Shown here: positions 1 through 64,000 of the stretch, piece after piece | How the letters are laid out: every line of letters begins with the position of its first letter | Numbering within the stretch: position 1 is the stretch's first letter | DNA from: Talaromyces rugulosus | Taxonomy: Eukaryota; Ascomycota; Eurotiomycetes; Eurotiales; Trichocomaceae | Direction of reading: 5' to 3' | DNA: 64,000 nucleotides | Assembly (NCBI RefSeq): GCF_013368755.1 | Contig: NC_049564.1 | Coordinates: forward strand, 1,620,001 to 1,684,000 | Made by a program: the position numbers and the translations under genes | Notes under the pieces: generated by a model | Seen by the model: only the letters and a program-made list of their open reading frames with translations | What the model was told of the DNA's origin: nothing | Database searches by the model: none

Positions 1-1737
1 ATGCGAACCAAATTCGGGACTCTTAGGAGAGAAAGGAACATTGGCCTCACGTACGCTCTCTTCAAGCGAGTCCACATCTTCGAGCACAACCTTGAGAGGA
101 TTAAGCACCAGCATAAGGCGAGGGACGGTCATTTCCAGGTATCGGCGAATACTCTGTTCGAATCTGGTCAGCCGGATAAGTGTATTCGCCGTAGTTACGC
201 CTAGGTCGTTGATGAACGAGAGAATAGCTCCAGGGGGTATGCCTCTCCGTCTTAGAGCAATCAGAGTGTATAGTCTTGGGTCGTCCCATGCTCTGACGTA
301 TTTTTCATCAACCAACTTTTTGAGCCCACGTTTGCTCATGATGGTGCCTGTGATATTAAAACGGCCTGGAGATGTTAAGTCAGTCGGGTTCATGCCAAGG
401 GTCGCCGACACTTACCGTATTCGCGCTGCATTGGTTCGTATATGGAAAGAGTCTTGTTGAGCCACTCATAACTCTCCCGCGACTGGTAAAATTCCGTTGT
501 GCAAAGACTGTGGGTAATTCCTTCGAAACTAAACGCAAATCAGTCGGAGTACGATGGGGTTTTTTTGGGCTTCACATACCTATCCGTGACTCCATGAGTC
601 ATATCGTAGGTCGGATAAATAACCCATTTGTCACCAGTTCGGTAATGGTGTTTTGCCAGAACCCGGTAAGCTGCTATATCCCTGTACCCACGTCAGACGA
701 AAGTCCATGCGCCACATGATAGATAAAACCTTACCAATTCTGAGGGTTTCCGCTTTCGATATCCTGTTTGAAACGCAGGAAAGCCGCTTGCGGTTTGTAT
801 TTTCCATCACGCATATCCCGGAACTTCTGGAGATTGGTCTCCACATCTTGCTCGGCATGCTGGCAGCGATACCTAGGTGAAGTTCCCTTCTCTCCGCCGC
901 GCTGCAACTTAAGCTCTGTGTCAGGGCAGTGGCAGACATATGCCTTTTGGAGGGTAATGAGCTGTTCAGCATGTGCGTACAGCCTATCGAAGTTATCGCT
1001 CGAGTAGGTGATCGCGTGAGGTTTGAATCCTAAGATATAAGCGCCCAGCCATATTCACTGTGGAAGCGTTCGTACCAAGCCATTCGACAATTTCGATAAT
1101 AGAACTGAAATATACCTCCTCCTCGGCCTCCGGATTGGTGTCATCGAATCTAAAAATTAGTACGGCGAGATTCGTAAACTAGAATCCGGATATGTACCTA
1201 AGATTCTATACCAAGTATTAAATAACAGCATTATTTGTTCATTCCACCATCGGACTTACTGTTTTTCCACCATGGTAACGAGCAAATCCAAAATTGATCG
1301 CAATTGCCTTGGCATGGCCTTTTCACCTGATGTTAGATGGTATCGTCTTTGTTGGCTTGAGTAATGTACCTAAATGTAGACTTGAAACACGTTAGTATCC
1401 TTCATATTACCACATGCGAATATAGAGACAAAAATACTCACAATCCATTGGGTTCAGGTGGGAACCGAGTCACAGTGTCTGGCCCCGTCGGTCTCTCTTC
1501 GTAGACTTTCGCGAGGAACCCCTCCTTGAACATCGAATCGGGATCAATTGGAGCTTCCTCCTGCTTTGGCTTCGGGGCGTTTTCCGTCTTGGGGGCAGGC
1601 GCCTTAGTTTGCTGCGCCTTGCTCGCCTTTTTTGCTCGCTTCGCGATGCGCTTCTTCAATTCGCCCTTGGAGACCATCTCGCCAGTCTCCTCGTCGAGCT
1701 GTAGCTTGGCTACGCCTTCAGCGACGGCGTCCGCCAT
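1..1737 (-). CDS. Glutaminyl-tRNA synthetase, cytosolic (3' end beyond window)
   Basis: Class I aminoacyl-tRNA synthetase that charges tRNA-Gln. Eight exons are visible: 1442-1737, 1370-1380, 1260-1318, 1198-1205, 1076-1149, 735-1029, 580-681, 416-528 and 1-365 (the last continues outside the window; counting it, nine). The N-terminus (about 90 residues, charged, Lys/Pro/Ala-rich) is shorter than that of yeast Gln4. Then come RFPPEPNG, the HIGH-type motif [63 protein letters not shown], the KMSKS-equivalent MSKR and [21 protein letters not shown]. These segments follow the yeast Gln4 and E. coli GlnRS order, which separates it from GluRS. The exon joins at 1198-1205 and 1370-1380 are my reconstruction, chosen because they restore the conserved motifs in frame. 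The C-terminal anticodon-binding barrel is only partly in the window. Start at 1737 is the first ATG giving the conserved frame. Confidence 0.93.
1198..1205 (-). other. 8-nt microexon of the GlnRS gene (NLRFDD motif)
   Basis: Sequence AATCTTAG, preceded by ..GGTATAG and followed by GTACAT. Joined to exons 1260-1318 and 1076-1149 it gives KT-N-L-R-FDDTNP, matching the NLRFDDTNP of bacterial GlnRS and YLRFDDTNP of yeast with no gap. Flanking introns are 54 nt (1206-1259) and 48 nt (1150-1197, TACTAAT branch site). Alternative joins give an extra unrelated stretch or the wrong frame. Confidence 0.75.
1370..1380 (-). other. 11-nt microexon of the GlnRS gene (HIGH motif)
   Basis: Sequence TCTACATTTAG, preceded by ..TTTCAAG and followed by GTACAT. 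Joined to the exons at 1442 and 1318 it gives NG-F-L-H-L-G-H-A-K, the ATP-binding HIGH signature. Upstream intron 1381-1441 (61 nt) has a TACTAAC branch site; downstream intron 1319-1369 (51 nt) has a CTAAC branch site. Without this exon the reading frame hits a stop and lacks the motif. Confidence 0.8.
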
Positions 1738-2025
1738 GTTGGGCAGATTTGAATCGCAGAAACCTGGAATATCACAGAAGAAGGTGTTGTAAAGTTGGTA
1801 AAATCAAAGAGCGCCTTGTTTGTAGCTTTGGTGGGGAAGCAAAAAAACGCATGTGGTCGCGGGGCTGTGACTCACTTGAGATAAGATAAGGAATGTCCGG
1901 GAAAACTGATGGGCCGTCTGTGTTTATACTTGAGCGTATCCGGGAATTATCAGAATTTCAGTATTTACTAATTCTCAATCGAATGTATATATAGCAAAAA
2001 AAAGGTACCTAGTCAAAATACCCCT

Positions 2026-4020
2026 CTACCCGACAAAAACATCGCCCAGCCTCTTCCACCACAGCTTCCCCTTGTCAATTGGCTTCGTTCCCTGTGCCCT
2101 GGACACATCCTGGACCACCTCCTCTCTTCTTCCACTCCAAATATCCATCTCTTCGAGTTTGACCCACTTGGTCTTGTTCCAGAACTTGTAACCCACTACT
2201 AATATCAGAAAAACGGGTATAAGGATATAGTTGATGACGAAATCCTTTGCGCTGAACGGATTGAGGAACGCCGTGTATCCTTGGAAGAAAACCAGGAAAA
2301 TGTTCGCTCCAACCGAGAAGTATGTGCCATAAGGATAAAATGACGAACGGTAGGGCAAGAGGGAAAGGTCCTGGTTCTGGGCTTTCAGGGCACGGCGGAA
2401 GCGAATATGGGCTATGCTGATGGATCCCCATACTATGAACGTGGCCACTGCAAGTATTTGTGTGAGATTCTGATGCAAAAATCAAGAAAGAGATTATGTA
2501 GCTTACCTCCTGACAAAGTGATCAAAGCCGAGTAAAGCACACCAGCGCTCGACGATAAATCGAGAAACGAGATGCAAGCAAAAACATTGGTGAAAATCAA
2601 TGCAGCCCAGGGAACTCCAGCTTTGTTTGTTACACCCAGGAATCTGGGCGCTTTTCCATTCCTTGCCATGTATAGGATGGTTCTCGAGGCGACGTATAGC
2701 GAGCTATTCCCTGCTGACAGCACGGAAATAGCAATAAGCGCATTGATCAGATGAGCAGCGGGCAATATCCCTGCTTCAGTAAGTGCAATGGTCAATGGCG
2801 AGCTGGCAGTTTTGGATCCCGAAGAGAGCAAGCCGGGATCATTATATGGTATCAGTATGCCGATGAAAAACATCAGTCCTAGATAAAAGACGAGAATGCG
2901 CCAGAAGACTTGGCGAATTGCTCTGGGAACAGCGCGGCGTGGATTTGATGATTCTCCAGCAGTGATACCGACCCTATATACTCGTTAATATCACATTAAA
3001 AATCAATGAAAATGTGGAAAAACTTACATTTCTGTCCCGGCATACAGAGTTCCAGCCACCACAAAAGTCTTTGCAACACCATTGATCGAATCAGCGAATG
3101 CTCCGGGTTCGTGCCAGTATTTGAAACCGATCTTCTGAGGTCCGATACCGCCAGAGCTTATACATATGGCGAGGATGAAAAAGACTATCAGTGATATGAC
3201 CTTGATTCTATGAAGAGTCAGCATGGAACGAAGTTTCTCGACGATAGGTAAGCGCACAATGCCAACCAAAATTCTACTTCGCCGTATACCAGAACACCCA
3301 GACTTGACATTCCAAGGAACAAGAACCAAAAGATGAGGATCCAGCCCCATAAAGGAACAGTATCTGTCCAGTAGCCTATAACAAGACCAATGGAAGTATA
3401 CTCATTGGCCAGGACCTCCGAAATATTAGCCACAGGTCCCGAATAATAATGGACTCAACTCACTGTAACCCATAGGTACCAATACGCCCATCCCAAAGCA
3501 AATGCGACGCTGTCATCCATAAATCTCTCTGCATATTCCACAAAAGAACCGGTCACGGGAATAAGAGTAGCCATTTCACCGAGTGCTTGCCTATCAGATA
3601 CAAAAGTCAGTAACAATGTTGTCGTCTCATCGCAAAGAAATCTCATACATGACGAAGAAAACAATAATTCCAACCAACGCGAAACTAATCAGAACTCCTG
3701 CTGGTCCCCCATTGTTCAATGCATTTCCAGAACCAACAAGAATACCAGGTCCAATGATACCTGCGCATTGTATTAGAATTTAAGAAGAAAAAAAGAATAA
3801 ATTTCTGCGAGCAAATCAACTTACCGCCAATGGCAATCATCTGCAAATGCCTCGACTTGAGCTTGCGATGCAAGGGCGCCGAAAAGGCATCTTTAGGGCT
3901 GTCTTCGCCAGGTACGCCATCTTCAACAGAAGTTTTGTGGTTGCTTTCGGGGAAAGCGTTGAAGATCAGGTTTGAATTTTTCCCCTGATTTTCTTCTAAT
4001 TCGCCATGCGCAGCAGCCAT
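2026..4020 (-). CDS. Amino-acid permease (APC superfamily, fungal YAT type)
   Basis: Plasma-membrane amino-acid/proton symporter family. Exon 1 (3835-4020) encodes a hydrophilic N-terminal tail of about 60 residues ending LKSRHLQMIAIGG, followed after an intron by IGPGILVGSGNAL, the conserved TM1 break region. Further exons carry QALGEMATLIPVTGSFVEYA (TM2-3), ALGWAYWYLW, WGWILIFWFLFLG, PRRAVPRAI-type loop and several more hydrophobic helices, and a C-terminal cytosolic tail ending in a Lys/Trp-rich segment. At least five short introns interrupt the gene, some inside membrane helices. Substrate cannot be told from sequence. The ATG at 4020 is preferred to one 180 nt upstream because the upstream codons lie in AT-rich, non-conserved sequence. 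No clear partner gene is adjacent; the DJ-1 gene upstream is in the same orientation but 0.9 kb away. Confidence 0.9.
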
Positions 4021-4917
4021 TGTGAGCTCTTGCGATGGCTGGCCAAAAATTCCCCGAAGATCTTCGTCGCCGATAGGGTTTAGCGGGACGGGAGCTGCTC
4101 TGTGGATGTCAATCGCATTCGCAATTTTCAAGCGGAAAAGCCACCTATATAGGCAAGGGAAAAATTCATTTCTAGCTAGCAAGGAAAGATCAGGTATCAC
4201 GATGCTGTGTCTCGCCGACTTTCTCGTGTCATGAAGATCTTTTGGCTGACTTGTCCGGTTTAGGCATGATCTGGGGGTCTTTTCGTGATGGTGTGATTGC
4301 TGCTATCAATCTCCTCATAATACGCTATTCCTATTTGGTGGAAAATTCCACATGGCTTGACGCGGCGTTTTCACAGGGATTTCGCGAGGAAAACAAAAGA
4401 GAACTTAAGTTAAGTGCGGGCCAAGAGTAAATAAGCTTGGTAAAACTTTCCGCTCTGTTAAAACGAGAGGCGTTGTGGTATATTACATGTAGAGTCTCAA
4501 TGGGAATACCAAATTCAAACAACCAGTTTCCACGATCAAGTGCATGTATATTCCAGGAAAAAAAGATAGTCTAATAATAACAATACTATAGGTAGATGAG
4601 TGGGACTGAGCCACGAGGCGGTAGCTGTCATAACCCTAATTCGCCAGTCTGCGGATAGCCCTTATACTTCCGCGGTCTTAGGGGCATTGCATTCCAATAT
4701 TATTGGGATTTTTGCTGCAGAGTTGACTTTGACGTCTACAGCTGGTAGGAGGTAGCATTTATCTGCGGTTAATTTTGAAAAATAACTTTCAAAAATTTTT
4801 TTCATTCGTATTTGAAACATACATGATTTCAAGTATCCACTGGTATATCTTGACAGACAAGCGTCGACATTGAACAGTACACGTATCACAATGATACCCC
4901 CTTCAACTGCTACTCCC
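4021..4917. other. Intergenic, no gene recognised
   Basis: About 900 nt between the permease start and the DJ-1 stop. Only short unsupported ORFs. It should hold the permease promoter and the DJ-1 3' UTR. One near-palindrome TTCCGCGGTC lies at 4668-4677, without the symmetrical ends seen in the 25-38 kb cluster. Confidence 0.6.
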
Positions 4918-5595
4918 CTATAATTCAACAGGTTTTCCGTCCACTCCTCGAAGACCATGTCCCAGCAGATCCAAAGAAATCTTAGTAATTTCCAAGCCGC
5001 ACTGGTCAAGTAACCAGTGCGAAAACATATCCATCCCTGTAACCGCTGTAGTCGCAGTCCATATATTCCCATCTACCACCCAATTCAACTTGTCGCTTCT
5101 TTTCACCCAATTAACCGCGGGATAAAGTTTCTCAGCCAAGGTAATGCCGTTGTGATTGACCGCTGCGCGCCTCCCATCCAAGAGACCCGTTTGGGCGAGC
5201 ACCAGGGAGCCTGTGCAAGTAGTGAAAACAGTCTTGATTTCTTTCTTTGCTACACGGTCTTTGATAAAATTAATCATCTCGTCCGGCATTTTGTAGTCCG
5301 GCATAGGTCCACCCAGAAGTAAATAGTCTAGCGGCGGACAGTCGGCACATGTCGTATTGCCAAACACGCTGATGTTCTCAAGATCTAGTTTCATTGGCGC
5401 GATTCCAGTGCTAGAGTCTTGTATGTGGTAGAACTCAAGCTCCATGCCTTTCTTGTGAGCGTCTTTGGAAATCAAGCCCATATCTTCGCATATCTTAAGC
5501 ATGTTTATCTGGGACCCAGCGATAACATCAAGGGATCCCATAACGTCAATCGCTTGGTAGGGATAGAGAGGAATGCCAAATCTAATGGGAGCCAT
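4918..5595 (-). CDS. DJ-1/PfpI (ThiJ) family protein, class I glutamine-amidotransferase-like
   Basis: Single exon. The DJ-1/PfpI fold starts with RFGIPLYPYQAIDVMGSLD and has the nucleophile elbow TTCTGSLVLAQTGLLDG with the candidate catalytic Cys, followed by AAVNHNG (His) and the late segment GMDMFSHWLLDQ. This variant belongs to the fungal/bacterial subgroup around isonitrile hydratase and GATase1 transcription-regulator-like domains, but no AraC domain follows. Length about 225 residues is normal for a stand-alone domain. I chose the ATG at 5595 (MAPIRFGIP) because homologues begin close to the first beta strand; an in-frame ATG 17 codons upstream is possible. Function in this fungus is unknown; members act as glyoxalases, proteases or isonitrile hydratases. 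Confidence 0.9.
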   Translation of the reverse strand: MAPIRFGIPLYPYQAIDVMGSLDVIAGSQINMLKICEDMGLISKDAHKKGMELEFYHIQDSSTGIAPMKLDLENISVFGNTTCADCPPLDYLLLGGPMPDYKMPDEMINFIKDRVAKKEIKTVFTTCTGSLVLAQTGLLDGRRAAVNHNGITLAEKLYPAVNWVKRSDKLNWVVDGNIWTATTAVTGMDMFSHWLLDQCGLEITKISLDLLGHGLRGVDGKPVEL

Positions 5596-5706
5596 TTTCA
5601 ATGTTGAATTCGATAAGGTAAATATTATGGTTTTTAGGGGGTTCAATTGGAAAATAAGATGTGAATGAAAATGAAGATGAGTAATGGTCGCCGGGAAATC
5701 GAAGAA

Positions 5707-5714
5707 TTTATATA
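5707..5714 (-). promoter_or_regulatory. TATA-like element of the DJ-1 family gene
   Basis: TATATAAA on the minus strand, about 112 nt upstream of the chosen ATG at 5595. A position match only; no transcription data. The rest of 5715-6274 holds no recognisable gene and should contain the promoter of the Zn2Cys6 gene that starts at 6275. Confidence 0.45.
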
Positions 5715-6274
5715 CTGCAGTCTACCCCTCTTTATTATGGAAAGATCTTAGCATCCTGCACAGGGGCTTCGTTTAATATTTCCAGCTGAGAATAATTAAT
5801 GCTTACACCTGGCCGAGGGATGAGAGAATAACTGCCAATGAATAAAATTACTGTGGAAGTAATGCAGGCCTAGTGTAACGTTAAAGAGCGAGTGTAAGCT
5901 GGCTGGAGCTCTGGAAGGTAAGTAGTACCGAAAAAATGCAGATCTTCATGCATGTATGACTAGGACCTACTTCCATAAAACGAAAACTTTTATGTTGGCA
6001 GTTCGGTGTTGTACTGCTGATATTGTATACTCGCGTCAACCTGCCATCCGGAGGTTGGCTCGGCTCTTCCTTCCTTCCGCGCTGCTCGGCATCAGACATC
6101 ATCACGTAGCATTTCTATCTTTCCCTTTCACAACTCTTACTTTTTTTTTTTAATGAAACACTATTTCTGGCAATTCATAACCTTTTAACAGATTCCAATT
6201 GGATAACTAAAAGACGTGTGGGCCCAATGCCACAGTAATATTCCACGAAGCGTCTTCCATCCTACCGCTAGTAA

Positions 6275-8480
6275 ATGGACGATTCTCGATACAGCTGTCC
6301 AAGACCGAGAGCTTCGCGCGCTTGTGTCCCTTGCAAAAAGCACAAGACACGATGCCTCGCGTCCGCTAACTCAACACGTTGCCGACGGTAAAGCGTCATT
6401 TTTTTTAATGGGGTATGCGATCATGAAAAATAACATCCAGGCAGATGCGAAAGTACAGGATCGATATGCGTCTACAGTGATAGGCAACAATCAAGGTTTG
6501 TCTGTGGCTATAGATTTCAAATGTTTAAAGAAGGTAATGCTGAAATTTTAATACAGGAATAAGAATCCATGCTCAAAACCTTCACTTCCCCAGTCTGAGA
6601 GAGTTTTTGCCGAAACAGACTGTGTTTTAGAAAGACTTACCCCTGCCACTCTGGATGTCCAATACGAAGACGAGTCCGAGAAAGTGATCCAAATACACAG
6701 CAACGTCTTTGGACGCCATGCCCAAGAGGATCCAAAATGCGGCGCACCACCAGCCAGACATTCAGACGAGGCAGAAAAGAAGCCGAAAAGGCCGTCGCTG
6801 AGTATGAGCCAAGCAAATCAGATGGTACAGTCATTTCGCAGGCGAAATGAATGTTTCCCGTTTGTTATCTTACCGGAAAACACAACAGTCGAGGAGTTGT
6901 GCCAGCAGCGCCCTTTTCTGCTTCTTGCGGTGCTAGTGGTTACCTCTGACATTACACCGGTGCTTCAAAAATCGCTGGATGAGCGATTACGCAAGGTTGT
7001 GGCTACGAGGGTGGTTATGCAGGGTGAAAAGTCATTGGATTACTTACAAGGTCTCATCATTTACCTTGCATGGTTCGTAACAAATCTCAAAACACTATTC
7101 ACAAATTATACTGATAATGTCACTAAAAAAAAGGCATCCAATTCATCTGAGACCGACCAACAACCAGATATTTCAGTATACACAGCTTGCAATCGCTATG
7201 ACTTCCGATTTGGGCCTCGAACGCAAAATGGAATCGCCATCGGAGTCTGCCGAGGATCGACTAACTGCGACGAATATACTTTTGGGCTGCTATTATCAAT
7301 CTTCAAAGTAAGCCGATAAAAAAGAAACCCCAGTATTTCTACTTCGTTCAGCTAATCTCGGTAGTGCTGGAATGGCTTTTAAGAGGCCCAACAATTTCAC
7401 TTTTAAACCTTCGGATGAACTGCTGGACTCGATGTTGATGCACAATAATGAACCTTTCACTCAGGTGGCTGCGGCTGCTACACGATTAGCTAAATTCATT
7501 GAAAGAATACATTACATTGATGTCGACAGGGAGATGGAAAATTTACAAGTCTGGATAGAATGCCCATTCCAGAAACTCACACAAGTGTATTTGCAAGAGT
7601 TGTCGGAAATAGAGAGCGCCTTTTCAACATCTGTTGATGCAAACAGTGAGTTTCACACCTCATTTATACACATCTGGTTCCCTAGCTAACGAAACAAAAA
7701 GTCAAAATACAGGTTCTTCGGAAATTCGCCAGAGTTGAATTATACACCATAGCTCTAGTAAAAGAAAAATACCGATCAAAATGGCAACGAAAAAAGTCAA
7801 ACCATATTCTCAACCACGAAATCAACTCACTGAGCTACTTGCAAATCTACTCGACATGTTTCACCGAGATAAATACCTTTATAGAGTTTATGATCAACAC
7901 TTCTTCGGATGACTGGCGAAGACTCCCTTTTAGCGAATGGGCCATGTTAAGCATAGTCATAATCTATTTTTCGAAATTATGCCAAACCAAAATCGCAAAT
8001 GATATGGACAAATCTACCGCGTACGATGAACTGTTTCAAACGGAGCGCGATATTTGGCTATCTAGTATCGACCGCCTGTGTGATCGCCTCGAAGAGGTGT
8101 CAACGACAACGACAACGACGCAGCAGGAGAATACCTGCTGTCGGCGCACACCGGATTTCTTCTATTTATTCAACACCGTGCTGAAAATTTTCAAAGAAAA
8201 CTTTGTGCGTGATTTTATGACTATTCAGAAAGCCCCACTGTCATCTAGTCAAAAAGATGAAGAAGAAGAAATAGAAGGATCTAGCTGTCGGCGCACCAGT
8301 AGTCGATCTCAGTGCCCCGTTATGAACGGTGATCTTCAGCATACCGATTATTGGGACATGTTGATGGACGATACGCAGAATTACCTTGGAGATATGGGAT
8401 GTTTTGGGGCAGAAGCAGATTTGGATATCAACGACCCCGCGTATTTTGATTTGACTTCTTGGGTGGATATTTCTATATAG
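6275..8480 (+). CDS. Zn2Cys6 fungal transcription factor
   Basis: The zinc cluster is built from two exons: 6275-6387 supplies CVPCKKHKTRC and the fourth Cys (STRC), and 6445-6495 supplies RRCESTGSIC, together Cx2Cx6Cx8Cx2Cx6C. A third exon starts at 6557. Later exons give the middle homology region with LQGLIIYLAWHPIHLRP, FQYTQLAIAMTSDLGLE and LTATNILLGCYY, typical of the fungal_trans/Fungal_trans_2-like segment, then AGMAFKRPNN. The last exon starts at about 7701 and ends in an acidic tail (WDMLMDDTQNYLGDMG) that could be an activation domain. Further introns lie near 7078-7133 and 7315-7366. Nuclear, DNA-binding. It stands alone between DJ-1 and the P-type ATPase, so its targets are unknown. 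Confidence 0.88.
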
Positions 8481-8577
8481 AACTTCTAACCGTATATTAT
8501 CCCAATCGCTCAAGGGTGCAAGACTTCCTCTGCATCTATTTACTATAACAAAAAGACCTCCCGTAACCTACATATCT

Positions 8578-11500
8578 CTACCAGGCACACTTTGCCAACA
8601 CACCCTGCGGCCATCGTCTGACACCGGCCTTTCTCAACTCATCAAGCAAAAGGATTCCCAACCCAAATGCCGCCGGCAAGAAATAATGCTCTGCCGGGAC
8701 GCTCGATGTGTCGAGCACAGTCTGCAACTGAGGAATATATAGCCAGAGGACGGCAATACACAGCGCAAAAGCGATTGCAGGGAAGAGCAGCAAGTTCTGA
8801 GTTTCCTTGTTGAAAGCAGGGGGGTGCGAGAAGATGGACAAACGGCGGGTGCGGATTGCCATGAGGTTGAACCATTGCCTGGTGGAATAGTTAGTCTCTA
8901 GTTATAAAAAAAAAGGGGGGGTTGATGAATAAAAGCTTACATGACAACCAGATTGATAAAGTAAATCGACGAAGCCTCGTTCAGTTTAGCAGTGTAGTAA
9001 TCCTCACTGACGCCATCCGGCACAGCGCCAAATCCAAACCACAGTGTCGAGAAAGGGATGCCATTGCGCTGCAGATACCAGTACGACATGGAGAACGAGC
9101 AGAGCGTCTCGATCATACCGAGAACACCGTAGGACTGCAGCATAAGCTTCCAGTCAACGAGCCGGTCCTTTTTCGGGTTACGCGGTGGCCGCAACAGGAC
9201 ATCTGCTTCTGGTTTCTCGTATGCGAGGACCGTCGCCGCAGCACAGTCGGTGAAGCAGCAAATGATGATCATCAAAAACGACGATAACACTTGCGGCAGA
9301 CCAAAGACAACGTTTGTAAACACGGGCCAGAATTCAGAAAACGAGCCGGCCGGAAGCAGATAAATGATGGTTTTCTTGAGATTGTCAAACACCACGCGAC
9401 CGTATTGGACTGCCTCGACAATTGCCGAAAACGAGTCGAGCAGGACCATGTCAGCGGCCTCAATTGCAATGTCGGACCCACTGCCCAGCGCGATACCGAT
9501 ATCCGCCGCCTTTAGAGACGGGGCATCGTTGACGCCGTCGCCAGTCATGCCGACGACTTGGTCGCGTGCTTGCAACTCTCTGACTATACGTAGCTTCTGC
9601 TCGGGTGTGGTGCGCGAGAAGACGATTTCCGGATACTTGCATAGTTGGTCCCATTGGTTGTTGTTCAGAGACATCAGCTCGGGCCCACTGATCACAATGG
9701 CCGAGTCCTGTTGCTTCTCAACAACTTCGTGGCCGGTTGCAGTGCGCTGTAGAGCCGTGATGTCGTCGACGCGACTAGATGATGAGACAATGCCACACTG
9801 TTTGGAAATAGCGAGTGCAGTCAGGCCAAAATCTCCAGTGACCATGAATATTCTAATGCCTGCTCGTCGGAGTGTCTTGACAACACCGGGGATCTCCTCG
9901 CGCGGAGGGTCAACAATACCAACAATACCAACCAAAACAAGACCGGATTTTGAGTGTTTCATAACCTCAGACTCGTAATCAGAAGACCCGGGAGATGCCA
10001 TGATATCCTTGGCGGGTATCGCTTTGCGAGCAAGTAGAATGACGCGTTTTCCTTCACTGGACCATTTATCTTTAAGCTGTTTGACTGCATTCAAAGACTC
10101 TGGATCGAGATCCTGGACACTGCCATCGGCGGCAATAGTTTGAGAGCACCGTCCTATCAAAATATCTGGAGCACCTTTAATCGTGAAAAGAATATCCTCA
10201 GGTCTGAAGTTGATAGACTCTGCGGGCGACAAAGCCAACCCGAGACCACTGGACTCATTTAGAGTAAATGTCCGAATCATGAACTTGTTCTTGCTGTTGA
10301 ACGCCAATTCATAGGTCTTTTTCCACATCTGGCGTAAATTGGCGACGGATCCAAGGGTCTCAGACAGTCGGAGAATTGCTTGGTCAGTAGCATCGCCGAA
10401 TATCGGGCGCTCGTGTAGAGGTAGATTCAATGCGGCGGCGTCAAATTCGGCGGCATTGCAAAGTCCGGACATTGCACGAAGTTGATGGATGCCAGATGGC
10501 TTGCCCTTGACAACCATCTCGTCGCGGGCAGACTCGGGGGTATATGTTGTCGTTGAAAGAGCACAATCGGTTACAAACATTTTGTTCTACAAGAGGGTTA
10601 AAATCGAGTCCAGAAAATATGGATCTATACTCACTCGTGTCAATGTGCCAGTTTTGTCGCTGCAGATGACATTAACAGCGCCAAGCGTCTCAACAGTCTT
10701 GAGAGACTTGCACAAGATCTGGTTCTTCCTCATGATATTTGCCGTAATCGTCAAACTCGCCGTGATACCGATGGGGAGACCCTCTGGAATAAACGCAATA
10801 GCCACACTGACACAATCGACGATCAAAGTCGACACATTGATCCAGTCGGGGTGATCCTTTCTCAGCCAGGTAGACCAGACGATAATAACGACGATGATCA
10901 TAGTAACCATGATGGCCACAATCAGCCCAACGAACCGCAAGACTTCCTGTTCCAAGGTGGTCAAGCCTTTCTTTGGCTCACTGGCAAGCTTAGCAATGCG
11001 ACCAAAGACGGTTGAGTCACCTGTAGAGACGACGACTGCCATTGCATTTCCAGATACGCAATGGGTTCCTTGGAGGCCTATGTTGTGTGTTTCGAGATAG
11101 TTATCCTCGGTGGAATCCACCGTGCCGTTGATGGGTTGCGATTCTCCTTGATACAGTCAGGCAAGGTCCCATAAAGAAATATTGCTATTGCAGACTTACC
11201 AGTAAGAATAGACCTGTCAAAACAAGCATCATTTGACACTTCGATAAACCGAACATCTGCTGGAAGCTTGTTTCCCGCCTTGATATAAACAATGTCACCG
11301 GGCACGATATCTGGCGCAGTCACAGAAGCCTGCGAAGCATCACGCAACACAATACAACTTTCCGGAAGCATAGCCGTGATAGAATTCATGACGCGAGACG
11401 AAGACCAATCCTGCCAGCCATTGAACCCCGCCTGGATGAAAAACACCGCGAGCAGGACAATGGCCAAGGCAAGGTTTGCAGGCGCCGGTGGGTCGCCGAG

Positions 11501-12155
11501 GGGCTTCCACGATACGAACACCAGGATACAGCCAACAAGCAGGATAGCGCCGAATCCCTTGAAGAAATATCCGAATATCTGTCCAAACCAGCCACGGGGG
11601 ATGGGCGACATCACATTTTTTCCGTATTGATTGAAGCGTTGTTGGACCTGGTCAGACGATAGACCCAGGGAGGCGTCAACCTCCCATCGTTTCTGGAGTT
11701 CCACGACAGACAGGTTATGCCATTCGATGTTGGAGAGCTCTGTCAACAAAATAAGTCAGAAAAATCCCCAAATGAGTGCTTTGAATCAAAAGAACAAACC
11801 AGCGGTGATATCGTTCCTGGCTTTGGCAGTCTCAGCCTGCTCCTGCAGCTTAGCATCGTCGATATCGAACGAACTAGACAAAAAACCCCACGCGGTCAGT
11901 AAAGAGAAATATGTGAAAAGATGGGAGGGGGAAAACTCACACGCTGCGATAGTGAATGGGAAGCGTCACACCGGGGTCTACAGTAGTCCGCCCGCCAGCA
12001 CTTCGAATAGAAAAGCTAGAGGACGACGAGAGAGTACGCGTGAGCTGCTGCCTTGGGGCCGCCTGCTGCTGTCTTGATGATGCATTCCCCGTCTCTTCGT
12101 CAACAGCCTGCCATTTGATGCGGGTTTCATCCTTGTCCGGTTTCTCATCTGCCAT
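8578..12155 (-). CDS. P-type cation-transporting ATPase, type II (fungal Na,K-ATPase alpha-like)
   Basis: About 1,100 residues in six exons: 11941-12155, 11800-11873, 11200-11739, about 10632-11146, about 8942-10592 and 8578-about 8880. Order of motifs: Ser-rich N-terminal tail, cation ATPase N domain (WHNLSVVELQKRWEVD), actuator LTGES, PEGLP in TM4, phosphorylation site DKTGTLT, nucleotide-binding KGAPDILI, MTGDGVNDAP hinge, then the C-terminal membrane half. The short TM3-4 loop, the FGRIAKLAS and ARKN/MRKNQ-like segment and the overall pattern resemble the IIC (animal Na,K/H,K) branch more than the SERCA or ENA branches, an inference to be tested by phylogeny. Each splice join restores a family motif in frame (for example LTGES at 11200/11146 and TLTRNKMFV). 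Membrane protein using ATP to move Na+, K+ or another cation. No beta-subunit gene is adjacent. Converges with the Zn2Cys6 gene with 97 nt between stops. Confidence 0.93.
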
Positions 12156-13810
12156 TGCGCCGGTTGCGTTGTGCAAGACCTTGGGTGATGGTTCTAGCAA
12201 CGAAGCAAGCAGAAAAGGAAATGCAGAGAGAAAAAGCCCTTTTAGCAGAAGGATACCCTGACGGTAGTATTTATATTCAAATGATTTAGCTGAGGGATTA
12301 ATATTCCGGTGACAATGCTGTGGGCAGCCCGCGTGAAGCTGCTGGATGCAGTAAGAAGCACATGGCCCTGACTTGCAGACCACATGGCAGCTGGATCTGG
12401 CATGACAAAAAATAAAAATAAAAAAAATAAAAAAATGTAACAATGAAAAGCGGAAAGTGTGTCGAGTATGAGTGAATTGTTATGGCCACTGGTGTTGAGG
12501 CGTCTGAGTAGTAGCCGCTATGGAGATCGAGAGGATGTGGTAAATGCCGCAGCTTAATTCCTGAAAGCAAGATCGATGCGCGCATCAGCACTGCCACATC
12601 TAACACAAAGCGGAATAGACCGCTGTCACATTATTTATTGGCAAAAGTCAATTTTATTGAAAAGGTAAACGGGAAAAATTAAACGGAAAAGAAAGGACGC
12701 CGCAGGCAACTACCACGACTTTCCATATACGGTAATACCGGTTGGCAGTCCCGAACCGGCTAGTCGTTCCACTGCCAGCCACAAAGTGCAGATATGACCA
12801 ATATCAATAATATGCAGCTGATGATATAGCAGATCTCGTCAGGGATAGATAGGCTATGCTGATGCAAGATGAGATTCAACAAGGTATCCCTGGTGGACAC
12901 ATTCACTAAATACTTTGCAGTATCTATACCTAATTATAACTACATTTGGAAAATGAAATCTAGTCTGTCGGTACCATCAAGTTATGGGCGTGAGAGGCAG
13001 AGACTTCAATATTCTTGCAATATAGTAAAAGTCCAACGGAAATAATGCCTCATACGGCGAGTCATTCCACGTTGGTTCCAAGGCACCATAAGAAAGAGTA
13101 GAGCTAATAGCCTAATACTCCAAAACTTAAATAAATTTTATACATGACTAGACCCACCTGTTGACCAATGATACGTGTAAAAACACCGCATACTCCATTT
13201 CCCTCGCTTCAGGCTTCAGCCCTATGCACATGTCGTGGAACAATAGCCCAAAAAAAAAGCTACACAACAAGGCCAATGTTTGCCCGCATTGCATTCGTTA
13301 TAATTCAATAATCTCCGGTATCAATTGATATCTACTTAGCCAATCAACCAAGTTCATGCAAACGCATAGAAAATGGAGACAGCCTGATTCAAAAGTTTTG
13401 ATATGACATTGAATTTCATCGGGAAATCAAACACAAGTCTGGCAGCAAACAATACAAAGCCATGGGCAAAGCATTACACGAAACGCCACACACCAAACAG
13501 GAGAAGAACAAAAAAAAAGTCAAGTAGTGCCTTATTAACAGTAGCCTGTATGATCCAGGATAAAAAAAATAGGGGAAAAAAAAAGACAGGTTGTATCATA
13601 AAACACATCAACGGGCTGAATAGGAAGAGCAAAAAAGTCTCCGTCAAAGACCGCAAAGAACGCCGCACTATAGTCCCGCAAATGCACAGACATTGTCAAA
13701 GCCACCAAAGTATTCAATATTCAGTACTCATTACGACAGAATGGGAAGCCCGTGGGCAGGTTCCACTTCTGTCACGCCACTCCGGTCTGGCCTGTTTGTT
13801 AGAAGAGCTG
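12156..13810. other. Intergenic, low-complexity patches, no gene recognised
   Basis: About 1.65 kb between the ATPase start and the bZIP stop. Holds several A-rich runs (about 12410-12440, 13500-13590). A 160-codon plus-strand ORF at 13403-13885 is Lys/Arg-rich because of those A runs and runs antisense into the bZIP gene, so I do not call it. Part of this is likely ATPase promoter and bZIP 3' UTR. Confidence 0.55.
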
Positions 13811-15117
13811 TTACATACGCGTGTGCTTGAATTGAGATACCTCACCACCTGGGTATCCCTCGTGGTCATTTTTGGGGATTCCTAAACCAGCAACAGCAAT
13901 ACGATTCAACTGGTTGATATCGTCACTGGTTTGATTCGGCCGGCCCGCAGATGGCTGGCCTTGCTGCCCGGGGGGGACGGGGAGATTTGGTGATGAAGAG
14001 CCTCCAGGCGGCGGGCCCGGGGGAACAGGGTGGTGGGATGGGCTGGTCATCGTGGGAGGATCAGGGCGAGGCTGGTTCAGATCGATGTTCTCTGGCAGCG
14101 CCGGCACCTCATTTTGAGAATCAATCAGCCGCGATTGCAGGCCGATGATGTACTCTCGCAACTGGTAGTTCTCCGACTGCAATGCCTTGTAGCTTTCGGA
14201 CAGCACTTTGTATTCCCCGACCTTTTCTTCTAATTGGCGAATATAACCCTCTTTCCGTTGCCGAAACGCTCTCTATTAAAAAAAAGTTAGAAACGCTGAT
14301 TATCAAACCACAACGGCCTTGGCTCATACCTGAGCTGCACGATTCTGGGCGGCCCGTTTCGAGGTGGACAATTCCCGCTTCCCATATTGTTTGCGATCGA
14401 CGCCAGCAGCCTCTTGAACACCCGAGACAATCTGCGGCATAACCTGGCCGAGCGGCGGGCCTTGTGAGTTGGCGGCCTGGAGCATAGCGCTCCCAGATAT
14501 AGCGGGATCGATGTTGCTGTTTTGGTTCTGCGCGGGGCCCTGGGGGCGACCCTCTTGCCCTTGCGAAGACAGGTGTTGTTGGGCGGCTAGGAGCTGATCA
14601 TGGAGGACTAGAGTCACAGGGTTTAGTAAATATTGCAAAGCTTTGGGGCTAGGCCGCGTCAACGTAGTGGTAGTCGCAACCGCCATTGGGGATATTGGGA
14701 TAAACCACCACCACCACCACAGAAGACGCTTGCGATGCAAGGTACGACAATGGAGTGGCGGCGACGACGGACGGACAGGGCTAGTGCAGCGATTATATAG
14801 CAGCAAGCTTACCTTGATCGGCATGGTCCTACAGTAGAACAAACATGAAGCAATTAGTCATGATCGCAAAGGAGGCAAAAGTAGAGGGAAAGCTCGAACA
14901 GGCACACGCGACCGGCGACCAATCGGCAGCTGTCGCACTGCTCACAAAGCGTTTATGAATAAACGAAATCATCACGATCCTTCTTCGTATTGATGGGATT
15001 GATTATGTACGCAGTGGAGATGCGACAATCGACAAAGTTGATGACAAAGAAAGGGCTGCTTACCTGAGCAGAGTTCTGCATACTCATCCTGGGATGCGGC
15101 GCTAGCGCGGGTTGCAT
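13811..15117 (-). CDS. Yap/AP-1-type bZIP transcription factor
   Basis: Four exons: 15064-15117, 14813-14828 (16 nt), 14330-14607 and 14272 to 13811. The product starts MQPALAPHPRMSMQNSAQ, joins DHADQ, then VLHDQLLAAQQHL, a Gln/Pro-rich linker and the basic region SKRAAQNRAAQRAFRQRK, with the Yap signature NxxAQxAFR. The leucine-zipper stretch reads LEEKVGEYKVLSESYKAL followed by ENYQLREYIIGLQSRL. A Pro-rich tail follows. Nuclear DNA-binding protein, related by pattern to fungal Fcr3/Yap-like factors; no ortholog name assigned. The two 5' introns are long for this genome (235 and 205 nt). The 3' end is uncertain: a splice from about 13850 to 13791 would replace the last residues with PGQTGVA and move the stop to 13772. 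The start could also be at the internal Met 10 codons later. Confidence 0.85.
14813..14828 (-). other. 16-nt microexon in the bZIP gene
   Basis: GACCATGCCGATCAAG, flanked by ..CTACTGTAG and GTAAGC. It joins QNSAQ to VLHDQLLAAQQ in frame as DHADQ. Read straight, its ATG would give a four-codon dead end, so it only makes sense as an internal exon. Inferred from splice sites and frame. Confidence 0.6.
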
Positions 15118-16557
15118 CGAAAAAGAGTAGATAGACGAGAGCGAAAAAGCGTGCCAGGACAAAAATCCGAGACCGCGCGGGGGCGAAATTCGCAAAGAAC
15201 AATAAGCAAAAATCTAATGGTTGGTTGGGTTGGCCAGAATCGATGAGGTTGTATGTAAGAGGGAGAAGGATGTTGAAGAGGAAAGGTGAGGGAGAGTGAC
15301 AGGTTAGTCCCGAGCCGGCGATTGGTTGGCTGGAGAAATAGTAGTAATAATTGATACTGCCACTTTTTTTTTATTTTTTTTGGTTACGTGACTTTGCGAC
15401 TCACTTCGGGGTAGTTTGGCGATGATGACACAGGCGCTCAGCGAGAGATGATCTCGTAAGCAAAAAAGGTTGGGCGGGCGCGGGGGGGTTGGCAAGTTAA
15501 TAACATCCATAGAGGAGCGCGGAGTATGCGCCGCCGCATATGTACAGATACGGTACCGTACGGTATGGTATGCCTCCATCGAGTCATTCGGCCACAAGAC
15601 AAGAGAAGGGTATGCGTATTACTTGATGTACGCAAAAGTATATAATGATACTATTATTATTGAGATAAACATTCACGTTAATTCTGAACAAACCTTATTG
15701 TCGTGCGTTAGCTGCCCTGCCCTGCCCTGCATAATCTCTATATTTACTCGGCGTACGTTTCTGTAACGATGATACGTCTCGGTCCGGCTGTGGCCGGCGA
15801 TGACTAATTGACCATGGGAGGAGGCTGGAGCATGTTATATCCGAGCGTTGGAACATGTATCTCTCGATCAGGGCGAAAATGATTGGACCGGTTCCGACCG
15901 TATGAAATTGCATTATGCTATTATTATTGTGGCCTGGCTCGGGCTTGCAAAAGTCAGGTGAAGTCGCAACCCAACGAGAAAGCTTGGTTCTATATCTGCT
16001 ACCCGTGCTCGAGACTAGTAGAGGATAGATAGCAAACCAAGAAACTAAACATTGTTTGTTTGAACACTCCCAACAGCACACAAAATCAGGCATCCTTTCT
16101 CCACAAATAAAGACTCCTTCCTCTCGGCGAGCAACAAAATACCAGGATGCGTAAAATAATAACCGACGGCCCCAGCCACCGGAAGCGCACTGGCCGAAAG
16201 AGGCAGTCCATTAGTCAGAAATTAGTAACCCGAGCTATCCGCCGCCGCCGCTGGGTCCCGTGCACGCTAGCCATATCGGGCTAGCGAAGCGAGATGGCAG
16301 TAATAGGGCTTCGTATTATTATTATTATTCTGATATGATCGTACTTCGCATTTAACTACGATGTTAAACTTTGAACAAGGCAGAAAATCCTGTCAGCAAC
16401 CTCAATGGTGACAATGTCAGATTGATTGATCTCAAGAGTAAAGTGCCGATAAACCAACAAAGAGAATACGCCACCCCTCATTATTGAAACAGTCCATAGC
16501 TCCGGCGATAAACCCTAATTCCGAGATAAATAAATGGCGAAAAAAAAAATTTTGCAT
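15118..16557. other. Intergenic, bZIP upstream region, no gene recognised
   Basis: 1.4 kb between the bZIP start and the Arp5 stop. Contains a T-rich run (15366-15380), a short CCCTG tandem (15715-15730) and an ATT triplet run (16314-16330). ORFs here are short and unsupported. The long stretch is compatible with a long, regulated 5' leader of the bZIP gene. Confidence 0.5.
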
Positions 16558-18995
16558 CTACATGCTGGTGACATTTCCGAGATCATGCTCCTGCAGTAGT
16601 TGTCGTTAGCGAGCTGAAATAGAAACCAACAAAAAAAATAGAGTCTCACCTTGAGGTATTCGCTGCCCTTCTCTTCGTAGTCAGCACGGGTGATAGAGAC
16701 CGATCCAAGCCCCGGGCCTGATGCCCATTGGGCAGCCCCTTTCCAGGCGTCGAACACAGGATCTGCAGCTCTCCGAAGCGACATCTTGGCATCGACGGGG
16801 ACGAATCCCCGTAGTTCTGTCCTCAGCCGCTCGTCGAAGCCTTTGAAGAGCGTATTACCGCCGGTAAGGAAGATATCCTTGAGCAGTCGCGTGCGGTCCT
16901 CGTCAACGGTAAACCTTTGGTTAAGAATATCGGCAGCAATTTCAACCACTCCCGCCTGGTCGACTCCGGCAATGGAAGGCTGGATGACAACTTCGGGCAC
17001 CCGGATTCTTTCCACATTTAGATGGATCTGATACGCTTCACGCTGGCTTTCCGGGTCGAACGGCCACGGGCCACGGAGGAACGCGTGCACCAGACTCTTC
17101 GTCCAGTCAGACTGCGCGTCTAGAGTATGTTCGGCCGTAAAGTCTGGATCGTATTTCAACAGCTGCTCTTCTAATGTCTTTAGAGAGCCATTCATATCTT
17201 CTTCCTCTTCGTCATCGCTTTGGTCCCCCGTAGCAACTGTCCGGTAAACACCCCAGTCAGCATCGTCAGCGCCAAATGTGTCGTCATCGCCGCCCCTTCG
17301 TCGCTTTTTGGGTCCATCAGAAGCAAGGTTCGCCAGCGTCTTCATGCGCATCTGACTAGCGAGAGATTTTCGATTTCCAAGATCGGCCTTGAGACGATCG
17401 CGGTCCTTGATCTTCTGGAGAAGTGCTTGGCGAGCCGTTCTCCTCTCTCCAATCCACGATTCAAAATCGTTCTCACGTCGTTCATCATCTAGTCGTTGCT
17501 CCTCTTCAATGCGAGCTTTTTCCTGTTCCTTCTCTGCCTTTGCGCGTTGGCGCGCATCCACGTTGGATTTCATCAGACGTTGATGGCGCTTTTCTTTGAG
17601 TCCTGCTTCGTCGAGTTCCTCGTCTGGAATCTCAAGTAACGGGAAAGTAGCCTCCTCTCCATTCTCTTCATTTTCATCGTTGCCCAAATCTTTGTTTCTC
17701 GATTTTTTAATCGAGCGCTCAAGATCCCTGACTGTCCGCTCCAGATGCGCTTCATCTTTCATGTCTTCGCTCTCTAGAATTCGCCGAACTTCTTTCTTCG
17801 TTTGTTGGGCTAACTTTTGTTGCAAGTCCTTGTAGTATTCGAGTTCCTGCTCTTTTTTCATCAACTTCTCCAATCGCATTTTCGCGGCTTGCTCTTGTAG
17901 CCGGCGTCCGCTTTCCTTTTTTCGTTCGGCTATCCGGGCAAGTTCTTCCTCGGTCTTCTCAACCACAACATGTTCGGTGAAAGGGTACTGAACAACGTAA
18001 TCACGGTCTTCGAGCCCTGTCCAATCTAGGAAATGAGTCATCTCTTCATTGTAGTCCAACGACACATAACACAGCTTGTGTATCAAATCCTCCATTTGGT
18101 ATTCCGTCATACGACCCGGGAACGAAGGGTATTTGAGTCGCATTAACTTCAACAGGTATTCTGAAGCTTGTAGACCACCCCAATTCAATCTCGACGCATT
18201 TGAGAGCAAGGCTTTCGAGTTCAGCACGGGAATGACATGTGTAGAAGTGTGTGAAGATGACAGGATGAGGCCGTCTTTCCCGCCGTTATACCGGTATGAA
18301 AAAAGAGAGTCGACACCGTATGCAACAGAAGGGACTCCATAGCAATCGAAAAGAATTTCGTTCATCACTGTAGTCTTGTTAGATAGCGTTCTCGCTGTAG
18401 TAAAAATATCCCCAACTTACTTTTTCGGGGGTACGCAAGGTTTGCAATAGGCTCGGTCATGACAATAGGTCTATCGACATTTCCTTCCGAGCCGTCCACT
18501 CCCAATTTGATAAAAAGATAATCCAAGACGCCCTCCATCACTTCCCAGTTGCCAACAACGCTGGTGCCAGGGTCAAAAGCATATTTCAGCTGGCCACGCG
18601 TCGTGGCATCGACATAAGCATCATATCCGATAAATTGGCAAGCTTTGTTCAATTTCCGGTCTCGAAATCGGCTCATCACCGGGGGGATCACGAATCGCGG
18701 GTTTTTATCAAACGACCATCCGGCCTTGACGGTGTGTGATCCTACAAGTAGAACAATTCTTAGTCAAATCCAGATAAATTTGCTGGAATATAGAAACCGT
18801 ACCGTTGTCAATCACGATAGCGCTCGAGCTAGGGGAAGCTTTGCTCTGCTGATATCCTTCTGGCTGAGGGGGCTGATAGCCCTTGAAAGGAAAGTCCTTG
18901 ACATTGTAGATCTTGGGCGGCGGCTTTGGCGAATTTTTGTCGCCTGCGCTCGTCGAGCGTGTTGGTAAAATGATCTGCTGCGAGGTAATGGTCAT
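16558..18995 (-). CDS. arp5: Actin-related protein 5, INO80 chromatin-remodelling subunit
   Basis: Actin fold split by a long charged insertion, as in Arp5. Exon 1 (to 18995) has a Pro-rich tail and AIVIDNG, the actin phosphate-1 loop; exon 2 gives WSFDKNPRF, DRPIVMTEPIANL; exon 3 gives MNEILFDCYGVPSVAYGVDSL and the insertion of about 300 residues, mostly coiled-coil (ELARIAERKKESGRRLQEQ and EKEQEKARIEEEQRL), an acidic patch (DDEEEEDMNG), then the second actin half: LTGGNTLFKGFDERL, AWKGAAQWAS. After an intron at about 16598-16648 the last exon encodes EHDLGNVTSM and a stop at 16558, so the longer straight readthrough is not the real C-terminus. Arp5 works with Ies6 on the INO80 ATPase to slide nucleosomes in the nucleus. 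Total length about 750 residues fits fungal Arp5. Confidence 0.95.
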
Positions 18996-19410
18996 TTTGA
19001 GCTGCTGCTAGAACGAGGGCGAAGAAAATGCGGCGTTTGCGATGGGTTTGATATCACCGCATGATATCCGGGACTGACTCTATCGGAGCGATAGTTTGTA
19101 TTTCATCCAGCACAGAGAGTAAAACTTGAAAGGTTGGAAAGTAGTGCAGGAGGAGAAAGGAGAGCGACTGGTCGAGAGGAGGAGGTGGTTGTGGCTTGTC
19201 CACTTTCATTCTCTCGCCGTTCCGCAGCTCCAGCTCCGCCAAGACCGTGCGTTCATTGGCCGCTCGCTATATCAGAACCTATTGATAACGATTACTGGGA
19301 ACATTTGACAACTGGGAATTTATTTATTTTTTGAGATATAAAAACTAAATTTATAATGGTAGTTAAAGGGTATTCTATCATGATTCATAACACGTCCAAA
19401 CATCCATCCC

Positions 19411-19869
19411 TTAAGAAGGCTCCTGGAGGTTCTCGGTGGCTGTCCGTGGTCAGCATCAAGGATCTTGACATGCATTTAAAAAAAACATGAGAGAAACAAA
19501 CCTTCCAGATGGAACAACACGTTGGATTGATAGTTTTTAAACATCTGCGCAACAAGCTCGACATTCATGTTCTGGACATTGACTTCCTAATATAGATGTC
19601 AGCATCTACCGGTTCCCTAGCATTCGCCATTTTTGGTTGAAGAGCGTACTTGTAGACCCTTATTCAACACCATGACGGCTTCGTTGAGTTTTTCCTGGAT
19701 CAAGTTAGGAATCATGCTATCATTCCAATGCGTTTATTACATACGATATTGGTGATGATACGGGAGAGCAGAAGACTCTGCTGGTGCTCGTGGGGGCTCT
19801 CCTGAACAGTTTGTTAGAACAGGTGAAATGCCAGGGTAGAAATAATATGTTTCGGTAAATTCTCACCAT
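19411..19869 (-). CDS. dad4: DASH/Dam1 complex subunit Dad4
   Basis: Five exons: 19867-19869 (the ATG alone), 19745-19801, 19650-19694, 19502-19586 and 19411-19439. Joined they encode 72 residues: [16 protein letters not shown].., [49 protein letters not shown]. This lines up end to end with S. cerevisiae Dad4 (72 residues; ENPHEQ, LSRII, LNEAV-like, NYKSSVEFNLEAT). All four introns are 55-65 nt or near that, with GT..AG ends. The protein is part of the ring that couples kinetochores to microtubules and is essential in yeast. The longest uninterrupted exon is 85 nt, which is why an ORF search misses it. 5'-5' distance to the hydrolase at 20243 is about 370 nt. Confidence 0.92.
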
Positions 19870-20242
19870 TTTTCAATTAATCCGTCGATTTCTTGATATT
19901 CGATTGTGTTTGTTGTTTGTTTGGCGCCAAGAACGCGACAATAATACTAGTCCGGAATAGTGCCGGAGGTCACGTGGTGCCGCTTTTCCGATTCGGGACA
20001 TTTTTTCCTACTTTCTCCTACATGATTCTATTATATAGACATCTTTATAAATTTTCATAATTATAATTATCGAGAAATACTATATTCAATATAGTAATAA
20101 AGATTTGAATTTTTTTTTCCAGAATTTATTACAATAGAAGAGTTAGTAAGCGTGTGCCAAGATCCCGAACGCAACAAGATTGCCCGTTACGTGCTGACTT
20201 ATTTACATCAGCTCATTATTGTTTCGTCTTCCCCCACTAACT

Positions 20243-21172
20243 ATGGAGCCCTTTAAAATTACTCTTTCTAATGAAGCAACCCTGACTGGGCTGGTCAATG
20301 CCGGCAGCGGCCCAGCTATTCTACCCAACCGCCTCCCTCTAATCGTCTGTCTCCATGGAGGCACCTACACCTCCAGGTACTTCCATGTAGACGCAAGCCA
20401 CACTGCTTCTTCAGTGAGCAACAGCCTCGGGGTACCTTTAGTAGCTATCAATCGACCCGGCTATGCGGACTCTACCTCGTTTTATCCCATCCCACAGGGG
20501 TCGTCGTATCCGCAGGAGTATGGCATCTGGCTACACCGCTACATCCTGCCCGCTATTTGGGCAGAGTTTGGTGAACCACGAGGGTGCAATTGCATCGTCC
20601 TTCACTGCCATAGTCTAGGCTCGACTGGCGCGATTATCGCGGCCAGCATGCATGCTGCCAGCGAACCGATCGAGGCAACGTACCCCCTTGCCGGCCTCGT
20701 CATATCTGGGTTCGGTAGTCAACCTAGTGGCGAAGCGTATAAGCCACAGGGTGACGAGACCACTATAACCTTTCCACCGAAAGTCAAGGACAGCATCATG
20801 CTCCAGCAAGGATGCGCTGACTCGAGCATCTACCAGTATACGGAGGAATTGAACCACGGAATGCCAGTTGAGGAGATTGGAGATGTACATACTGCATGGT
20901 TCCCTCGATGGAAGGAGTGGGCTGGCAATGTCAAGGCACCAGTCATGGCCGCCGTGGCCCAGGATGATGTGATGTGGAAGGGAACTCGGGAACATATCAA
21001 CGACTTCGGCAGTGCCTTTACAGGAAGCGAAAGAGTAGATACAAGTGTTGTCATTGGCGCTCCGCATAACATGGAAATGAGTTATTGGGCAACAGGGTGG
21101 TATACAAGGAGCTTTGGTTTTGCATTAGAATGCGCGGCTAGTTTTGCACACAAGAATCAATCATCCACGTAG
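20243..21172 (+). CDS. Alpha/beta hydrolase family protein
   Basis: Single exon, 309 residues. Starts MEPFKITLSNEATLTG, then LPLIVCLHGGTYTSRYF (oxyanion-hole HGG segment), VPLVAINRPGYADS, the nucleophile elbow HCHSLGSTGA (Ser in H-S-L-G, a variant of GxSxG), and late AQDDVMWKG (acid) and IGAPHNMEMS (His). No signal peptide. Upstream in-frame Met (20219 region) is possible, but MEPFKI gives the usual first strand. Resembles fungal hydrolases of unknown substrate that sit beside secondary-metabolism genes. It converges on the Zn2Cys6 gene ending at 21688; the 0.5 kb between holds no supported gene. Confidence 0.85.
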   Translation: MEPFKITLSNEATLTGLVNAGSGPAILPNRLPLIVCLHGGTYTSRYFHVDASHTASSVSNSLGVPLVAINRPGYADSTSFYPIPQGSSYPQEYGIWLHRYILPAIWAEFGEPRGCNCIVLHCHSLGSTGAIIAASMHAASEPIEATYPLAGLVISGFGSQPSGEAYKPQGDETTITFPPKVKDSIMLQQGCADSSIYQYTEELNHGMPVEEIGDVHTAWFPRWKEWAGNVKAPVMAAVAQDDVMWKGTREHINDFGSAFTGSERVDTSVVIGAPHNMEMSYWATGWYTRSFGFALECAASFAHKNQSST

Positions 21173-21687
21173 TGCCCTTAGCAGTTACGCCGGGACTTGA
21201 CACAATGATTGGTACCACAAAGAGAAGAAGAAAAGAAGCTGACTCGGCAATTAGCTCGTTCATGAAAAACAATTCCAGGATTTCAATGGGTCCCGCTGGT
21301 GGCCGAATTGCCTACCCTGTCGTTATTCCTCAGCGGCGACCCAGAAACAAACAGTGAGGGTTTATGAAGGCCTATGCTCCGATATTATCCCATTGTGGCA
21401 TCAGCAAAGAGCATTTTCACGACTTCATACACTTTATGTTATAAAACAATCCAAGAATCGATATGTATTCTATCATTTGTCCTGAAACGAAGTAACGGAG
21501 TGAAAGGGGTTACAACCCGTAGACCCGCGTGGCGCTAAGTTAATGCTACTTCTGATGTTGCGAAATATACATACGACGGACTAATCGTACAACCTTGCCA
21601 TGATGGGTTTTATAGCACATAAATAGTATTCACGGCACAGAAACCGGGACAGGAATAGGGTTATCATGTTAAACCCGCTCTGCGTGA

Positions 21688-23916
21688 TTAGCCAAAGATA
21701 TTATCCATATGAAGTACATCTGTTGCTCCCATGCTTCCCAACATGGAGAAGAATTCCGAGCTCGGCGTCGGGAGCTCCTCAAACACACTTCCTTCACAAA
21801 AGTCCTCTCCTGGATCGACACTATTGCCCATGTCTTCCTTACGACCGATCAAGGGCGCTGACCGCTGAGAATGCGGCCTCTGGCTCGTTTCGACAACCTT
21901 CTCTAATACATGTAAGGTACCCCAGATATTCAAATCTGGGTCTTTGACGTAGTTCTGTGCGTCACTGAGGATATGAATGGCTGTTTCAAAGGGCTTGCTA
22001 CACAGTGGTCCATACTCGTCAGGACAGTGTGAGACGGCAAACATCATGAGAGACAGAGAGGCCAAAAGCAATTTGATCGTTATGGGCAGCACGAGAGGAC
22101 TGATTTCCCCAGCATCGACCATTTCCAAATGCAGATCGACCGATTTTGCAGCTGCGGCAACAAGATTATTATTCGATGTTGGGTTTGATATCAAGTCTCT
22201 TATTGAGCCGGATGTGCTGATCTGTGTGAGAATTTTGATATGGTGCACGCGAAGATGACAGAATCGTTTGAGTCCAGCTTGTAGCCATGATGGTGGGGCT
22301 ACTGTTGGTTCTAGAGACTTGAAATCGCTCGTCGGTATCTTGTCCACAAGCTTTTGTAGTTGGAAGTTGAGAAATTCAATCCTTTCTTCGTTGTTTTTGG
22401 ATAGAGATGACGGAGAGTTGACGACAGTCCATGTCTCGGAGAGATTTCTGTCTAAGGAGATCATGGTTGATATATAGGACTCATGTGGTTCCTGGACCCG
22501 GGGAAAATAATTGTTAGCCACAAGGTGGTAGCCGCGGGCACTCAAGTGCACTAATAGAGAGCCATACTATTGTGAGTGCAGAAATATTTATTTCTCTATC
22601 ATGAAGTGTCCACGGTAGGCCCGAATAGAAGCTACATTGCCTGTCCAGACGATAAACACAGGCTAGCAGGCGTTTCCAGTCGACAATTCGCCGTGGAAGC
22701 ACCCGAGAATCTTCAAAAAACCTTTCCCGATGTAGACCAAGTTCGAGGGACAGTTTGGCAGCTATTCCGGCTATTCGCCATGCTTTGACTGGTCTTCCTT
22801 TGAGGCCTAGATAAATTGACTGTGTGGGAGCCAGTGTTGTCCATTGGTCAGTGACGGGCGTGTGTGACTGGGGGGGGCGGACTGAGAATCTTACCAACAA
22901 TATTGCCATGACGATATCCTCAACTTGAGGCTTCTCTTGATCGAAACAAGAATCCACGGTCCACACCAACTGGCTTTCAAGATCAGACGCTAACGGGCTT
23001 TGACTGTCATCCCTGAGCAACAAAGCAATTGCCACGACCGCCTTCGTGACCTCCACATCGATTATATCCATGTTGAGGATGACTCCGTGATAATTATTCT
23101 TCAACGTTGAAAAGACATTACTAATAGCTTCATGGCCAAGGTCCAAGTTAACACAAGGATAGAAAGGGTAAACCTCGTCCTTAAATATTGTAAAAAACTG
23201 AGTGACCTTCTCGTGACCGAGTTCCAGCAAGGGTCGTTCAGCTTGCAGTAAGTTGATCAAAGCATCAGGAAATTTTAATTGGTCTTGAACGACCGGATGG
23301 GGGGTATCTTGGGAGTGTGGAGGAGATAACAGGCCCCTTTCCCTCATAGCATCTTGTGTGAGGCTCAAGGTGTGTCCGGGATCCGTAAGGGTGGGGGGCT
23401 TATTTGGCTGGGGTAGCTCGTCGTTCTCTTGTCTTCGTTGCAGACAGGAGGACCTGCGTGGAGGAGCGAGACCAAAGCGGCTCATGGATTGTTGCATCTG
23501 GTCAAAGATCCTGTTCATTCGTAGGACCGTGAATTCAGGGTCTTGATGGACCGGTTGGGGGTCGAAGGTCCTATTTGACGATTAGATTTGACGCATCAAC
23601 GACTGGAATGATAATCCTTCATATCCAGTGGGGGGTCATACTCAGCACCGTCAGGCTGGAACGGCTCGTTGTAGGTACATTGGCTATGGAGCTCCTCACA
23701 TCGGTTACAGGGTTGGTTACCACTACACTTGACCTTTCGGACCTTGCATAGTGAGCTACTCTAGAGTCAGCAGTCTAGCCATTTAGTTCTGCATAGGAAG
23801 GGGAAAACCAACCAGGCCATTTTTGCATACTTCTCCCTCTTTCGGGGCCGGGGCTCCCGAAGAGCATCCGGCGATCTCTTACCCCGAGAGGGAGCCGACG
23901 ATGTAGCAGATTTCAT
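21688..23916 (-). CDS. Zn2Cys6 transcription factor with fungal-specific TF domain
   Basis: The first exon encodes a basic leader (MKSATSSAPSRGKR, REPRPRKREKYAKMA) and the first Cys; after an intron the second gives SLCKVRKVKCSGNQPCNRCEELHSQC, completing Cx2Cx6Cx5Cx2Cx6C. The middle homology region includes VTQFFTIFKDEVYPFYPCVN, AWRIAGIAAKLSLELGLHRE and LLACVYRLDRQCSFYSGLPW, the hallmark of the fungal_trans domain. An intron near 22818-22900 removes a Pro-rich readthrough between ILLV and SIYLGLKGRP. The C-terminus is Ser/Thr/Glu-rich. Nuclear. It is the closest regulator to the palindrome cluster that starts at 25.1 kb (1.2 kb away, divergent), so it is a candidate regulator of that cluster, but its own promoter shows no TTCCGCGGAA site. 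Confidence 0.9.
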
Positions 23917-25130
23917 GTTGCGGTGGGCGTGAAGGATCAAGATAGGTGTTGAAAGATATAGTAAAGAGATGAGCTGTTTCGTGTGATTTTTGAGGTGGTA
24001 ACAGATCTTGCACTCCCCGCACTCCTCACGCCGCACAACAAATGCAGACTATTCATCCATGGTATGCACCAATGGGTACGTATTTAGACAGATTCTGGGG
24101 TTCGTGGGGCAAGGTGGAGCTTATGGTAACGAGACAGGGCCTTACCCCACACAGATGGGGATAAAAAGAAGGGCTTGGTTCGAATAATAAAAGCCAGAAG
24201 TACCGAGATGGATTGCCATCGGCAAAGGGTAAAAGTAAAGGGGTACCGATGATTGGAAGAAACTTTTGAACTGCATGAGTTAGTGTTGGGGTGGATCTGC
24301 CGCTTCCGCACACTGCCGTAGGACACCTCCTGTATATAGTGGATCGTAGGCATCATGAACTTCACACAGTTCACAATTCAAGGCAATTATTATTGACACT
24401 GACTGAGACTCTGGGTAGGCTAAAGGGAATTAAGTCTATTGGAATAGTACCAACAGTTTATTTCCTAGTAAGAAATCACCACCTATTTTCCTTTACTTTC
24501 TCTGTGGCTATATATTATGTATACCATCCATTCCTTTTTCCTTTCCAGTTAAACAATCGAACCTTTTTATATCCCCTCCTCGTAAAAGAGGTTTACCACA
24601 GTCTTCGGAGTCTCTTCCATCCAAAGCTGCAAAGGGATGCTTGGTTTAAACAACCGGAATAATATAAAACATTATCATGCCGGCGCCTGGGAGTTCGAGG
24701 AAACATCAAACGAGACGAGAATTAGCCAACTTGAGAGAAGTAACAATGCAAGAGTACCGAAGGAACAAAGAGGGAATACCTTCCTAATGATATTAGAACT
24801 CATGACCGACTTGGCTAATAGGGCGAGCATATGATTCTTCGCTCAAATAAAAAATATCGAGAAAATGAACAGGCCAGTCTATAATATATTCGAGAGTTAC
24901 TTGAAACCCTTCTAGGAATACTCATGACATGTGCATAGCCTAAGTAGGTACCAAGCCACTTTTATAGATCACTTCATAGCCTTGAAATGGTCAAAAACTA
25001 GGATCACCCGCATAGGTTATAGAACCACGGAATTACCCCCCGTCGGCGCATAGTGTCATTCCAGATCGACCTATTCATCAGTCATATTTATTCCTGCCAA
25101 GCTTCGATTATTTTGTTTTCATCGCCTATA
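23917..25130. other. Intergenic, no gene recognised
   Basis: About 1.2 kb, AT-rich in 24400-25000. Two short ORFs overlap at 24637-24834; one (from about 24679) reads MPAPGSSRKHQTRRELAN and is bZIP/Zn-factor-like in flavour but stops after about 36 codons. I see no conserved domain and do not call it. Confidence 0.5.
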
Positions 25131-25137
25131 TGAGAAC

Positions 25138-25242
25138 TTCCACGGAATTGCAATTGTTGAGATTTTTCTCGGCAAGTGAGTCTCATATGAGCCGCCGCGG
25201 CAATGTTCCGAGTCCGCCGGAATAGCCTCAAGTTCCGCGGAA
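25138..25242. promoter_or_regulatory. Upstream palindrome cluster of the S15 hydrolase gene
   Basis: Holds TTCCACGGAA at 25138-25147 (one mismatch), GCCGCGGC at 25194-25201, an inverted pair TTCCG-N7-CGGAA at 25206-25222 and a perfect TTCCGCGGAA at 25233-25242, 155 nt before the ATG at 25397. CCG/CGG inverted half-sites are the usual targets of Zn2Cys6 dimers; the core TCCGCGGA equals the octamer reported for Neurospora NIT4. Binding here is inferred. Confidence 0.7.
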
Positions 25243-25396
25243 GCTGAGATGCCTGTCTGATATCGAGACTGAAATGCTTCATGCTGAGTACAAATACATC
25301 GTCCATTTTAGAACAGCCTTATCGAGCTCGTTTCAGAGCTTTAGAACCTGCGTTTTATCTCGCGAAAGACCAGTCACCGACGTTACCTACCACATC

Positions 25397-27542
25397 ATGG
25401 TCGGACCAAAACTTGAGTTCGGGGGATTTCCTATCCCATGGACACCTACCAACCGACCTGAAGATGAAACAAATATGTATCCCTACAGAAAGCAGACTAG
25501 AAATACTAGAAAACTTCCTGTAGGCTGGAGATTTGCGGACGGTAGGCGTCCCATTCACCAGGAAACCATATTTGACGAAGTGGTCGAAATTCCGCTTAGA
25601 GACGGAGTCAAGGTTTGTCAAATCTCGGGGCCCTGTAAGAAGTATACTGATTTGATGTCCTCAGATCTATTGCGATATCTTCAGACCTGTCACAGATATT
25701 AAAATCCCGGCCATCTTGGCCGTGAGCCCATACGGTAAAAATGGACATGGTATGTTACTTATGACACCCTGCCGCGTCCGAACCAAATCTGATAGTGAAA
25801 TCACTTCAAGGATTCCGTATTTTCGACAATATTCCCTTCCGACTCGGATTACCGGAAAGCGCGACATCCGGTCTTGAGAAATTCGAAGGGTAAGAAAGTC
25901 CTGCTCGAGGCTACAAGACATGCTGACCATGAGATACAGGCCTGATCCCGCTGAGTGGTGTCCTCGTGGCTATGCAATCATCAACGTAGATATTCGGGGT
26001 ACCTGGGATAGTGAAGGTGACTTGTATATTGAGGGAAGCCAGATGGGTATGTTGCTGCTCAACAACCAAAGAAGACTTCGACCCAATTATTAACAACAGA
26101 AAGGTCTGGACGGTTATGATACCGTTGAATTCATCGCAGCTCAATCTTGGTGCAATGGTGCTGTTAGCATGTGCGGCAATTCCTGGCTGGCAACAGAGCA
26201 GTGGGCAACCGCCATCGAGAAACCGCCGTCGCTCAAATGCATAGCGCCCTTGGAAGGATTCACTGACAAGTATCGTGACTTGATCTGTCGTGGTGGTGTT
26301 CCAAAATACAATTTCGCTTCATTCATCTTTAATAAGACAATTCGCGGCCGAAACAGTCGAGAGGACATCGGCGAAGCGCTCAACAAATGGCCCCTTTTCA
26401 ACGGTTACTGGGAGGACAAAGTCTACGATACTAGCGGTCTGACGCTGCCAATATACGCCCTTGCTAGCTATTCTTCAGGAAATCATGGGGCTGGTACCGT
26501 GAGAGGCTGGAGCCAGGCCGCTTCAAAGGATAAATGGATCCGCTTCCACCCTACCCAAGAGTGGTTTGATCTTTACACCCCGAGGTACATCAATGACCTG
26601 CAACGGTTCTTCGATCGGTACCTAAAGAACATTGAAAACGGGTGGGAGGAGACTCCCAAGGCGAGAGTCTCCATTCTCACTTATGGGAATCGTTTCGAGC
26701 CTGTAATTTGAGATTGAACAAAGCATTTGAAAGACTACATCTAACACGGTTTGATAGGGACCTGTGTGGGACGTGCCATTTGCCAACTACCCGATTCCGT
26801 CGACCGAGTATCGCAAGCTCTATCTGCAGGACTCTGGAAAGCTGGACACTTCACCGCAAGTCCACGAGAACTTTGTCGCACATTACGCGGACACCTACCA
26901 AGCAAAGCCGTCTGAATTTCTATTGACCTTTGATAAGGCGACAACTCTAGTTGGCTATTCAAAGGCTGAACTTTGGATGTCTTGCAAAGATAAAGACGAC
27001 ATGGACGTCTTCGTGTCCATCCGCAAGCTAAGCAGAAGCGGCGAGGTGTTAGAACACATCAACGTCCCCTGGGAGAACCTGCCAGAAGGGGTCAACACCC
27101 AACACGATGTTCCCATGGCGCAGACTGTCAAGGTGAGCGGTTTAATTTGATTAGACATGCAACGGACATGCGTTGTCACGGCGTGCTGACTAGGTCTATG
27201 CTATAGTATACCGGGCCGACTGGCATTCTGCGAGCTTCGCATCGCGCCCAGGTTCCGGAACGAAGCACTGCCCTGATTCCCTACCACCCACATGACAAAG
27301 AGGAAAAGATAACCCCAGGCGAGATTGTGAAGCTTGAAATCTCTCTTTGGCCTATGGGTATCCATTTCGAAGCAGGAGATAACCTTCTGTTACGTATCCA
27401 AGGCTTCATTGATACGAGCTCCGATTTCCCCGACCATATCGATAAGAAACTGGACAACTTGAACGAAGGCCGGCATACAATCCACTTTGGTGGAAAGCAT
27501 GAGTCGAAGATCATCGTACCTGTTATTGCCCTACCAACGTAA
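25397..27542 (+). CDS. S15 family / CocE-NonD type hydrolase (X-Pro dipeptidyl-peptidase fold)
   Basis: Multi-exon gene. Early segments VVEIPLRDGVK and IYCDIFRPVTD, then IPAILAVSPYGKNGHG form the first strands of the alpha/beta hydrolase domain; RGYAIINVDIRGTWDSEGD is the conserved S15/CocE turn; the nucleophile elbow is MCGNSWLATEQW with Ser at roughly residue 195. A C-terminal jelly-roll (PepX_C-like) follows, with SEFLLTFDKATTLVGYSKAE, DMDVFVSIRKL, the RASHRAQ segment and ITPGEIVKLEISLWPMG. No signal peptide, so intracellular action is likely. Members hydrolyse esters or amides (cocaine esterase, glutaryl-7-ACA acylase) or X-Pro peptides; substrate unknown. Exon joins used: about 25615/25664, 25750/25811, 25890/25940, 26044/26099, 26690/26759 and 27133/27208. 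Preceded by the cluster palindrome, which ties it to the genes at 28-39 kb. Confidence 0.88.
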
Positions 27543-28239
27543 TAGGCGGCTGGTCACTTAGTGTGCCGACTTGAGATACGCGAACTGTATGCTCAAGACG
27601 GTCCGATACCTCAATCATTATACTATTTATTAGAAGACAAACATTAACCCAATTCAACATTTGGGTTAAGGAATTACAAAATCGGTTTATTTTCGTAATA
27701 TTAAAATTTGTCTAAAGAGAGTGGGTGTTATTTATGCCCGCATATGAGTCTTAAAATTTCGCAACAATTTTGAAAGCCACTTACATATGTAGCATGGACG
27801 CGTTAGATTTTGTATCATTGAGCTAATATGCAGAATATATGTTATTCGCGAGGTTTTGTCAAGCTAGCACCCACTGATCCCACATTGCATGCAAGGCCTC
27901 GATTAGTACATATAGAATCTCCCCAATATCCCAATTATACAAAATAATATCGATATATGCGAAAGAAGCACCCCAGTGCTGTCCATTTTACAATAAAGCT
28001 AATGCGTCCTACTATCCGCGGAGCTATATATGATACTAGTATTCTGTCATAAATCTCGGTTATTGTATTTACTACACAGGAAGAAAGTGCAAATATTAAG
28101 ATTGAATACAGTAAGCGAAGCAGAAGGACGGAATACTTCTTTTCTTCTCAGGTTTATCACAAGGGATTTCTGCGTGCAAAAGCCAAAATTATGGAGTTCC
28201 TTCTCTTTAGCAGACATTTGGGATACGCCTGCATAATGC
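27543..28239. other. Intergenic 3'-3' region, no gene recognised; one palindrome
   Basis: AT-rich, 0.7 kb between the S15 stop and the MFS stop. Contains TATCCGCGGAG around 28013-28023, with an intact TCCGCGGA core at 28015-28022, in a place where no promoter is expected. A 68-codon plus-strand ORF (28030-28236) follows it but looks like antisense to nothing known and has no start context. Confidence 0.5.
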
Positions 28240-30129
28240 CTACTCACCTGTCTCTCTGTCTAAATCCCAGTGAATACGTCGCATAACGCGCCATTTGAGA
28301 GTAGCATGACGAATCTGCTTACCCCAGATGTATAGGGGGATCCATAGCGCCAGGACGACGAAACTGAAGCCTGCCATGGCGCCAAATACTCCTGCATACC
28401 CATCTCGGTTCACCCACGGGTTTGCATAGAAGGACATAAGAAATGTGATAAAGGCTAGAAATTCGGTTGGTAAGCATTAGGGTCACTGGAAACCTTACCA
28501 GATGGGCAGATGACCTACATTTAAAAACGACCTGGCTGACAACAACCTCCCCGGAAATCGGCCGGTAGCAGTCGATTGTATAGACTACAGTAATACCTAT
28601 CGTTGCACTACTCCCGAACGAGACTGGAAATATGAGGTCAGCAAGCCCGTTCCATTCGACACATGCTGAATTAAAGGTCTTACACAGAAATATTCCTAAT
28701 GCAGGGACAATCCAATGAGTTTTGTAATTGATCCCCAGACCATAGAGAAGAAGTGATCCAGGGTAGGTAACCATAGCGATGCTCACGGCAGGAAGACGCA
28801 TCTCGGGCTCACGAACGCCACCATTCTTTGAAGTTGCACGGTTGGCGACCCAATCCGAGAAATAACCACCAAATGGTATGCCTAGTATGTTACCCACAAT
28901 ACCCGCTAGCCATACAAGTCCTAACTGCCAGACTGTGAAGCCATATACCTGTGAAAAAGCTGTTGCGCCTGTGGTGCTTAGCACAACGAAGATTCCGATT
29001 CCAATTCCAAACGAGACCGTGGACCAGAAGACTGGCGGTAAGAAAAGGATGAGCACAGGACGAAGGACAATTTTCCAAATGCTCTCATGGGTGAGAGGAG
29101 CTCTATTGAAGGCCATCCGCTGAAAGAAGGGTTTCTTGGGTGTGTTGGAAACCTCGATGTGCTCTACTTCAGCTGCATTGGAGACTTTCTCGTTTTCCAC
29201 TTGCTCTGTTCCACAGATATGCCTTTGATAAGCAGTCTCTGGCATGGTGAAAAAGATCAAGACCGTCGTGGCTAGTACGAGAGCCGCGCAAAGATAGTGA
29301 AACATTCTCCAGTTCTGCGAGATTGACATGACGCCCGAGATCAACAAGCCAAAAGCAGCACCCGTCGAGAGCGCAGCCGAGTACATCCTACGAAGCTATT
29401 TGTAAGTCTGGGACTGTCGCGGCAATAGGTGCATGGGTTTTAACATACGCGGTCATTTTGCCTCTTTCATGAAGGAAGAAGATGTCCGCGATCGTCATAG
29501 GAGCAACGCACTCGGCACTACCGGAAAACCAAGCTGCTATGATCCTCGAAGCTAGCAGACTACCATAAGAGGTGGCACGCGCCGACCAGATGCAGCAGAG
29601 TCCAAAAATGAGGAACGAGAAAGTGTATACCACACGCCGACCATACTTGATAGCTAGTGGAACCCACAAAAGGTTGCTCACGCCGGCCGACATCGAAGCC
29701 GTGGAAAAGAGTAAAGCGGTTTTGCTCACGGCGGATGAGAATGCTGCCATCGATGCTGGAGACAGCGTGCCAGGGTTATTGGGTTTGGGCAGATATACAC
29801 CAAAGAGGTCGATGGCTATCTCAACCAAAACTGCTCCAGGCCCACCTGCGAAAAAGTTGATCCAGGTCAACGCCACGCAAGTTAGGAAGGCAACGTATAT
29901 TTTAAATGCCTTCGACCTGTGGTTGAGAACTTGGAGTTAACATTGGGTGTATGCTGAAGCCTAGGGGCGCGTCAAAGTGCAAAACGACCTACCAATTAAG
30001 AGGGTCGTTGGGATCGGTCGAGGGCTGGGGCACGAGGAGCGTTTCACCAGTGACTTCATCTTGGTCGGATGTGACCAAGCGTTTCCGTGGGATGATGGCG
30101 ATGAGTGATGGCGGGGCTTTCAAGGTCAT
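28240..30129 (-). CDS. MFS transporter, fungal DHA-like
   Basis: Start MTLKAPPSLIAIIPRKR at 30129, a cytosolic tail containing DPNDPLNW, the common sequence just before TM1 in fungal drug:H+ antiporter-like MFS proteins. Then CVALTWINFFAGG (TM1), SKTALLFSTASMSAGVSNLLWVP (TM2), KYGRRVVYTFSF (loop 2-3 GRR motif), ASRIIAAWFSGSAE (TM4), GLLISGVMS and NWRMFHYLCA (TM5-6), a long central loop, and six more helices, ending IHWDLDRETGE. Short introns near 29390-29450 and 28440-28520 and one after codon 47. The last codons could instead splice at ACAG/GTGAGT into a further exon; I kept the plain stop. Its promoter (30130-30734) is shared with the carotenoid-oxygenase gene and carries two cluster palindromes, so it is the likely importer or exporter of that pathway. 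Confidence 0.9.
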
Positions 30130-30510
30130 TTACATGATGAAGCATGGTTCACGTTGCTCGTCCAGGTGCTGAATAAATAGATGAGCATTAAGACAAGGCA
30201 AGAGTGGTACAGCAAGCAGGTATGTATATGTATTTGTTCTTAGAATTTTGGGGATGTGAGTGTCTTGCGAGAGGAGTTTCCTCCCTTTGACCATTAAATG
30301 ATTCGTAGAATGTACTTTCCGTGTGAGACATTCAAGCGTCATAATAGCAAAAATTCATTATCAAATACCGTCGTGTTTGCCATTCTTGGACATCCACTAA
30401 CCAATAGATTCTGGAGTAAGACGGGGGCTTCGAATCCATGACAAGGTGAGAAAGTGGCTTGGACAGGGCCTTGTCAACGTGAGTGTTCCCAATTTCGACC
30501 TTGAGGAGAA

Positions 30511-30520
30511 TTCCGCGGAA
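30511..30520. promoter_or_regulatory. Cluster palindrome, divergent MFS/carotenoid oxygenase promoter (site 1)
   Basis: Perfect TTCCGCGGAA, 215 nt before the oxygenase ATG and 382 nt before the MFS ATG on the other strand. Candidate dimeric Zn2Cys6 site (inference). Confidence 0.75.
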
Positions 30521-30545
30521 TGATTACCCTCCAACCGAAGTTGCT

Positions 30546-30555
30546 TTCCGCGGCT
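30546..30555. promoter_or_regulatory. Cluster palindrome variant (site 2)
   Basis: TTCCGCGGCT, 26 nt downstream of site 1. The 14 nt GCTTTCCGCGGCTC occurs again, unchanged, in the P450 promoter at 32986. A TATATAA box follows at 30643-30649, about 90 nt before the oxygenase ATG. Confidence 0.7.
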
Positions 30556-30734
30556 CCAGATGTCTGCAACTGTGACGGCCAGCAGAGTGGGATTGGCTGC
30601 ATTGAGGTAATTATGGACAGATATCTTACGCGGGGTGTCTGGTATATAACGAAGCTTAAACCGTTGTACACCAAACCCCGCATTTTCTATACTTGTCCAT
30701 ATATCGGTATTTTTAAAGACCACACTTGAACGCA

Positions 30735-32354
30735 ATGGCAGCTCTAGGCCCAGAAGCCGCACAGGCCGGACTCATTGTACCATCCGAAAAGAGCCAGCAT
30801 GCAAAGCATTTCGGGCTCGCATCGCCATGGGAACATTACTACCATCCTACCGATACTGCTCCTCAAGGTCGCTTTGAATGCGAGATGGACGAGCTAGTCG
30901 TATTTGGTGACATCCCCACGGAGATCAGCGGTACCTGGTATCGGATGCTCGTCGATCCTCATTTTTGCCCGCAAGTAGGAACCCCTTTCGTCGACGGGGA
31001 TGGGCACGTTTGTGCCTTTCGAATCCAAAACGGCAAGATCTCTATGAAAATTAAATATATCCACACTGAAAGATGGCTACTGGAGCGTAAGGCTGGTCGT
31101 CGCCTTTTCGGTCGCTACCGAAACCCTTACGACATTCACCCATGTGTGCGGTTTGCGAATGACAGCACTGGAAATACCAACATCATTTACTGGGGTGGGA
31201 ATCTTCTCGCGTTGGCTGAAAGAGGACTTCCATGGGCGATGGATCCGGACACCCTTGAAACAAGAGGCGCGGATCCATACGGTGGTCAGGTTGCTGCGAT
31301 GACCTTTACGGCTCATCCCAAAGTTGATCCTCACAAGAATGAGCTCGTCACTTGGAGTTACTCTGCCAAGGGTTTAAGCACACCGGACATTTGCACCTAC
31401 TCGATTAATCCCAATGGGCGTATCTCCAATGAACACTGGTTTAAGCAGGATAAGCCTGGGTGGCCGCACGATGGCTGGATTACCGAACATTGGATCATCC
31501 TTTCCAACATGCCATTCGGCGTAAACACGGATGAGGTAATGAAAGCTGGGGGTGACTACTGGAGATTCATGCCTGATCAACTCTCGGAGTTTCTGGTCAC
31601 TCCACGCTATGCAAACGCCCCGAATCATCCGGACTGGAAGCCGGGTGAGTTCCGGAAGTACACCGCTCCCCACGGTCTGATCATCCACAGCGGCAACGCG
31701 TGGGAAGAAGAAGGTGGAATTTTGAAGCTTGAAAGCCACTTTGTCACCTTCAATGTCTTTGACTTCTTCAACCCGAAAGAGTACGAGGGTCCTAGTGGCA
31801 AACCCAGCGGTGATTGGAAACGTTGGACCATCGATCTTGCCAAGCCTGATGGAACTGCCCTGCCACCACCTGACACATTGCTAGATGGCATCTTTGACTT
31901 TCCCATCTTCGACGAGCGCAAGACCGGTTACAAGACCAAGATCGTCTATCTGACCGCTATGATCGCCCCAGAAGGAGAGGAAAGACCCCGTTTCAACGCA
32001 ATCGTCAAGTTGAATACGGAGACGGGCGAGAAGTCAATTTTTCATGCAGCAAAAGACGGAAGTGTTGCGGAGCCTGCATATATCCCTCGAGGTCCTGACT
32101 GTGAAGAAGGCGATGGTTGGGTCATATTTTACTTGGAGCGAGATTCGTCGCCCAAGGGAGAATTGGCCATCCTCGACACCAATGACTTCTCAAAACCGGT
32201 GGCTATTACGCAGTTGCCTTTTCAAACACGCAACCAGGTCCATGGGAATTGGGTTCCGAATCCCCATCCTGATACGCCTTTGCCAATGTTGACGGGTCCT
32301 ATTAAAGATGTGGTGCCCAGTACCAAGCACTCCCAGCTGAATAGGCTTCCATAG
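30735..32354 (+). CDS. Carotenoid cleavage / lignostilbene dioxygenase family protein
   Basis: Single exon, 539 residues, non-haem iron seven-blade propeller oxygenase (RPE65/CCD/CAO-1 family). The four iron-binding histidines are visible: TAHPK (H194), WPHDGW (H245), IIHSGNAWEEEG (H318) and, near the C-terminus, NQVHGNW. The GDGHVCAFRI segment near residue 90 and ADPYGGQVAAMTFTAHP are also family-typical. No signal peptide or membrane anchor, so cytosolic. The family splits C=C bonds of carotenoids or of stilbenes/phenylpropenes (resveratrol cleavage by Neurospora CAO-1). The lack of any carotenoid gene nearby and the presence of a P450 and a ThDP enzyme favour a stilbene- or phenylpropanoid-like substrate, by inference. 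The start at 30735 is the first ATG; GC content and codon use are higher than in flanking DNA. Confidence 0.93.
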   Translation: MAALGPEAAQAGLIVPSEKSQHAKHFGLASPWEHYYHPTDTAPQGRFECEMDELVVFGDIPTEISGTWYRMLVDPHFCPQVGTPFVDGDGHVCAFRIQNGKISMKIKYIHTERWLLERKAGRRLFGRYRNPYDIHPCVRFANDSTGNTNIIYWGGNLLALAERGLPWAMDPDTLETRGADPYGGQVAAMTFTAHPKVDPHKNELVTWSYSAKGLSTPDICTYSINPNGRISNEHWFKQDKPGWPHDGWITEHWIILSNMPFGVNTDEVMKAGGDYWRFMPDQLSEFLVTPRYANAPNHPDWKPGEFRKYTAPHGLIIHSGNAWEEEGGILKLESHFVTFNVFDFFNPKEYEGPSGKPSGDWKRWTIDLAKPDGTALPPPDTLLDGIFDFPIFDERKTGYKTKIVYLTAMIAPEGEERPRFNAIVKLNTETGEKSIFHAAKDGSVAEPAYIPRGPDCEEGDGWVIFYLERDSSPKGELAILDTNDFSKPVAITQLPFQTRNQVHGNWVPNPHPDTPLPMLTGPIKDVVPSTKHSQLNRLP

Positions 32355-32980
32355 ATTGCGAAATATACCTTTCTTTCTCACGGTGATTATTGATAAATAC
32401 CAAACGTAGGGTAAATTATCGGCTCCTATCGAGAAAGGAAGCCGAGCCATCTCCGGTCTACCAAACTGGATACACGGAGTAGTGTGAAGCTCCCTCAAGG
32501 GCAGCGATCTCAAAACTGCTACAATATGTAGAACAATTAAACCTACTTATGCTAAATACTCACTTTCACGGTGACTACTTTTATGTGAATACAGAAAGTT
32601 CAAAATTTCTGACACAACACGGCGTTCTTGGGAAAGCTGTCAAGATCGATGTCAAGGGATGACAAGGCTACGGCTCTTCTAAGAGCAAATATTTGACGTT
32701 AAATCAAGAATGTAATTGATTTTGAACTGAGAAAAACGGTCCAACAAGAAAGCTTGACGCGAGATTAAGGAAACTCCAGTCTAAAATCTATTCAGCTGGC
32801 CAGTCCGGCCATGAAGCCATCTCCATGTATCTGACAAGAAACACCTGCATATTAATTTCATCAAGGTGGGAGTTCGAGATTGGTGAATAGACATTAGTGA
32901 ATAGGCCGACTATCAATGTTGTGCAAAACCGAGCCCCTCAAGGCGGAGCTCTCTGTTTCCGATGTCCAAGTTTCCAAAGC
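32355..32980. other. Intergenic, no gene recognised
   Basis: 0.6 kb between the oxygenase stop and the P450 promoter sites. No supported ORF; likely 3' UTR and upstream promoter sequence. Confidence 0.5.
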
Positions 32981-32987
32981 TGGTGCT

Positions 32988-33049
32988 TTCCGCGGCTCGT
33001 TCCGTAGATGGAGATCCTCCTTCCAAGATTCATCAGTCTCGCCGCGGAA
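32988..33049. promoter_or_regulatory. Two palindrome variants in the P450 promoter
   Basis: TTCCGCGGCT at 32988-32997 and CGCCGCGGAA at 33040-33049, 178 and 117 nt before the ATG at 33166. Spacing between centres is about 52 nt. Same family as the perfect sites at 25233, 30511 and 37995. Confidence 0.65.
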
Positions 33050-33165
33050 TTGTCGGAAATGATTTGTTGGTGGAAGAGTGTAAGTAATGAACTGATAATT
33101 AAGATAATCCTATTTCTATTATGTTCTATCTTACAAACTTCGACTGGCGCTGAGGTCTTCGCAAT

Positions 33166-34856
33166 ATGATTTCTCAATTTGCATACCTTCAATACGATGT
33201 TTCGATGCTTATCACAGCAGCAAGCATCGTCTTTATTCTGAGATATCTATCCGCAGCTCTCTTTAGCCCTTTGCATGATGTCCAAGGTCCAACACTCGCG
33301 CGGTACACTCGTCTATGGGAGGTGTACAAGAACTGGCAAGGCCAATTGGAGCACGTTACAGTCGCTTTTCATAAACAATATGGTAGTCTGATTGACTAAA
33401 TATGGATGTTTATATGCTAAATTTCGACAGGTTCCATTGTCCGGCTAGCACCAAACCGTTATAGCATCAGCGACCCGACAGCAATTCGTACCATTTACGG
33501 TACAGGCTCGAAGTTCAGCAAATCCGATTATTATACTCCCTTTGGCGCGCCATTGGACCACAAGGATGTCTTCTCGGAAACAAGCAATGAAAAGCATGCA
33601 TCGGAACGCAGGAAGATCTCCAATATGTACGCCATGAGCTCTCTGGTGTCCTATGAGCCATTCGTGGACAAAGTAAATGGCGTTTTCATGGCCGCGCTGG
33701 CCGACCATGCTCAGCACCGGAGGGCGTTTGATTTGTTTACCTGGATGCAGTTCTATGCATTTGATGTCATTGGTGAGATTACCATAGGTCGGTCATTTGG
33801 TCTGCTCGAAGCTGGTCACGACAAGGATGGACTTCTGCATGCTGTTCATGTCGGTTCGATCAGCTACGGTTCCTCGGTAGGACTAATCCCCGAGATTCAT
33901 CAATTATATCTCTGGTTCCAGAAAGTCGTACCGATAAATAGCCACTGGAAAATTACGCAACGAGTTATATTGAAGGAGATAAGTGCTAGATTGCAGGGCG
34001 TCAGTACTACCGATCGCAAGGACTTCCTAGCAAAGTGCATCGAATTGAGCAAAGCTGGAAAGTTAGATCAGTCCACGATCAATAACGTTCTTGGTACAAA
34101 CATCGGCGCTGGGTCTGACACAACTGGAATCAGCATGTGCGCTGTCATATACTTCCTCATGAAGCATCCGAATTGCTTGCAGAAGCTCCGTGATGAAATT
34201 GAGATGGCTGATAGGCAAGGAAATCTCTCTAGCCCTGTTACTTTCCAAGAAGCTCAGAGGCTTCCATACTTGCAAGCTACCATTAAGGAAGCCTTGAGGC
34301 TGCATGCGGCGGTTGACCAGATTCTCAGCAGAGTGGTTCCTGATGGTGGCGCACAGATTGCTGGTAGACACTTCCCACAAGGTGTAAGTTCCAAGCAATT
34401 CGGCAATATGGCTTGCCTTCTTCGGAGACAGCTACTTATCTTAGAATTTTTGACAGGCCGTGGTGGGCGTGAATGCATGGGTGATCCATAACGATGAAAG
34501 CATCTGGGGCAAAGATGTGCACGAGTTTCGACCCGAGCGTTGGCTCGTTGATAAAGAACAGCTTTCCTTCTTGGAGCAAAATTACTTAGCAGTAAGTCAA
34601 TTCTCTTTAATTTTCGACCTTTTCAAAGGATTATATCGAATTGAACTCCTGCTAATAAAATCTTTAGTTTGGTGCCGGTTCAAGAACATGCATCGGCAAG
34701 AATATCTCACTTCTTGAGATGACAAAGCTTTTACCCCAGATTGTGCGGCAGTTTGACTTTATCCCTGCAGGCGACAGTCAGTGGACTACCAGTAGTGGCT
34801 GGTTTGTCAAGCAGAGTATCCAAGTTAAAGTCATTAACAGAGGACGTGAGATCTAA
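33166..34856 (+). CDS. Cytochrome P450 monooxygenase, pisatin-demethylase-like
   Basis: Starts MISQFAYLQYDVSMLITAAS with an N-terminal membrane helix (ER anchor), then the Pro-containing hinge and FSPLHDVQGPTLARYTRLW. I-helix GAGSDTTGIS, K-helix ETLR-equivalent KEALR, PERW, and haem loop FGAGSRTCIGKNISLLEM with the axial Cys. Exon joins: YG/SIVRLAPN (intron about 33382-33430), FPQG/AVVGVNAW (about 34384-34456) and NYLA/FGAG (about 34591-34667), each restoring a P450 motif. The FGAGSRTCIGKN..LLEM pattern and length resemble fungal CYP57/pisatin demethylase relatives, enzymes that O-demethylate plant phenolics. Needs an NADPH-P450 reductase from elsewhere. Its promoter carries two cluster palindromes. 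Confidence 0.92.
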
Positions 34857-35115
34857 ATGTTCGGTAGCTCTGAAATGGGCCATGGGGTTTAGTGTGGCAG
34901 ACAACGACTGAAAACAGGATCTTTTCTTGGCGCCTGAGGATAAACCATAGATTGATTGCCCAAAAGACTGAAAGCTGTTATTATATTTCAATATGTTCAA
35001 CTTGTTTTTCTTGGAATATCGTATTTGTCAGGGACACAAAGTGTATTCCAACCACTTGCCGTTCGGTGGAGCTGGTGGTAGTTTGGAATTCCATACCATA
35101 CTCCTGCAATTCCGG

Positions 35116-35125
35116 CTCCGCGGAA
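35116..35125. promoter_or_regulatory. Cluster palindrome upstream of the small ORF
   Basis: CTCCGCGGAA (one mismatch; core TCCGCGGA intact), 146 nt before the ATG at 35271, a distance like that in the other cluster promoters. It is downstream of the P450 stop and downstream of the ThDP gene's 3' end, so the small ORF is the only gene it could serve proximally. Confidence 0.6.
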
Positions 35126-35270
35126 CCCGATAATGACTTCGAGATGTAATTCGATATAGAGTTTGGGAGAAAATTAAAGTGAATTTTATGAATTAGACTC
35201 CTCTATAAGGATATTGATAGCCTAATTACCCCCACCGCATGCGCTGCGCTGCCGTCTCACACATCAAACC

Positions 35271-35525
35271 ATGGCTGATACCACACCCAAAGCCTGCGAC
35301 CCCAAAGGCCAAATTATTAGCGGGATAAAAGGAAGCCAAGAACATGATCAAAAGTGCGTATTACCAGTAGAAGGGATTATGGCTGTTTTACTGATCTTTC
35401 GGTCTAGAAACAAAACTCTCATCCATTTCAACAGTAGCGCTATGGACTATAGAAGTATCATCGACAAACTTTTCGAAGATCATAAGAGCCGGCTTTCTTC
35501 CCATCCAGGAACAAAGTCTAAATAG
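35271..35525 (+). CDS. Small hypothetical protein in the palindrome cluster
   Basis: 84 codons read straight (MADTTPKACDPKGQIISG ... HPGTKSK), or 66 if a 54-nt GT..AG stretch (about 35356-35409, GTGCGT to TCTAG with a CTGAT branch-like sequence) is an intron; both keep the frame. No domain, signal peptide or Cys pattern recognised. ATG in good context (ACCATGG). Support comes from position: a cluster palindrome 146 nt upstream and 200 nt of clear space before the ThDP gene. The product after splicing is hydrophilic and Lys/Ser-rich. Confidence 0.45.
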   Translation: MADTTPKACDPKGQIISGIKGSQEHDQKCVLPVEGIMAVLLIFRSRNKTLIHFNSSAMDYRSIIDKLFEDHKSRLSSHPGTKSK

Positions 35526-35722
35526 AGAGAGACGCTGCAAGAAGAGAGAATTGTACGATCATAGGGCTCCACCTTGAGGAGACCATCAAAGGGTTAGTTA
35601 GGGCTACTAGACAGGAGTGGTCCATGAAATAGTAATAAATCCGAACTCGAGAGTCATATATATTCTCTTGATATTTAAATAATCCAACGTGTGAAAAGAA
35701 GTGAGCGGTAATCCAAATATGC

Positions 35723-37702
35723 CTACAACATTGAACGCTTCTTTATGATCCGCGCGTCCAACAAAGCAGACCGGCCGCTTTGTACAGCATCCACGGCCTC
35801 GGGCAACCTTGCTACCAACTCATCAACAGTGCTGGCTCGTCCCGCCCAACACTTACCCCCCGACGAGCCTTGTGCAATAGTCGCGTAATCAGGGTTTGGA
35901 TCGAATGATATGTTAAGTTCCTCGTTACTAACTTCGGATCCTAGGCCGTTAGGATGAACAAGAAGCATAGAGTTCCGAGGTGCGTTCCAACCTATATGTG
36001 CAGTCTCTGTCAGCCTCGCGCTCGTCTCGTTTTAATGCGAGTAACGATCAAATTTTGGTTGCCTCGACTTACCATCATTGTTGAGCACTATAGTCAGAAC
36101 TGGAATCTCATACCTCTGTGCGACCCAATATACACTGGTGGGGATGGAGAAGTGAAAGCAGCCGTCCCCGATGATCTGGCATACAAATTTGCCTTTTCCT
36201 CCGTGAATACAGTCCGTAGCCATTTTGATACCAAGGGCTGCACCGCCCGACCAACCAAGTCCACCTGCGCCCGAGCTATAGACACTTCCAGGCAAGGTTG
36301 CCTGCAATTGATCGGCCACGGTGAAAGTGTTTGTGACGGCTTCAATGACCCAGATCGTATCAATCGGACATGCCTTCCGGAGACTCGAAATGAGAAAGCC
36401 ACATCCCAACGAGCCGTCTGGGTTCGGCTCGGCCAGTGCAGATATGGCGCTTAACTTCTTCTTGTAGGACACCTGAAGGGCCGACCATCGGTCTTTGTAG
36501 TGCTCGTTATTTGCCCTAATTTCATGTGAAAGGTCGGTTTTCAAGTGCTGCACAATTTGGTCTAGGGCAAACTTGGTATTCACACGACAACGCAGGATCG
36601 CGTCGATATAGAAAACAGGCATCTGATCTTTCAAAGGGTCGACATCGAAATGAAAGATTCTAGCGTCGTCGGCGGGCTTGCACTGCGTGTTGATCCACGG
36701 CACATCGCAATCGACGACGAGTATCACATCGGCCGTGCGGATGGCCTCATCCGATCCATATCTCACGCTCAGCCACCCAGGGTGATCGGCAGGGAAGCTG
36801 AGATCCGAACCTTGAGTGTCGAGCACTCGCAGGCCCTTGATAAGGTTAGCCAACTCAATGAGCAATGGTACTACGGCAGTATCACGTCCGCTATAGCCCG
36901 TGACGACAAGAGGCTCCCTAGCAGATACCAAGGCCGAAGCAACCAGATTCAGCTGCGTCGGTATCAAGCCACCAAGCTCCACGGGACTCCAGAACTCCTG
37001 TCGAATCTCATACGGCTTAATAACCTCTTCCATAACCTCTCGGGTCCCCTGTAAGTAGACTGGACCTCGAGGCTTGCTTTTCGCAAAACTCAAGGCTCGG
37101 TTCACCATCTGTTTGATGTTCTGCCCCTTCTTCAGTTCGGCAGTATAGCGACAGTATTGTGATACGATTGCTTTCTGGTCTGGGACATCTTGTAGCCAGT
37201 GGATAAACTCGGTTCTGCTGCCGCGGTATTCACCCTCCAGAGTACATGGGGAGAGACCAGCAAAGATGAACACAGGCGCGCGGCCTACACTGGCATTGTG
37301 TACGGCACAGCCGAGTGCTTGAGTGCCAACGTCAACGTGCACAATGACGGCTTGAGGTTCTCCCGTGACTCGAGCATAACCATCTGCCATAGATAGCGCA
37401 ACCATCTCACATGGGCAAGTGATGAATTTAGGGAACCTGTCCGGCCTCTCCCACTGGCCTTTAACCATCGCTTCCATGATGGCGGGGTGATCAGACCCTA
37501 GATTTACGAAGCAATACCGTACGCCGGCCTGGAGAAAAAAACATTAGTATTTCTTCAAGGACGAATGAGTTTCCTGCAATGCACTGGGGTAAAACTTACG
37601 TCCCACAGCGCCTCGAACATGGCTGATGAGGCTGTATACTCCCTATAGTAATAATTAGCGCGTTGTCAACTATAGTTAAAGGAACCTCGACTTCTCTTAC
37701 AT
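35723..37702 (-). CDS. Thiamine-diphosphate-dependent enzyme (acetolactate synthase / benzoylformate decarboxylase-like)
   Basis: Pyr domain with GSDHPAIMEA and the cofactor-activating Glu in CPCEMVALSMADGYAR; central domain with LRVLDTQGSDLSFPADHPG; PP domain with GAGGLGWSGGAALG and the Mg/ThDP motif GDG..27..NNDGWN. Ends KKRSML. The last intron splits NNDG/WN. The start codon appears to be split by an intron: AT (37702-37701), intron 37643-37700 with a CTAAT branch, then G, giving MEYTASSAMFEALWDAG; the next possible ATG is at 37620. Members carry out decarboxylation, carboligation or acyl-CoA lyase chemistry on 2-oxo acids and aldehydes. Beside an oxygenase that may release an aryl aldehyde, a benzaldehyde-lyase or benzoylformate-decarboxylase-like role is possible. 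Divergent from the hydrolase at 38163, with a perfect palindrome between them. Confidence 0.9.
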
Positions 37703-37994
37703 TATGCGCGGAAGATAGAACCAGGTCTATGAAACTCAAGTCGGAAACTGTTTTTTCGCTAAAGGTAATTCTATCACACAAATTTTGCGTATGTACGTGA
37801 TTTAGAAGGGGGGCCTTACGAGGACTTTTACAAACGACATAAGGTACCTTCACATAGCACATAGGGTCTCGGATCGCGACGACCGCAATCAGGTTTGTCA
37901 TATTCCCTACAGAGTTACCATAAAATTCAATATTCACTGGCACAAATTAACGAGTTTGTCGTCCAACTCTTGCCGGAAACTTCCAGCGAGGTGG

Positions 37995-38004
37995 TTCCGC
38001 GGAA
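37995..38004. promoter_or_regulatory. Cluster palindrome, divergent ThDP enzyme/hydrolase promoter
   Basis: Perfect TTCCGCGGAA, 159 nt before the hydrolase ATG and about 290 nt before the ThDP start. Third perfect copy in the window. Confidence 0.75.
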
Positions 38005-38162
38005 TCAGTGGCGGCGAACGGAACATAGCAATATGCTTAAGCCCGCAAATATCAACAGCCTAAACATTGCAAGTTAACTATCTGCCTTCTCGGCGCTTTC
38101 TCTTTCTCAAAGTCTCTGTCATGTCCAATCTTTACTGAGTGGTAAATAATTCATTGGAAAAC

Positions 38163-39234
38163 ATGGCTAGCGTCGACTACGTGTTCAAGACCGTCAATTA
38201 TGGCGCCCAAACGGTAAATCTGACAGCCACCGTGCATTTGCCCAAATGCGCTACATCAGTAAAGGCAATTGGTAAGTCCCTACAAGCAAGATGGCACCAT
38301 CTATAAAAATACCATCCTGATACCAAATATGAAGCATTATATTTCCACGGAGGTGGCTACATCGTCGGCGGCCGGGCAATGCTACCAGCTACACATATCG
38401 AAGCACTGAACGAAAGTGGTTTCATCGCTGTATCTTCAGACTATCGTCTCGGACCTACCATCTCCGTACTGGACGGTCCAGTCAGTGATTCAGTAGCTGC
38501 GTACGAGTGGGCGCAAAATGTGCTTCCCACACTGCTGGAGAACGAGCATGGTATCCTAGTGGATGGGGAAAATATCGTCACCCTCGGCCACTCTTGTGGT
38601 GGGGGAATTGCGCTCTTGATGGTAAGTTGCAAGTTCTGCAAGTCAGGAGGAACTGGTCATGAAGATGAAGCTGATCTTATGCAATTAGGCTTCTCGCCCT
38701 AACCCACCCAAGGCCATTCTCGATCTATTCGGATTCAAATACCTCCGTGATCCATTCTATCACACCAGCACGAGCACTCAACCCCAATCTAACGCACCGG
38801 CTCTGCCTTCAGCTGAATTCATCAACCAGGTCTTTAATGAGATTCCTCCGCCAACCGCGGCACGCCCTCCATTTGGTCCTAATGGACTCGATCTAAGCAC
38901 GCCGCGCCAGGCCTATCTCGTCACTTCTGTTAGGAAAGGGACCCAATTCGATGCAATCATCGCCGGGGATGATTATGATCGGGTGGATCCGGAGAAACTA
39001 TTGGAGAGTCCAAATTTCCCTCCAACATGTTTTGTTCAGGGGACGGCGGATGTGGTTGTCGATGCGAAATTTTCTCAACGGGCTCATGCGGAGTTACAGA
39101 AAAATGGAATACCCAGTGAGCTGTATCTTGCTGAAGGTATGGCTCACGGATTTGATGCTAGGTTGAAGCGTGATGATGTGGCCTTCTCGTCTATCCAGAA
39201 AGGCGTGGAATTCCTGGCGCAATATGTCGGCTAA
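38163..39234 (+). CDS. Alpha/beta hydrolase fold-3 (HSL-type) esterase
   Basis: Three exons (introns about 38271-38333 and 38621-38688). Segments in order: MASVDYVFKTVNYG, ALYFHGGGYIVGG (HGGG oxyanion hole), SSDYRLGP, VTLGHSCGGGIALLM (nucleophile Ser in GHSCGG), FVQGTADVVVD (acid) and YLAEGMAHGFDA (His). About 315 residues, no signal peptide. This is the HGGG carboxylesterase family that hydrolyses small esters or lactones. Shares its promoter and the TTCCGCGGAA site with the ThDP gene, so I place it in the same pathway as the right-hand cluster boundary. Confidence 0.9.
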
Positions 39235-39417
39235 TAAGAGACTCTTGTCCACATTGGCCTCAGATGCGGCTGTGAGGGGTCTGAAGATGTAGCACGGCCG
39301 AGGAATTCACTCGTATAGATTTTTCAGGGTTGAAGAAAGGATAATGAAAATCAGGAGCAAATTTCCACTTCATCGGCGAAGAACTGGCGCAAAAAGCTAC
39401 ATCGTTGCTGTGAACCA

Positions 39418-39672
39418 CTATGGTACATTATGGGTATGTTTATGATGAGGCGCGAAAATAGAGATGACTCTTGAGCCCCGCTCATAGAACTCCTTCTTCA
39501 GGAAATTCTCCGGCTTGTGCGTAGTCTCGTAGTCAATGTGTACGTAAGTACGATCCATATCTGGGAGAGACTCGAGCTTCCTTTGCAGCTCCTCAGTGAC
39601 ATCGTGAGTGGTGTGTAGTGACGCCAAGTCCTCCACGACTATGCCGACTTCGACCAGCAGACGGATACGCAA
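39418..39672 (-). pseudogene. Relic of a cation diffusion facilitator (CDF) transporter, C-terminal end only
   Basis: The 84-codon minus-strand frame reads IRLLVEVGIVV, SLHTTHDVTEELQRKLESLPDMD, TYVHIDYETTHKPENFLKKEF, which matches the cytoplasmic C-terminal domain of fungal CDF metal transporters (THDVAEELQ.KLE..PDVERAFVHVDYE). A stop codon lies just upstream in frame and no membrane helices or N-terminal half can be found in the adjacent 600 nt, so this is a decayed remnant of the last 70 or so codons. It sits at the right edge of the palindrome cluster. Confidence 0.65.
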
Positions 39673-40245
39673 GTCGAGTTAACGTCTATAAGAACTAATT
39701 AAAAGAATAGAATACACACAGTAATTCATGCTTTTCGGGCTCTCCAAAGAGGCAGCCAAAAGGTGATTGTTACGAATTTACTTATATCGAGAATGATCAA
39801 ATTAGTCTAATATCCTAGCTACTTCTCCTAGCTACAGAGTTCTTGTTGTCTAGATGCATATCATCGTCGTGTCTTACCTCTTTTTTTAATTGTGCTGTTG
39901 CATTATTTTAGCATTATAATTTATGAGTACCCTAATAATGATCAATGCGACGTAGACTCTGACATATCCTACTAAGTTAAAAGCATGGACATCAAAATTA
40001 TTCTAGTGTAAGCTTTGTTCCAGTCCCTAAGCATGCCAGCGATATCTTGGCCCCATAGTTGGACCGGTTCTTGTGGGCATCCCCCCCTTTGATTAGATCA
40101 TAAATCAAACTGAGAGCCGGGATGTAACCAAACAGACCCTGTTGGGGCTAACCCGTAAGCATCCCCGCGGTTCAAATAGGGCCTGAAGTCTAAGTGAAAT
40201 TCACTTCGATGCATCAATTGATCTGTCGCATTTCGAGTAGAAATT
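39673..40245. other. Intergenic, AT-rich, no gene recognised
   Basis: 0.57 kb holding the promoter of the GH76 gene. A CCGCGG hexamer (40164-40169) lacks the flanking TT/AA of the cluster palindrome. Confidence 0.5.
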
Positions 40246-41439
40246 ATGTTTCTTGTTCTAAGTATTGCATCTATCCTCCTGGTGCCAACATTGGTGGCAG
40301 CCAGTGATTCGTCCTACAACATCAATGCCATTTGTACTTGGTATGTAGCTTTTCCATTATATTCATTCCCTAAACGTGGATTAAGGATTTTTACCAACGC
40401 ATTTTGAAAGTGATCAAATGATGCGGTACTATGGTGTCTCTAAAGAGGGTCTCTGGGGCAATTCTTGGTGGGAGTCGGGTGCAATTATGACTGCTCTGGC
40501 GGATATTTCATCTCTTGATTCAAGCTATAACGGAACTTATTTCAGTACCTATTCAACTACATTCAACAAAGCACCAACAAATGACAGTCACCCCGGATTC
40601 ATCAACAGCTTTTACGATGACGAGGGATGGTGGGCTAACGCTTGGGTGGCTGTGTACGATCTGACCAAGAACCCGGAATACTTGAATATGGCAATCAGTA
40701 TCTATGATGACATTAATACAGGCGTGGATACTCCCTGTGGTGGATTATATTGGGCAAAAGGTAAAAAGTACATTGCATCAATTGCAAATGGTAAGCTTCC
40801 ACTAGATATAATTACTTTGCAAATCTGACGAATAAGTCAGAGCTCCATATCACTTTGGCTGCAAGTCTCGCAAACCGAGTCGGCTCCGATCAAAAACAAA
40901 ACTATGCAGATGCTGCAACCGCAGGCTGGGAGTGGTTCTTTAAAAGTGGCCTTGTCGATGCTGACTGGCTGGTTGTTGATGGAATGAACAACGATACATG
41001 CGAACCGACTGGAGCAAAACGTTCATATAACCAGGGCGTTATCCTTAGTGCCGCTACAGAATTATACAAGGCCACTGGAAATTCAAGCTATCTTGAACTA
41101 GCTGGAAATATTGCCAACGCTACAACTGCTCTAAACTCCACAATAACCGATGCAAACGGGCTGATCAAGGAATGCGACGGAGGCTGTGATACTCAAGGTT
41201 CCATGTTTAAGGGTGCCTTGTTCCGGGGCTTGCACCAACTGCAGCTCGCTGACCCTCATGATAATTGGAAGAGTTTCATCACAACAAATGCCAAAGCACT
41301 TTGGAATAACGCATTGAATGTTACCAATGGTCAATGTAACACCGGCTCCGATTTTAGAGGTCCTATGACTTCTGTGAATGAAGTCACCCAAGGGGCTGCT
41401 CTTGACGTCCTAGTTGCAGCATGGGCTGTTACATCTTAA
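40246..41439 (+). CDS. Secreted GH76 alpha-1,6-mannanase-like protein
   Basis: Signal peptide MFLVLSIASILLVPTLVAAS. Three exons (introns about 40340-40410 and 40791-40840). Key segments: GNSWWESGAIMTALAD, NSFYDDEGWWANAWVAVYD with the paired Asp residues that serve as nucleophile and acid/base in GH76, CGGLYWAKGKKY, ELHITLAASLA, YNQGVILSAATELY, LFRGLHQLQLA and TQGAALDVLVAAW. Several N-glycosylation sequons. About 360 residues, shorter than the Dfg5/Dcw1 wall enzymes (about 450), and no GPI signal at the C-terminus, so a soluble secreted or wall-associated enzyme acting on alpha-1,6-mannan is likely. Confidence 0.92.
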
Positions 41440-41705
41440 GGTGTTTTACAGAATTCTGTTCGAACTGATAGCGGAAAGAATTTTTGAGCCGAACAATTAT
41501 AGAGAAAACCCAGTTGAATATATTATTTATCATCTATCTTGAGAAATGTTCGATGGTTACATGCTGTAATATTATCTTGTTTTAATTGATGTATCCATGT
41601 CTATATATCAACTGATAGAGCTCCTAAATGGTGTTGATTTAAATTTCTCCGAGCAACTAATTTTATATCGATATTTTCGAACATATGGTAAGTTTCACAT
41701 CAATT

Positions 41706-42928
41706 TTAAAAGGCACAGAGTTCCTTGGTGCTAAATTTAGGGTGGTTCTTCAAAACTCTGGTATAGTTACCTTTGAATGAAGTGTTTGGTTTGTTGACAG
41801 AATAATCTACCATAATGGTAGAAGCGGAGCTGCCGGTGGAAACAGTCTCAGAATTAACGAGATGACGATCACAGGTTCCACCGGGAATAATTTGATCCCC
41901 GGCCTTTCCCTGCAGAGTTGCATACTGGTGGAAGATATTGTTCCAGTTGGACTGGGCAGAACCGAAGCCACCAGGGACGACCTTGTCGTAAACACTCACA
42001 ACGGTATTCTGTGCAACATTCTGTAATGGAAGTTAGATAAGAATGGCAATAATAATGGAATGAAAAGGACCCATATTACCTCGACCTGGTTTGTCTGAGC
42101 ATAATCGTCCGGCACATTTGAATCCTGGTTGTAGTTGTCAAGCCAATCTTGGCTACCTGTTTTTGAAGTTTAGAATATGCTTCAATTTTCTTAAGGAAAA
42201 TACCTACTAGACAACGGGTCGCCGTACGCCCCCAGCAGGTCGAGACTATGCCCAGTCTCGTGAATTGCTACATCCAGGATGCTGCTGGTAGTTCCAAAAA
42301 ATGCAACGTTACCGTTGGAATTATATGCATAGTTATCGCCTGGAAGAGTCAAAACGTGTCTGACCTTTAGAAACAAAGCACGTTAGCTGAATGATCCCTT
42401 GGTATTTGGGCGAGGTCCTGTTATCATACCCAGCTTCGCATAGCGACAGGAAGTCGACCGAAAATGTCGATTGTTGTTATTAAATCTGTCGGAGTATCCT
42501 TATGGCGACAGAATACCCATGCATCGTCGCACTATGGGTTTCAAAGTATATTAGCCTATGTGTGTGTCTTTGGCCCTTTTTGTTTGTGGTATATAGTAGT
42601 TTCGTATAAAATAAGGAAGCATATAAAATAAGGAAACATGAGCATGTCAAGTACACTAGTCTCTTACATCATCGTAGTGGACATTGTAAATTTCGAAGTC
42701 ATCAGGGCTCTTGCCCTCGTTGTTGGCAATGTCTTTGCAATCAGAGGGAATCCAACCAGAGCCCCATTGATCATTTGTACTTTGGGTTGGGTTAAGGTTG
42801 TCAATGTTGCCCTGCTCTAAGTAGTCGAGGTTGGAAGTGAGCGCAGGCTTATCAAGTTTTTGACCGAGAGCAAGCAGCGGGCTGGCGGCCGTCAAAACAA
42901 TACCAAGTAGAAGCGACGATGGAGCCAT
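41706..42928 (-). CDS. Secreted HExxH protein, conidiation-specific Con-13-like
   Basis: Signal peptide MAPSSLLLGIVLTAASPLLA. Exons in order give QWGSGWIPSDCKDIAN, FEIYNVHYDD, CDDAWVFCRHKDTP..IDIFGRLPVAMRSWVRHV, then VAIHETGHSLDLLGAYG containing the zincin-like HExxH (HETGH), SQDWLDNYNQDSNVPDDYAQ and QYATLQGKAGDQIIPGGTC. The CxDxWVFCRHK pattern and HExGH resemble Neurospora Con-13 and related secreted proteins. A downstream third metal ligand is not obvious, so catalysis is not certain. At least five exons. Convergent with the GH76 gene; both encode secreted proteins. Confidence 0.88.
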
Positions 42929-44476
42929 TGTAATTCCTGGAATAAAAGAGCTTGGATAATTTCCTACACGAGGGGAACCCTTGACAGATTATACATTTAT
43001 ATTTGTTCAAACATTGGTCCCCATTCCGTATCAGTATTCAGAACACTAGACAAACGGTTGCACGATGAGGTGGTAAAGCATAACACTATGTCAGCGTGGC
43101 TTGATTTAGTACGATTAGACACTAGTATTTGACAATTTTAGTTCGCTTATATGGACATCGGAACTTATTCTTTAACGCTTCACCGACCAGACATTCTCAT
43201 GAGGCTCATCATGCTATATCAAGGAGCAGTTACACCAATTCCTTGCAAGATAGACATGACCAAGTCAGTAGCTGTTCAATTGAATATTAAAAGACAAAAT
43301 ATGAACCAGGTCAAAATACCTTTCTTTGCCGAGGAAGGACTTCTAAAATGGCATTGCGATCTCGCTAATCAAATCAATCTTCGATCATATAATGCCAAGA
43401 GAGCGTTTACGTTTATAGGTTAGACAATGTGACATTATCGGTTATTAGCCCCCATATACTAAAATAACGCAACTTTATCGGTGATTAATAGCTTGGCCTT
43501 ACGGCCCCATGCATTCAACCTACAGATAGTAGAAGGTGATAATTAACTAAGAATCACATAATATTGAATACATATTAGTAGTAATCTTCATGTTGCTCGG
43601 GTGTAAGTCGTCAAGACAGAATATGAATGGCCTTTCGCTCAACGCCCGGTTAAAGAAGCGAGATCACACAGTTTTTATCAGCATATGTACTAATACAGTC
43701 ATTTAAAAGATATAGTCGGTAGCACTTTTTATCATAGTATGCGTAAACAATGATGTTTATTATAATAACTAAGAAGAGAATTAATATAAAAATTGACCCT
43801 CACAACTATTGAATATTTCGGTATATCTTTAGCAACACTCTCATTCTAGATTATATAATATGGGTATAAAAAGTCTATTAATTAGATATAAATAGCTATT
43901 GTAGGGTGATACTTATGATGATGACATCCTAGCCTTATGCCTACCTATGAGAGGCTGAATCAGTCAGCCAGTGCGGGCTATCGAGATTGCCTTTTGGTAG
44001 GGTTGAAGCGCAAAATTCATGATTTTGATTCTTTTTCTGCAAGTCCTTGGCCTAAAGTCTCCTCATATTGTCCCTTCATTGTTGTCGTGCTAACCGCTTC
44101 AAATCTAGCGCCTTAAACGAGTAAAAGACCGATTTTCGACCTTGTCTAGGAACGAATGCGGTGGTTCGTGAGGGATGTCGTAGTCCACACTAAAAAATCT
44201 ATCTATCCTAGGGAGAAAACAAGTTTCTTCTCCAAGTAGGACCAATCGATACCGATATGATTATGTAGGTGTCCATCGAATCGCATGTGAAGTGTGTCGG
44301 TAGTGATTGAAGAAAAGATCAGTAATCAATGTTGGTTAAGCCTCGGCAAAGACAATGCAGGAGGTAGCTAGGCTGTTGTCTATTTATCTCCTCTTCGGGA
44401 AAGAATTAATTAATAGATTCAAATCTCTTATATATATTTTTGGCTTCTACATCACATTGTGCGAACTCCCGCGACT
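42929..44476. other. AT-rich intergenic desert, no gene recognised
   Basis: 1.5 kb, very AT-rich around 43440-43920. The one ORF of note (43151-43423, 90 codons) shows no domain, poor start context and skewed composition. I see no transposon ends or repeats by eye. A TATATATA run at about 44430 is the likely TATA region for the thioesterase gene. Confidence 0.5.
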
Positions 44477-45451
44477 ATGGCATCGAACCTAGCGGACCAG
44501 TTAGCCATTGAGCCCCTTGGACTGGGAAAGTATCAGTCCAAACACTTCCCACCTCGTGGTGGTAACTCAGCTCCAATCGGCTATGGTGGATTCACTCTTG
44601 CAATCGCCTTGCAGGCGGCCATAGCCTCAGTACCAGCGGCTTTTCACCTCTACTCTTTCATGGGAAATTATCTAGGCCCCGTGAGCACAAAGCGCAAGAT
44701 TATTTGCTCAGTGCAGGAAACGCGGTCGACGCGGACGTTCATGACACGCCGAGTCCAGGTATTGCAGGAAAAAGATAACGGCCAGCCCACGTTTATTTGT
44801 CTGGATATGCTTGCGGACTTTCAAATTGCAGAGCCTGCGCTGCTCACCTACTCTGCTCCACCGAGGAGAGAATATTCGCACTGGAAAGGATGCGTCTCCA
44901 TGGACACCCGCCGACAGCAGATGCTGGATGCAGGACAGATCACTTCTACACAGAGTAGGATATTTGAGACTACCTTCGGTGGTCTGCGTGACTTCAAGTA
45001 CGAATCGCGTATATGTCCAGAGAGTATGACAAGTCAGACTCTAGTAGGGATGAACAAAGATCAGCCTACCACTCAGGATCATCTGCCCTTGGTAGAACGC
45101 AGTTCTGCTGACTGGTTCCGTGCAATTGGTGACCTTAAAACCCCAGTCGACAACCTTGCTGCCCTATCTTTCATTATGGACGGCATGTTATCATTTTTAC
45201 CTCTCGCCCATAGCCGCCACTTCTTTGACGAAGTTGACGCGTGCTCTAGTCTAGATTTTGCGTTTCGCATCTTCACGCCTAATGTGAATCTTAATAATTG
45301 GCATTTGCGTGAATGCATCACGCACGCTGGTGGCTTTGGGCGAACATTCTCGGAAGGCCGAGTTTGGGACGAGGCTGGCACCCTGATAGCTTCCATGACA
45401 CAGCAGTCAATTCTGCGCCCGAAAGCAAAGAAACTGAAACATAATTTGTAA
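44477..45451 (+). CDS. Acyl-CoA thioesterase family protein (TesB-like double hot-dog)
   Basis: Single exon, about 324 residues. The first hot-dog has GGNSAPIGYGGFTLAIALQAA and HLYSFMGNYLGPVSTKRKI, typical of the TesB/acyl-CoA thioesterase II family; the second half includes MDGMLSFLPLAHSR, SSLDFAFRIFTPN, WHLRECITHAGGFGRTFSEGRVWDEAGTLIASMTQQSILR. Members hydrolyse acyl-CoA esters. The C-terminus (KHNL) is not a clear PTS1 peroxisomal signal. Start 44477 gives MASNLADQLAIE; an upstream Met is not in view. Stands alone. Confidence 0.9.
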   Translation: MASNLADQLAIEPLGLGKYQSKHFPPRGGNSAPIGYGGFTLAIALQAAIASVPAAFHLYSFMGNYLGPVSTKRKIICSVQETRSTRTFMTRRVQVLQEKDNGQPTFICLDMLADFQIAEPALLTYSAPPRREYSHWKGCVSMDTRRQQMLDAGQITSTQSRIFETTFGGLRDFKYESRICPESMTSQTLVGMNKDQPTTQDHLPLVERSSADWFRAIGDLKTPVDNLAALSFIMDGMLSFLPLAHSRHFFDEVDACSSLDFAFRIFTPNVNLNNWHLRECITHAGGFGRTFSEGRVWDEAGTLIASMTQQSILRPKAKKLKHNL

Positions 45452-46126
45452 TTGCATATTTAGAATTGGAGATAGAGATAGATATCAGTAAATACCAGTA
45501 TAAATATATATTATTTCTACCCTTTGCCTTCCGTCCCACTCTACGTTTTCAAATGTCATTGATGGAATTGGATAGTTAAGTTGCGGTCTTGATTGATGAG
45601 GTAGAGAGTTTAGTATGCGATTGGAGTCTAATAACCGACGTAGTCATCATAAGATATAAACAAGAGATGAGGGTCGAGGGTCAGCACGATATTGGACAAA
45701 TAATAACATCACAACATGGCCAGAATCACTTGTCGATTATTCGAAGATGTAGTGGAATGATTTAGATCTAAAATAAAGAGTTGACCACGACCTCTCCATC
45801 ATGTCAGCTAAAACAAAGTCGTGCCTAGTACACGCCACGAAGCGGAGACCCAGTCCCTTCGGTAACAGGGTGATTGACTAGATAGGTTGATCAATAATCA
45901 CTCATGCATAACTACCGAGCAAAACTAGCAGAGCCGGAGGCATCAAAAAAAGATCAAAACCTCGGTTACGTTTTTTCCCGACTTGAGAAGTTAATTTATT
46001 CAAATATTGGCTAGGGTGGTGTGTAAAATATAAAGAGAGTGCTCTATCGACGAACATACCAGGTGGCTATGATAATTATCTACAGTCATTGAATTCTTAA
46101 TCAAACATTTGCAATTACCCTCCACC
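45452..46126. other. Intergenic, no gene recognised
   Basis: 0.67 kb upstream of the small membrane-protein gene. No supported ORF. Confidence 0.5.
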
Positions 46127-46624
46127 ATGGCGCCCAACTACGCCTACCAGCCGATTATAACCTCAGAGGAAGGCTTCCCAACCGCCCGCAAACGACGTGC
46201 CATCTACCTTCGCCCTTTCCTCCTCTTTTGGCTCAATTCTCTCTTTGCAGAAGTTATATTTCTGGCTGTTGGTGTTTTTATTATGACTGGCACCCGAGAC
46301 CTCATTTATAAAGCCTTGTGGACTCTCGTCTTTTGTCCCCTCGGTATGGGCGGGGCAATGGGCGGCGTGATCAATTACTTCATTGTCGATCACTACTACG
46401 GGAAAAAGGCGGCTCATTTCACTGGCATTTTGTCTTTGCTGATGCTCGGCACCTGCAACTATCTTTGTTACAGTTTAGATAGGCATTTTGGTTGGTTTGG
46501 GGCCAATGACCACCCAATGTGGTTCCATTGGCGATATCCGATGATTTGGGGGGCTGGCTACATGAATGGGTTGCTTTTATTTACGGACAAGGGGCAGGAG
46601 AAGCTTGCGAAGATAGGGTTGTGA
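46127..46624 (+). CDS. Small integral membrane protein, unknown function
   Basis: Single exon, 165 residues, ATG in strong context (ACCATGG). A hydrophilic N-terminus (MAPNYAYQPIITSEEG, ARKRRA) is followed by four predicted helices: FLLFWLNSLFAEVIFLAVGVF, LWTLVFCPLGMGGAMGGVIN, GILSLLMLGTCNYLCY and a last one around WRYPMIWGAGYMNGLLLF. A conserved-looking HYYGKKAAHF loop lies between helices 2 and 3. I recognise it as a fungal hypothetical membrane protein type but cannot assign a role. Confidence 0.75.
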   Translation: MAPNYAYQPIITSEEGFPTARKRRAIYLRPFLLFWLNSLFAEVIFLAVGVFIMTGTRDLIYKALWTLVFCPLGMGGAMGGVINYFIVDHYYGKKAAHFTGILSLLMLGTCNYLCYSLDRHFGWFGANDHPMWFHWRYPMIWGAGYMNGLLLFTDKGQEKLAKIGL

Positions 46625-46978
46625 ATATGTATATACACCTCACTAGGGAGGCCAGACGTAATATAGCGCTTATTGTCAAAGCGGGGCTTGAGTTCGGGGC
46701 TTAACGATTTGAGGGGATAGGATGTGTTTAGTATTCGGTTTGCTACTATATCGGATCTTGTTACTGTCTGAAATATAACATGTTTGCATTGTGCGTCCTA
46801 ATGGAGTTGTTTTACTATTCCTGTGTAAAACGGACTCGGACCTCGGCATGAAGAATGAATACTAATCAAGCTATAAACAGACCACACAAAGCATATGGTT
46901 GCGGAAACTGCTTATATCAATTGATAAATCAGGTTTCGCAAAACATCTACGATACAGGAAAGAGAAAAAGTCCAAGCA

Positions 46979-48332
46979 ATGAATCACACTCTTAGCATAT
47001 GGGAGAGAATAGATGCCTGGCTAGGTTGGCTGTCGGTTGGTAAGTAAATCCAGTCCTCATTACACTCAAGGTTCTGCTGAAGATAGGTTTGAAGGAGCGG
47101 AGCTAGTATATGCTGCTATAAGCGGTTTTTTTCGCGGCCCATCGGGGACAGATAGCTACCAGCACCACCTCATACAAGCGGCAGTTAAAAAGGTATTTAT
47201 TATTAACGGGTTCCCATATCTTCCAAACACCAATATGCTTACTATCTTACCAGATCACCAGACGGTTCACACCGCTTCAACTCCAGTGCGTACATGCTGC
47301 TGCTTTCTTGAGGAATCATGTGAACGCTGACTGAACTGGGATAGATATATCTTCAAGTCTTACGACCAGCTCTACTTGGATTATTGCAGAAGTGCTCAGA
47401 TTGAGCCGAGGTTTGTAGCGAACGAACGTGGCTTGAAGGGGTTCTGGATTGGTTGTCCGACGGCCAAATACGTGGTAATCAATTTCCATGGTAGGTACTT
47501 TCACCCACCAAGTACCGAGATAACGAAGTTTAAAAAAGGTTTACTCAAGGCGGAGGGTTTGCTATGGATGCTACAAAGTCGTATCTCGATTTCTGGCCGA
47601 GTGTCGCAAGAGCGCTTTCCGATGAGGATATTACTACAGACTGGTTCAATATTACCTATACCTTGACACCACACGCAACATACCCAACACAGTTTTGTGA
47701 GGCAGTGGAAGCTCTGCGTTATGTTATCGAGGATCTTGGGCGCTCAGCCTCAGAGGTTGTCCTTGTTGGTGATTCTGCCGGGGCTAACCTATGCCTGGCA
47801 CTTTTGTCGCACCTGTCACATCCATCTCCAGCCGCGCCACAACTGAAGATCACCGAGCCACTTAAAGCCATTGTTCTCATGTCACCATGGCTTTCGTTCC
47901 GCAATGATTGGTCTAGCATGAAGATAAACGAAGATAAAGATATCGACGCAAGGGAAGTTACGGAGAGATGGTCACAAGACTATTTGAATGGGGTATCTAC
48001 GGACAACTATACCGAAGCACTTAGAGCACCCGAAACATGGTGGGAAGGCGCTTTAGTAAAACAGAGTCTTGTACTCGCCAGAAGCGATGAGGTATTGTTG
48101 GATCCAATCAAGGCTTGGGTTAGGAAATTCAGCGTATATCACCCTCCAAATCTGCGTTCAACCATCAGGCCAAGCTGATTGTATACAGAAATCGAATACT
48201 GATACAACTTTGATTGTTAGTCAAAAGGAGTGTCATGTCGCGCCTCTAATATGGCCCCTTTTTGAAGACAATCACGAGACCCAGCAGGGCCTCGCTATGA
48301 AGAGCTGGCTATGTGAGCGTTTACGTACATAG
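46979..48332 (+). CDS. HGGG-type alpha/beta hydrolase (esterase/lipase)
   Basis: Six or so exons reconstructed: MNHTLSIWERIDAWLGW start, AELVYAAISGFFRGPSG, YIFKSYDQLYLDYCRSAQIEPR, then the oxyanion hole HGGGFAMD formed across an intron (about 47491-47551), TYTLTPHATYPTQ, nucleophile GDSAGANL, acid RSDEVLLD and His in CHVAPLIWPLF. The C-terminal exon begins after an intron at about 48149-48204 with CTGAT branch; it restores the catalytic His that a straight reading loses. The first intron is short (31 or 43 nt, acceptor uncertain). Family: fold-3 hydrolases on small esters. Convergent with the 5-oxoprolinase gene, 65 nt between stops. Confidence 0.82.
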
Positions 48333-48397
48333 TTATATATAGGTTCTCTCCCGCTTCAATATATACTAACACTCGTTACATTTATATTCTTATTTCC

Positions 48398-51300
48398 TTA
48401 AATTCCTTCCGCCGCTTGGCTCCAGTTGTAAACACTTCCACGAGGTAAGAATTCTGTTCCTGTGGTACCAGCAACCTTTATCTCGTTCGTACCATTGGCG
48501 ATTGGCGAGCCCCAGCCCCCACCTCCAGGTCTGGTCGGCTAAGTCAGTATTCTGAGAGAAAAAAGGAGAAAGGACTGGATAATCTAGTGGAAATTGGGGG
48601 ATAATTACGTGTGGATAACCACCCTTTCGCCTGCAGACAGATTGAGCTCCATCTTGCCGCCAATATTTATAGTTCGTGTTGTGCCATCAGCTTCATTTTT
48701 GATGTACAAGTTCTTCCCTGCTGCTCCCGAATGGCCACCAGCCATGCCGTATGGCCCTAAAACACGTCTCTCGCTGAGCATATTTACTTGCAGAGGAATT
48801 CGGAACTCAATGTCCCGAATGCACCCGTCACCACCATTGAATTTGCCATGTCCACCAGACCCAGTCCGAAGAGTCCACCGACGGAGAATGACGGGATAAC
48901 GGAGTTCGTATACTTCTGGATCTGCACACCTCGTGTTGCTCATGTGCACATGTACTCCAGATGTTCCCGCCCAGGTTGGTCCGGCACCGTGGCCTCCGGC
49001 AATGGTTTCAATATATCCAAATCCAGGAATCTCCTTACCGGATGAATCTTTGCCTCCTTTCCCAAACCCAAACACATTGACACAGCCCTGGGAAGCAGCT
49101 ATGGCACCAAAAGCGCCCAAGATTAAATCCGCAATACGCTGCGACGTGACACTGTTGCCAGCGCAGACAGCCGCGTATGGAGACGGGTTAAGTATGGTGC
49201 CTTCAGGGATAATAATCTCAATAGGGGCTAAGCAGCCTTGGTTGAGGGGAATGTCCATATTTATGAGGCATCTGAGACAATAGATGACTGCCGAGTAGGT
49301 GATGGCCTTTGGAGTGTTAAGACAGTTGAGGGTCTCCTCGGATGTGCCCGTGAAATCAAATACTGCAGTACCATCTTCGCCATTAAGACGGATTTCCAGC
49401 TTTAAAATGGACCCATCATCTAGACAGTCTTCAAAAGCAAGGACAGGAGTTTTCCTCGACTTTGCCAGATTGCGAATGAAGGTTCGCACAGCAACTTCGG
49501 CATTTTCAGCAATGGCGTTCATGTAAAGGTGAACTATGGGCAAAGAAAACTCCTGGATCAACCTGTCGATTAAATTAGCCCCCTTTTGGTTGGCAGCAAT
49601 AGCAGCGCGCATGTCTGATAGATTTTCTTTGTAATTGCGTGTTCCACTACAGCCATCGTACTTCGCCGGCTCATCCCAGAGGAATTTCCTAGTCCGCTCC
49701 TCATCGAAACGTCCGCCACTGACAACCTTATAGCTCTCCACAGCTGCACCTTCTTGATACAAATACTTGCTATTAGAAGGCATCGAACCGGGGCTAATAC
49801 CTCCTACATCGGAGTGATGACCACGAGAGGCGACCCAGAAAATAATTTCTTTTTCATCTTTATCCCAAATAGGAGTCATGATCGTGATGTCTGGAAGATG
49901 TACTCCTCCAGCTATTGGGTGATTGCTGCAGAGGACGTCGCCTGGCTTTAGTTGCGATCGGTACTTATCATTTTGGTATCTGACAGCATATTCCATTGAA
50001 CCAAGATGGACCGGCACGTGCGGTGCATTGGCAACTAAACGGCCATTGGGTGAGAAGAGAGCACATGAGAAATCAAGGCGTTCTTTGATGTTGACCGACA
50101 CAGCTGTCTTTTGAAAAGTCCGTCCCATCTGCTCTGCAATAGAGATAAATCTATGTCCAAAAATGGAGAGGCTGATTGGGTCCACTGTCGTTTCGCTCAA
50201 AGTGCGAGATTGGGATTGAGATGATGGCAGCTCCAGAATGACGTGGCGGCTGAGCACTGTTGCTTTCACTAAAGGCTCAACGATAATGGTTTGGGTATTG
50301 TCGATGATTATTGCTGGCCCTTTGACGTTACAGCCGGGATTTAATGACTCAAGTCGATAAATAGGTGTCTCATCCCAACCAGTTTGAGCAAAGTAGACCG
50401 ACGATCGGCCATCCTCACTGCTCTTGGTGACATCATGTTGATTTATGGAACAAAGCTCCTTATATGGAGACTCGTTAATTTTGCCAGTTGATTTTCCAAT
50501 GCCTCGGACCCGAATATCATCGATTAACACTTTTTTCTCCGGGAATGTGAAGGAGTATTCACGGTAGTGTTGCCGTGTGAACTCAGCAAGGTAATCGCCA
50601 TCCTCGGGTTGAAGGACCATGAGGTTATTATCAGTACCTTGATAACGAAGATTAAGATAGACCTCATGCTTGACTTGGCTTTCTGAGAAGCCATCGGTCT
50701 GAAACTCCCGGTCAACCTCGGCCTTGAGCTCTTCGATAACGGGTTGGACGACGTCGGTAGATGTGTAGAAACCGGATGCTGGTCTCTGAGCTTCGTGAAC
50801 AGTGTCGGCAAGCACCATGCCATAAGCAGAGAGAATGGACGAATATCGATGGATAATTACTTTCTGAATGGAAAGTGATGCAGCAATAGCACAAGCATGT
50901 TGACCTCCGGCACCACCGAAGCAAGCCAAATGGTGAGCAGATGTGGCGAAGCCACGAGATTCAGTCAAGGCTCGGATAGGTTTAGCCATGGTTTCATTAG
51001 CGACATCAATAAATCCCATGGCAACTTCCTCTGCTGTTTTCTTTTGGCCAGTCTCCTCACTAATCTGCTTAGCCAGCTCGGCAAACTTCGTCCTAGTGAT
51101 ATCTACGTCAAAAGGCTCCTTTTCGCTCTTGCCGAAGATCTTTGGGAAGTATTCTGGTAATAGGCGGCCTGTAAATGCGTTGGCATCACTAATAGTCAAA
51201 GGACCCCCTTTGCGGTAGCAGGCTGGGCCTGGATGTGCACCAGCTGAATCAGGGCCTACAGCGAATAAACCGTGCCTCCAGAAGAGGATGCTGCCACCTC

Positions 51301-52614
51301 CAGCAGCCACTGTATTTATGTCCAGTTGGGGGGCCATAATAGTGATACCAGCGGTAGAATTTTCAAAGGTGTGATCGAAAGATCCATCAAAACGTGACAC
51401 ATCTGTGCTGGTGCCACCCATATCAAATCCGATTACTGGCATGTTCTCCTCAGGGTGGTAACTTGTTCGCGCGTGGCCGACTACACCGCCAGCAGGGCCA
51501 GAAAGGACAGCTCTGAGGCCACTAAATCTAGCTGGGTATTAGTAACTTGAACAAAAAGAACTTGGATGTCAATACGTACTTTCTAACATCAACCAGTCCG
51601 CCATCACTTTGCATAAATTCGCAGCGCGTATTTGAAGATTGTAAACCATCAGTAAAGCCAGACTGGAAGCCCTTGATGTATTTTTGAACAACTGGCGTTA
51701 GATAAGCATCTGCTGTTGCAGACATACCCCGCGAGATCATCTTAATCATGGGGAGAGTAAGGCATGATAAAGTGATCTGAGAGAAACCAATTTCTGTTGC
51801 TATCTCTTGGATCTGCAATTCATGTTCTTGAAACAGTGTTAGCAATGTTATTGTCATATAAATCATTTTTTTACTGACCTTGAAAAGTATAGGAGTGAGC
51901 CAAGCAAACACATATGTTACGGAGCCCATCATCATAAAGCTTCCTCAAATCGGCTCTCACCCGCTCCTTGTCAAGTCTTTTAAGCACCCGAATCACCTGG
52001 CCGTTAAGGCCCCTGACCAAGTTGGGGTCTGTCTTAGTGGCTTCTTCGATGTCCACAACATCCTCATCATAGGAGGGACTTTGCTGATAGCTCTCGACTG
52101 TGACTCTCTCTGAGACTTCAACTACTCTTTCATAGAGTACATCGGGCTTCTTAATATGTAAGTCGAAAAGTTTTGGCCGGGATTGAAGACCGATCTTCAA
52201 TGCTTCATCGAATCCCTCCGTAATAAGGAGGGCCACTCTGTCCCCCTTACGCTCGAGTAAAGCATTTGTAGCAACAGTAGTGCCCATGCGAATCGTCAAG
52301 TCTTTGAATTGAGAAGTAGCGATCTTTTGACCCCGAGGAAAGCTCTTGCCAGTGGCCTCCTCTAGGATCCTCCGAATCCCTTCAATGGGCGCATCGGGAT
52401 AATTGGAAGGGTCTTGAGAGAGAATCTTGACCAAAATATTTTCTTCAACACCTTCCACGATTCCCAGGCAGTCTGTAAATGTGCCGCCTCTGTCTACACA
52501 GTGCATTAGTATGCCACTGCGAAATATATATCAATTTTTTTTCTCACCAATCGCAATTTTGATACTAAGCTTGGGGGGACTCCTCACGGAATTTTCCTCG
52601 GTAGGCTGTACCAT
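48398..52614 (-). CDS. 5-oxoprolinase (ATP-hydrolysing), HyuA-HyuB fusion
   Basis: Opens 5-oxo-L-proline (pyroglutamate) to glutamate with ATP. The order is hydantoinase A domain (DRGGTFTDCLG, IRMGTTVATNALLERKGDRVALLITEGF, EFMQSDGGLVDVR, GGTSTDVSR, ACFGGAGGQHACAIA) followed by hydantoinase B (PNGRLVANAPHVPVHLGSM, LKPGDVLCSNHP, ASRGHHSDVGGISPGSMP, GNSVTSQRIADL, GGHGAGPTWAGTSGVHVH). About 1,320 residues, as in yeast Oxp1. Start at 52614 (MVQPTEENSVRS); the first intron (about 52494-52549) lies inside the N-terminal ATP-binding motif. Near the 3' end an intron (about 48533-48611) joins VVIHT to PGGGGWGSPIAN, the normal family ending. Cytosolic. Divergent from the fructosyl-amino-acid oxidase gene with shared upstream DNA and GATA sites. 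Confidence 0.94.
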
Positions 52615-52985
52615 GGTGATCGGTGACAATAGGTGATAAAAAGGGGTGGTTTGAAGTTGTTACCCAAGGTAAATTACCGAGCCTATCCCAAATATAATTG
52701 CAGCCAAGCCATAAAGGTAACTACTCTATTATATACTTAGTTGCCCAAGGCTATGACCTATACTCAACGGACCAAAGGCGCATGTACAAAAGACCAGATA
52801 GGGATGATAAAAGAGGGGAAGCCCGTATCCACCCCTATCAAAGCGGCCAAGCCGGGGGATCCTGAAGCACCCGACAAGAAGGCGGAAGCGACAGCATTGA
52901 GAAAGCTTATAATTCGATAGCAATATGCAAGAATAAGTTTTCGGTCTCAACTCCAAATGTTTGAACATTGGCGTGCGGGGAAGCT

Positions 52986-53024
52986 CGATAAGGTAAATCG
53001 GATAAGGTGAGGGGATAAGATAAA
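52986..53024. promoter_or_regulatory. GATA-site array in the divergent 5-oxoprolinase/FAOX promoter
   Basis: Four GATA cores in 38 nt on the plus strand: CGATAAG at 52986, GGATAAG at 53000, GGATAAG at 53013 and AGATAAA at 53018. The first and last match the HGATAR consensus of the nitrogen regulator AreA/NIT2; the other two match only GATA. More GATA cores lie at about 52633, 52782 and 52801. Direct sequence match; regulation is inferred. Confidence 0.6.
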
Positions 53025-53394
53025 GTCTCCATCTCGCCTGGACTTGCACCGGAAGTCAAGCAACTAATAGTTCACGCCCAACGCGGCCAACGCATTTCTA
53101 CCCTCAGTGGGCCTGTTATCGGCCATCAATAGTGGATGTTAGGTGAGAATTATGTGATATCACCGTTAATAACTTCATTTTTGGTTCCTATTATAGTTTC
53201 GGTCCGATCTATATAGTACCATGAGGGGTCTTTTATCCCCCGTATTTCTTCCTTAGCTCTCTAAATCCGACTTCACTAAAGCTCTCTCGATTTCCTAAGA
53301 TCGAAAGAGCGTTGAACTAGTGATCAGTAATAGCATACCGTGACAGCAACTTTCATTCAGGAAGAAAAAATCGCATCTTTTGTTCGCCAGCACC

Positions 53395-54744
53395 ATGGCT
53401 TTAGAAAGCAACGAAAGGGAATCGGTTCTCATTTTGGGCGCTGGTTGCTTTGGTCTGGCTACGGCTTATCATCTGGCTTCGAAAGGCTACTCGCAAATTA
53501 CGGTGCTAGACAAGGCCGATGAGATACCCAGTCACTTCTCAGCAGGCTTTGATTTGAACAAAGTGGTTCGCGCCGAATATCCCGATCCTTTCTACACCAG
53601 CTTGAGCCTTGTAAGTGACGTCGTCGTTGCCTCAATACGAGCCTAGCTCACATACCGAGTTGCATAGAAAGCCATTGAAAAATGGCGCAACGACCCTTTG
53701 TACGCTCCGCATTATCATGAAACAGGCTTTCTCAACGTCGTCTCCGATGCAGCCAACCAGCAGACGAGAGACACCATTGAGAATTATTTTGCATCGATTC
53801 AGAAGCAACCGGCCTTCGATGGGCAGATACAGCGCGTCAGTGGGCATGCGGAGGTCAAAAAGATTGTTCCGGCGTTCCAGGGATTGATAAACGGTTGGTC
53901 TGGTTACTGGAACAAAATGGCGGGCTATTGTCACTCGGCAAACGCTTCAGCAGCTGTTTACTGCGCTTGCGTGAATCTCGGTGTCAAGTTCCAACTTGGT
54001 AAACAGGACGGGGAGGTTGAATCTTTGCTTTACGCGTCAGCACGAGTTGGGACGACCTGCGTGGGAGCTAGGTCTCGAGGAGGACGAATCTACCTCGCCG
54101 ACAAGATTATCCTTGCCATGGGCCCTGACGTTGCAAACTTGATACCACAAATTGGCAAGCAGGTGACCGGGCGTTGCTGGGGAGTCGTCCACATCCAACT
54201 CTCGCCTGAGGAAGCTGCTACTCTCAGAAATATTCCGGTCACTAATGTGCGCGACATGGCATTCTTCTTTGAGCCAGACAGGGAAACCAACAAACTCAAG
54301 TTTTGCCACATGGGAGGAGCCTTTACCAACTATGCTTATTCCAAGGATGGGTTATCGCTCCCATTTACCGAACTATCTGAATCGCAGTTCGTCCCTGCAG
54401 AAGATGAATTTTACATTCGGAAACTCTTAAAAGAAGTTCTCCCGCAATTTGCAGACCGTCCCTTAATTGACGCCCACCTATGCTGGTTTGCTGACACGGA
54501 TGATTCAAACTACATCATTGATTACGTTCCCGAAACGGGTTCTTCGCTTGTTGTCCTCTCGGGTGATTCTGGTCATGGATTTAAAATGCTACCCATTTTT
54601 GGAGAATTCGTTCAGGCATTGTTAGATAACGGAGATCAGTCAGAAACCAGGTGGCAGTGGAAAGGATCTCAGGTCAAGACAGGTTCTGCGTGGCGTAGCG
54701 GTACGAGCCAGGAACTCGCAGGCGTAACTCGCGCAAAACTGTAA
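53395..54744 (+). CDS. Fructosyl amino-acid oxidase (amadoriase)-like FAD oxidoreductase
   Basis: Two exons (intron about 53611-53668). FAD dinucleotide fold VLILGAGCFGLATAYHLA at the N-terminus, VVRAEYPDPFY, NGWSGYWNKMAGYCHSANA, and C-terminal VVLSGDSGHGFKMLPIFGE, the sarcosine/fructosyl-amino-acid-oxidase signature. Ends in RAKL, where AKL is a peroxisomal PTS1 signal, as in known amadoriases. It oxidatively releases an amino acid and a glucosone-type product, with H2O2, from Amadori adducts. The ATG at 53395 has the CACCATGG context; the ORF could start at a non-ATG codon upstream but that is not needed. TATA-like TATATAG at about 53210. Sarcosine or pipecolate oxidase is the main alternative. 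Confidence 0.9.
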
Positions 54745-55529
54745 TGCTGTCGCTCTATCTTCTTAATTTTCATAGTTAGATCAAATAAAACTGTTGTTAA
54801 GTAGAATTATTTTTAATCATAATGGCTATATAAATTCGGAATGTGTTATATGTAGTATCCGTAGTGTCTGGGTTATCGGCAAAGAGGCTGTTACATGTAG
54901 TGACCTGACTACATAAATGCTTCAAATGTTGTCAAAATACAAGAGGCTGCCATGTGAAAAGTACCCTCAAGTATTAAAAGGTATGTCAGTGGTTTGCTTA
55001 GTTATTTAACAATCAAAAATCCGAGGGCATCCTGCTCTGCAAACAGGAAATTGAAATTGACCCCTCATTTCGCGTAATCGATCTTGTATTGTGGTTTATG
55101 TCGCTGTCATATTGGACCTAGATCAAAAGTCTTTATCTCCGAGCCCCATAGTAACTATTGCATGGAGATGTCATGTGGAAAATTAGGTTTAGCAAACATC
55201 GCCTGGAGCTGCCTCCGAGGCACGCCCGCTTATCTTAGGCCCACATCTACTCGGGATATGCCAACCCACAGCCTCCTGGAGGCTTGGATATGCGACAACA
55301 TCCTTAGAAGGTTCCTTTTCGTATCGCCAAACATACTCCTGGACTATCATAGCATTGTTCAGCATATCATAGCAAGTCATGCCAATCGTGAGAATACAAA
55401 TGCTCATTGAACACCCGCCAGACCATGTCTATTGAGGCCAATACACCCTTTCAATTTCATAACTTGGGTTTTCTTGTGGTCAACATTTTCTAATCGGAAA
55501 TTCTGAAAGCAAGCTTGAAGTTCTCCGTC
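54745..55529. other. Intergenic, no gene recognised
   Basis: 0.78 kb, AT-rich. Two antiparallel ORFs at 55084-55410 show no domains. Presumed FAOX 3' UTR and permease promoter. Confidence 0.5.
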
Positions 55530-57189
55530 ATGGCTGAGACAGAAGCCAAACCCCCTCACCCTGAGGATTTGAAGAACGTCGAAAGTCAGCACCAGGGCGA
55601 GTTACTGGCATTAGACAGCACCCCTGATGTTGCTGCCCGGTTCCTTGATAATCTCAGCCAGGATATCAAGGACCAGCCCATCACCCCCGAGGAAGCTCGT
55701 CGTCTTGTCTGGAAGATTGACCTCACCATCGTCCCCGTGCTCGGTTTCTCTGTCATGCTCTGTGCCATCGACAAGGTTATCATTTCCAACGCTGCACTCT
55801 ATGGCATGACCACGGACACACACCTTGTTGGCGACCAGTATTCGTGGGTGGGCTCTATATTCTACTTTGGCTTCCTCATTGCCGAGTGGCCAGGCAATAT
55901 TTTAATTCAGAAACTCCCTATCCGGAGCTTTTATGGGGCTACTGTGCTTTGTTGGGCGATTTTCACCTTTCTTACAGGCGCAACAAGTAATTTTGGTGGA
56001 TTGGCTACTGTCCGATTTCTAAGTATGTTTGAGACTACCCCTGTGCTTTTGATATAATGCTGACTATGTAAACCTAGTGGGGATATTCGAGGCAGTAGTC
56101 TTCCCGGTCTGCACATTGGTCACGGCCATGTGGTGGACTGTTTCGGAGCAACCCGTCAGAGTTGCTATTTGGTTCAACACTCTGTCGTCGATTACCACGG
56201 GCCTTTTAGCCTACGGCATTGGACATACACATACTAACGTTGCTCCGTGGCGGCTTCTATTCATTGTCCTCGGAGGAATTACTACCATCTGGGCTGTGAT
56301 TGTATACATCTATCTTCCGAGCACACCAGTTGAGGCATGGTGGTTGAGTGACCGCGAAAAATACGTATGTCTTGAGAGGGTCCGTTTAAGCAACACTGGT
56401 ATTGAGGACAAGAAAATCAAGTGGCATCAGGTCAAGGAGTGCTTGCTTGATCCCAGGTCCTGGCTGCTCGCCATATTTGCGTGCGCCATAAACATTCCCA
56501 ATGGTATGTGCTTATATTCAACGGTATCAGGCAAGGAAATGCTAATATCCTTTTTTTTAATAGGTGGACTAGTAACATTTGCGGCGCTCATCGTTAATGG
56601 CTTGGGATTCACTCCGCTCCAAACCACCCTTCTAGGTATACCCACCGGAGTCGTGGGAACTTTATGGTCCATAATCTGCAACATCTTAGCCAGTCGTCTC
56701 CCTGGCTACCGCTGTGCTCTCATATTCTGTGCTATTATGTTTACAATGGTATGCGCAATATGCTTGTGGAAATTACCCCAAACCAACAAAGTTGCTTTAC
56801 TCGGGCCTTATTACGCATTTTACTCTTACTGGGCACCTTACACGATGGCTACCTCTCTTCCCATGGCCAACACATCGGGTCACAGTAAAAAAGTCACCAT
56901 GAACGCCATGTTCTTCGTGGGGTATTGCGTTGGGAACCTTATAGGGCCTCAGGTCTTCCAGGCGAAAGATGCACCCACGTATCACAATAGCTACATTGGC
57001 CTATTGGCAAGTCTTGTCGTTGGTGCCGCCTCGATTGCGCTCTACGGATTGCTCTGCAAGATTGAGAACAATAGACGAAACAAGCTGCAGGGTGGAGGAC
57101 CTGTTGCTCGGACCGAGGAGGAGGAACGGCTGGAAGCGTTTTCCGATAAGACAGACAAGGAAAAGCTCAATTTTCGATATACTTATTGA
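55530..57189 (+). CDS. MFS permease, anion:cation symporter (ACS/Dal5-type) family
   Basis: Start MAETEAKPPHPEDL. Cytosolic tail ends LVWKIDLTIVPVLG, the conserved entry to TM1 of the ACS family, followed by CAIDKVIISNAALYGM, QYSWVGSIFYFGFLIAEWPGN and KLPIRSFYG (TM2-3), GIFEAVVFPVCTLVTAMWW (TM4) and six later helices. Introns at about 56022-56078 and 56503-56562. C-terminal tail is charged. Relatives carry allantoate, nicotinate, pantothenate, dipeptides or carboxylates. Between the oxidase and RidA genes it probably imports the N-containing substrate of this cluster. Confidence 0.92.
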
Positions 57190-57464
57190 TTTGAACATGC
57201 AAATTAAAATGTGGCTCACGAGGGATGCTAGGAGGGTGGACTTGCTTTTTTTGTTCTTGCGATGATGGCAATAATGAAACTAATAATTCAACAAAAAAAA
57301 TTTATATTTATTCTGTTTGACTTTTAAGATTTCAAGACAAGTAAATTCTATAGACTGTCTATGCTTCTGTAAACTTTTTACTTGAATTGACTATTGGGGG
57401 CCAGGCTTCCAGACTGATGGTCAAGCAAGAAGAGGCATCACAGACTGGCTCTATCTCTCAGTAG

Positions 57465-57983
57465 CTAATACTTGTGTACCTTCGCAAGCTTAGCTACTGC
57501 TTTTATCTCAACCAAAGTTCTTTCATCAGGGGGCATTCCATTAACCTCCACGCATGTCCTGGCTGGCAAAGGTATACCCTTGCTCCTTAGTAGGACGCCG
57601 ACTTGTTCGTCATAGACTTTGTTGATCGCTGCATAGTCTCGTCTTAGACTTTTGGCAAATATCGTAAGCTCTACTAAAGCTTCCAGACCAAGAAGCTCAG
57701 GCGAAGCATCGTTGATGACTGTGGTGATCTTGGAGAGAATTATGCGCGTTTGAATAGCTGCTGCTGAGCACAATCCATGATCGGCTGTTGCCGTGGGAGT
57801 ATTCGCAAGAGATTCGCTGTAACTGTGGCCAAATGGTGGGACTTGTCCATCGGGCTGACGTGCTGTTGTTCCTGAGATATAGAAGAGATGCGTAGTAGGG
57901 CTCAAGGAGACAACGCGTGCAGCTGAATAGGAAGCCAAGGGCTTTGCTATGGCCTTTTCCCCAGACGTTGTTGATGTAGACAT
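57465..57983 (-). CDS. RidA/YjgF/UK114-family protein
   Basis: Single exon, 172 residues. Sequence runs LASYSAARVVSLSPTTHLFYISGTT (strand 1-2), CSAAAIQTRIILSKITTVIND, GLEALVELTIFAKSLRRDYAAINKVYDEQV and PARTCVEVNGMPPDERTLVEIKAVA, containing the substrate-binding Arg (PARTCVEV). RidA proteins hydrolyse enamine/imine intermediates such as 2-aminoacrylate; some fungal ones are 2-aminomuconate deaminases. The neighbouring gene across the promoter is a PLP dehydratase, whose product RidA is known to clear in bacteria and yeast. Longer than the usual 130 residues because of an N-terminal extension and a loop. Confidence 0.92.
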   Translation of the reverse strand: MSTSTTSGEKAIAKPLASYSAARVVSLSPTTHLFYISGTTARQPDGQVPPFGHSYSESLANTPTATADHGLCSAAAIQTRIILSKITTVINDASPELLGLEALVELTIFAKSLRRDYAAINKVYDEQVGVLLRSKGIPLPARTCVEVNGMPPDERTLVEIKAVAKLAKVHKY

Positions 57984-58174
57984 GATTCTAGCGAGGCTGG
58001 GCTTTTAGGTTGACCGATTCAGGTAAAACTCTTGTAGAACTGTATACTAAATACAGCCATGCCGAGAGTCTGTCCCCTCTTTTGCTGTTAGTTGGTAGGA
58101 TTCCACCCGGAGAAAAGGGGATTGTGTACCGTAATCATTAAACTTCATTAAACTACACAAGCCAAGCTGCTAAA

Positions 58175-58251
58175 TTATCTGGATGGTCTTATCGACCAAC
58201 ATGGTTCACTAGCTTTCCCCGCATTACGTGCACAGAGGAGAATCGGATAAG
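58175..58251. promoter_or_regulatory. GATA sites in the divergent RidA/dehydratase promoter
   Basis: TTATCT at 58175-58180 (AGATAA on the minus strand), CTTATCG at 58188-58194 (CGATAAG on the minus strand) and GGATAAG at 58245-58251. The first two match HGATAR. The stretch TCGGATAAG also occurs in the 52986-53024 array. Suggests common nitrogen control (inference). Confidence 0.5.
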
Positions 58252-58654
58252 AATGTTGAATACAAATCCGGGAAGAGAGCCGAATGCTTTAGCTTCGCCT
58301 CCACCTACCTCCGAAGCAAGTTGAAAAGTAATTACTCCACGCCACTTCACCTCGTGTATCTTGAGTCGTGTTGCTATCGAGTCAGCTCCAGACATACTAC
58401 TAGTAAGGATAGGCAATCAACACGTTTCAAATCAAAAGCCTCCGAGATCGGGTCATGACATTTGCGAGTTTCCATCAAAGTCAACTGGATTCGACAATAT
58501 AGTCGAAGGGGTCTTCATCTCTCCGCCATGTCTGGAGCATTTTTCAATTTGAACGCTTCTGCGTCAAGCATATTAATTTGCTCAGCTATCAGATTTGGCA
58601 TTCTCGAAAATCATACATGGCTTTTGAGCTCCCGATATTACTACCAGTATTAAA

Positions 58655-59803
58655 ATGGCAGATATACAGACATGTCCCAGCCTTTCAAGGGCTTCTGTCG
58701 AAGAGGCTGCCCGCCGCATCAATGGAAAAGTTCATCGTACACCAGTCCTCTCGAGTCGCTATATCGACAGTGTCGCTAGCACTCCTCGAACGACCGACGA
58801 GTTAATAGGAACCGAGTGGGAGGGGCAAGAGCTAGCTAGACCTCGAATGCACATACTGTTCAAGTGCGAAAATTTGCAAAAGATCGGTGCCTTCAAGCCT
58901 AGAGGCGCGTTTAACTCTACACTTCGATTTCTCGAAGAACAAGAAAAGTCTCAGCAGGTAGCTGCCTCCGCCGATCAGCTTCCAGTGCGTATTATCAGCC
59001 ATTCGTCAGGAAATCATGCTCAAGCTGTAGCTCTTGCCGCTGGTGAGCTTGGTTTAGCTGCACATATCGTGATGCCGTCCGTCTCCATGCCGGCCAAGAT
59101 TGCAGCAACCCGAGGCTATGGTGCAACAATACATTTCAGTGGCTCCACGCCCCAGGAGAGAATGGCCGTGGTGGAAAAGTTGATAAGTGAGCCGGGGTTT
59201 AGGAATGTCTTTATCCCACCATATGACCATCCCGATACTATTCTTGGCCAAGGAACTCTGGGACTTGAGCTTCAAGAACAAGCAGCAGAACTTCTTGCTC
59301 CCAACAATAAATTGGATGGGATTATGGCCCCCTGCGGCGGCGGTGGCATGCTTAGTGGAGTGGCTTTAAGCTGCCAGGGCACCGGTATCAACGTGTTTGG
59401 CTCCGAGCCTTCTTTCGAAGGAGCTGATGATTGCCGGCGCGGTCTTCTTGCTGGGAAAAGAATTGAAGTGGTTCGCAGTACGACAATCGCCGATGGTCTA
59501 CGAACTCCTGTCGGAGAAATACCTTGGTCTGTGATCAGTGATAAAAAGAACGTACAGGGGTTGTTTGCCGTTACAGATGACCAGATTCGCGATGCACTTG
59601 AACTTGTTTTGCAAAGGATGAAAATTATGATTGAGCCGAGCTCTGCTGTCCCTCTCGCTGTGGCACTTTATAACGAAGATTTCCGGCGCATTATCGAGAA
59701 TGAATGCAAGAATGGGCGTGTCTACAATCTCGGTGTTGTGGTCAGTGGTGGAAATGTCGATGTGAGGCTATTGCCTCAGCTACTAAAGCCTATAGTGAGT
59801 TGA
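58655..59803 (+). CDS. PLP-dependent serine/threonine dehydratase (fold type II)
   Basis: Single exon, 382 residues. Schiff-base Lys in KIGAFKPRGAFN, SSGNHAQAVALAA (substrate loop), GLAAHIVMPSVSMPAKIAATRGYGA, phosphate-binding CGGGGMLSGVAL, IEPSSAVPLA. Lacks the C-terminal regulatory ACT domains of biosynthetic Ilv1, so it is a catabolic deaminase or serine racemase-like enzyme. It converts L-Ser/L-Thr (or 3-hydroxy-Asp) to pyruvate/2-oxobutyrate and ammonia through an enamine, which the divergent RidA gene could clear. ATG at 58655 follows a leader with several GATA sites. Confidence 0.93.
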   Translation: MADIQTCPSLSRASVEEAARRINGKVHRTPVLSSRYIDSVASTPRTTDELIGTEWEGQELARPRMHILFKCENLQKIGAFKPRGAFNSTLRFLEEQEKSQQVAASADQLPVRIISHSSGNHAQAVALAAGELGLAAHIVMPSVSMPAKIAATRGYGATIHFSGSTPQERMAVVEKLISEPGFRNVFIPPYDHPDTILGQGTLGLELQEQAAELLAPNNKLDGIMAPCGGGGMLSGVALSCQGTGINVFGSEPSFEGADDCRRGLLAGKRIEVVRSTTIADGLRTPVGEIPWSVISDKKNVQGLFAVTDDQIRDALELVLQRMKIMIEPSSAVPLAVALYNEDFRRIIENECKNGRVYNLGVVVSGGNVDVRLLPQLLKPIVS

Positions 59804-60135
59804 GAACTTTGGCTTGCACGAGATTCTAGGTTCATTGGGGTATGAAGCCAAAATAGTGAACCTGTAGTCATTTTTTTCTCATTGCCAAGCCATGCTTGCA
59901 AGCTATCAATTGATGAAGTGATAGCAATGGTAATAATAGTGCATAAATAATAATGCTCAGAATAGTGTATAGATAATGAGTTTTGGTGCAACCAATCATA
60001 TACAATCTAGATCTTGTTCCTAGGGCTGAATCAGCCTAGTGCATTGCTGGTGTTATCAGTGCATGTGCCAGGGTCCGACAAGTCATACATGTTGCGAATT
60101 CAGCAACAACTAATCAGCATGCACTCCCAGCCATC

Positions 60136-62418
60136 ATGCGCAAAGCAACCTCTAGCATGCGCCCAAATGCGAATTCTCAGCCCCTTAGGTCTCGCTCTGG
60201 GTGTTGGGCATGTAGAGACCGAAGTGTGAAGTGCGACGGTATTTTCCCCGCTTCGATCAATCCCCCACTCCGACTTTATGTTGTGAAAGGAATGTTTCAC
60301 TAATACTATAGCTTCTAGAGGCCAGGCCGCGATGCCGTGGATGCGAGAAGCTGGGTCTGTCTTGCCAATATGGAATTCGTCTTCAATGGGTTGAGGATTC
60401 CATTGCTCGTGGCATCTGCCACGGACGACAGCGTCAACATTCCTGGTTATCGAATCCATCAAAAAAGCGGGGATTACAGTCTAGTTCTACTAGTAGTCGC
60501 CGTAGAACAGGCACGTCAAGATCCAAGACTCCTACCTTTTTCATGAACACATTTAGTGGTGACGTCCTTCACTATGTCCAAGTTACTCATCCTCGGTCCC
60601 AAGATTGCCATGCACCTCATTATATTGATGTGGATATCTTGTCGGAAAAGAGTAAATTTCATGAAGAGGACGAATTCCAGTCCCCCTGTGTCGCTCGACC
60701 AAAAGATAGCGAGCTGGGAAGACACTCACTGGCCAGTTCCGATAAGTTCGGAGATATAATGCAAGACTACCGTTCTCGTTCATCTCAGCAGCTTAATCCA
60801 GCGAGTACGATACAGTTTCTTGATGAGTCTGATGGCTATATTCTCCAATTTTATGAAAGGGTCGTGTGCTCGAAGATGTCACTTCTTGATAATGAAAACC
60901 ACAACCCGCATCGCTTCCTCGTTATGCCGATGGTATTCTCTTCGACAAACATCCTCAGTGCCGTTCTTACTGTGGGAGCGACAAAGTTATCTTTTATCGA
61001 TACCCGCTTTCACCAAAAGGCCCTGTTCCATCGGCAGCAGACATTGATAAATCTTGCAGACACGCTACAACATATTGGGAGTGGCCTGGCAAATTACCTC
61101 GAGGCATTGACTTCAACACTGCTTCTTTGCTGGTCTGATGTATGATCTATGTTCATTTCATTGATTCCTTTCCATTGTGGGTTATGAACTACACACTAAA
61201 AATCCCATGGTTCTAGATCAGCGATTCTTGTCGCTCGAGTTGGACAAAACACCTCATGGGCCTCGCTGGCATTCTGAATGCTTGCCCGGAACAAGCAGAC
61301 CATGATCCACATGCGTCAAAACTTATACGAGCCTGCAGACAATATTTGGTTTATCACATCATTATGACCAAAGCTACCTTTTGCGACAATAGCATTTTAC
61401 CGAACTCAAAGTCTACATTATCCAACTTTCTTAGTTACGGGGAACTTACAAGTGACTGTGACGGAAAATATAGTCAAGAAATGCTTTTTCCCGAGCAAGG
61501 GTCGTGGAACACACCTGAGAAACCTCGGCTCCTATCCATTGGGGCACTTGAAGACCTAGACCACATTGACACTCATCAAGGGTTTAGCAATTCTCTCCTC
61601 CTCCTCGTTAATGATATTTGTGATTTAGTTGAGTACCGGGATACTCGTGATCCAAATCATACAGCACATGTTACCCAGCGGGTATATCAACTCGAAAACA
61701 GCCTACAAAATCTAGTCCAGCTCCAGCCAGAGGGCATGTATGGACAAATTGGGAGTCAGAATATGACTCAAGATGAGAAGTCGTCCAGCACTCAATCTCC
61801 ACAACGTCGGCTCCAGTCCATCATGGCTACGGCGGAAGCAAATCGTTTAGCGGCTTTCCTCTTCCTTCATGAGACCTGCGCCCTACACTTCCCAGAGATA
61901 ACCCCCAAGTTCCAGGCGAGCCGTTCTGATTATATACAAAAGATCCTCTCACTGGTTGAGGCAATTTGCAATGAACATGTGACTGCAGCTCTTCCTATTT
62001 GGCCTGTATTCATGGCTGGATTTTGTACAGGTGAGGAGAATCGAGTCCGAATTCTGAATATTTTAGACAAGTTTCAGGGTCAACGACTTTTTGGAGTGAG
62101 TTTTCCGTTACCTCTTTTTACCCCCGATATAGTTATTGCATACTAATTTAATTACTATTGAAGAGCATTCCACCTGCTTGCGCAGCTATTGAACATCTTT
62201 GGAAGCAGCGAGATTTGAGTGCCGATGAGAACCCACGAAATCATCTTCCCACATTATCTTCGCTTGCTCTTTCGCAGACAATGGGCCCGAAACGCTCCAG
62301 GAACAAACAATTGAAGTATTTGCAGACTCGGGCGAAAAATTCAGGTGTCGTGGAAATGCAATATCCCTGGGAACAAGCAATTTCTATGCTCAAGGGTTCC
62401 ATCTTGATTTTGACATGA
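60136..62418 (+). CDS. Zn2Cys6 transcription factor, likely cluster regulator
   Basis: Exon 1 encodes MRKATSS.., RSRSGCWACRDRSVKCD; after an intron (60240-60316) exon 2 gives EARPRCRGCEKLGLSCQYG, together Cx2Cx6Cx6Cx2Cx6C. Exon 3 begins SDS CRSSWTKHLMGLAGIL after an intron at about 61141-61216; the last after about 62097-62161. The Fungal_trans_2-type C-terminal half includes FYERVVCSKMSLLDN, NPHRFLVMPM, FHRQQTLINLAD and QQLVHTTEANRLAAFLFLHETCAL-like features (actual: AEANRLAAFLFLHETCAL). Start is the first of two in-frame ATGs (60136, 60157). It directly follows the dehydratase, so it is the best candidate for the pathway-specific activator of the 48-60 kb nitrogen cluster. Confidence 0.87.
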
Positions 62419-62891
62419 ACAGTCACCTACATACTCGTTATGAGCTACGTGAACATGAATGATCTCAAGACTGATTTCAATGCTATATATGTATAACCTT
62501 TGCTGTAATTATTAATTATGTATCATTTGATTAAAGGTGATTATGAAACAATTTTATTGGGAATCATCGATTGATATGCCACCTTAGCAAATCAAGGGAT
62601 GAATACCAGTTGACGTATATAACAAATACATGTATGTGTGACGCTAAGTTTCCCAGCACGTCACCGCTTTATGCTCGGCTGGCTCTGCCCTACGGTTTAT
62701 TATTGTGACTAGATTAAATGTAACCCGCTGACACCTCAGGCCACAATATCCTGCTTATGTAGACTACAGATGCCTGTTCGGCTAGTGGCGATTCCACAAA
62801 GTTTCATTATCTCCACCACAGCTTCAAAAGAGCACCTAACTTTTCAAAGAGTCCTAGCATTCGAGCTACACTAATTTCAGTTGGTTGAGAG
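62419..62891. other. Intergenic, no gene recognised
   Basis: 0.47 kb, nothing recognised; separates the regulator from a degenerate gene. Confidence 0.5.
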
Positions 62892-63676
62892 ATGGAACCA
62901 CAACCCCAGAAAGAGACATCGTCGCTACAATCTCACGCGCCCATCGTGAGGGTAGCTGCGAAAGCTCTAGTTGACAAGAATATCCCTGTGGTAGAATACG
63001 GGTAGCAGGTGTAGTGGCGCTATGGAGACCCTGTGGCCCTTCTAGTAAGCGACAAGAATTCTTTGGTATCCGGCACTCTACTCGTTGGGCACTACCGACT
63101 TCTGAGTAACAGCTTGTCGAGTGGGCAGTCCCTGATGCAATGCTCTCACTTTCATCGCAGATTCTATTGGACCATGGATTCCCCTGTGTTCCTCCATCCA
63201 CACAGGTCACTGACAGATACGGACAATGGGAGCGAGCTTGCATCATCCACAAGCTACATGAGAGTAGCCCAGTATATCTCTACCCACTGTCGTTTGTCGG
63301 TCTTGCGCTCCAGGACACTATCGAAGTCACGTCTACCTTTGATCACATGCTAAGAATCTTGACGCCCAAGCCCTGCATGTATATGGTGTCGTTGATTCGT
63401 CATCTCCTCAATCACCCGGTTGGCGATAGCTTTAGACTTCGAGTAAAGGATGATCTACTATCGTTTATATCCTTTTATATTTTGCACGACAAGCCGCTGA
63501 ATACAAAGGAGGGCCACTGCGACGACGATGAGAGCGAAGAAGATTTTCAGAAAAGAATTGGAGATGCAGTAAGGGAGATGAAAACTTGGGATTGGGGCGG
63601 TGGTGAAAACTATCTGTGCATTGCTGAATCTGTCGTGCGCGACTGTCGGTCTATCGAGCAGCTATCTAATTGTTGA
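62892..63676 (+). pseudogene. Degenerate fungal hypothetical gene with in-frame stops
   Basis: The ATG at 62892 opens 37 codons ending AAKALVDKNIPVVEYG, then TAG at 63003-63005 and another TAG at 63012-63014, but the same frame continues WRYGDPVALLVSDKN. Further on the coding frame shifts, then reads LVEWAVPDAMLSLSSQILLDHGFP, QWERACIIHKLHESSPVYLYPLSFVGLALQDTIEV and a C-terminal EEDFQKRIGDAVREMKTWDWGG to 63676. Both parts look like one fungal protein family of unknown function, with the N-terminal domain of nucleotidyltransferase-like flavour (tentative). Two stops plus a shift indicate a pseudogene, or less likely assembly errors. Confidence 0.6.
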
Positions 63677-63975
63677 TGAACGCAGAGTGGTCTCAAGTAA
63701 AGGGAGAATTGTAGCACGCAGTTAGTGCGTTCATGGTAGTAATACCAATCACGATGGGTTGAAATTCCTAGGTAGCAGATGCTATATAGAAATATTGCCA
63801 ATTAACTAAATGATTCATACATAAATAGCTTACGTAATATACCGACCGCCTTCCCATTTTGGTTTAGAGTGAGATAGACAACATTCAAAGCATCCATCAG
63901 GTTGCTCCTTCAACCATTCTCGACACACCTACGATTCAGCTTCGTAACATTTTCGTAAAATTCGAAGAGAAGACC

Positions 63976-64000
63976 ATGGCCCCTCAAACACCTTCATCCG
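63976..64000 (+). CDS. Start of a gene running off the window
   Basis: ATG in the context GACCATGGC, followed by APQTPSS. Eight codons only; preceded by about 300 nt without a gene. Product unknown. Confidence 0.3.

Follow-up and report, generated by a model that had tools for sequence, protein, structure and literature searches.

In yeast, TCCGCGGA is the classical Pdr1/Pdr3 element (PMC11111045, PMC5539612), TCCACGGA is the C. glabrata form of the Pdr1 element (PMC8211738), and the exact decamer TTCCGCGGAA appears as the motif from seven PDR3 target genes (PMC3376862, Table 2), as given in excerpts of these papers. For NirA, the portion of PMC3020322 concerned gives the consensus CTCCGHGG, with sites in the upstream 1 kb of over 800 A. 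nidulans genes, whereas nitrate induces only ~80; this excess of sites over induced genes may be taken as a warning against inferring function from motifs. Among catabolic systems, excerpts of PMC3914699 describe Afu4g01480-01550 of A. fumigatus as a gentisate catabolism cluster with the stilbene dioxygenase sdoG and the C6 factor ctfG, and an excerpt of PMC10735191 cites Gluck-Thaler and Slot 2018 for fungal degradative clusters with a stilbene dioxygenase core.

Here we describe a small gene cluster in Talaromyces rugulosus, the role of which, judging from its predicted proteins, is probably the breakdown of plant phenolics. It lies within a stretch of 64,000 nucleotides that was analysed as a whole (contig NC_049564.1, positions 1,620,001 to 1,684,000; hereafter the window), and its promoters carry copies of TTCCGCGGAA and related sites.

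Gene content of the cluster

The gene models listed below were read by hand from the open frames, except those of the transcription factor and the oxygenase.

21688..23916, minus strand: Zn2Cys6 transcription factor, 649 aa, 5 exons (spliced model; Pfam PF00172 and PF04082)
25397..27542, plus strand: S15/CocE-type hydrolase, Peptidase_S15 and PepX_C (Pfam, reading frames; stop located, intron structure approximate)
28240..30129, minus strand: MFS transporter, ATG at 30129 (Pfam, sequence; stop located, intron structure approximate)
30735..32354, plus strand: carotenoid-oxygenase/lignostilbene-dioxygenase-type enzyme (RPE65 family), 539 aa, single exon (Pfam; PDB and protein relatives)
33166..34856, plus strand: cytochrome P450 gene, intron-containing (Pfam, sequence; stop located)
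35271..35525, plus strand: small open frame of 84 codons, or 66 after removal of a possible 54-nt intron
35723..37641, minus strand: thiamine-diphosphate (ThDP) enzyme, acetolactate-synthase/benzoylformate-decarboxylase-like (Pfam, homologs; exon 1 uncertain)
38163..39234, plus strand: intron-containing alpha/beta hydrolase gene, its first large frame matching Abhydrolase_3 (Pfam, sequence)

Pfam analysis of the cluster frames scanned revealed the families S15, PepX_C, MFS, RPE65, p450, TPP enzyme and alpha/beta-hydrolase. The small open frame, which may or may not be a real gene, gave no Pfam match, and an Rfam scan returned no matches. In PDB sequence searches the P450 fragment had no counterpart at E 1e-10, nor did the ThDP frame at E 1e-20. 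Three further ThDP enzyme loci are present in the same genome.

The oxygenase aligns over nearly its full length with PDB entries 5u8x, 6n1y and 9g88 (E about 1e-84), and four His-containing motifs (TFTAHPK, HD, H..NA.E and HGNW) are aligned between them. These enzymes, Neurospora-type CAO1 and lignostilbene dioxygenases, are only distant homologs of the cluster enzyme. Its closest relatives are annotated as carotenoid oxygenase, carotenoid cleavage dioxygenase or isoeugenol monooxygenase, names that are not traceable to tests; a search of viral and prokaryote contigs with the oxygenase found no relatives. At this locus catabolic genes are linked to a core gene of stilbene-dioxygenase type, for which cleavage of a stilbene or isoeugenol-type substrate is suggested by homology only. 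The genome has three paralogous oxygenase loci.

Architecture of the shared sites

The eight palindrome sites reported in the initial annotation were all found at their coordinates, three of them perfect (25233, 30511, 37995), two with one mismatch (25138, 35116) and three with two (30546, 32988, 33040).

25138..25147: TTCCACGGAA, one mismatch, containing the C. glabrata Pdr1 element TCCACGGA (excerpt of PMC8211738) at 25139
25195..25240: CCGCGG pair in the S15 promoter, separated by TCCGCCGGAA, in which 1 nt lies between the CGG halves
25233..25242: TTCCGCGGAA, perfect, 164 nt 5' of the assumed S15 ATG
30511..30520: TTCCGCGGAA, perfect, between the divergent MFS and oxygenase genes
30546..30555: TTCCGCGGCT, two mismatches, within the 14-mer GCTTTCCGCGGCTC
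32988..32997: TTCCGCGGCT, two mismatches, P450 promoter, in the second copy of GCTTTCCGCGGCTC
33040..33049: CGCCGCGGAA, two mismatches, P450 promoter
35116..35125: CTCCGCGGAA, one mismatch, the sole one of seven places that also fits CTCCGHGG
37995..38004: TTCCGCGGAA, perfect, between the divergent ThDP and alpha/beta-hydrolase genes

As read from these copies, the site is built of two CGGAA halves set back to back, and a dimeric Zn2Cys6 protein, as had been proposed, would be the natural binder. The full octamer TCCGCGGA is present at 25234, 30512, 35117 and 37996. One flank is missing from the site at 30546 and from both P450 sites, leaving the P450 promoter without a complete octamer. The site is better described as a CCGCGG core flanked by TT/AA on one or both sides. 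The 14-mer GCTTTCCGCGGCTC has two copies in the entire genome, one in the oxygenase promoter and one in the P450 promoter. Of the forms that a Pdr1-type element takes in target promoters, TCCGCGGA, TCCGTGGA and TCCACGGA, the first and the last are thus found in the cluster. The TT..AA ends had been taken as the sign of a dedicated factor; since the exact decamer is already in print for yeast PDR3 targets (PMC3376862, in excerpt), they are not distinctive.

Co-regulation might also run through single CGGAA half-sites, with the palindrome incidental. One TT/AA flank is missing in 4 of the 7 places, and CGGAATTG recurs at 25143, 33045 and, reversed, 35107, as such a scheme would allow; however, the full CCGCGG core, with both CGG halves at spacing 0, is kept in 7/7 (by construction, through the search for TTCCGCGG), and we regard half-site control as most unlikely.

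Concentration of sites in the cluster

The T. rugulosus genome (35.76 Mb) holds 36 copies of TTCCGCGGAA in 35,758,560 bases, and 52 of the reversed palindrome. About 0.064 copies are therefore expected per 64 kb, in agreement with the earlier figure of ~0.06; three lie inside 12.8 kb here (P = 0.0026 for any such triple among 36 randomly scattered points). The one-sided form TTCCGCGG has 388 + 410 matches when both strands are read, or 762 distinct places with the 36 palindromes counted once. Eight of these are within the window, and seven fall in 25233-38004, where 0.27 are expected, which bears out the claim that the motif is concentrated at the cluster promoters. CCGCGG-CCGCGG pairs 20-50 nt apart number 55 in the genome, three of them inside 7.9 kb here (P = 0.0035); the listing of 50 out of these 55 contains no second 7.9-kb stretch with three.

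Accidental clustering of a CpG-rich word has to be weighed against these numbers. Mismatch counts over the whole window are at chance level: TTCCGCGGAA at 0-2 mismatches occurs 34 times versus 25.85 (sd 5.07; reached in 9 of 100 shuffles), and TCCGCGGA at up to one mismatch 19 times versus 18.54, without enrichment. These totals were therefore dropped as evidence, although 17 of the 34 matches lie within the cluster, which is 20% of the window. In the first 4.6 Mb of contig C1, however, the background of TTCCGCGG places is Poisson-like: 12.8-kb bins hold 0.268 on average, with a variance of 0.285, and the places listed for that region never exceed 3 in a 12.8-kb stretch, as against 7 in the cluster. 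Seventeen 10-kb stretches around other palindromes contain just 3 further TTCCGCGG, which is the background rate. Genome-wide, any 7 places within 12,763 bp have P = 0.0002 (20,000 simulations), and the GC content of the cluster region, 0.45-0.49, is inside the range of the window. Chance or composition is thus a very unlikely source of the pattern. The signal resides in the exact CCGCGG-core copies and their positions.

Placement in promoters

By our gene models all seven in-cluster places are intergenic in a region that is ~73% genic (chance 1e-4). In an unbiased count over eight promoters, in which divergent gene pairs use common sites, CCGCGGAA was the top 8-mer, present in 5/8 at 300 bp and 7/8 at 450 bp. 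In our gene models the sites begin 126-224 nt upstream of the five plus-strand ATGs, where mostly 115-220 nt had initially been given; that range does not extend to the divergent minus-strand genes, which have their sites ~355 nt (ThDP) and 382-417 nt (MFS) upstream. An alternative S15 ATG lies further upstream at ~25275, and the site at 25233 is still 5' of it. The five forward promoters gave no convincing alignment (mean column identity 44%, many gaps). The initial annotation read the sites as marks of a co-regulated regulon, and co-regulation is the simplest reading of their concentration in promoters.

Functional sites could nevertheless serve a binder encoded elsewhere, such as a Pdr1-like xenobiotic or general phenolic regulator, with the adjacent factor binding something else. 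In addition to the site identities in the yeast excerpts, the P450, transporter and hydrolases resemble genes for handling foreign compounds, and the promoter of the adjacent factor lacks a site (zero CCGCGGAA within 450 bp; nearest site ~1.2 kb off). A broad drug-response factor, however, would be expected to mark many promoters. Of the 33 other genomic copies of TTCCGCGGAA, 21 are within open frames of at least 150 aa; the palindrome is therefore no general promoter mark genome-wide. Frames next to 8 of the other 12 copies were also scanned, 10 in all, and included one MFS transporter. We consider a binder encoded elsewhere unlikely.

The core also recalls nitrogen control. The core TCCGCGGA is shared with the NIT4 octamer, and the niiA-niaD region of the same genome, in which the likely niaD/niiA pair sits on contig C5, carries CTCCGCGGAA (L049:1274), the identical decamer to that at 35116; the same core is therefore accessible to NirA-type factors. 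CTCCGHGG on either strand, however, fits only 1/7 places (35116), the cluster frames scanned with Pfam contain no nitrate assimilation families, and the cluster adjoins a factor of its own. That the sites belong to NirA/NIT4 and wire the cluster to the nitrogen source is therefore highly improbable.

An adjacent Zn2Cys6 factor and its linkage

The initial annotation named no regulator; the Zn2Cys6 gene at 21688-23916 adjoins the cluster. Its product has the zinc cluster CSLCKVRKVKCSGNQPCNRCEELHSQC and a Fungal_trans domain, with the pattern C-x2-C-x6-C-x5-C-x2-C-x6-C supported by the spliced model, Pfam and alignment, and its N-terminus best matches the zinc clusters of PUT3 and GAL4 in the PDB. 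Relatives are 85-31% identical, and three of the 11 aligned (P0125, P0127, P0131) are without the usual first zinc cysteine position in the deposited models.

This factor is the best candidate regulator of the cluster, because its relatives occur on the same contig as the ThDP enzyme in five species (P. cataractarum, P. brasilianum, P. cf. viridicatum, T. proteolyticus and Coniochaeta sp. 2T2.1) and as the oxygenase in two (A. karnatakaensis and Coniochaeta). Oxygenase and ThDP enzyme are encoded together on five contigs, 13-58 kb in size, as well as in Coniochaeta. Same-contig calls were made from contigs of identical size, for which an offset control gave 1 coincidence per 100 offsets. In 4 of the 5 species the contig shared by factor and ThDP enzyme is 3.9-5.3 Mb long, so these cases establish same-contig linkage only, with the exception of P. 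cataractarum, where the locus tags _011834 and _011839 are close; closer linkage is confined to these tags and to contigs of 293.8 kb (P. brasilianum) and 67.6 kb (A. karnatakaensis). Among the linked loci are N7496_011834-011839 of P. cataractarum, PEBR_04798 of P. brasilianum, BGW36DRAFT_368177 of T. proteolyticus and GE09DRAFT_1085775 of Coniochaeta sp. 2T2.1. In the four Penicillium/Talaromyces species, none of the 120 oxygenase relatives listed (of 527 with E <= 0.001) has the factor-ThDP contig as its longest; the association of factor and oxygenase is thus not universal. Comparison of 48 further oxygenase rows with 15 factor rows gave no extra shared contig. The A. karnatakaensis factor is fused to a P450 part, which at just 28% identity to the P450 of the window gives no basis for claiming synteny of the P450.

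Proposed regulation and comparison with known systems

We propose that the adjacent Zn2Cys6 activator controls a pathway-specific regulon through these sites as its operator, with a plant phenolic as inducer, a reading of the sequence that we hold to be probable. The activator encoded at 21688-23916 (minus strand) would bind as a dimer to two CGGAA halves with no spacer (TTCCG followed directly by CGGAA), and at the weaker sites the CCGCGG core with one good half may suffice. The activator would respond to an inducer, which is probably a phenylpropanoid or stilbene of plant origin or a metabolite thereof, leading to a joint switch-on of uptake, cleavage and hydrolysis through the MFS transporter, oxygenase, P450, ThDP enzyme and two hydrolases. 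Everted CGG cores are common to several Zn2Cys6 families, which counts against this assignment. A cluster, a Zn2Cys6 factor and a CGG-repeat site, one each, form a familiar biological pattern; the regulon is of a known kind, itself without a published description among the literature matches listed, from a search that left most subscription journals outside.

More tentatively, and less probably than not, a Zn2Cys6 lineage unrelated to Pdr1/NirA may have independently adopted the spacer-less everted CGGAA and may travel patchily with a ThDP/oxygenase phenolic-cleavage module, with its own cis code, from Eurotiales to Coniochaeta and Fusarium. If so, plant stilbenes or phenylpropenes would have a portable regulon of their own, complete in itself. 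On the main reading, the locus offers a candidate regulator-operator pair in a kind of fungal catabolic cluster that is poorly understood, and possibly a promoter set and sensor responding to a plant phenolic; it would also show that a PDRE-type element in a filamentous fungus does not have to signify drug response.

Compared with the S. cerevisiae PDRE system, the locus shares the octamer TCCGCGGA inside a decamer reported in identical form from promoters of PDR3 targets, the presence of several copies in some promoters, a Zn2Cys6 protein as (here predicted) binder and genes for handling foreign compounds. Pdr targets, however, are ABC drug pumps, whereas here a single linked, catabolic-looking cluster has an MFS transporter. 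With the NirA/NIT4 regulon the locus shares the spacer-less everted CGG core, but differs in fitting the consensus once in seven places and in having no nitrate genes among the frames scanned. Like the clusters of Gluck-Thaler and Slot 2018, as cited, it has a stilbene-dioxygenase-type core enzyme of a catabolic cluster. The A. fumigatus sdoG cluster, as described in excerpts of PMC3914699, likewise has a stilbene-dioxygenase-type gene adjoining a C6 (Zn2Cys6) factor and MFS genes, and a spotty fungal distribution. By gene content, salicylate hydroxylase, gentisate dioxygenase, fumarylpyruvate hydrolase and aldehyde dehydrogenase are particular to that cluster; Pfam analysis of the frames scanned in the present cluster found no gentisate 1,2-dioxygenase, salicylate hydroxylase or fumarylpyruvate hydrolase, and in their place the T. 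rugulosus cluster has a P450, a ThDP enzyme, and S15 and alpha/beta hydrolases.

Promoter sites of the cluster

The initial annotation claimed that palindromes at 25138..38004 mark a co-regulated seven-gene metabolic cluster, and a search of the window sequence (C4:1620001-1684000) confirmed all eight site positions that it named. The 10-bp palindrome TTCCGCGGAA consists of spacer-less, back-to-back CGGAA halves (TTCCG-CGGAA), around a core that the initial annotation names as the octamer reported for Neurospora NIT4. TTCCGCGG denotes a CCGCGG core with TT/AA on at least one side; across the seven such cores of the cluster, TT/AA occupies 10 of 14 flanks, the others reading AG (twice), CG and CT in the same direction. 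The S15 promoter has three additional weaker forms, namely TTCCACGGAA, bare CCGCGG and TCCGCCGGAA.

Sites in the cluster promoters, with distances to start codons read from open frames
S15 hydrolase: site 164 nt before the ATG
Oxygenase: sites 224 and 189 nt before the ATG
P450: sites 178 and 126 nt before the ATG
Small ORF: site 155 nt before the ATG
Alpha/beta hydrolase: site 168 nt before the ATG
Divergent MFS gene: oxygenase-side sites at 382-417 nt, possible service from the other side
Divergent ThDP gene: hydrolase-side site at ~355 nt, possible service from the other side

The divergent MFS and ThDP genes may be served by shared intergenic sites. When every 8-mer in eight promoters was counted without bias, CCGCGGAA came out first, present in 5/8 at 300 bp and, with the oxygenase/MFS and hydrolase/ThDP pairs each entering the same sites twice, in 7/8 at 450 bp; the transcription factor (TF) promoter was the exception. 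The runner-up outside the motif at 300 bp, AAAATTCA, occurred in four promoters. Alignment of the five forward promoters was unconvincing, and the sites therefore do not look like remnants of one duplication. An exception is GCTTTCCGCGGCTC, a 14-mer that the genome contains only at 30543-30556 (oxygenase promoter) and 32985-32998 (P450 promoter); it is either an extended form of the site or a short segment that was copied.

Genome-wide distribution of the motif

The cluster-specific cis element is real. Across the genome (35.76 Mb, six contigs), TTCCGCGGAA occurs 36 times, compared with 52 for the reversed palindrome as control, and the counts of TTCCGCGG for the two strands are 388 + 410 (reversed control, 534 + 496), giving 762 distinct places with the 36 palindromes counted once. 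The interval 25233-38004 holds seven of these places against 0.27 expected, and close pairs (CCGCGG-N20-50-CCGCGG), 55 genome-wide with 50 listed, occur three times in the cluster (25195, 30513, 32990), spanning 7.9 kb. For a motif picked post hoc from the tested window itself, and in tests that share sites and so are not independent, the genome-wide probabilities were 0.0026 for three TTCCGCGGAA copies at most 12.8 kb apart, 0.0002 for seven TTCCGCGG places inside 12,763 bp, and 0.0035 for the three close pairs. The TTCCGCGG background was Poisson-like, with a maximum of three per 12.8-kb stretch among 97 places listed in the first 4.61 Mb of contig C1. Over the whole window, looser forms were not above chance, either for TTCCGCGGAA with two mismatches (34 vs 25.85, sd 5.07) or for the octamer with one mismatch (19 vs 18.54).

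TTCCGCGGAA is no general promoter mark genome-wide: beyond the window there are 33 copies, and 21 of them sit within open frames of at least 150 aa. By the same rule, one of the three window copies, at 25233, falls inside the S15 frame as extended upstream in frame (25226-25702). Surroundings were examined over ten kb for 17 of the 33 copies, yielding 3 further TTCCGCGG sites against ~3.6 expected from genome density, and over 2 kb for the remaining 16. One perfect palindrome (C2:2577316; L023:5001) directly precedes a frame that encodes both a Zn_clus and a Fungal_trans domain, with a second TTCCGCGG 2.2 kb away.

Candidate regulator and its linkage

The TF beside the cluster is a good candidate regulator.

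TF gene
21688-23916, minus strand: five exons, 649 aa, canonical Zn2Cys6 and Fungal_trans domains (Pfam)

Its splice choice at the zinc domain matches relatives with the same residues, such as P0121. Twenty related proteins were returned, 15 with E < 1e-89 and 45-100% coverage; the nearest named relatives of both the TF and the ThDP enzyme are mostly from Penicillium, and also from Talaromyces and Aspergillus, by which the genome probably belongs to a Penicillium-like fungus of the Eurotiales. In one relative from Aspergillus karnatakaensis (P0133), a single annotated 969-aa protein combines a P450 with a TF-related part that lacks the first zinc cysteine, probably a merged model of two adjacent genes.

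Same-contig linkage was read from coinciding sizes of the longest contig reported for relatives of the TF (15/20), the oxygenase (42 of 120 listed, being the top 40 plus two from further down, one of which, P0052, was chosen on account of an already noticed match) and the ThDP enzyme (38 of 120 listed). Coincidences numbered five for TF-ThDP, three for TF-oxygenase and seven for oxygenase-ThDP (control, 1 in 100 offsets), and comparing 48 further oxygenase relatives with those of the TF added no match. In P. cataractarum, the TF has locus tag _011834 and the ThDP gene _011839, a difference of five. In four Penicillium/Talaromyces species TF and ThDP lie on one contig, yet not one of the 120 oxygenase relatives listed has this contig as its longest, which counts against a fixed cluster. 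The TF and ThDP genes seem to form a stable core that the oxygenase joins in some lineages.

Cluster genes

Pfam supports the S15/CocE hydrolase, MFS transporter, RPE65/lignostilbene-dioxygenase-type enzyme, P450, ThDP enzyme and alpha/beta hydrolase. Nearly the full length of the oxygenase can be aligned with CAO1 and lignostilbene dioxygenases, with His motifs retained. Judged by its gene families, the cluster would serve phenolic, stilbene or phenylpropene catabolism. The small frame at 35271-35525 (84 codons) had no Pfam match and could encode a small cluster protein or be no gene at all; it has a possible in-frame 54-nt intron and a site 155 nt upstream. A second metabolic-looking group in the window has no TTCCGCGG site.

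Second gene group
48605-62146: hydantoinase/oxoprolinase, FAD-dependent oxidoreductase, MFS, L-PSP-like protein, PLP enzyme, Fungal_trans_2 protein

Comparison with known systems

Pdr1/Pdr3 bind TCCGCGGA, the classical PDRE, of which TCCACGGA is the C. glabrata variant (PMC11111045, PMC5539612, PMC8211738). Seven PDR3 target genes yield the exact decamer TTCCGCGGAA as motif in a table of one source (PMC3376862, Table 2), so the extended TT..AA ends, which the initial annotation took as the sign of a dedicated factor, also occur at PDR3 sites. The NirA consensus, CTCCGHGG (PMC3020322), fits one of the seven cluster places (35116). The niiA-niaD intergenic region (contig C5; L049:1274) carries CTCCGCGGAA, identical to the site at 35116, and sites may therefore be common to NirA and the cluster factor. 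Stilbene dioxygenase is well established as a core gene in degradative clusters of fungi (PMC10735191). The gentisate cluster described for A. fumigatus combines one with genes for a C6 factor and an MFS protein, and its other enzymes differ from those of the window cluster (PMC3914699). With the PDRE, NirA, stilbene-dioxygenase-cluster and gentisate-cluster precedents, every ingredient is already known; no description of this combination was found among the matches listed, in literature with sparse coverage of subscription journals. The cluster, its sites and the adjoining TF constitute a putative pathway-specific regulon of known kind.
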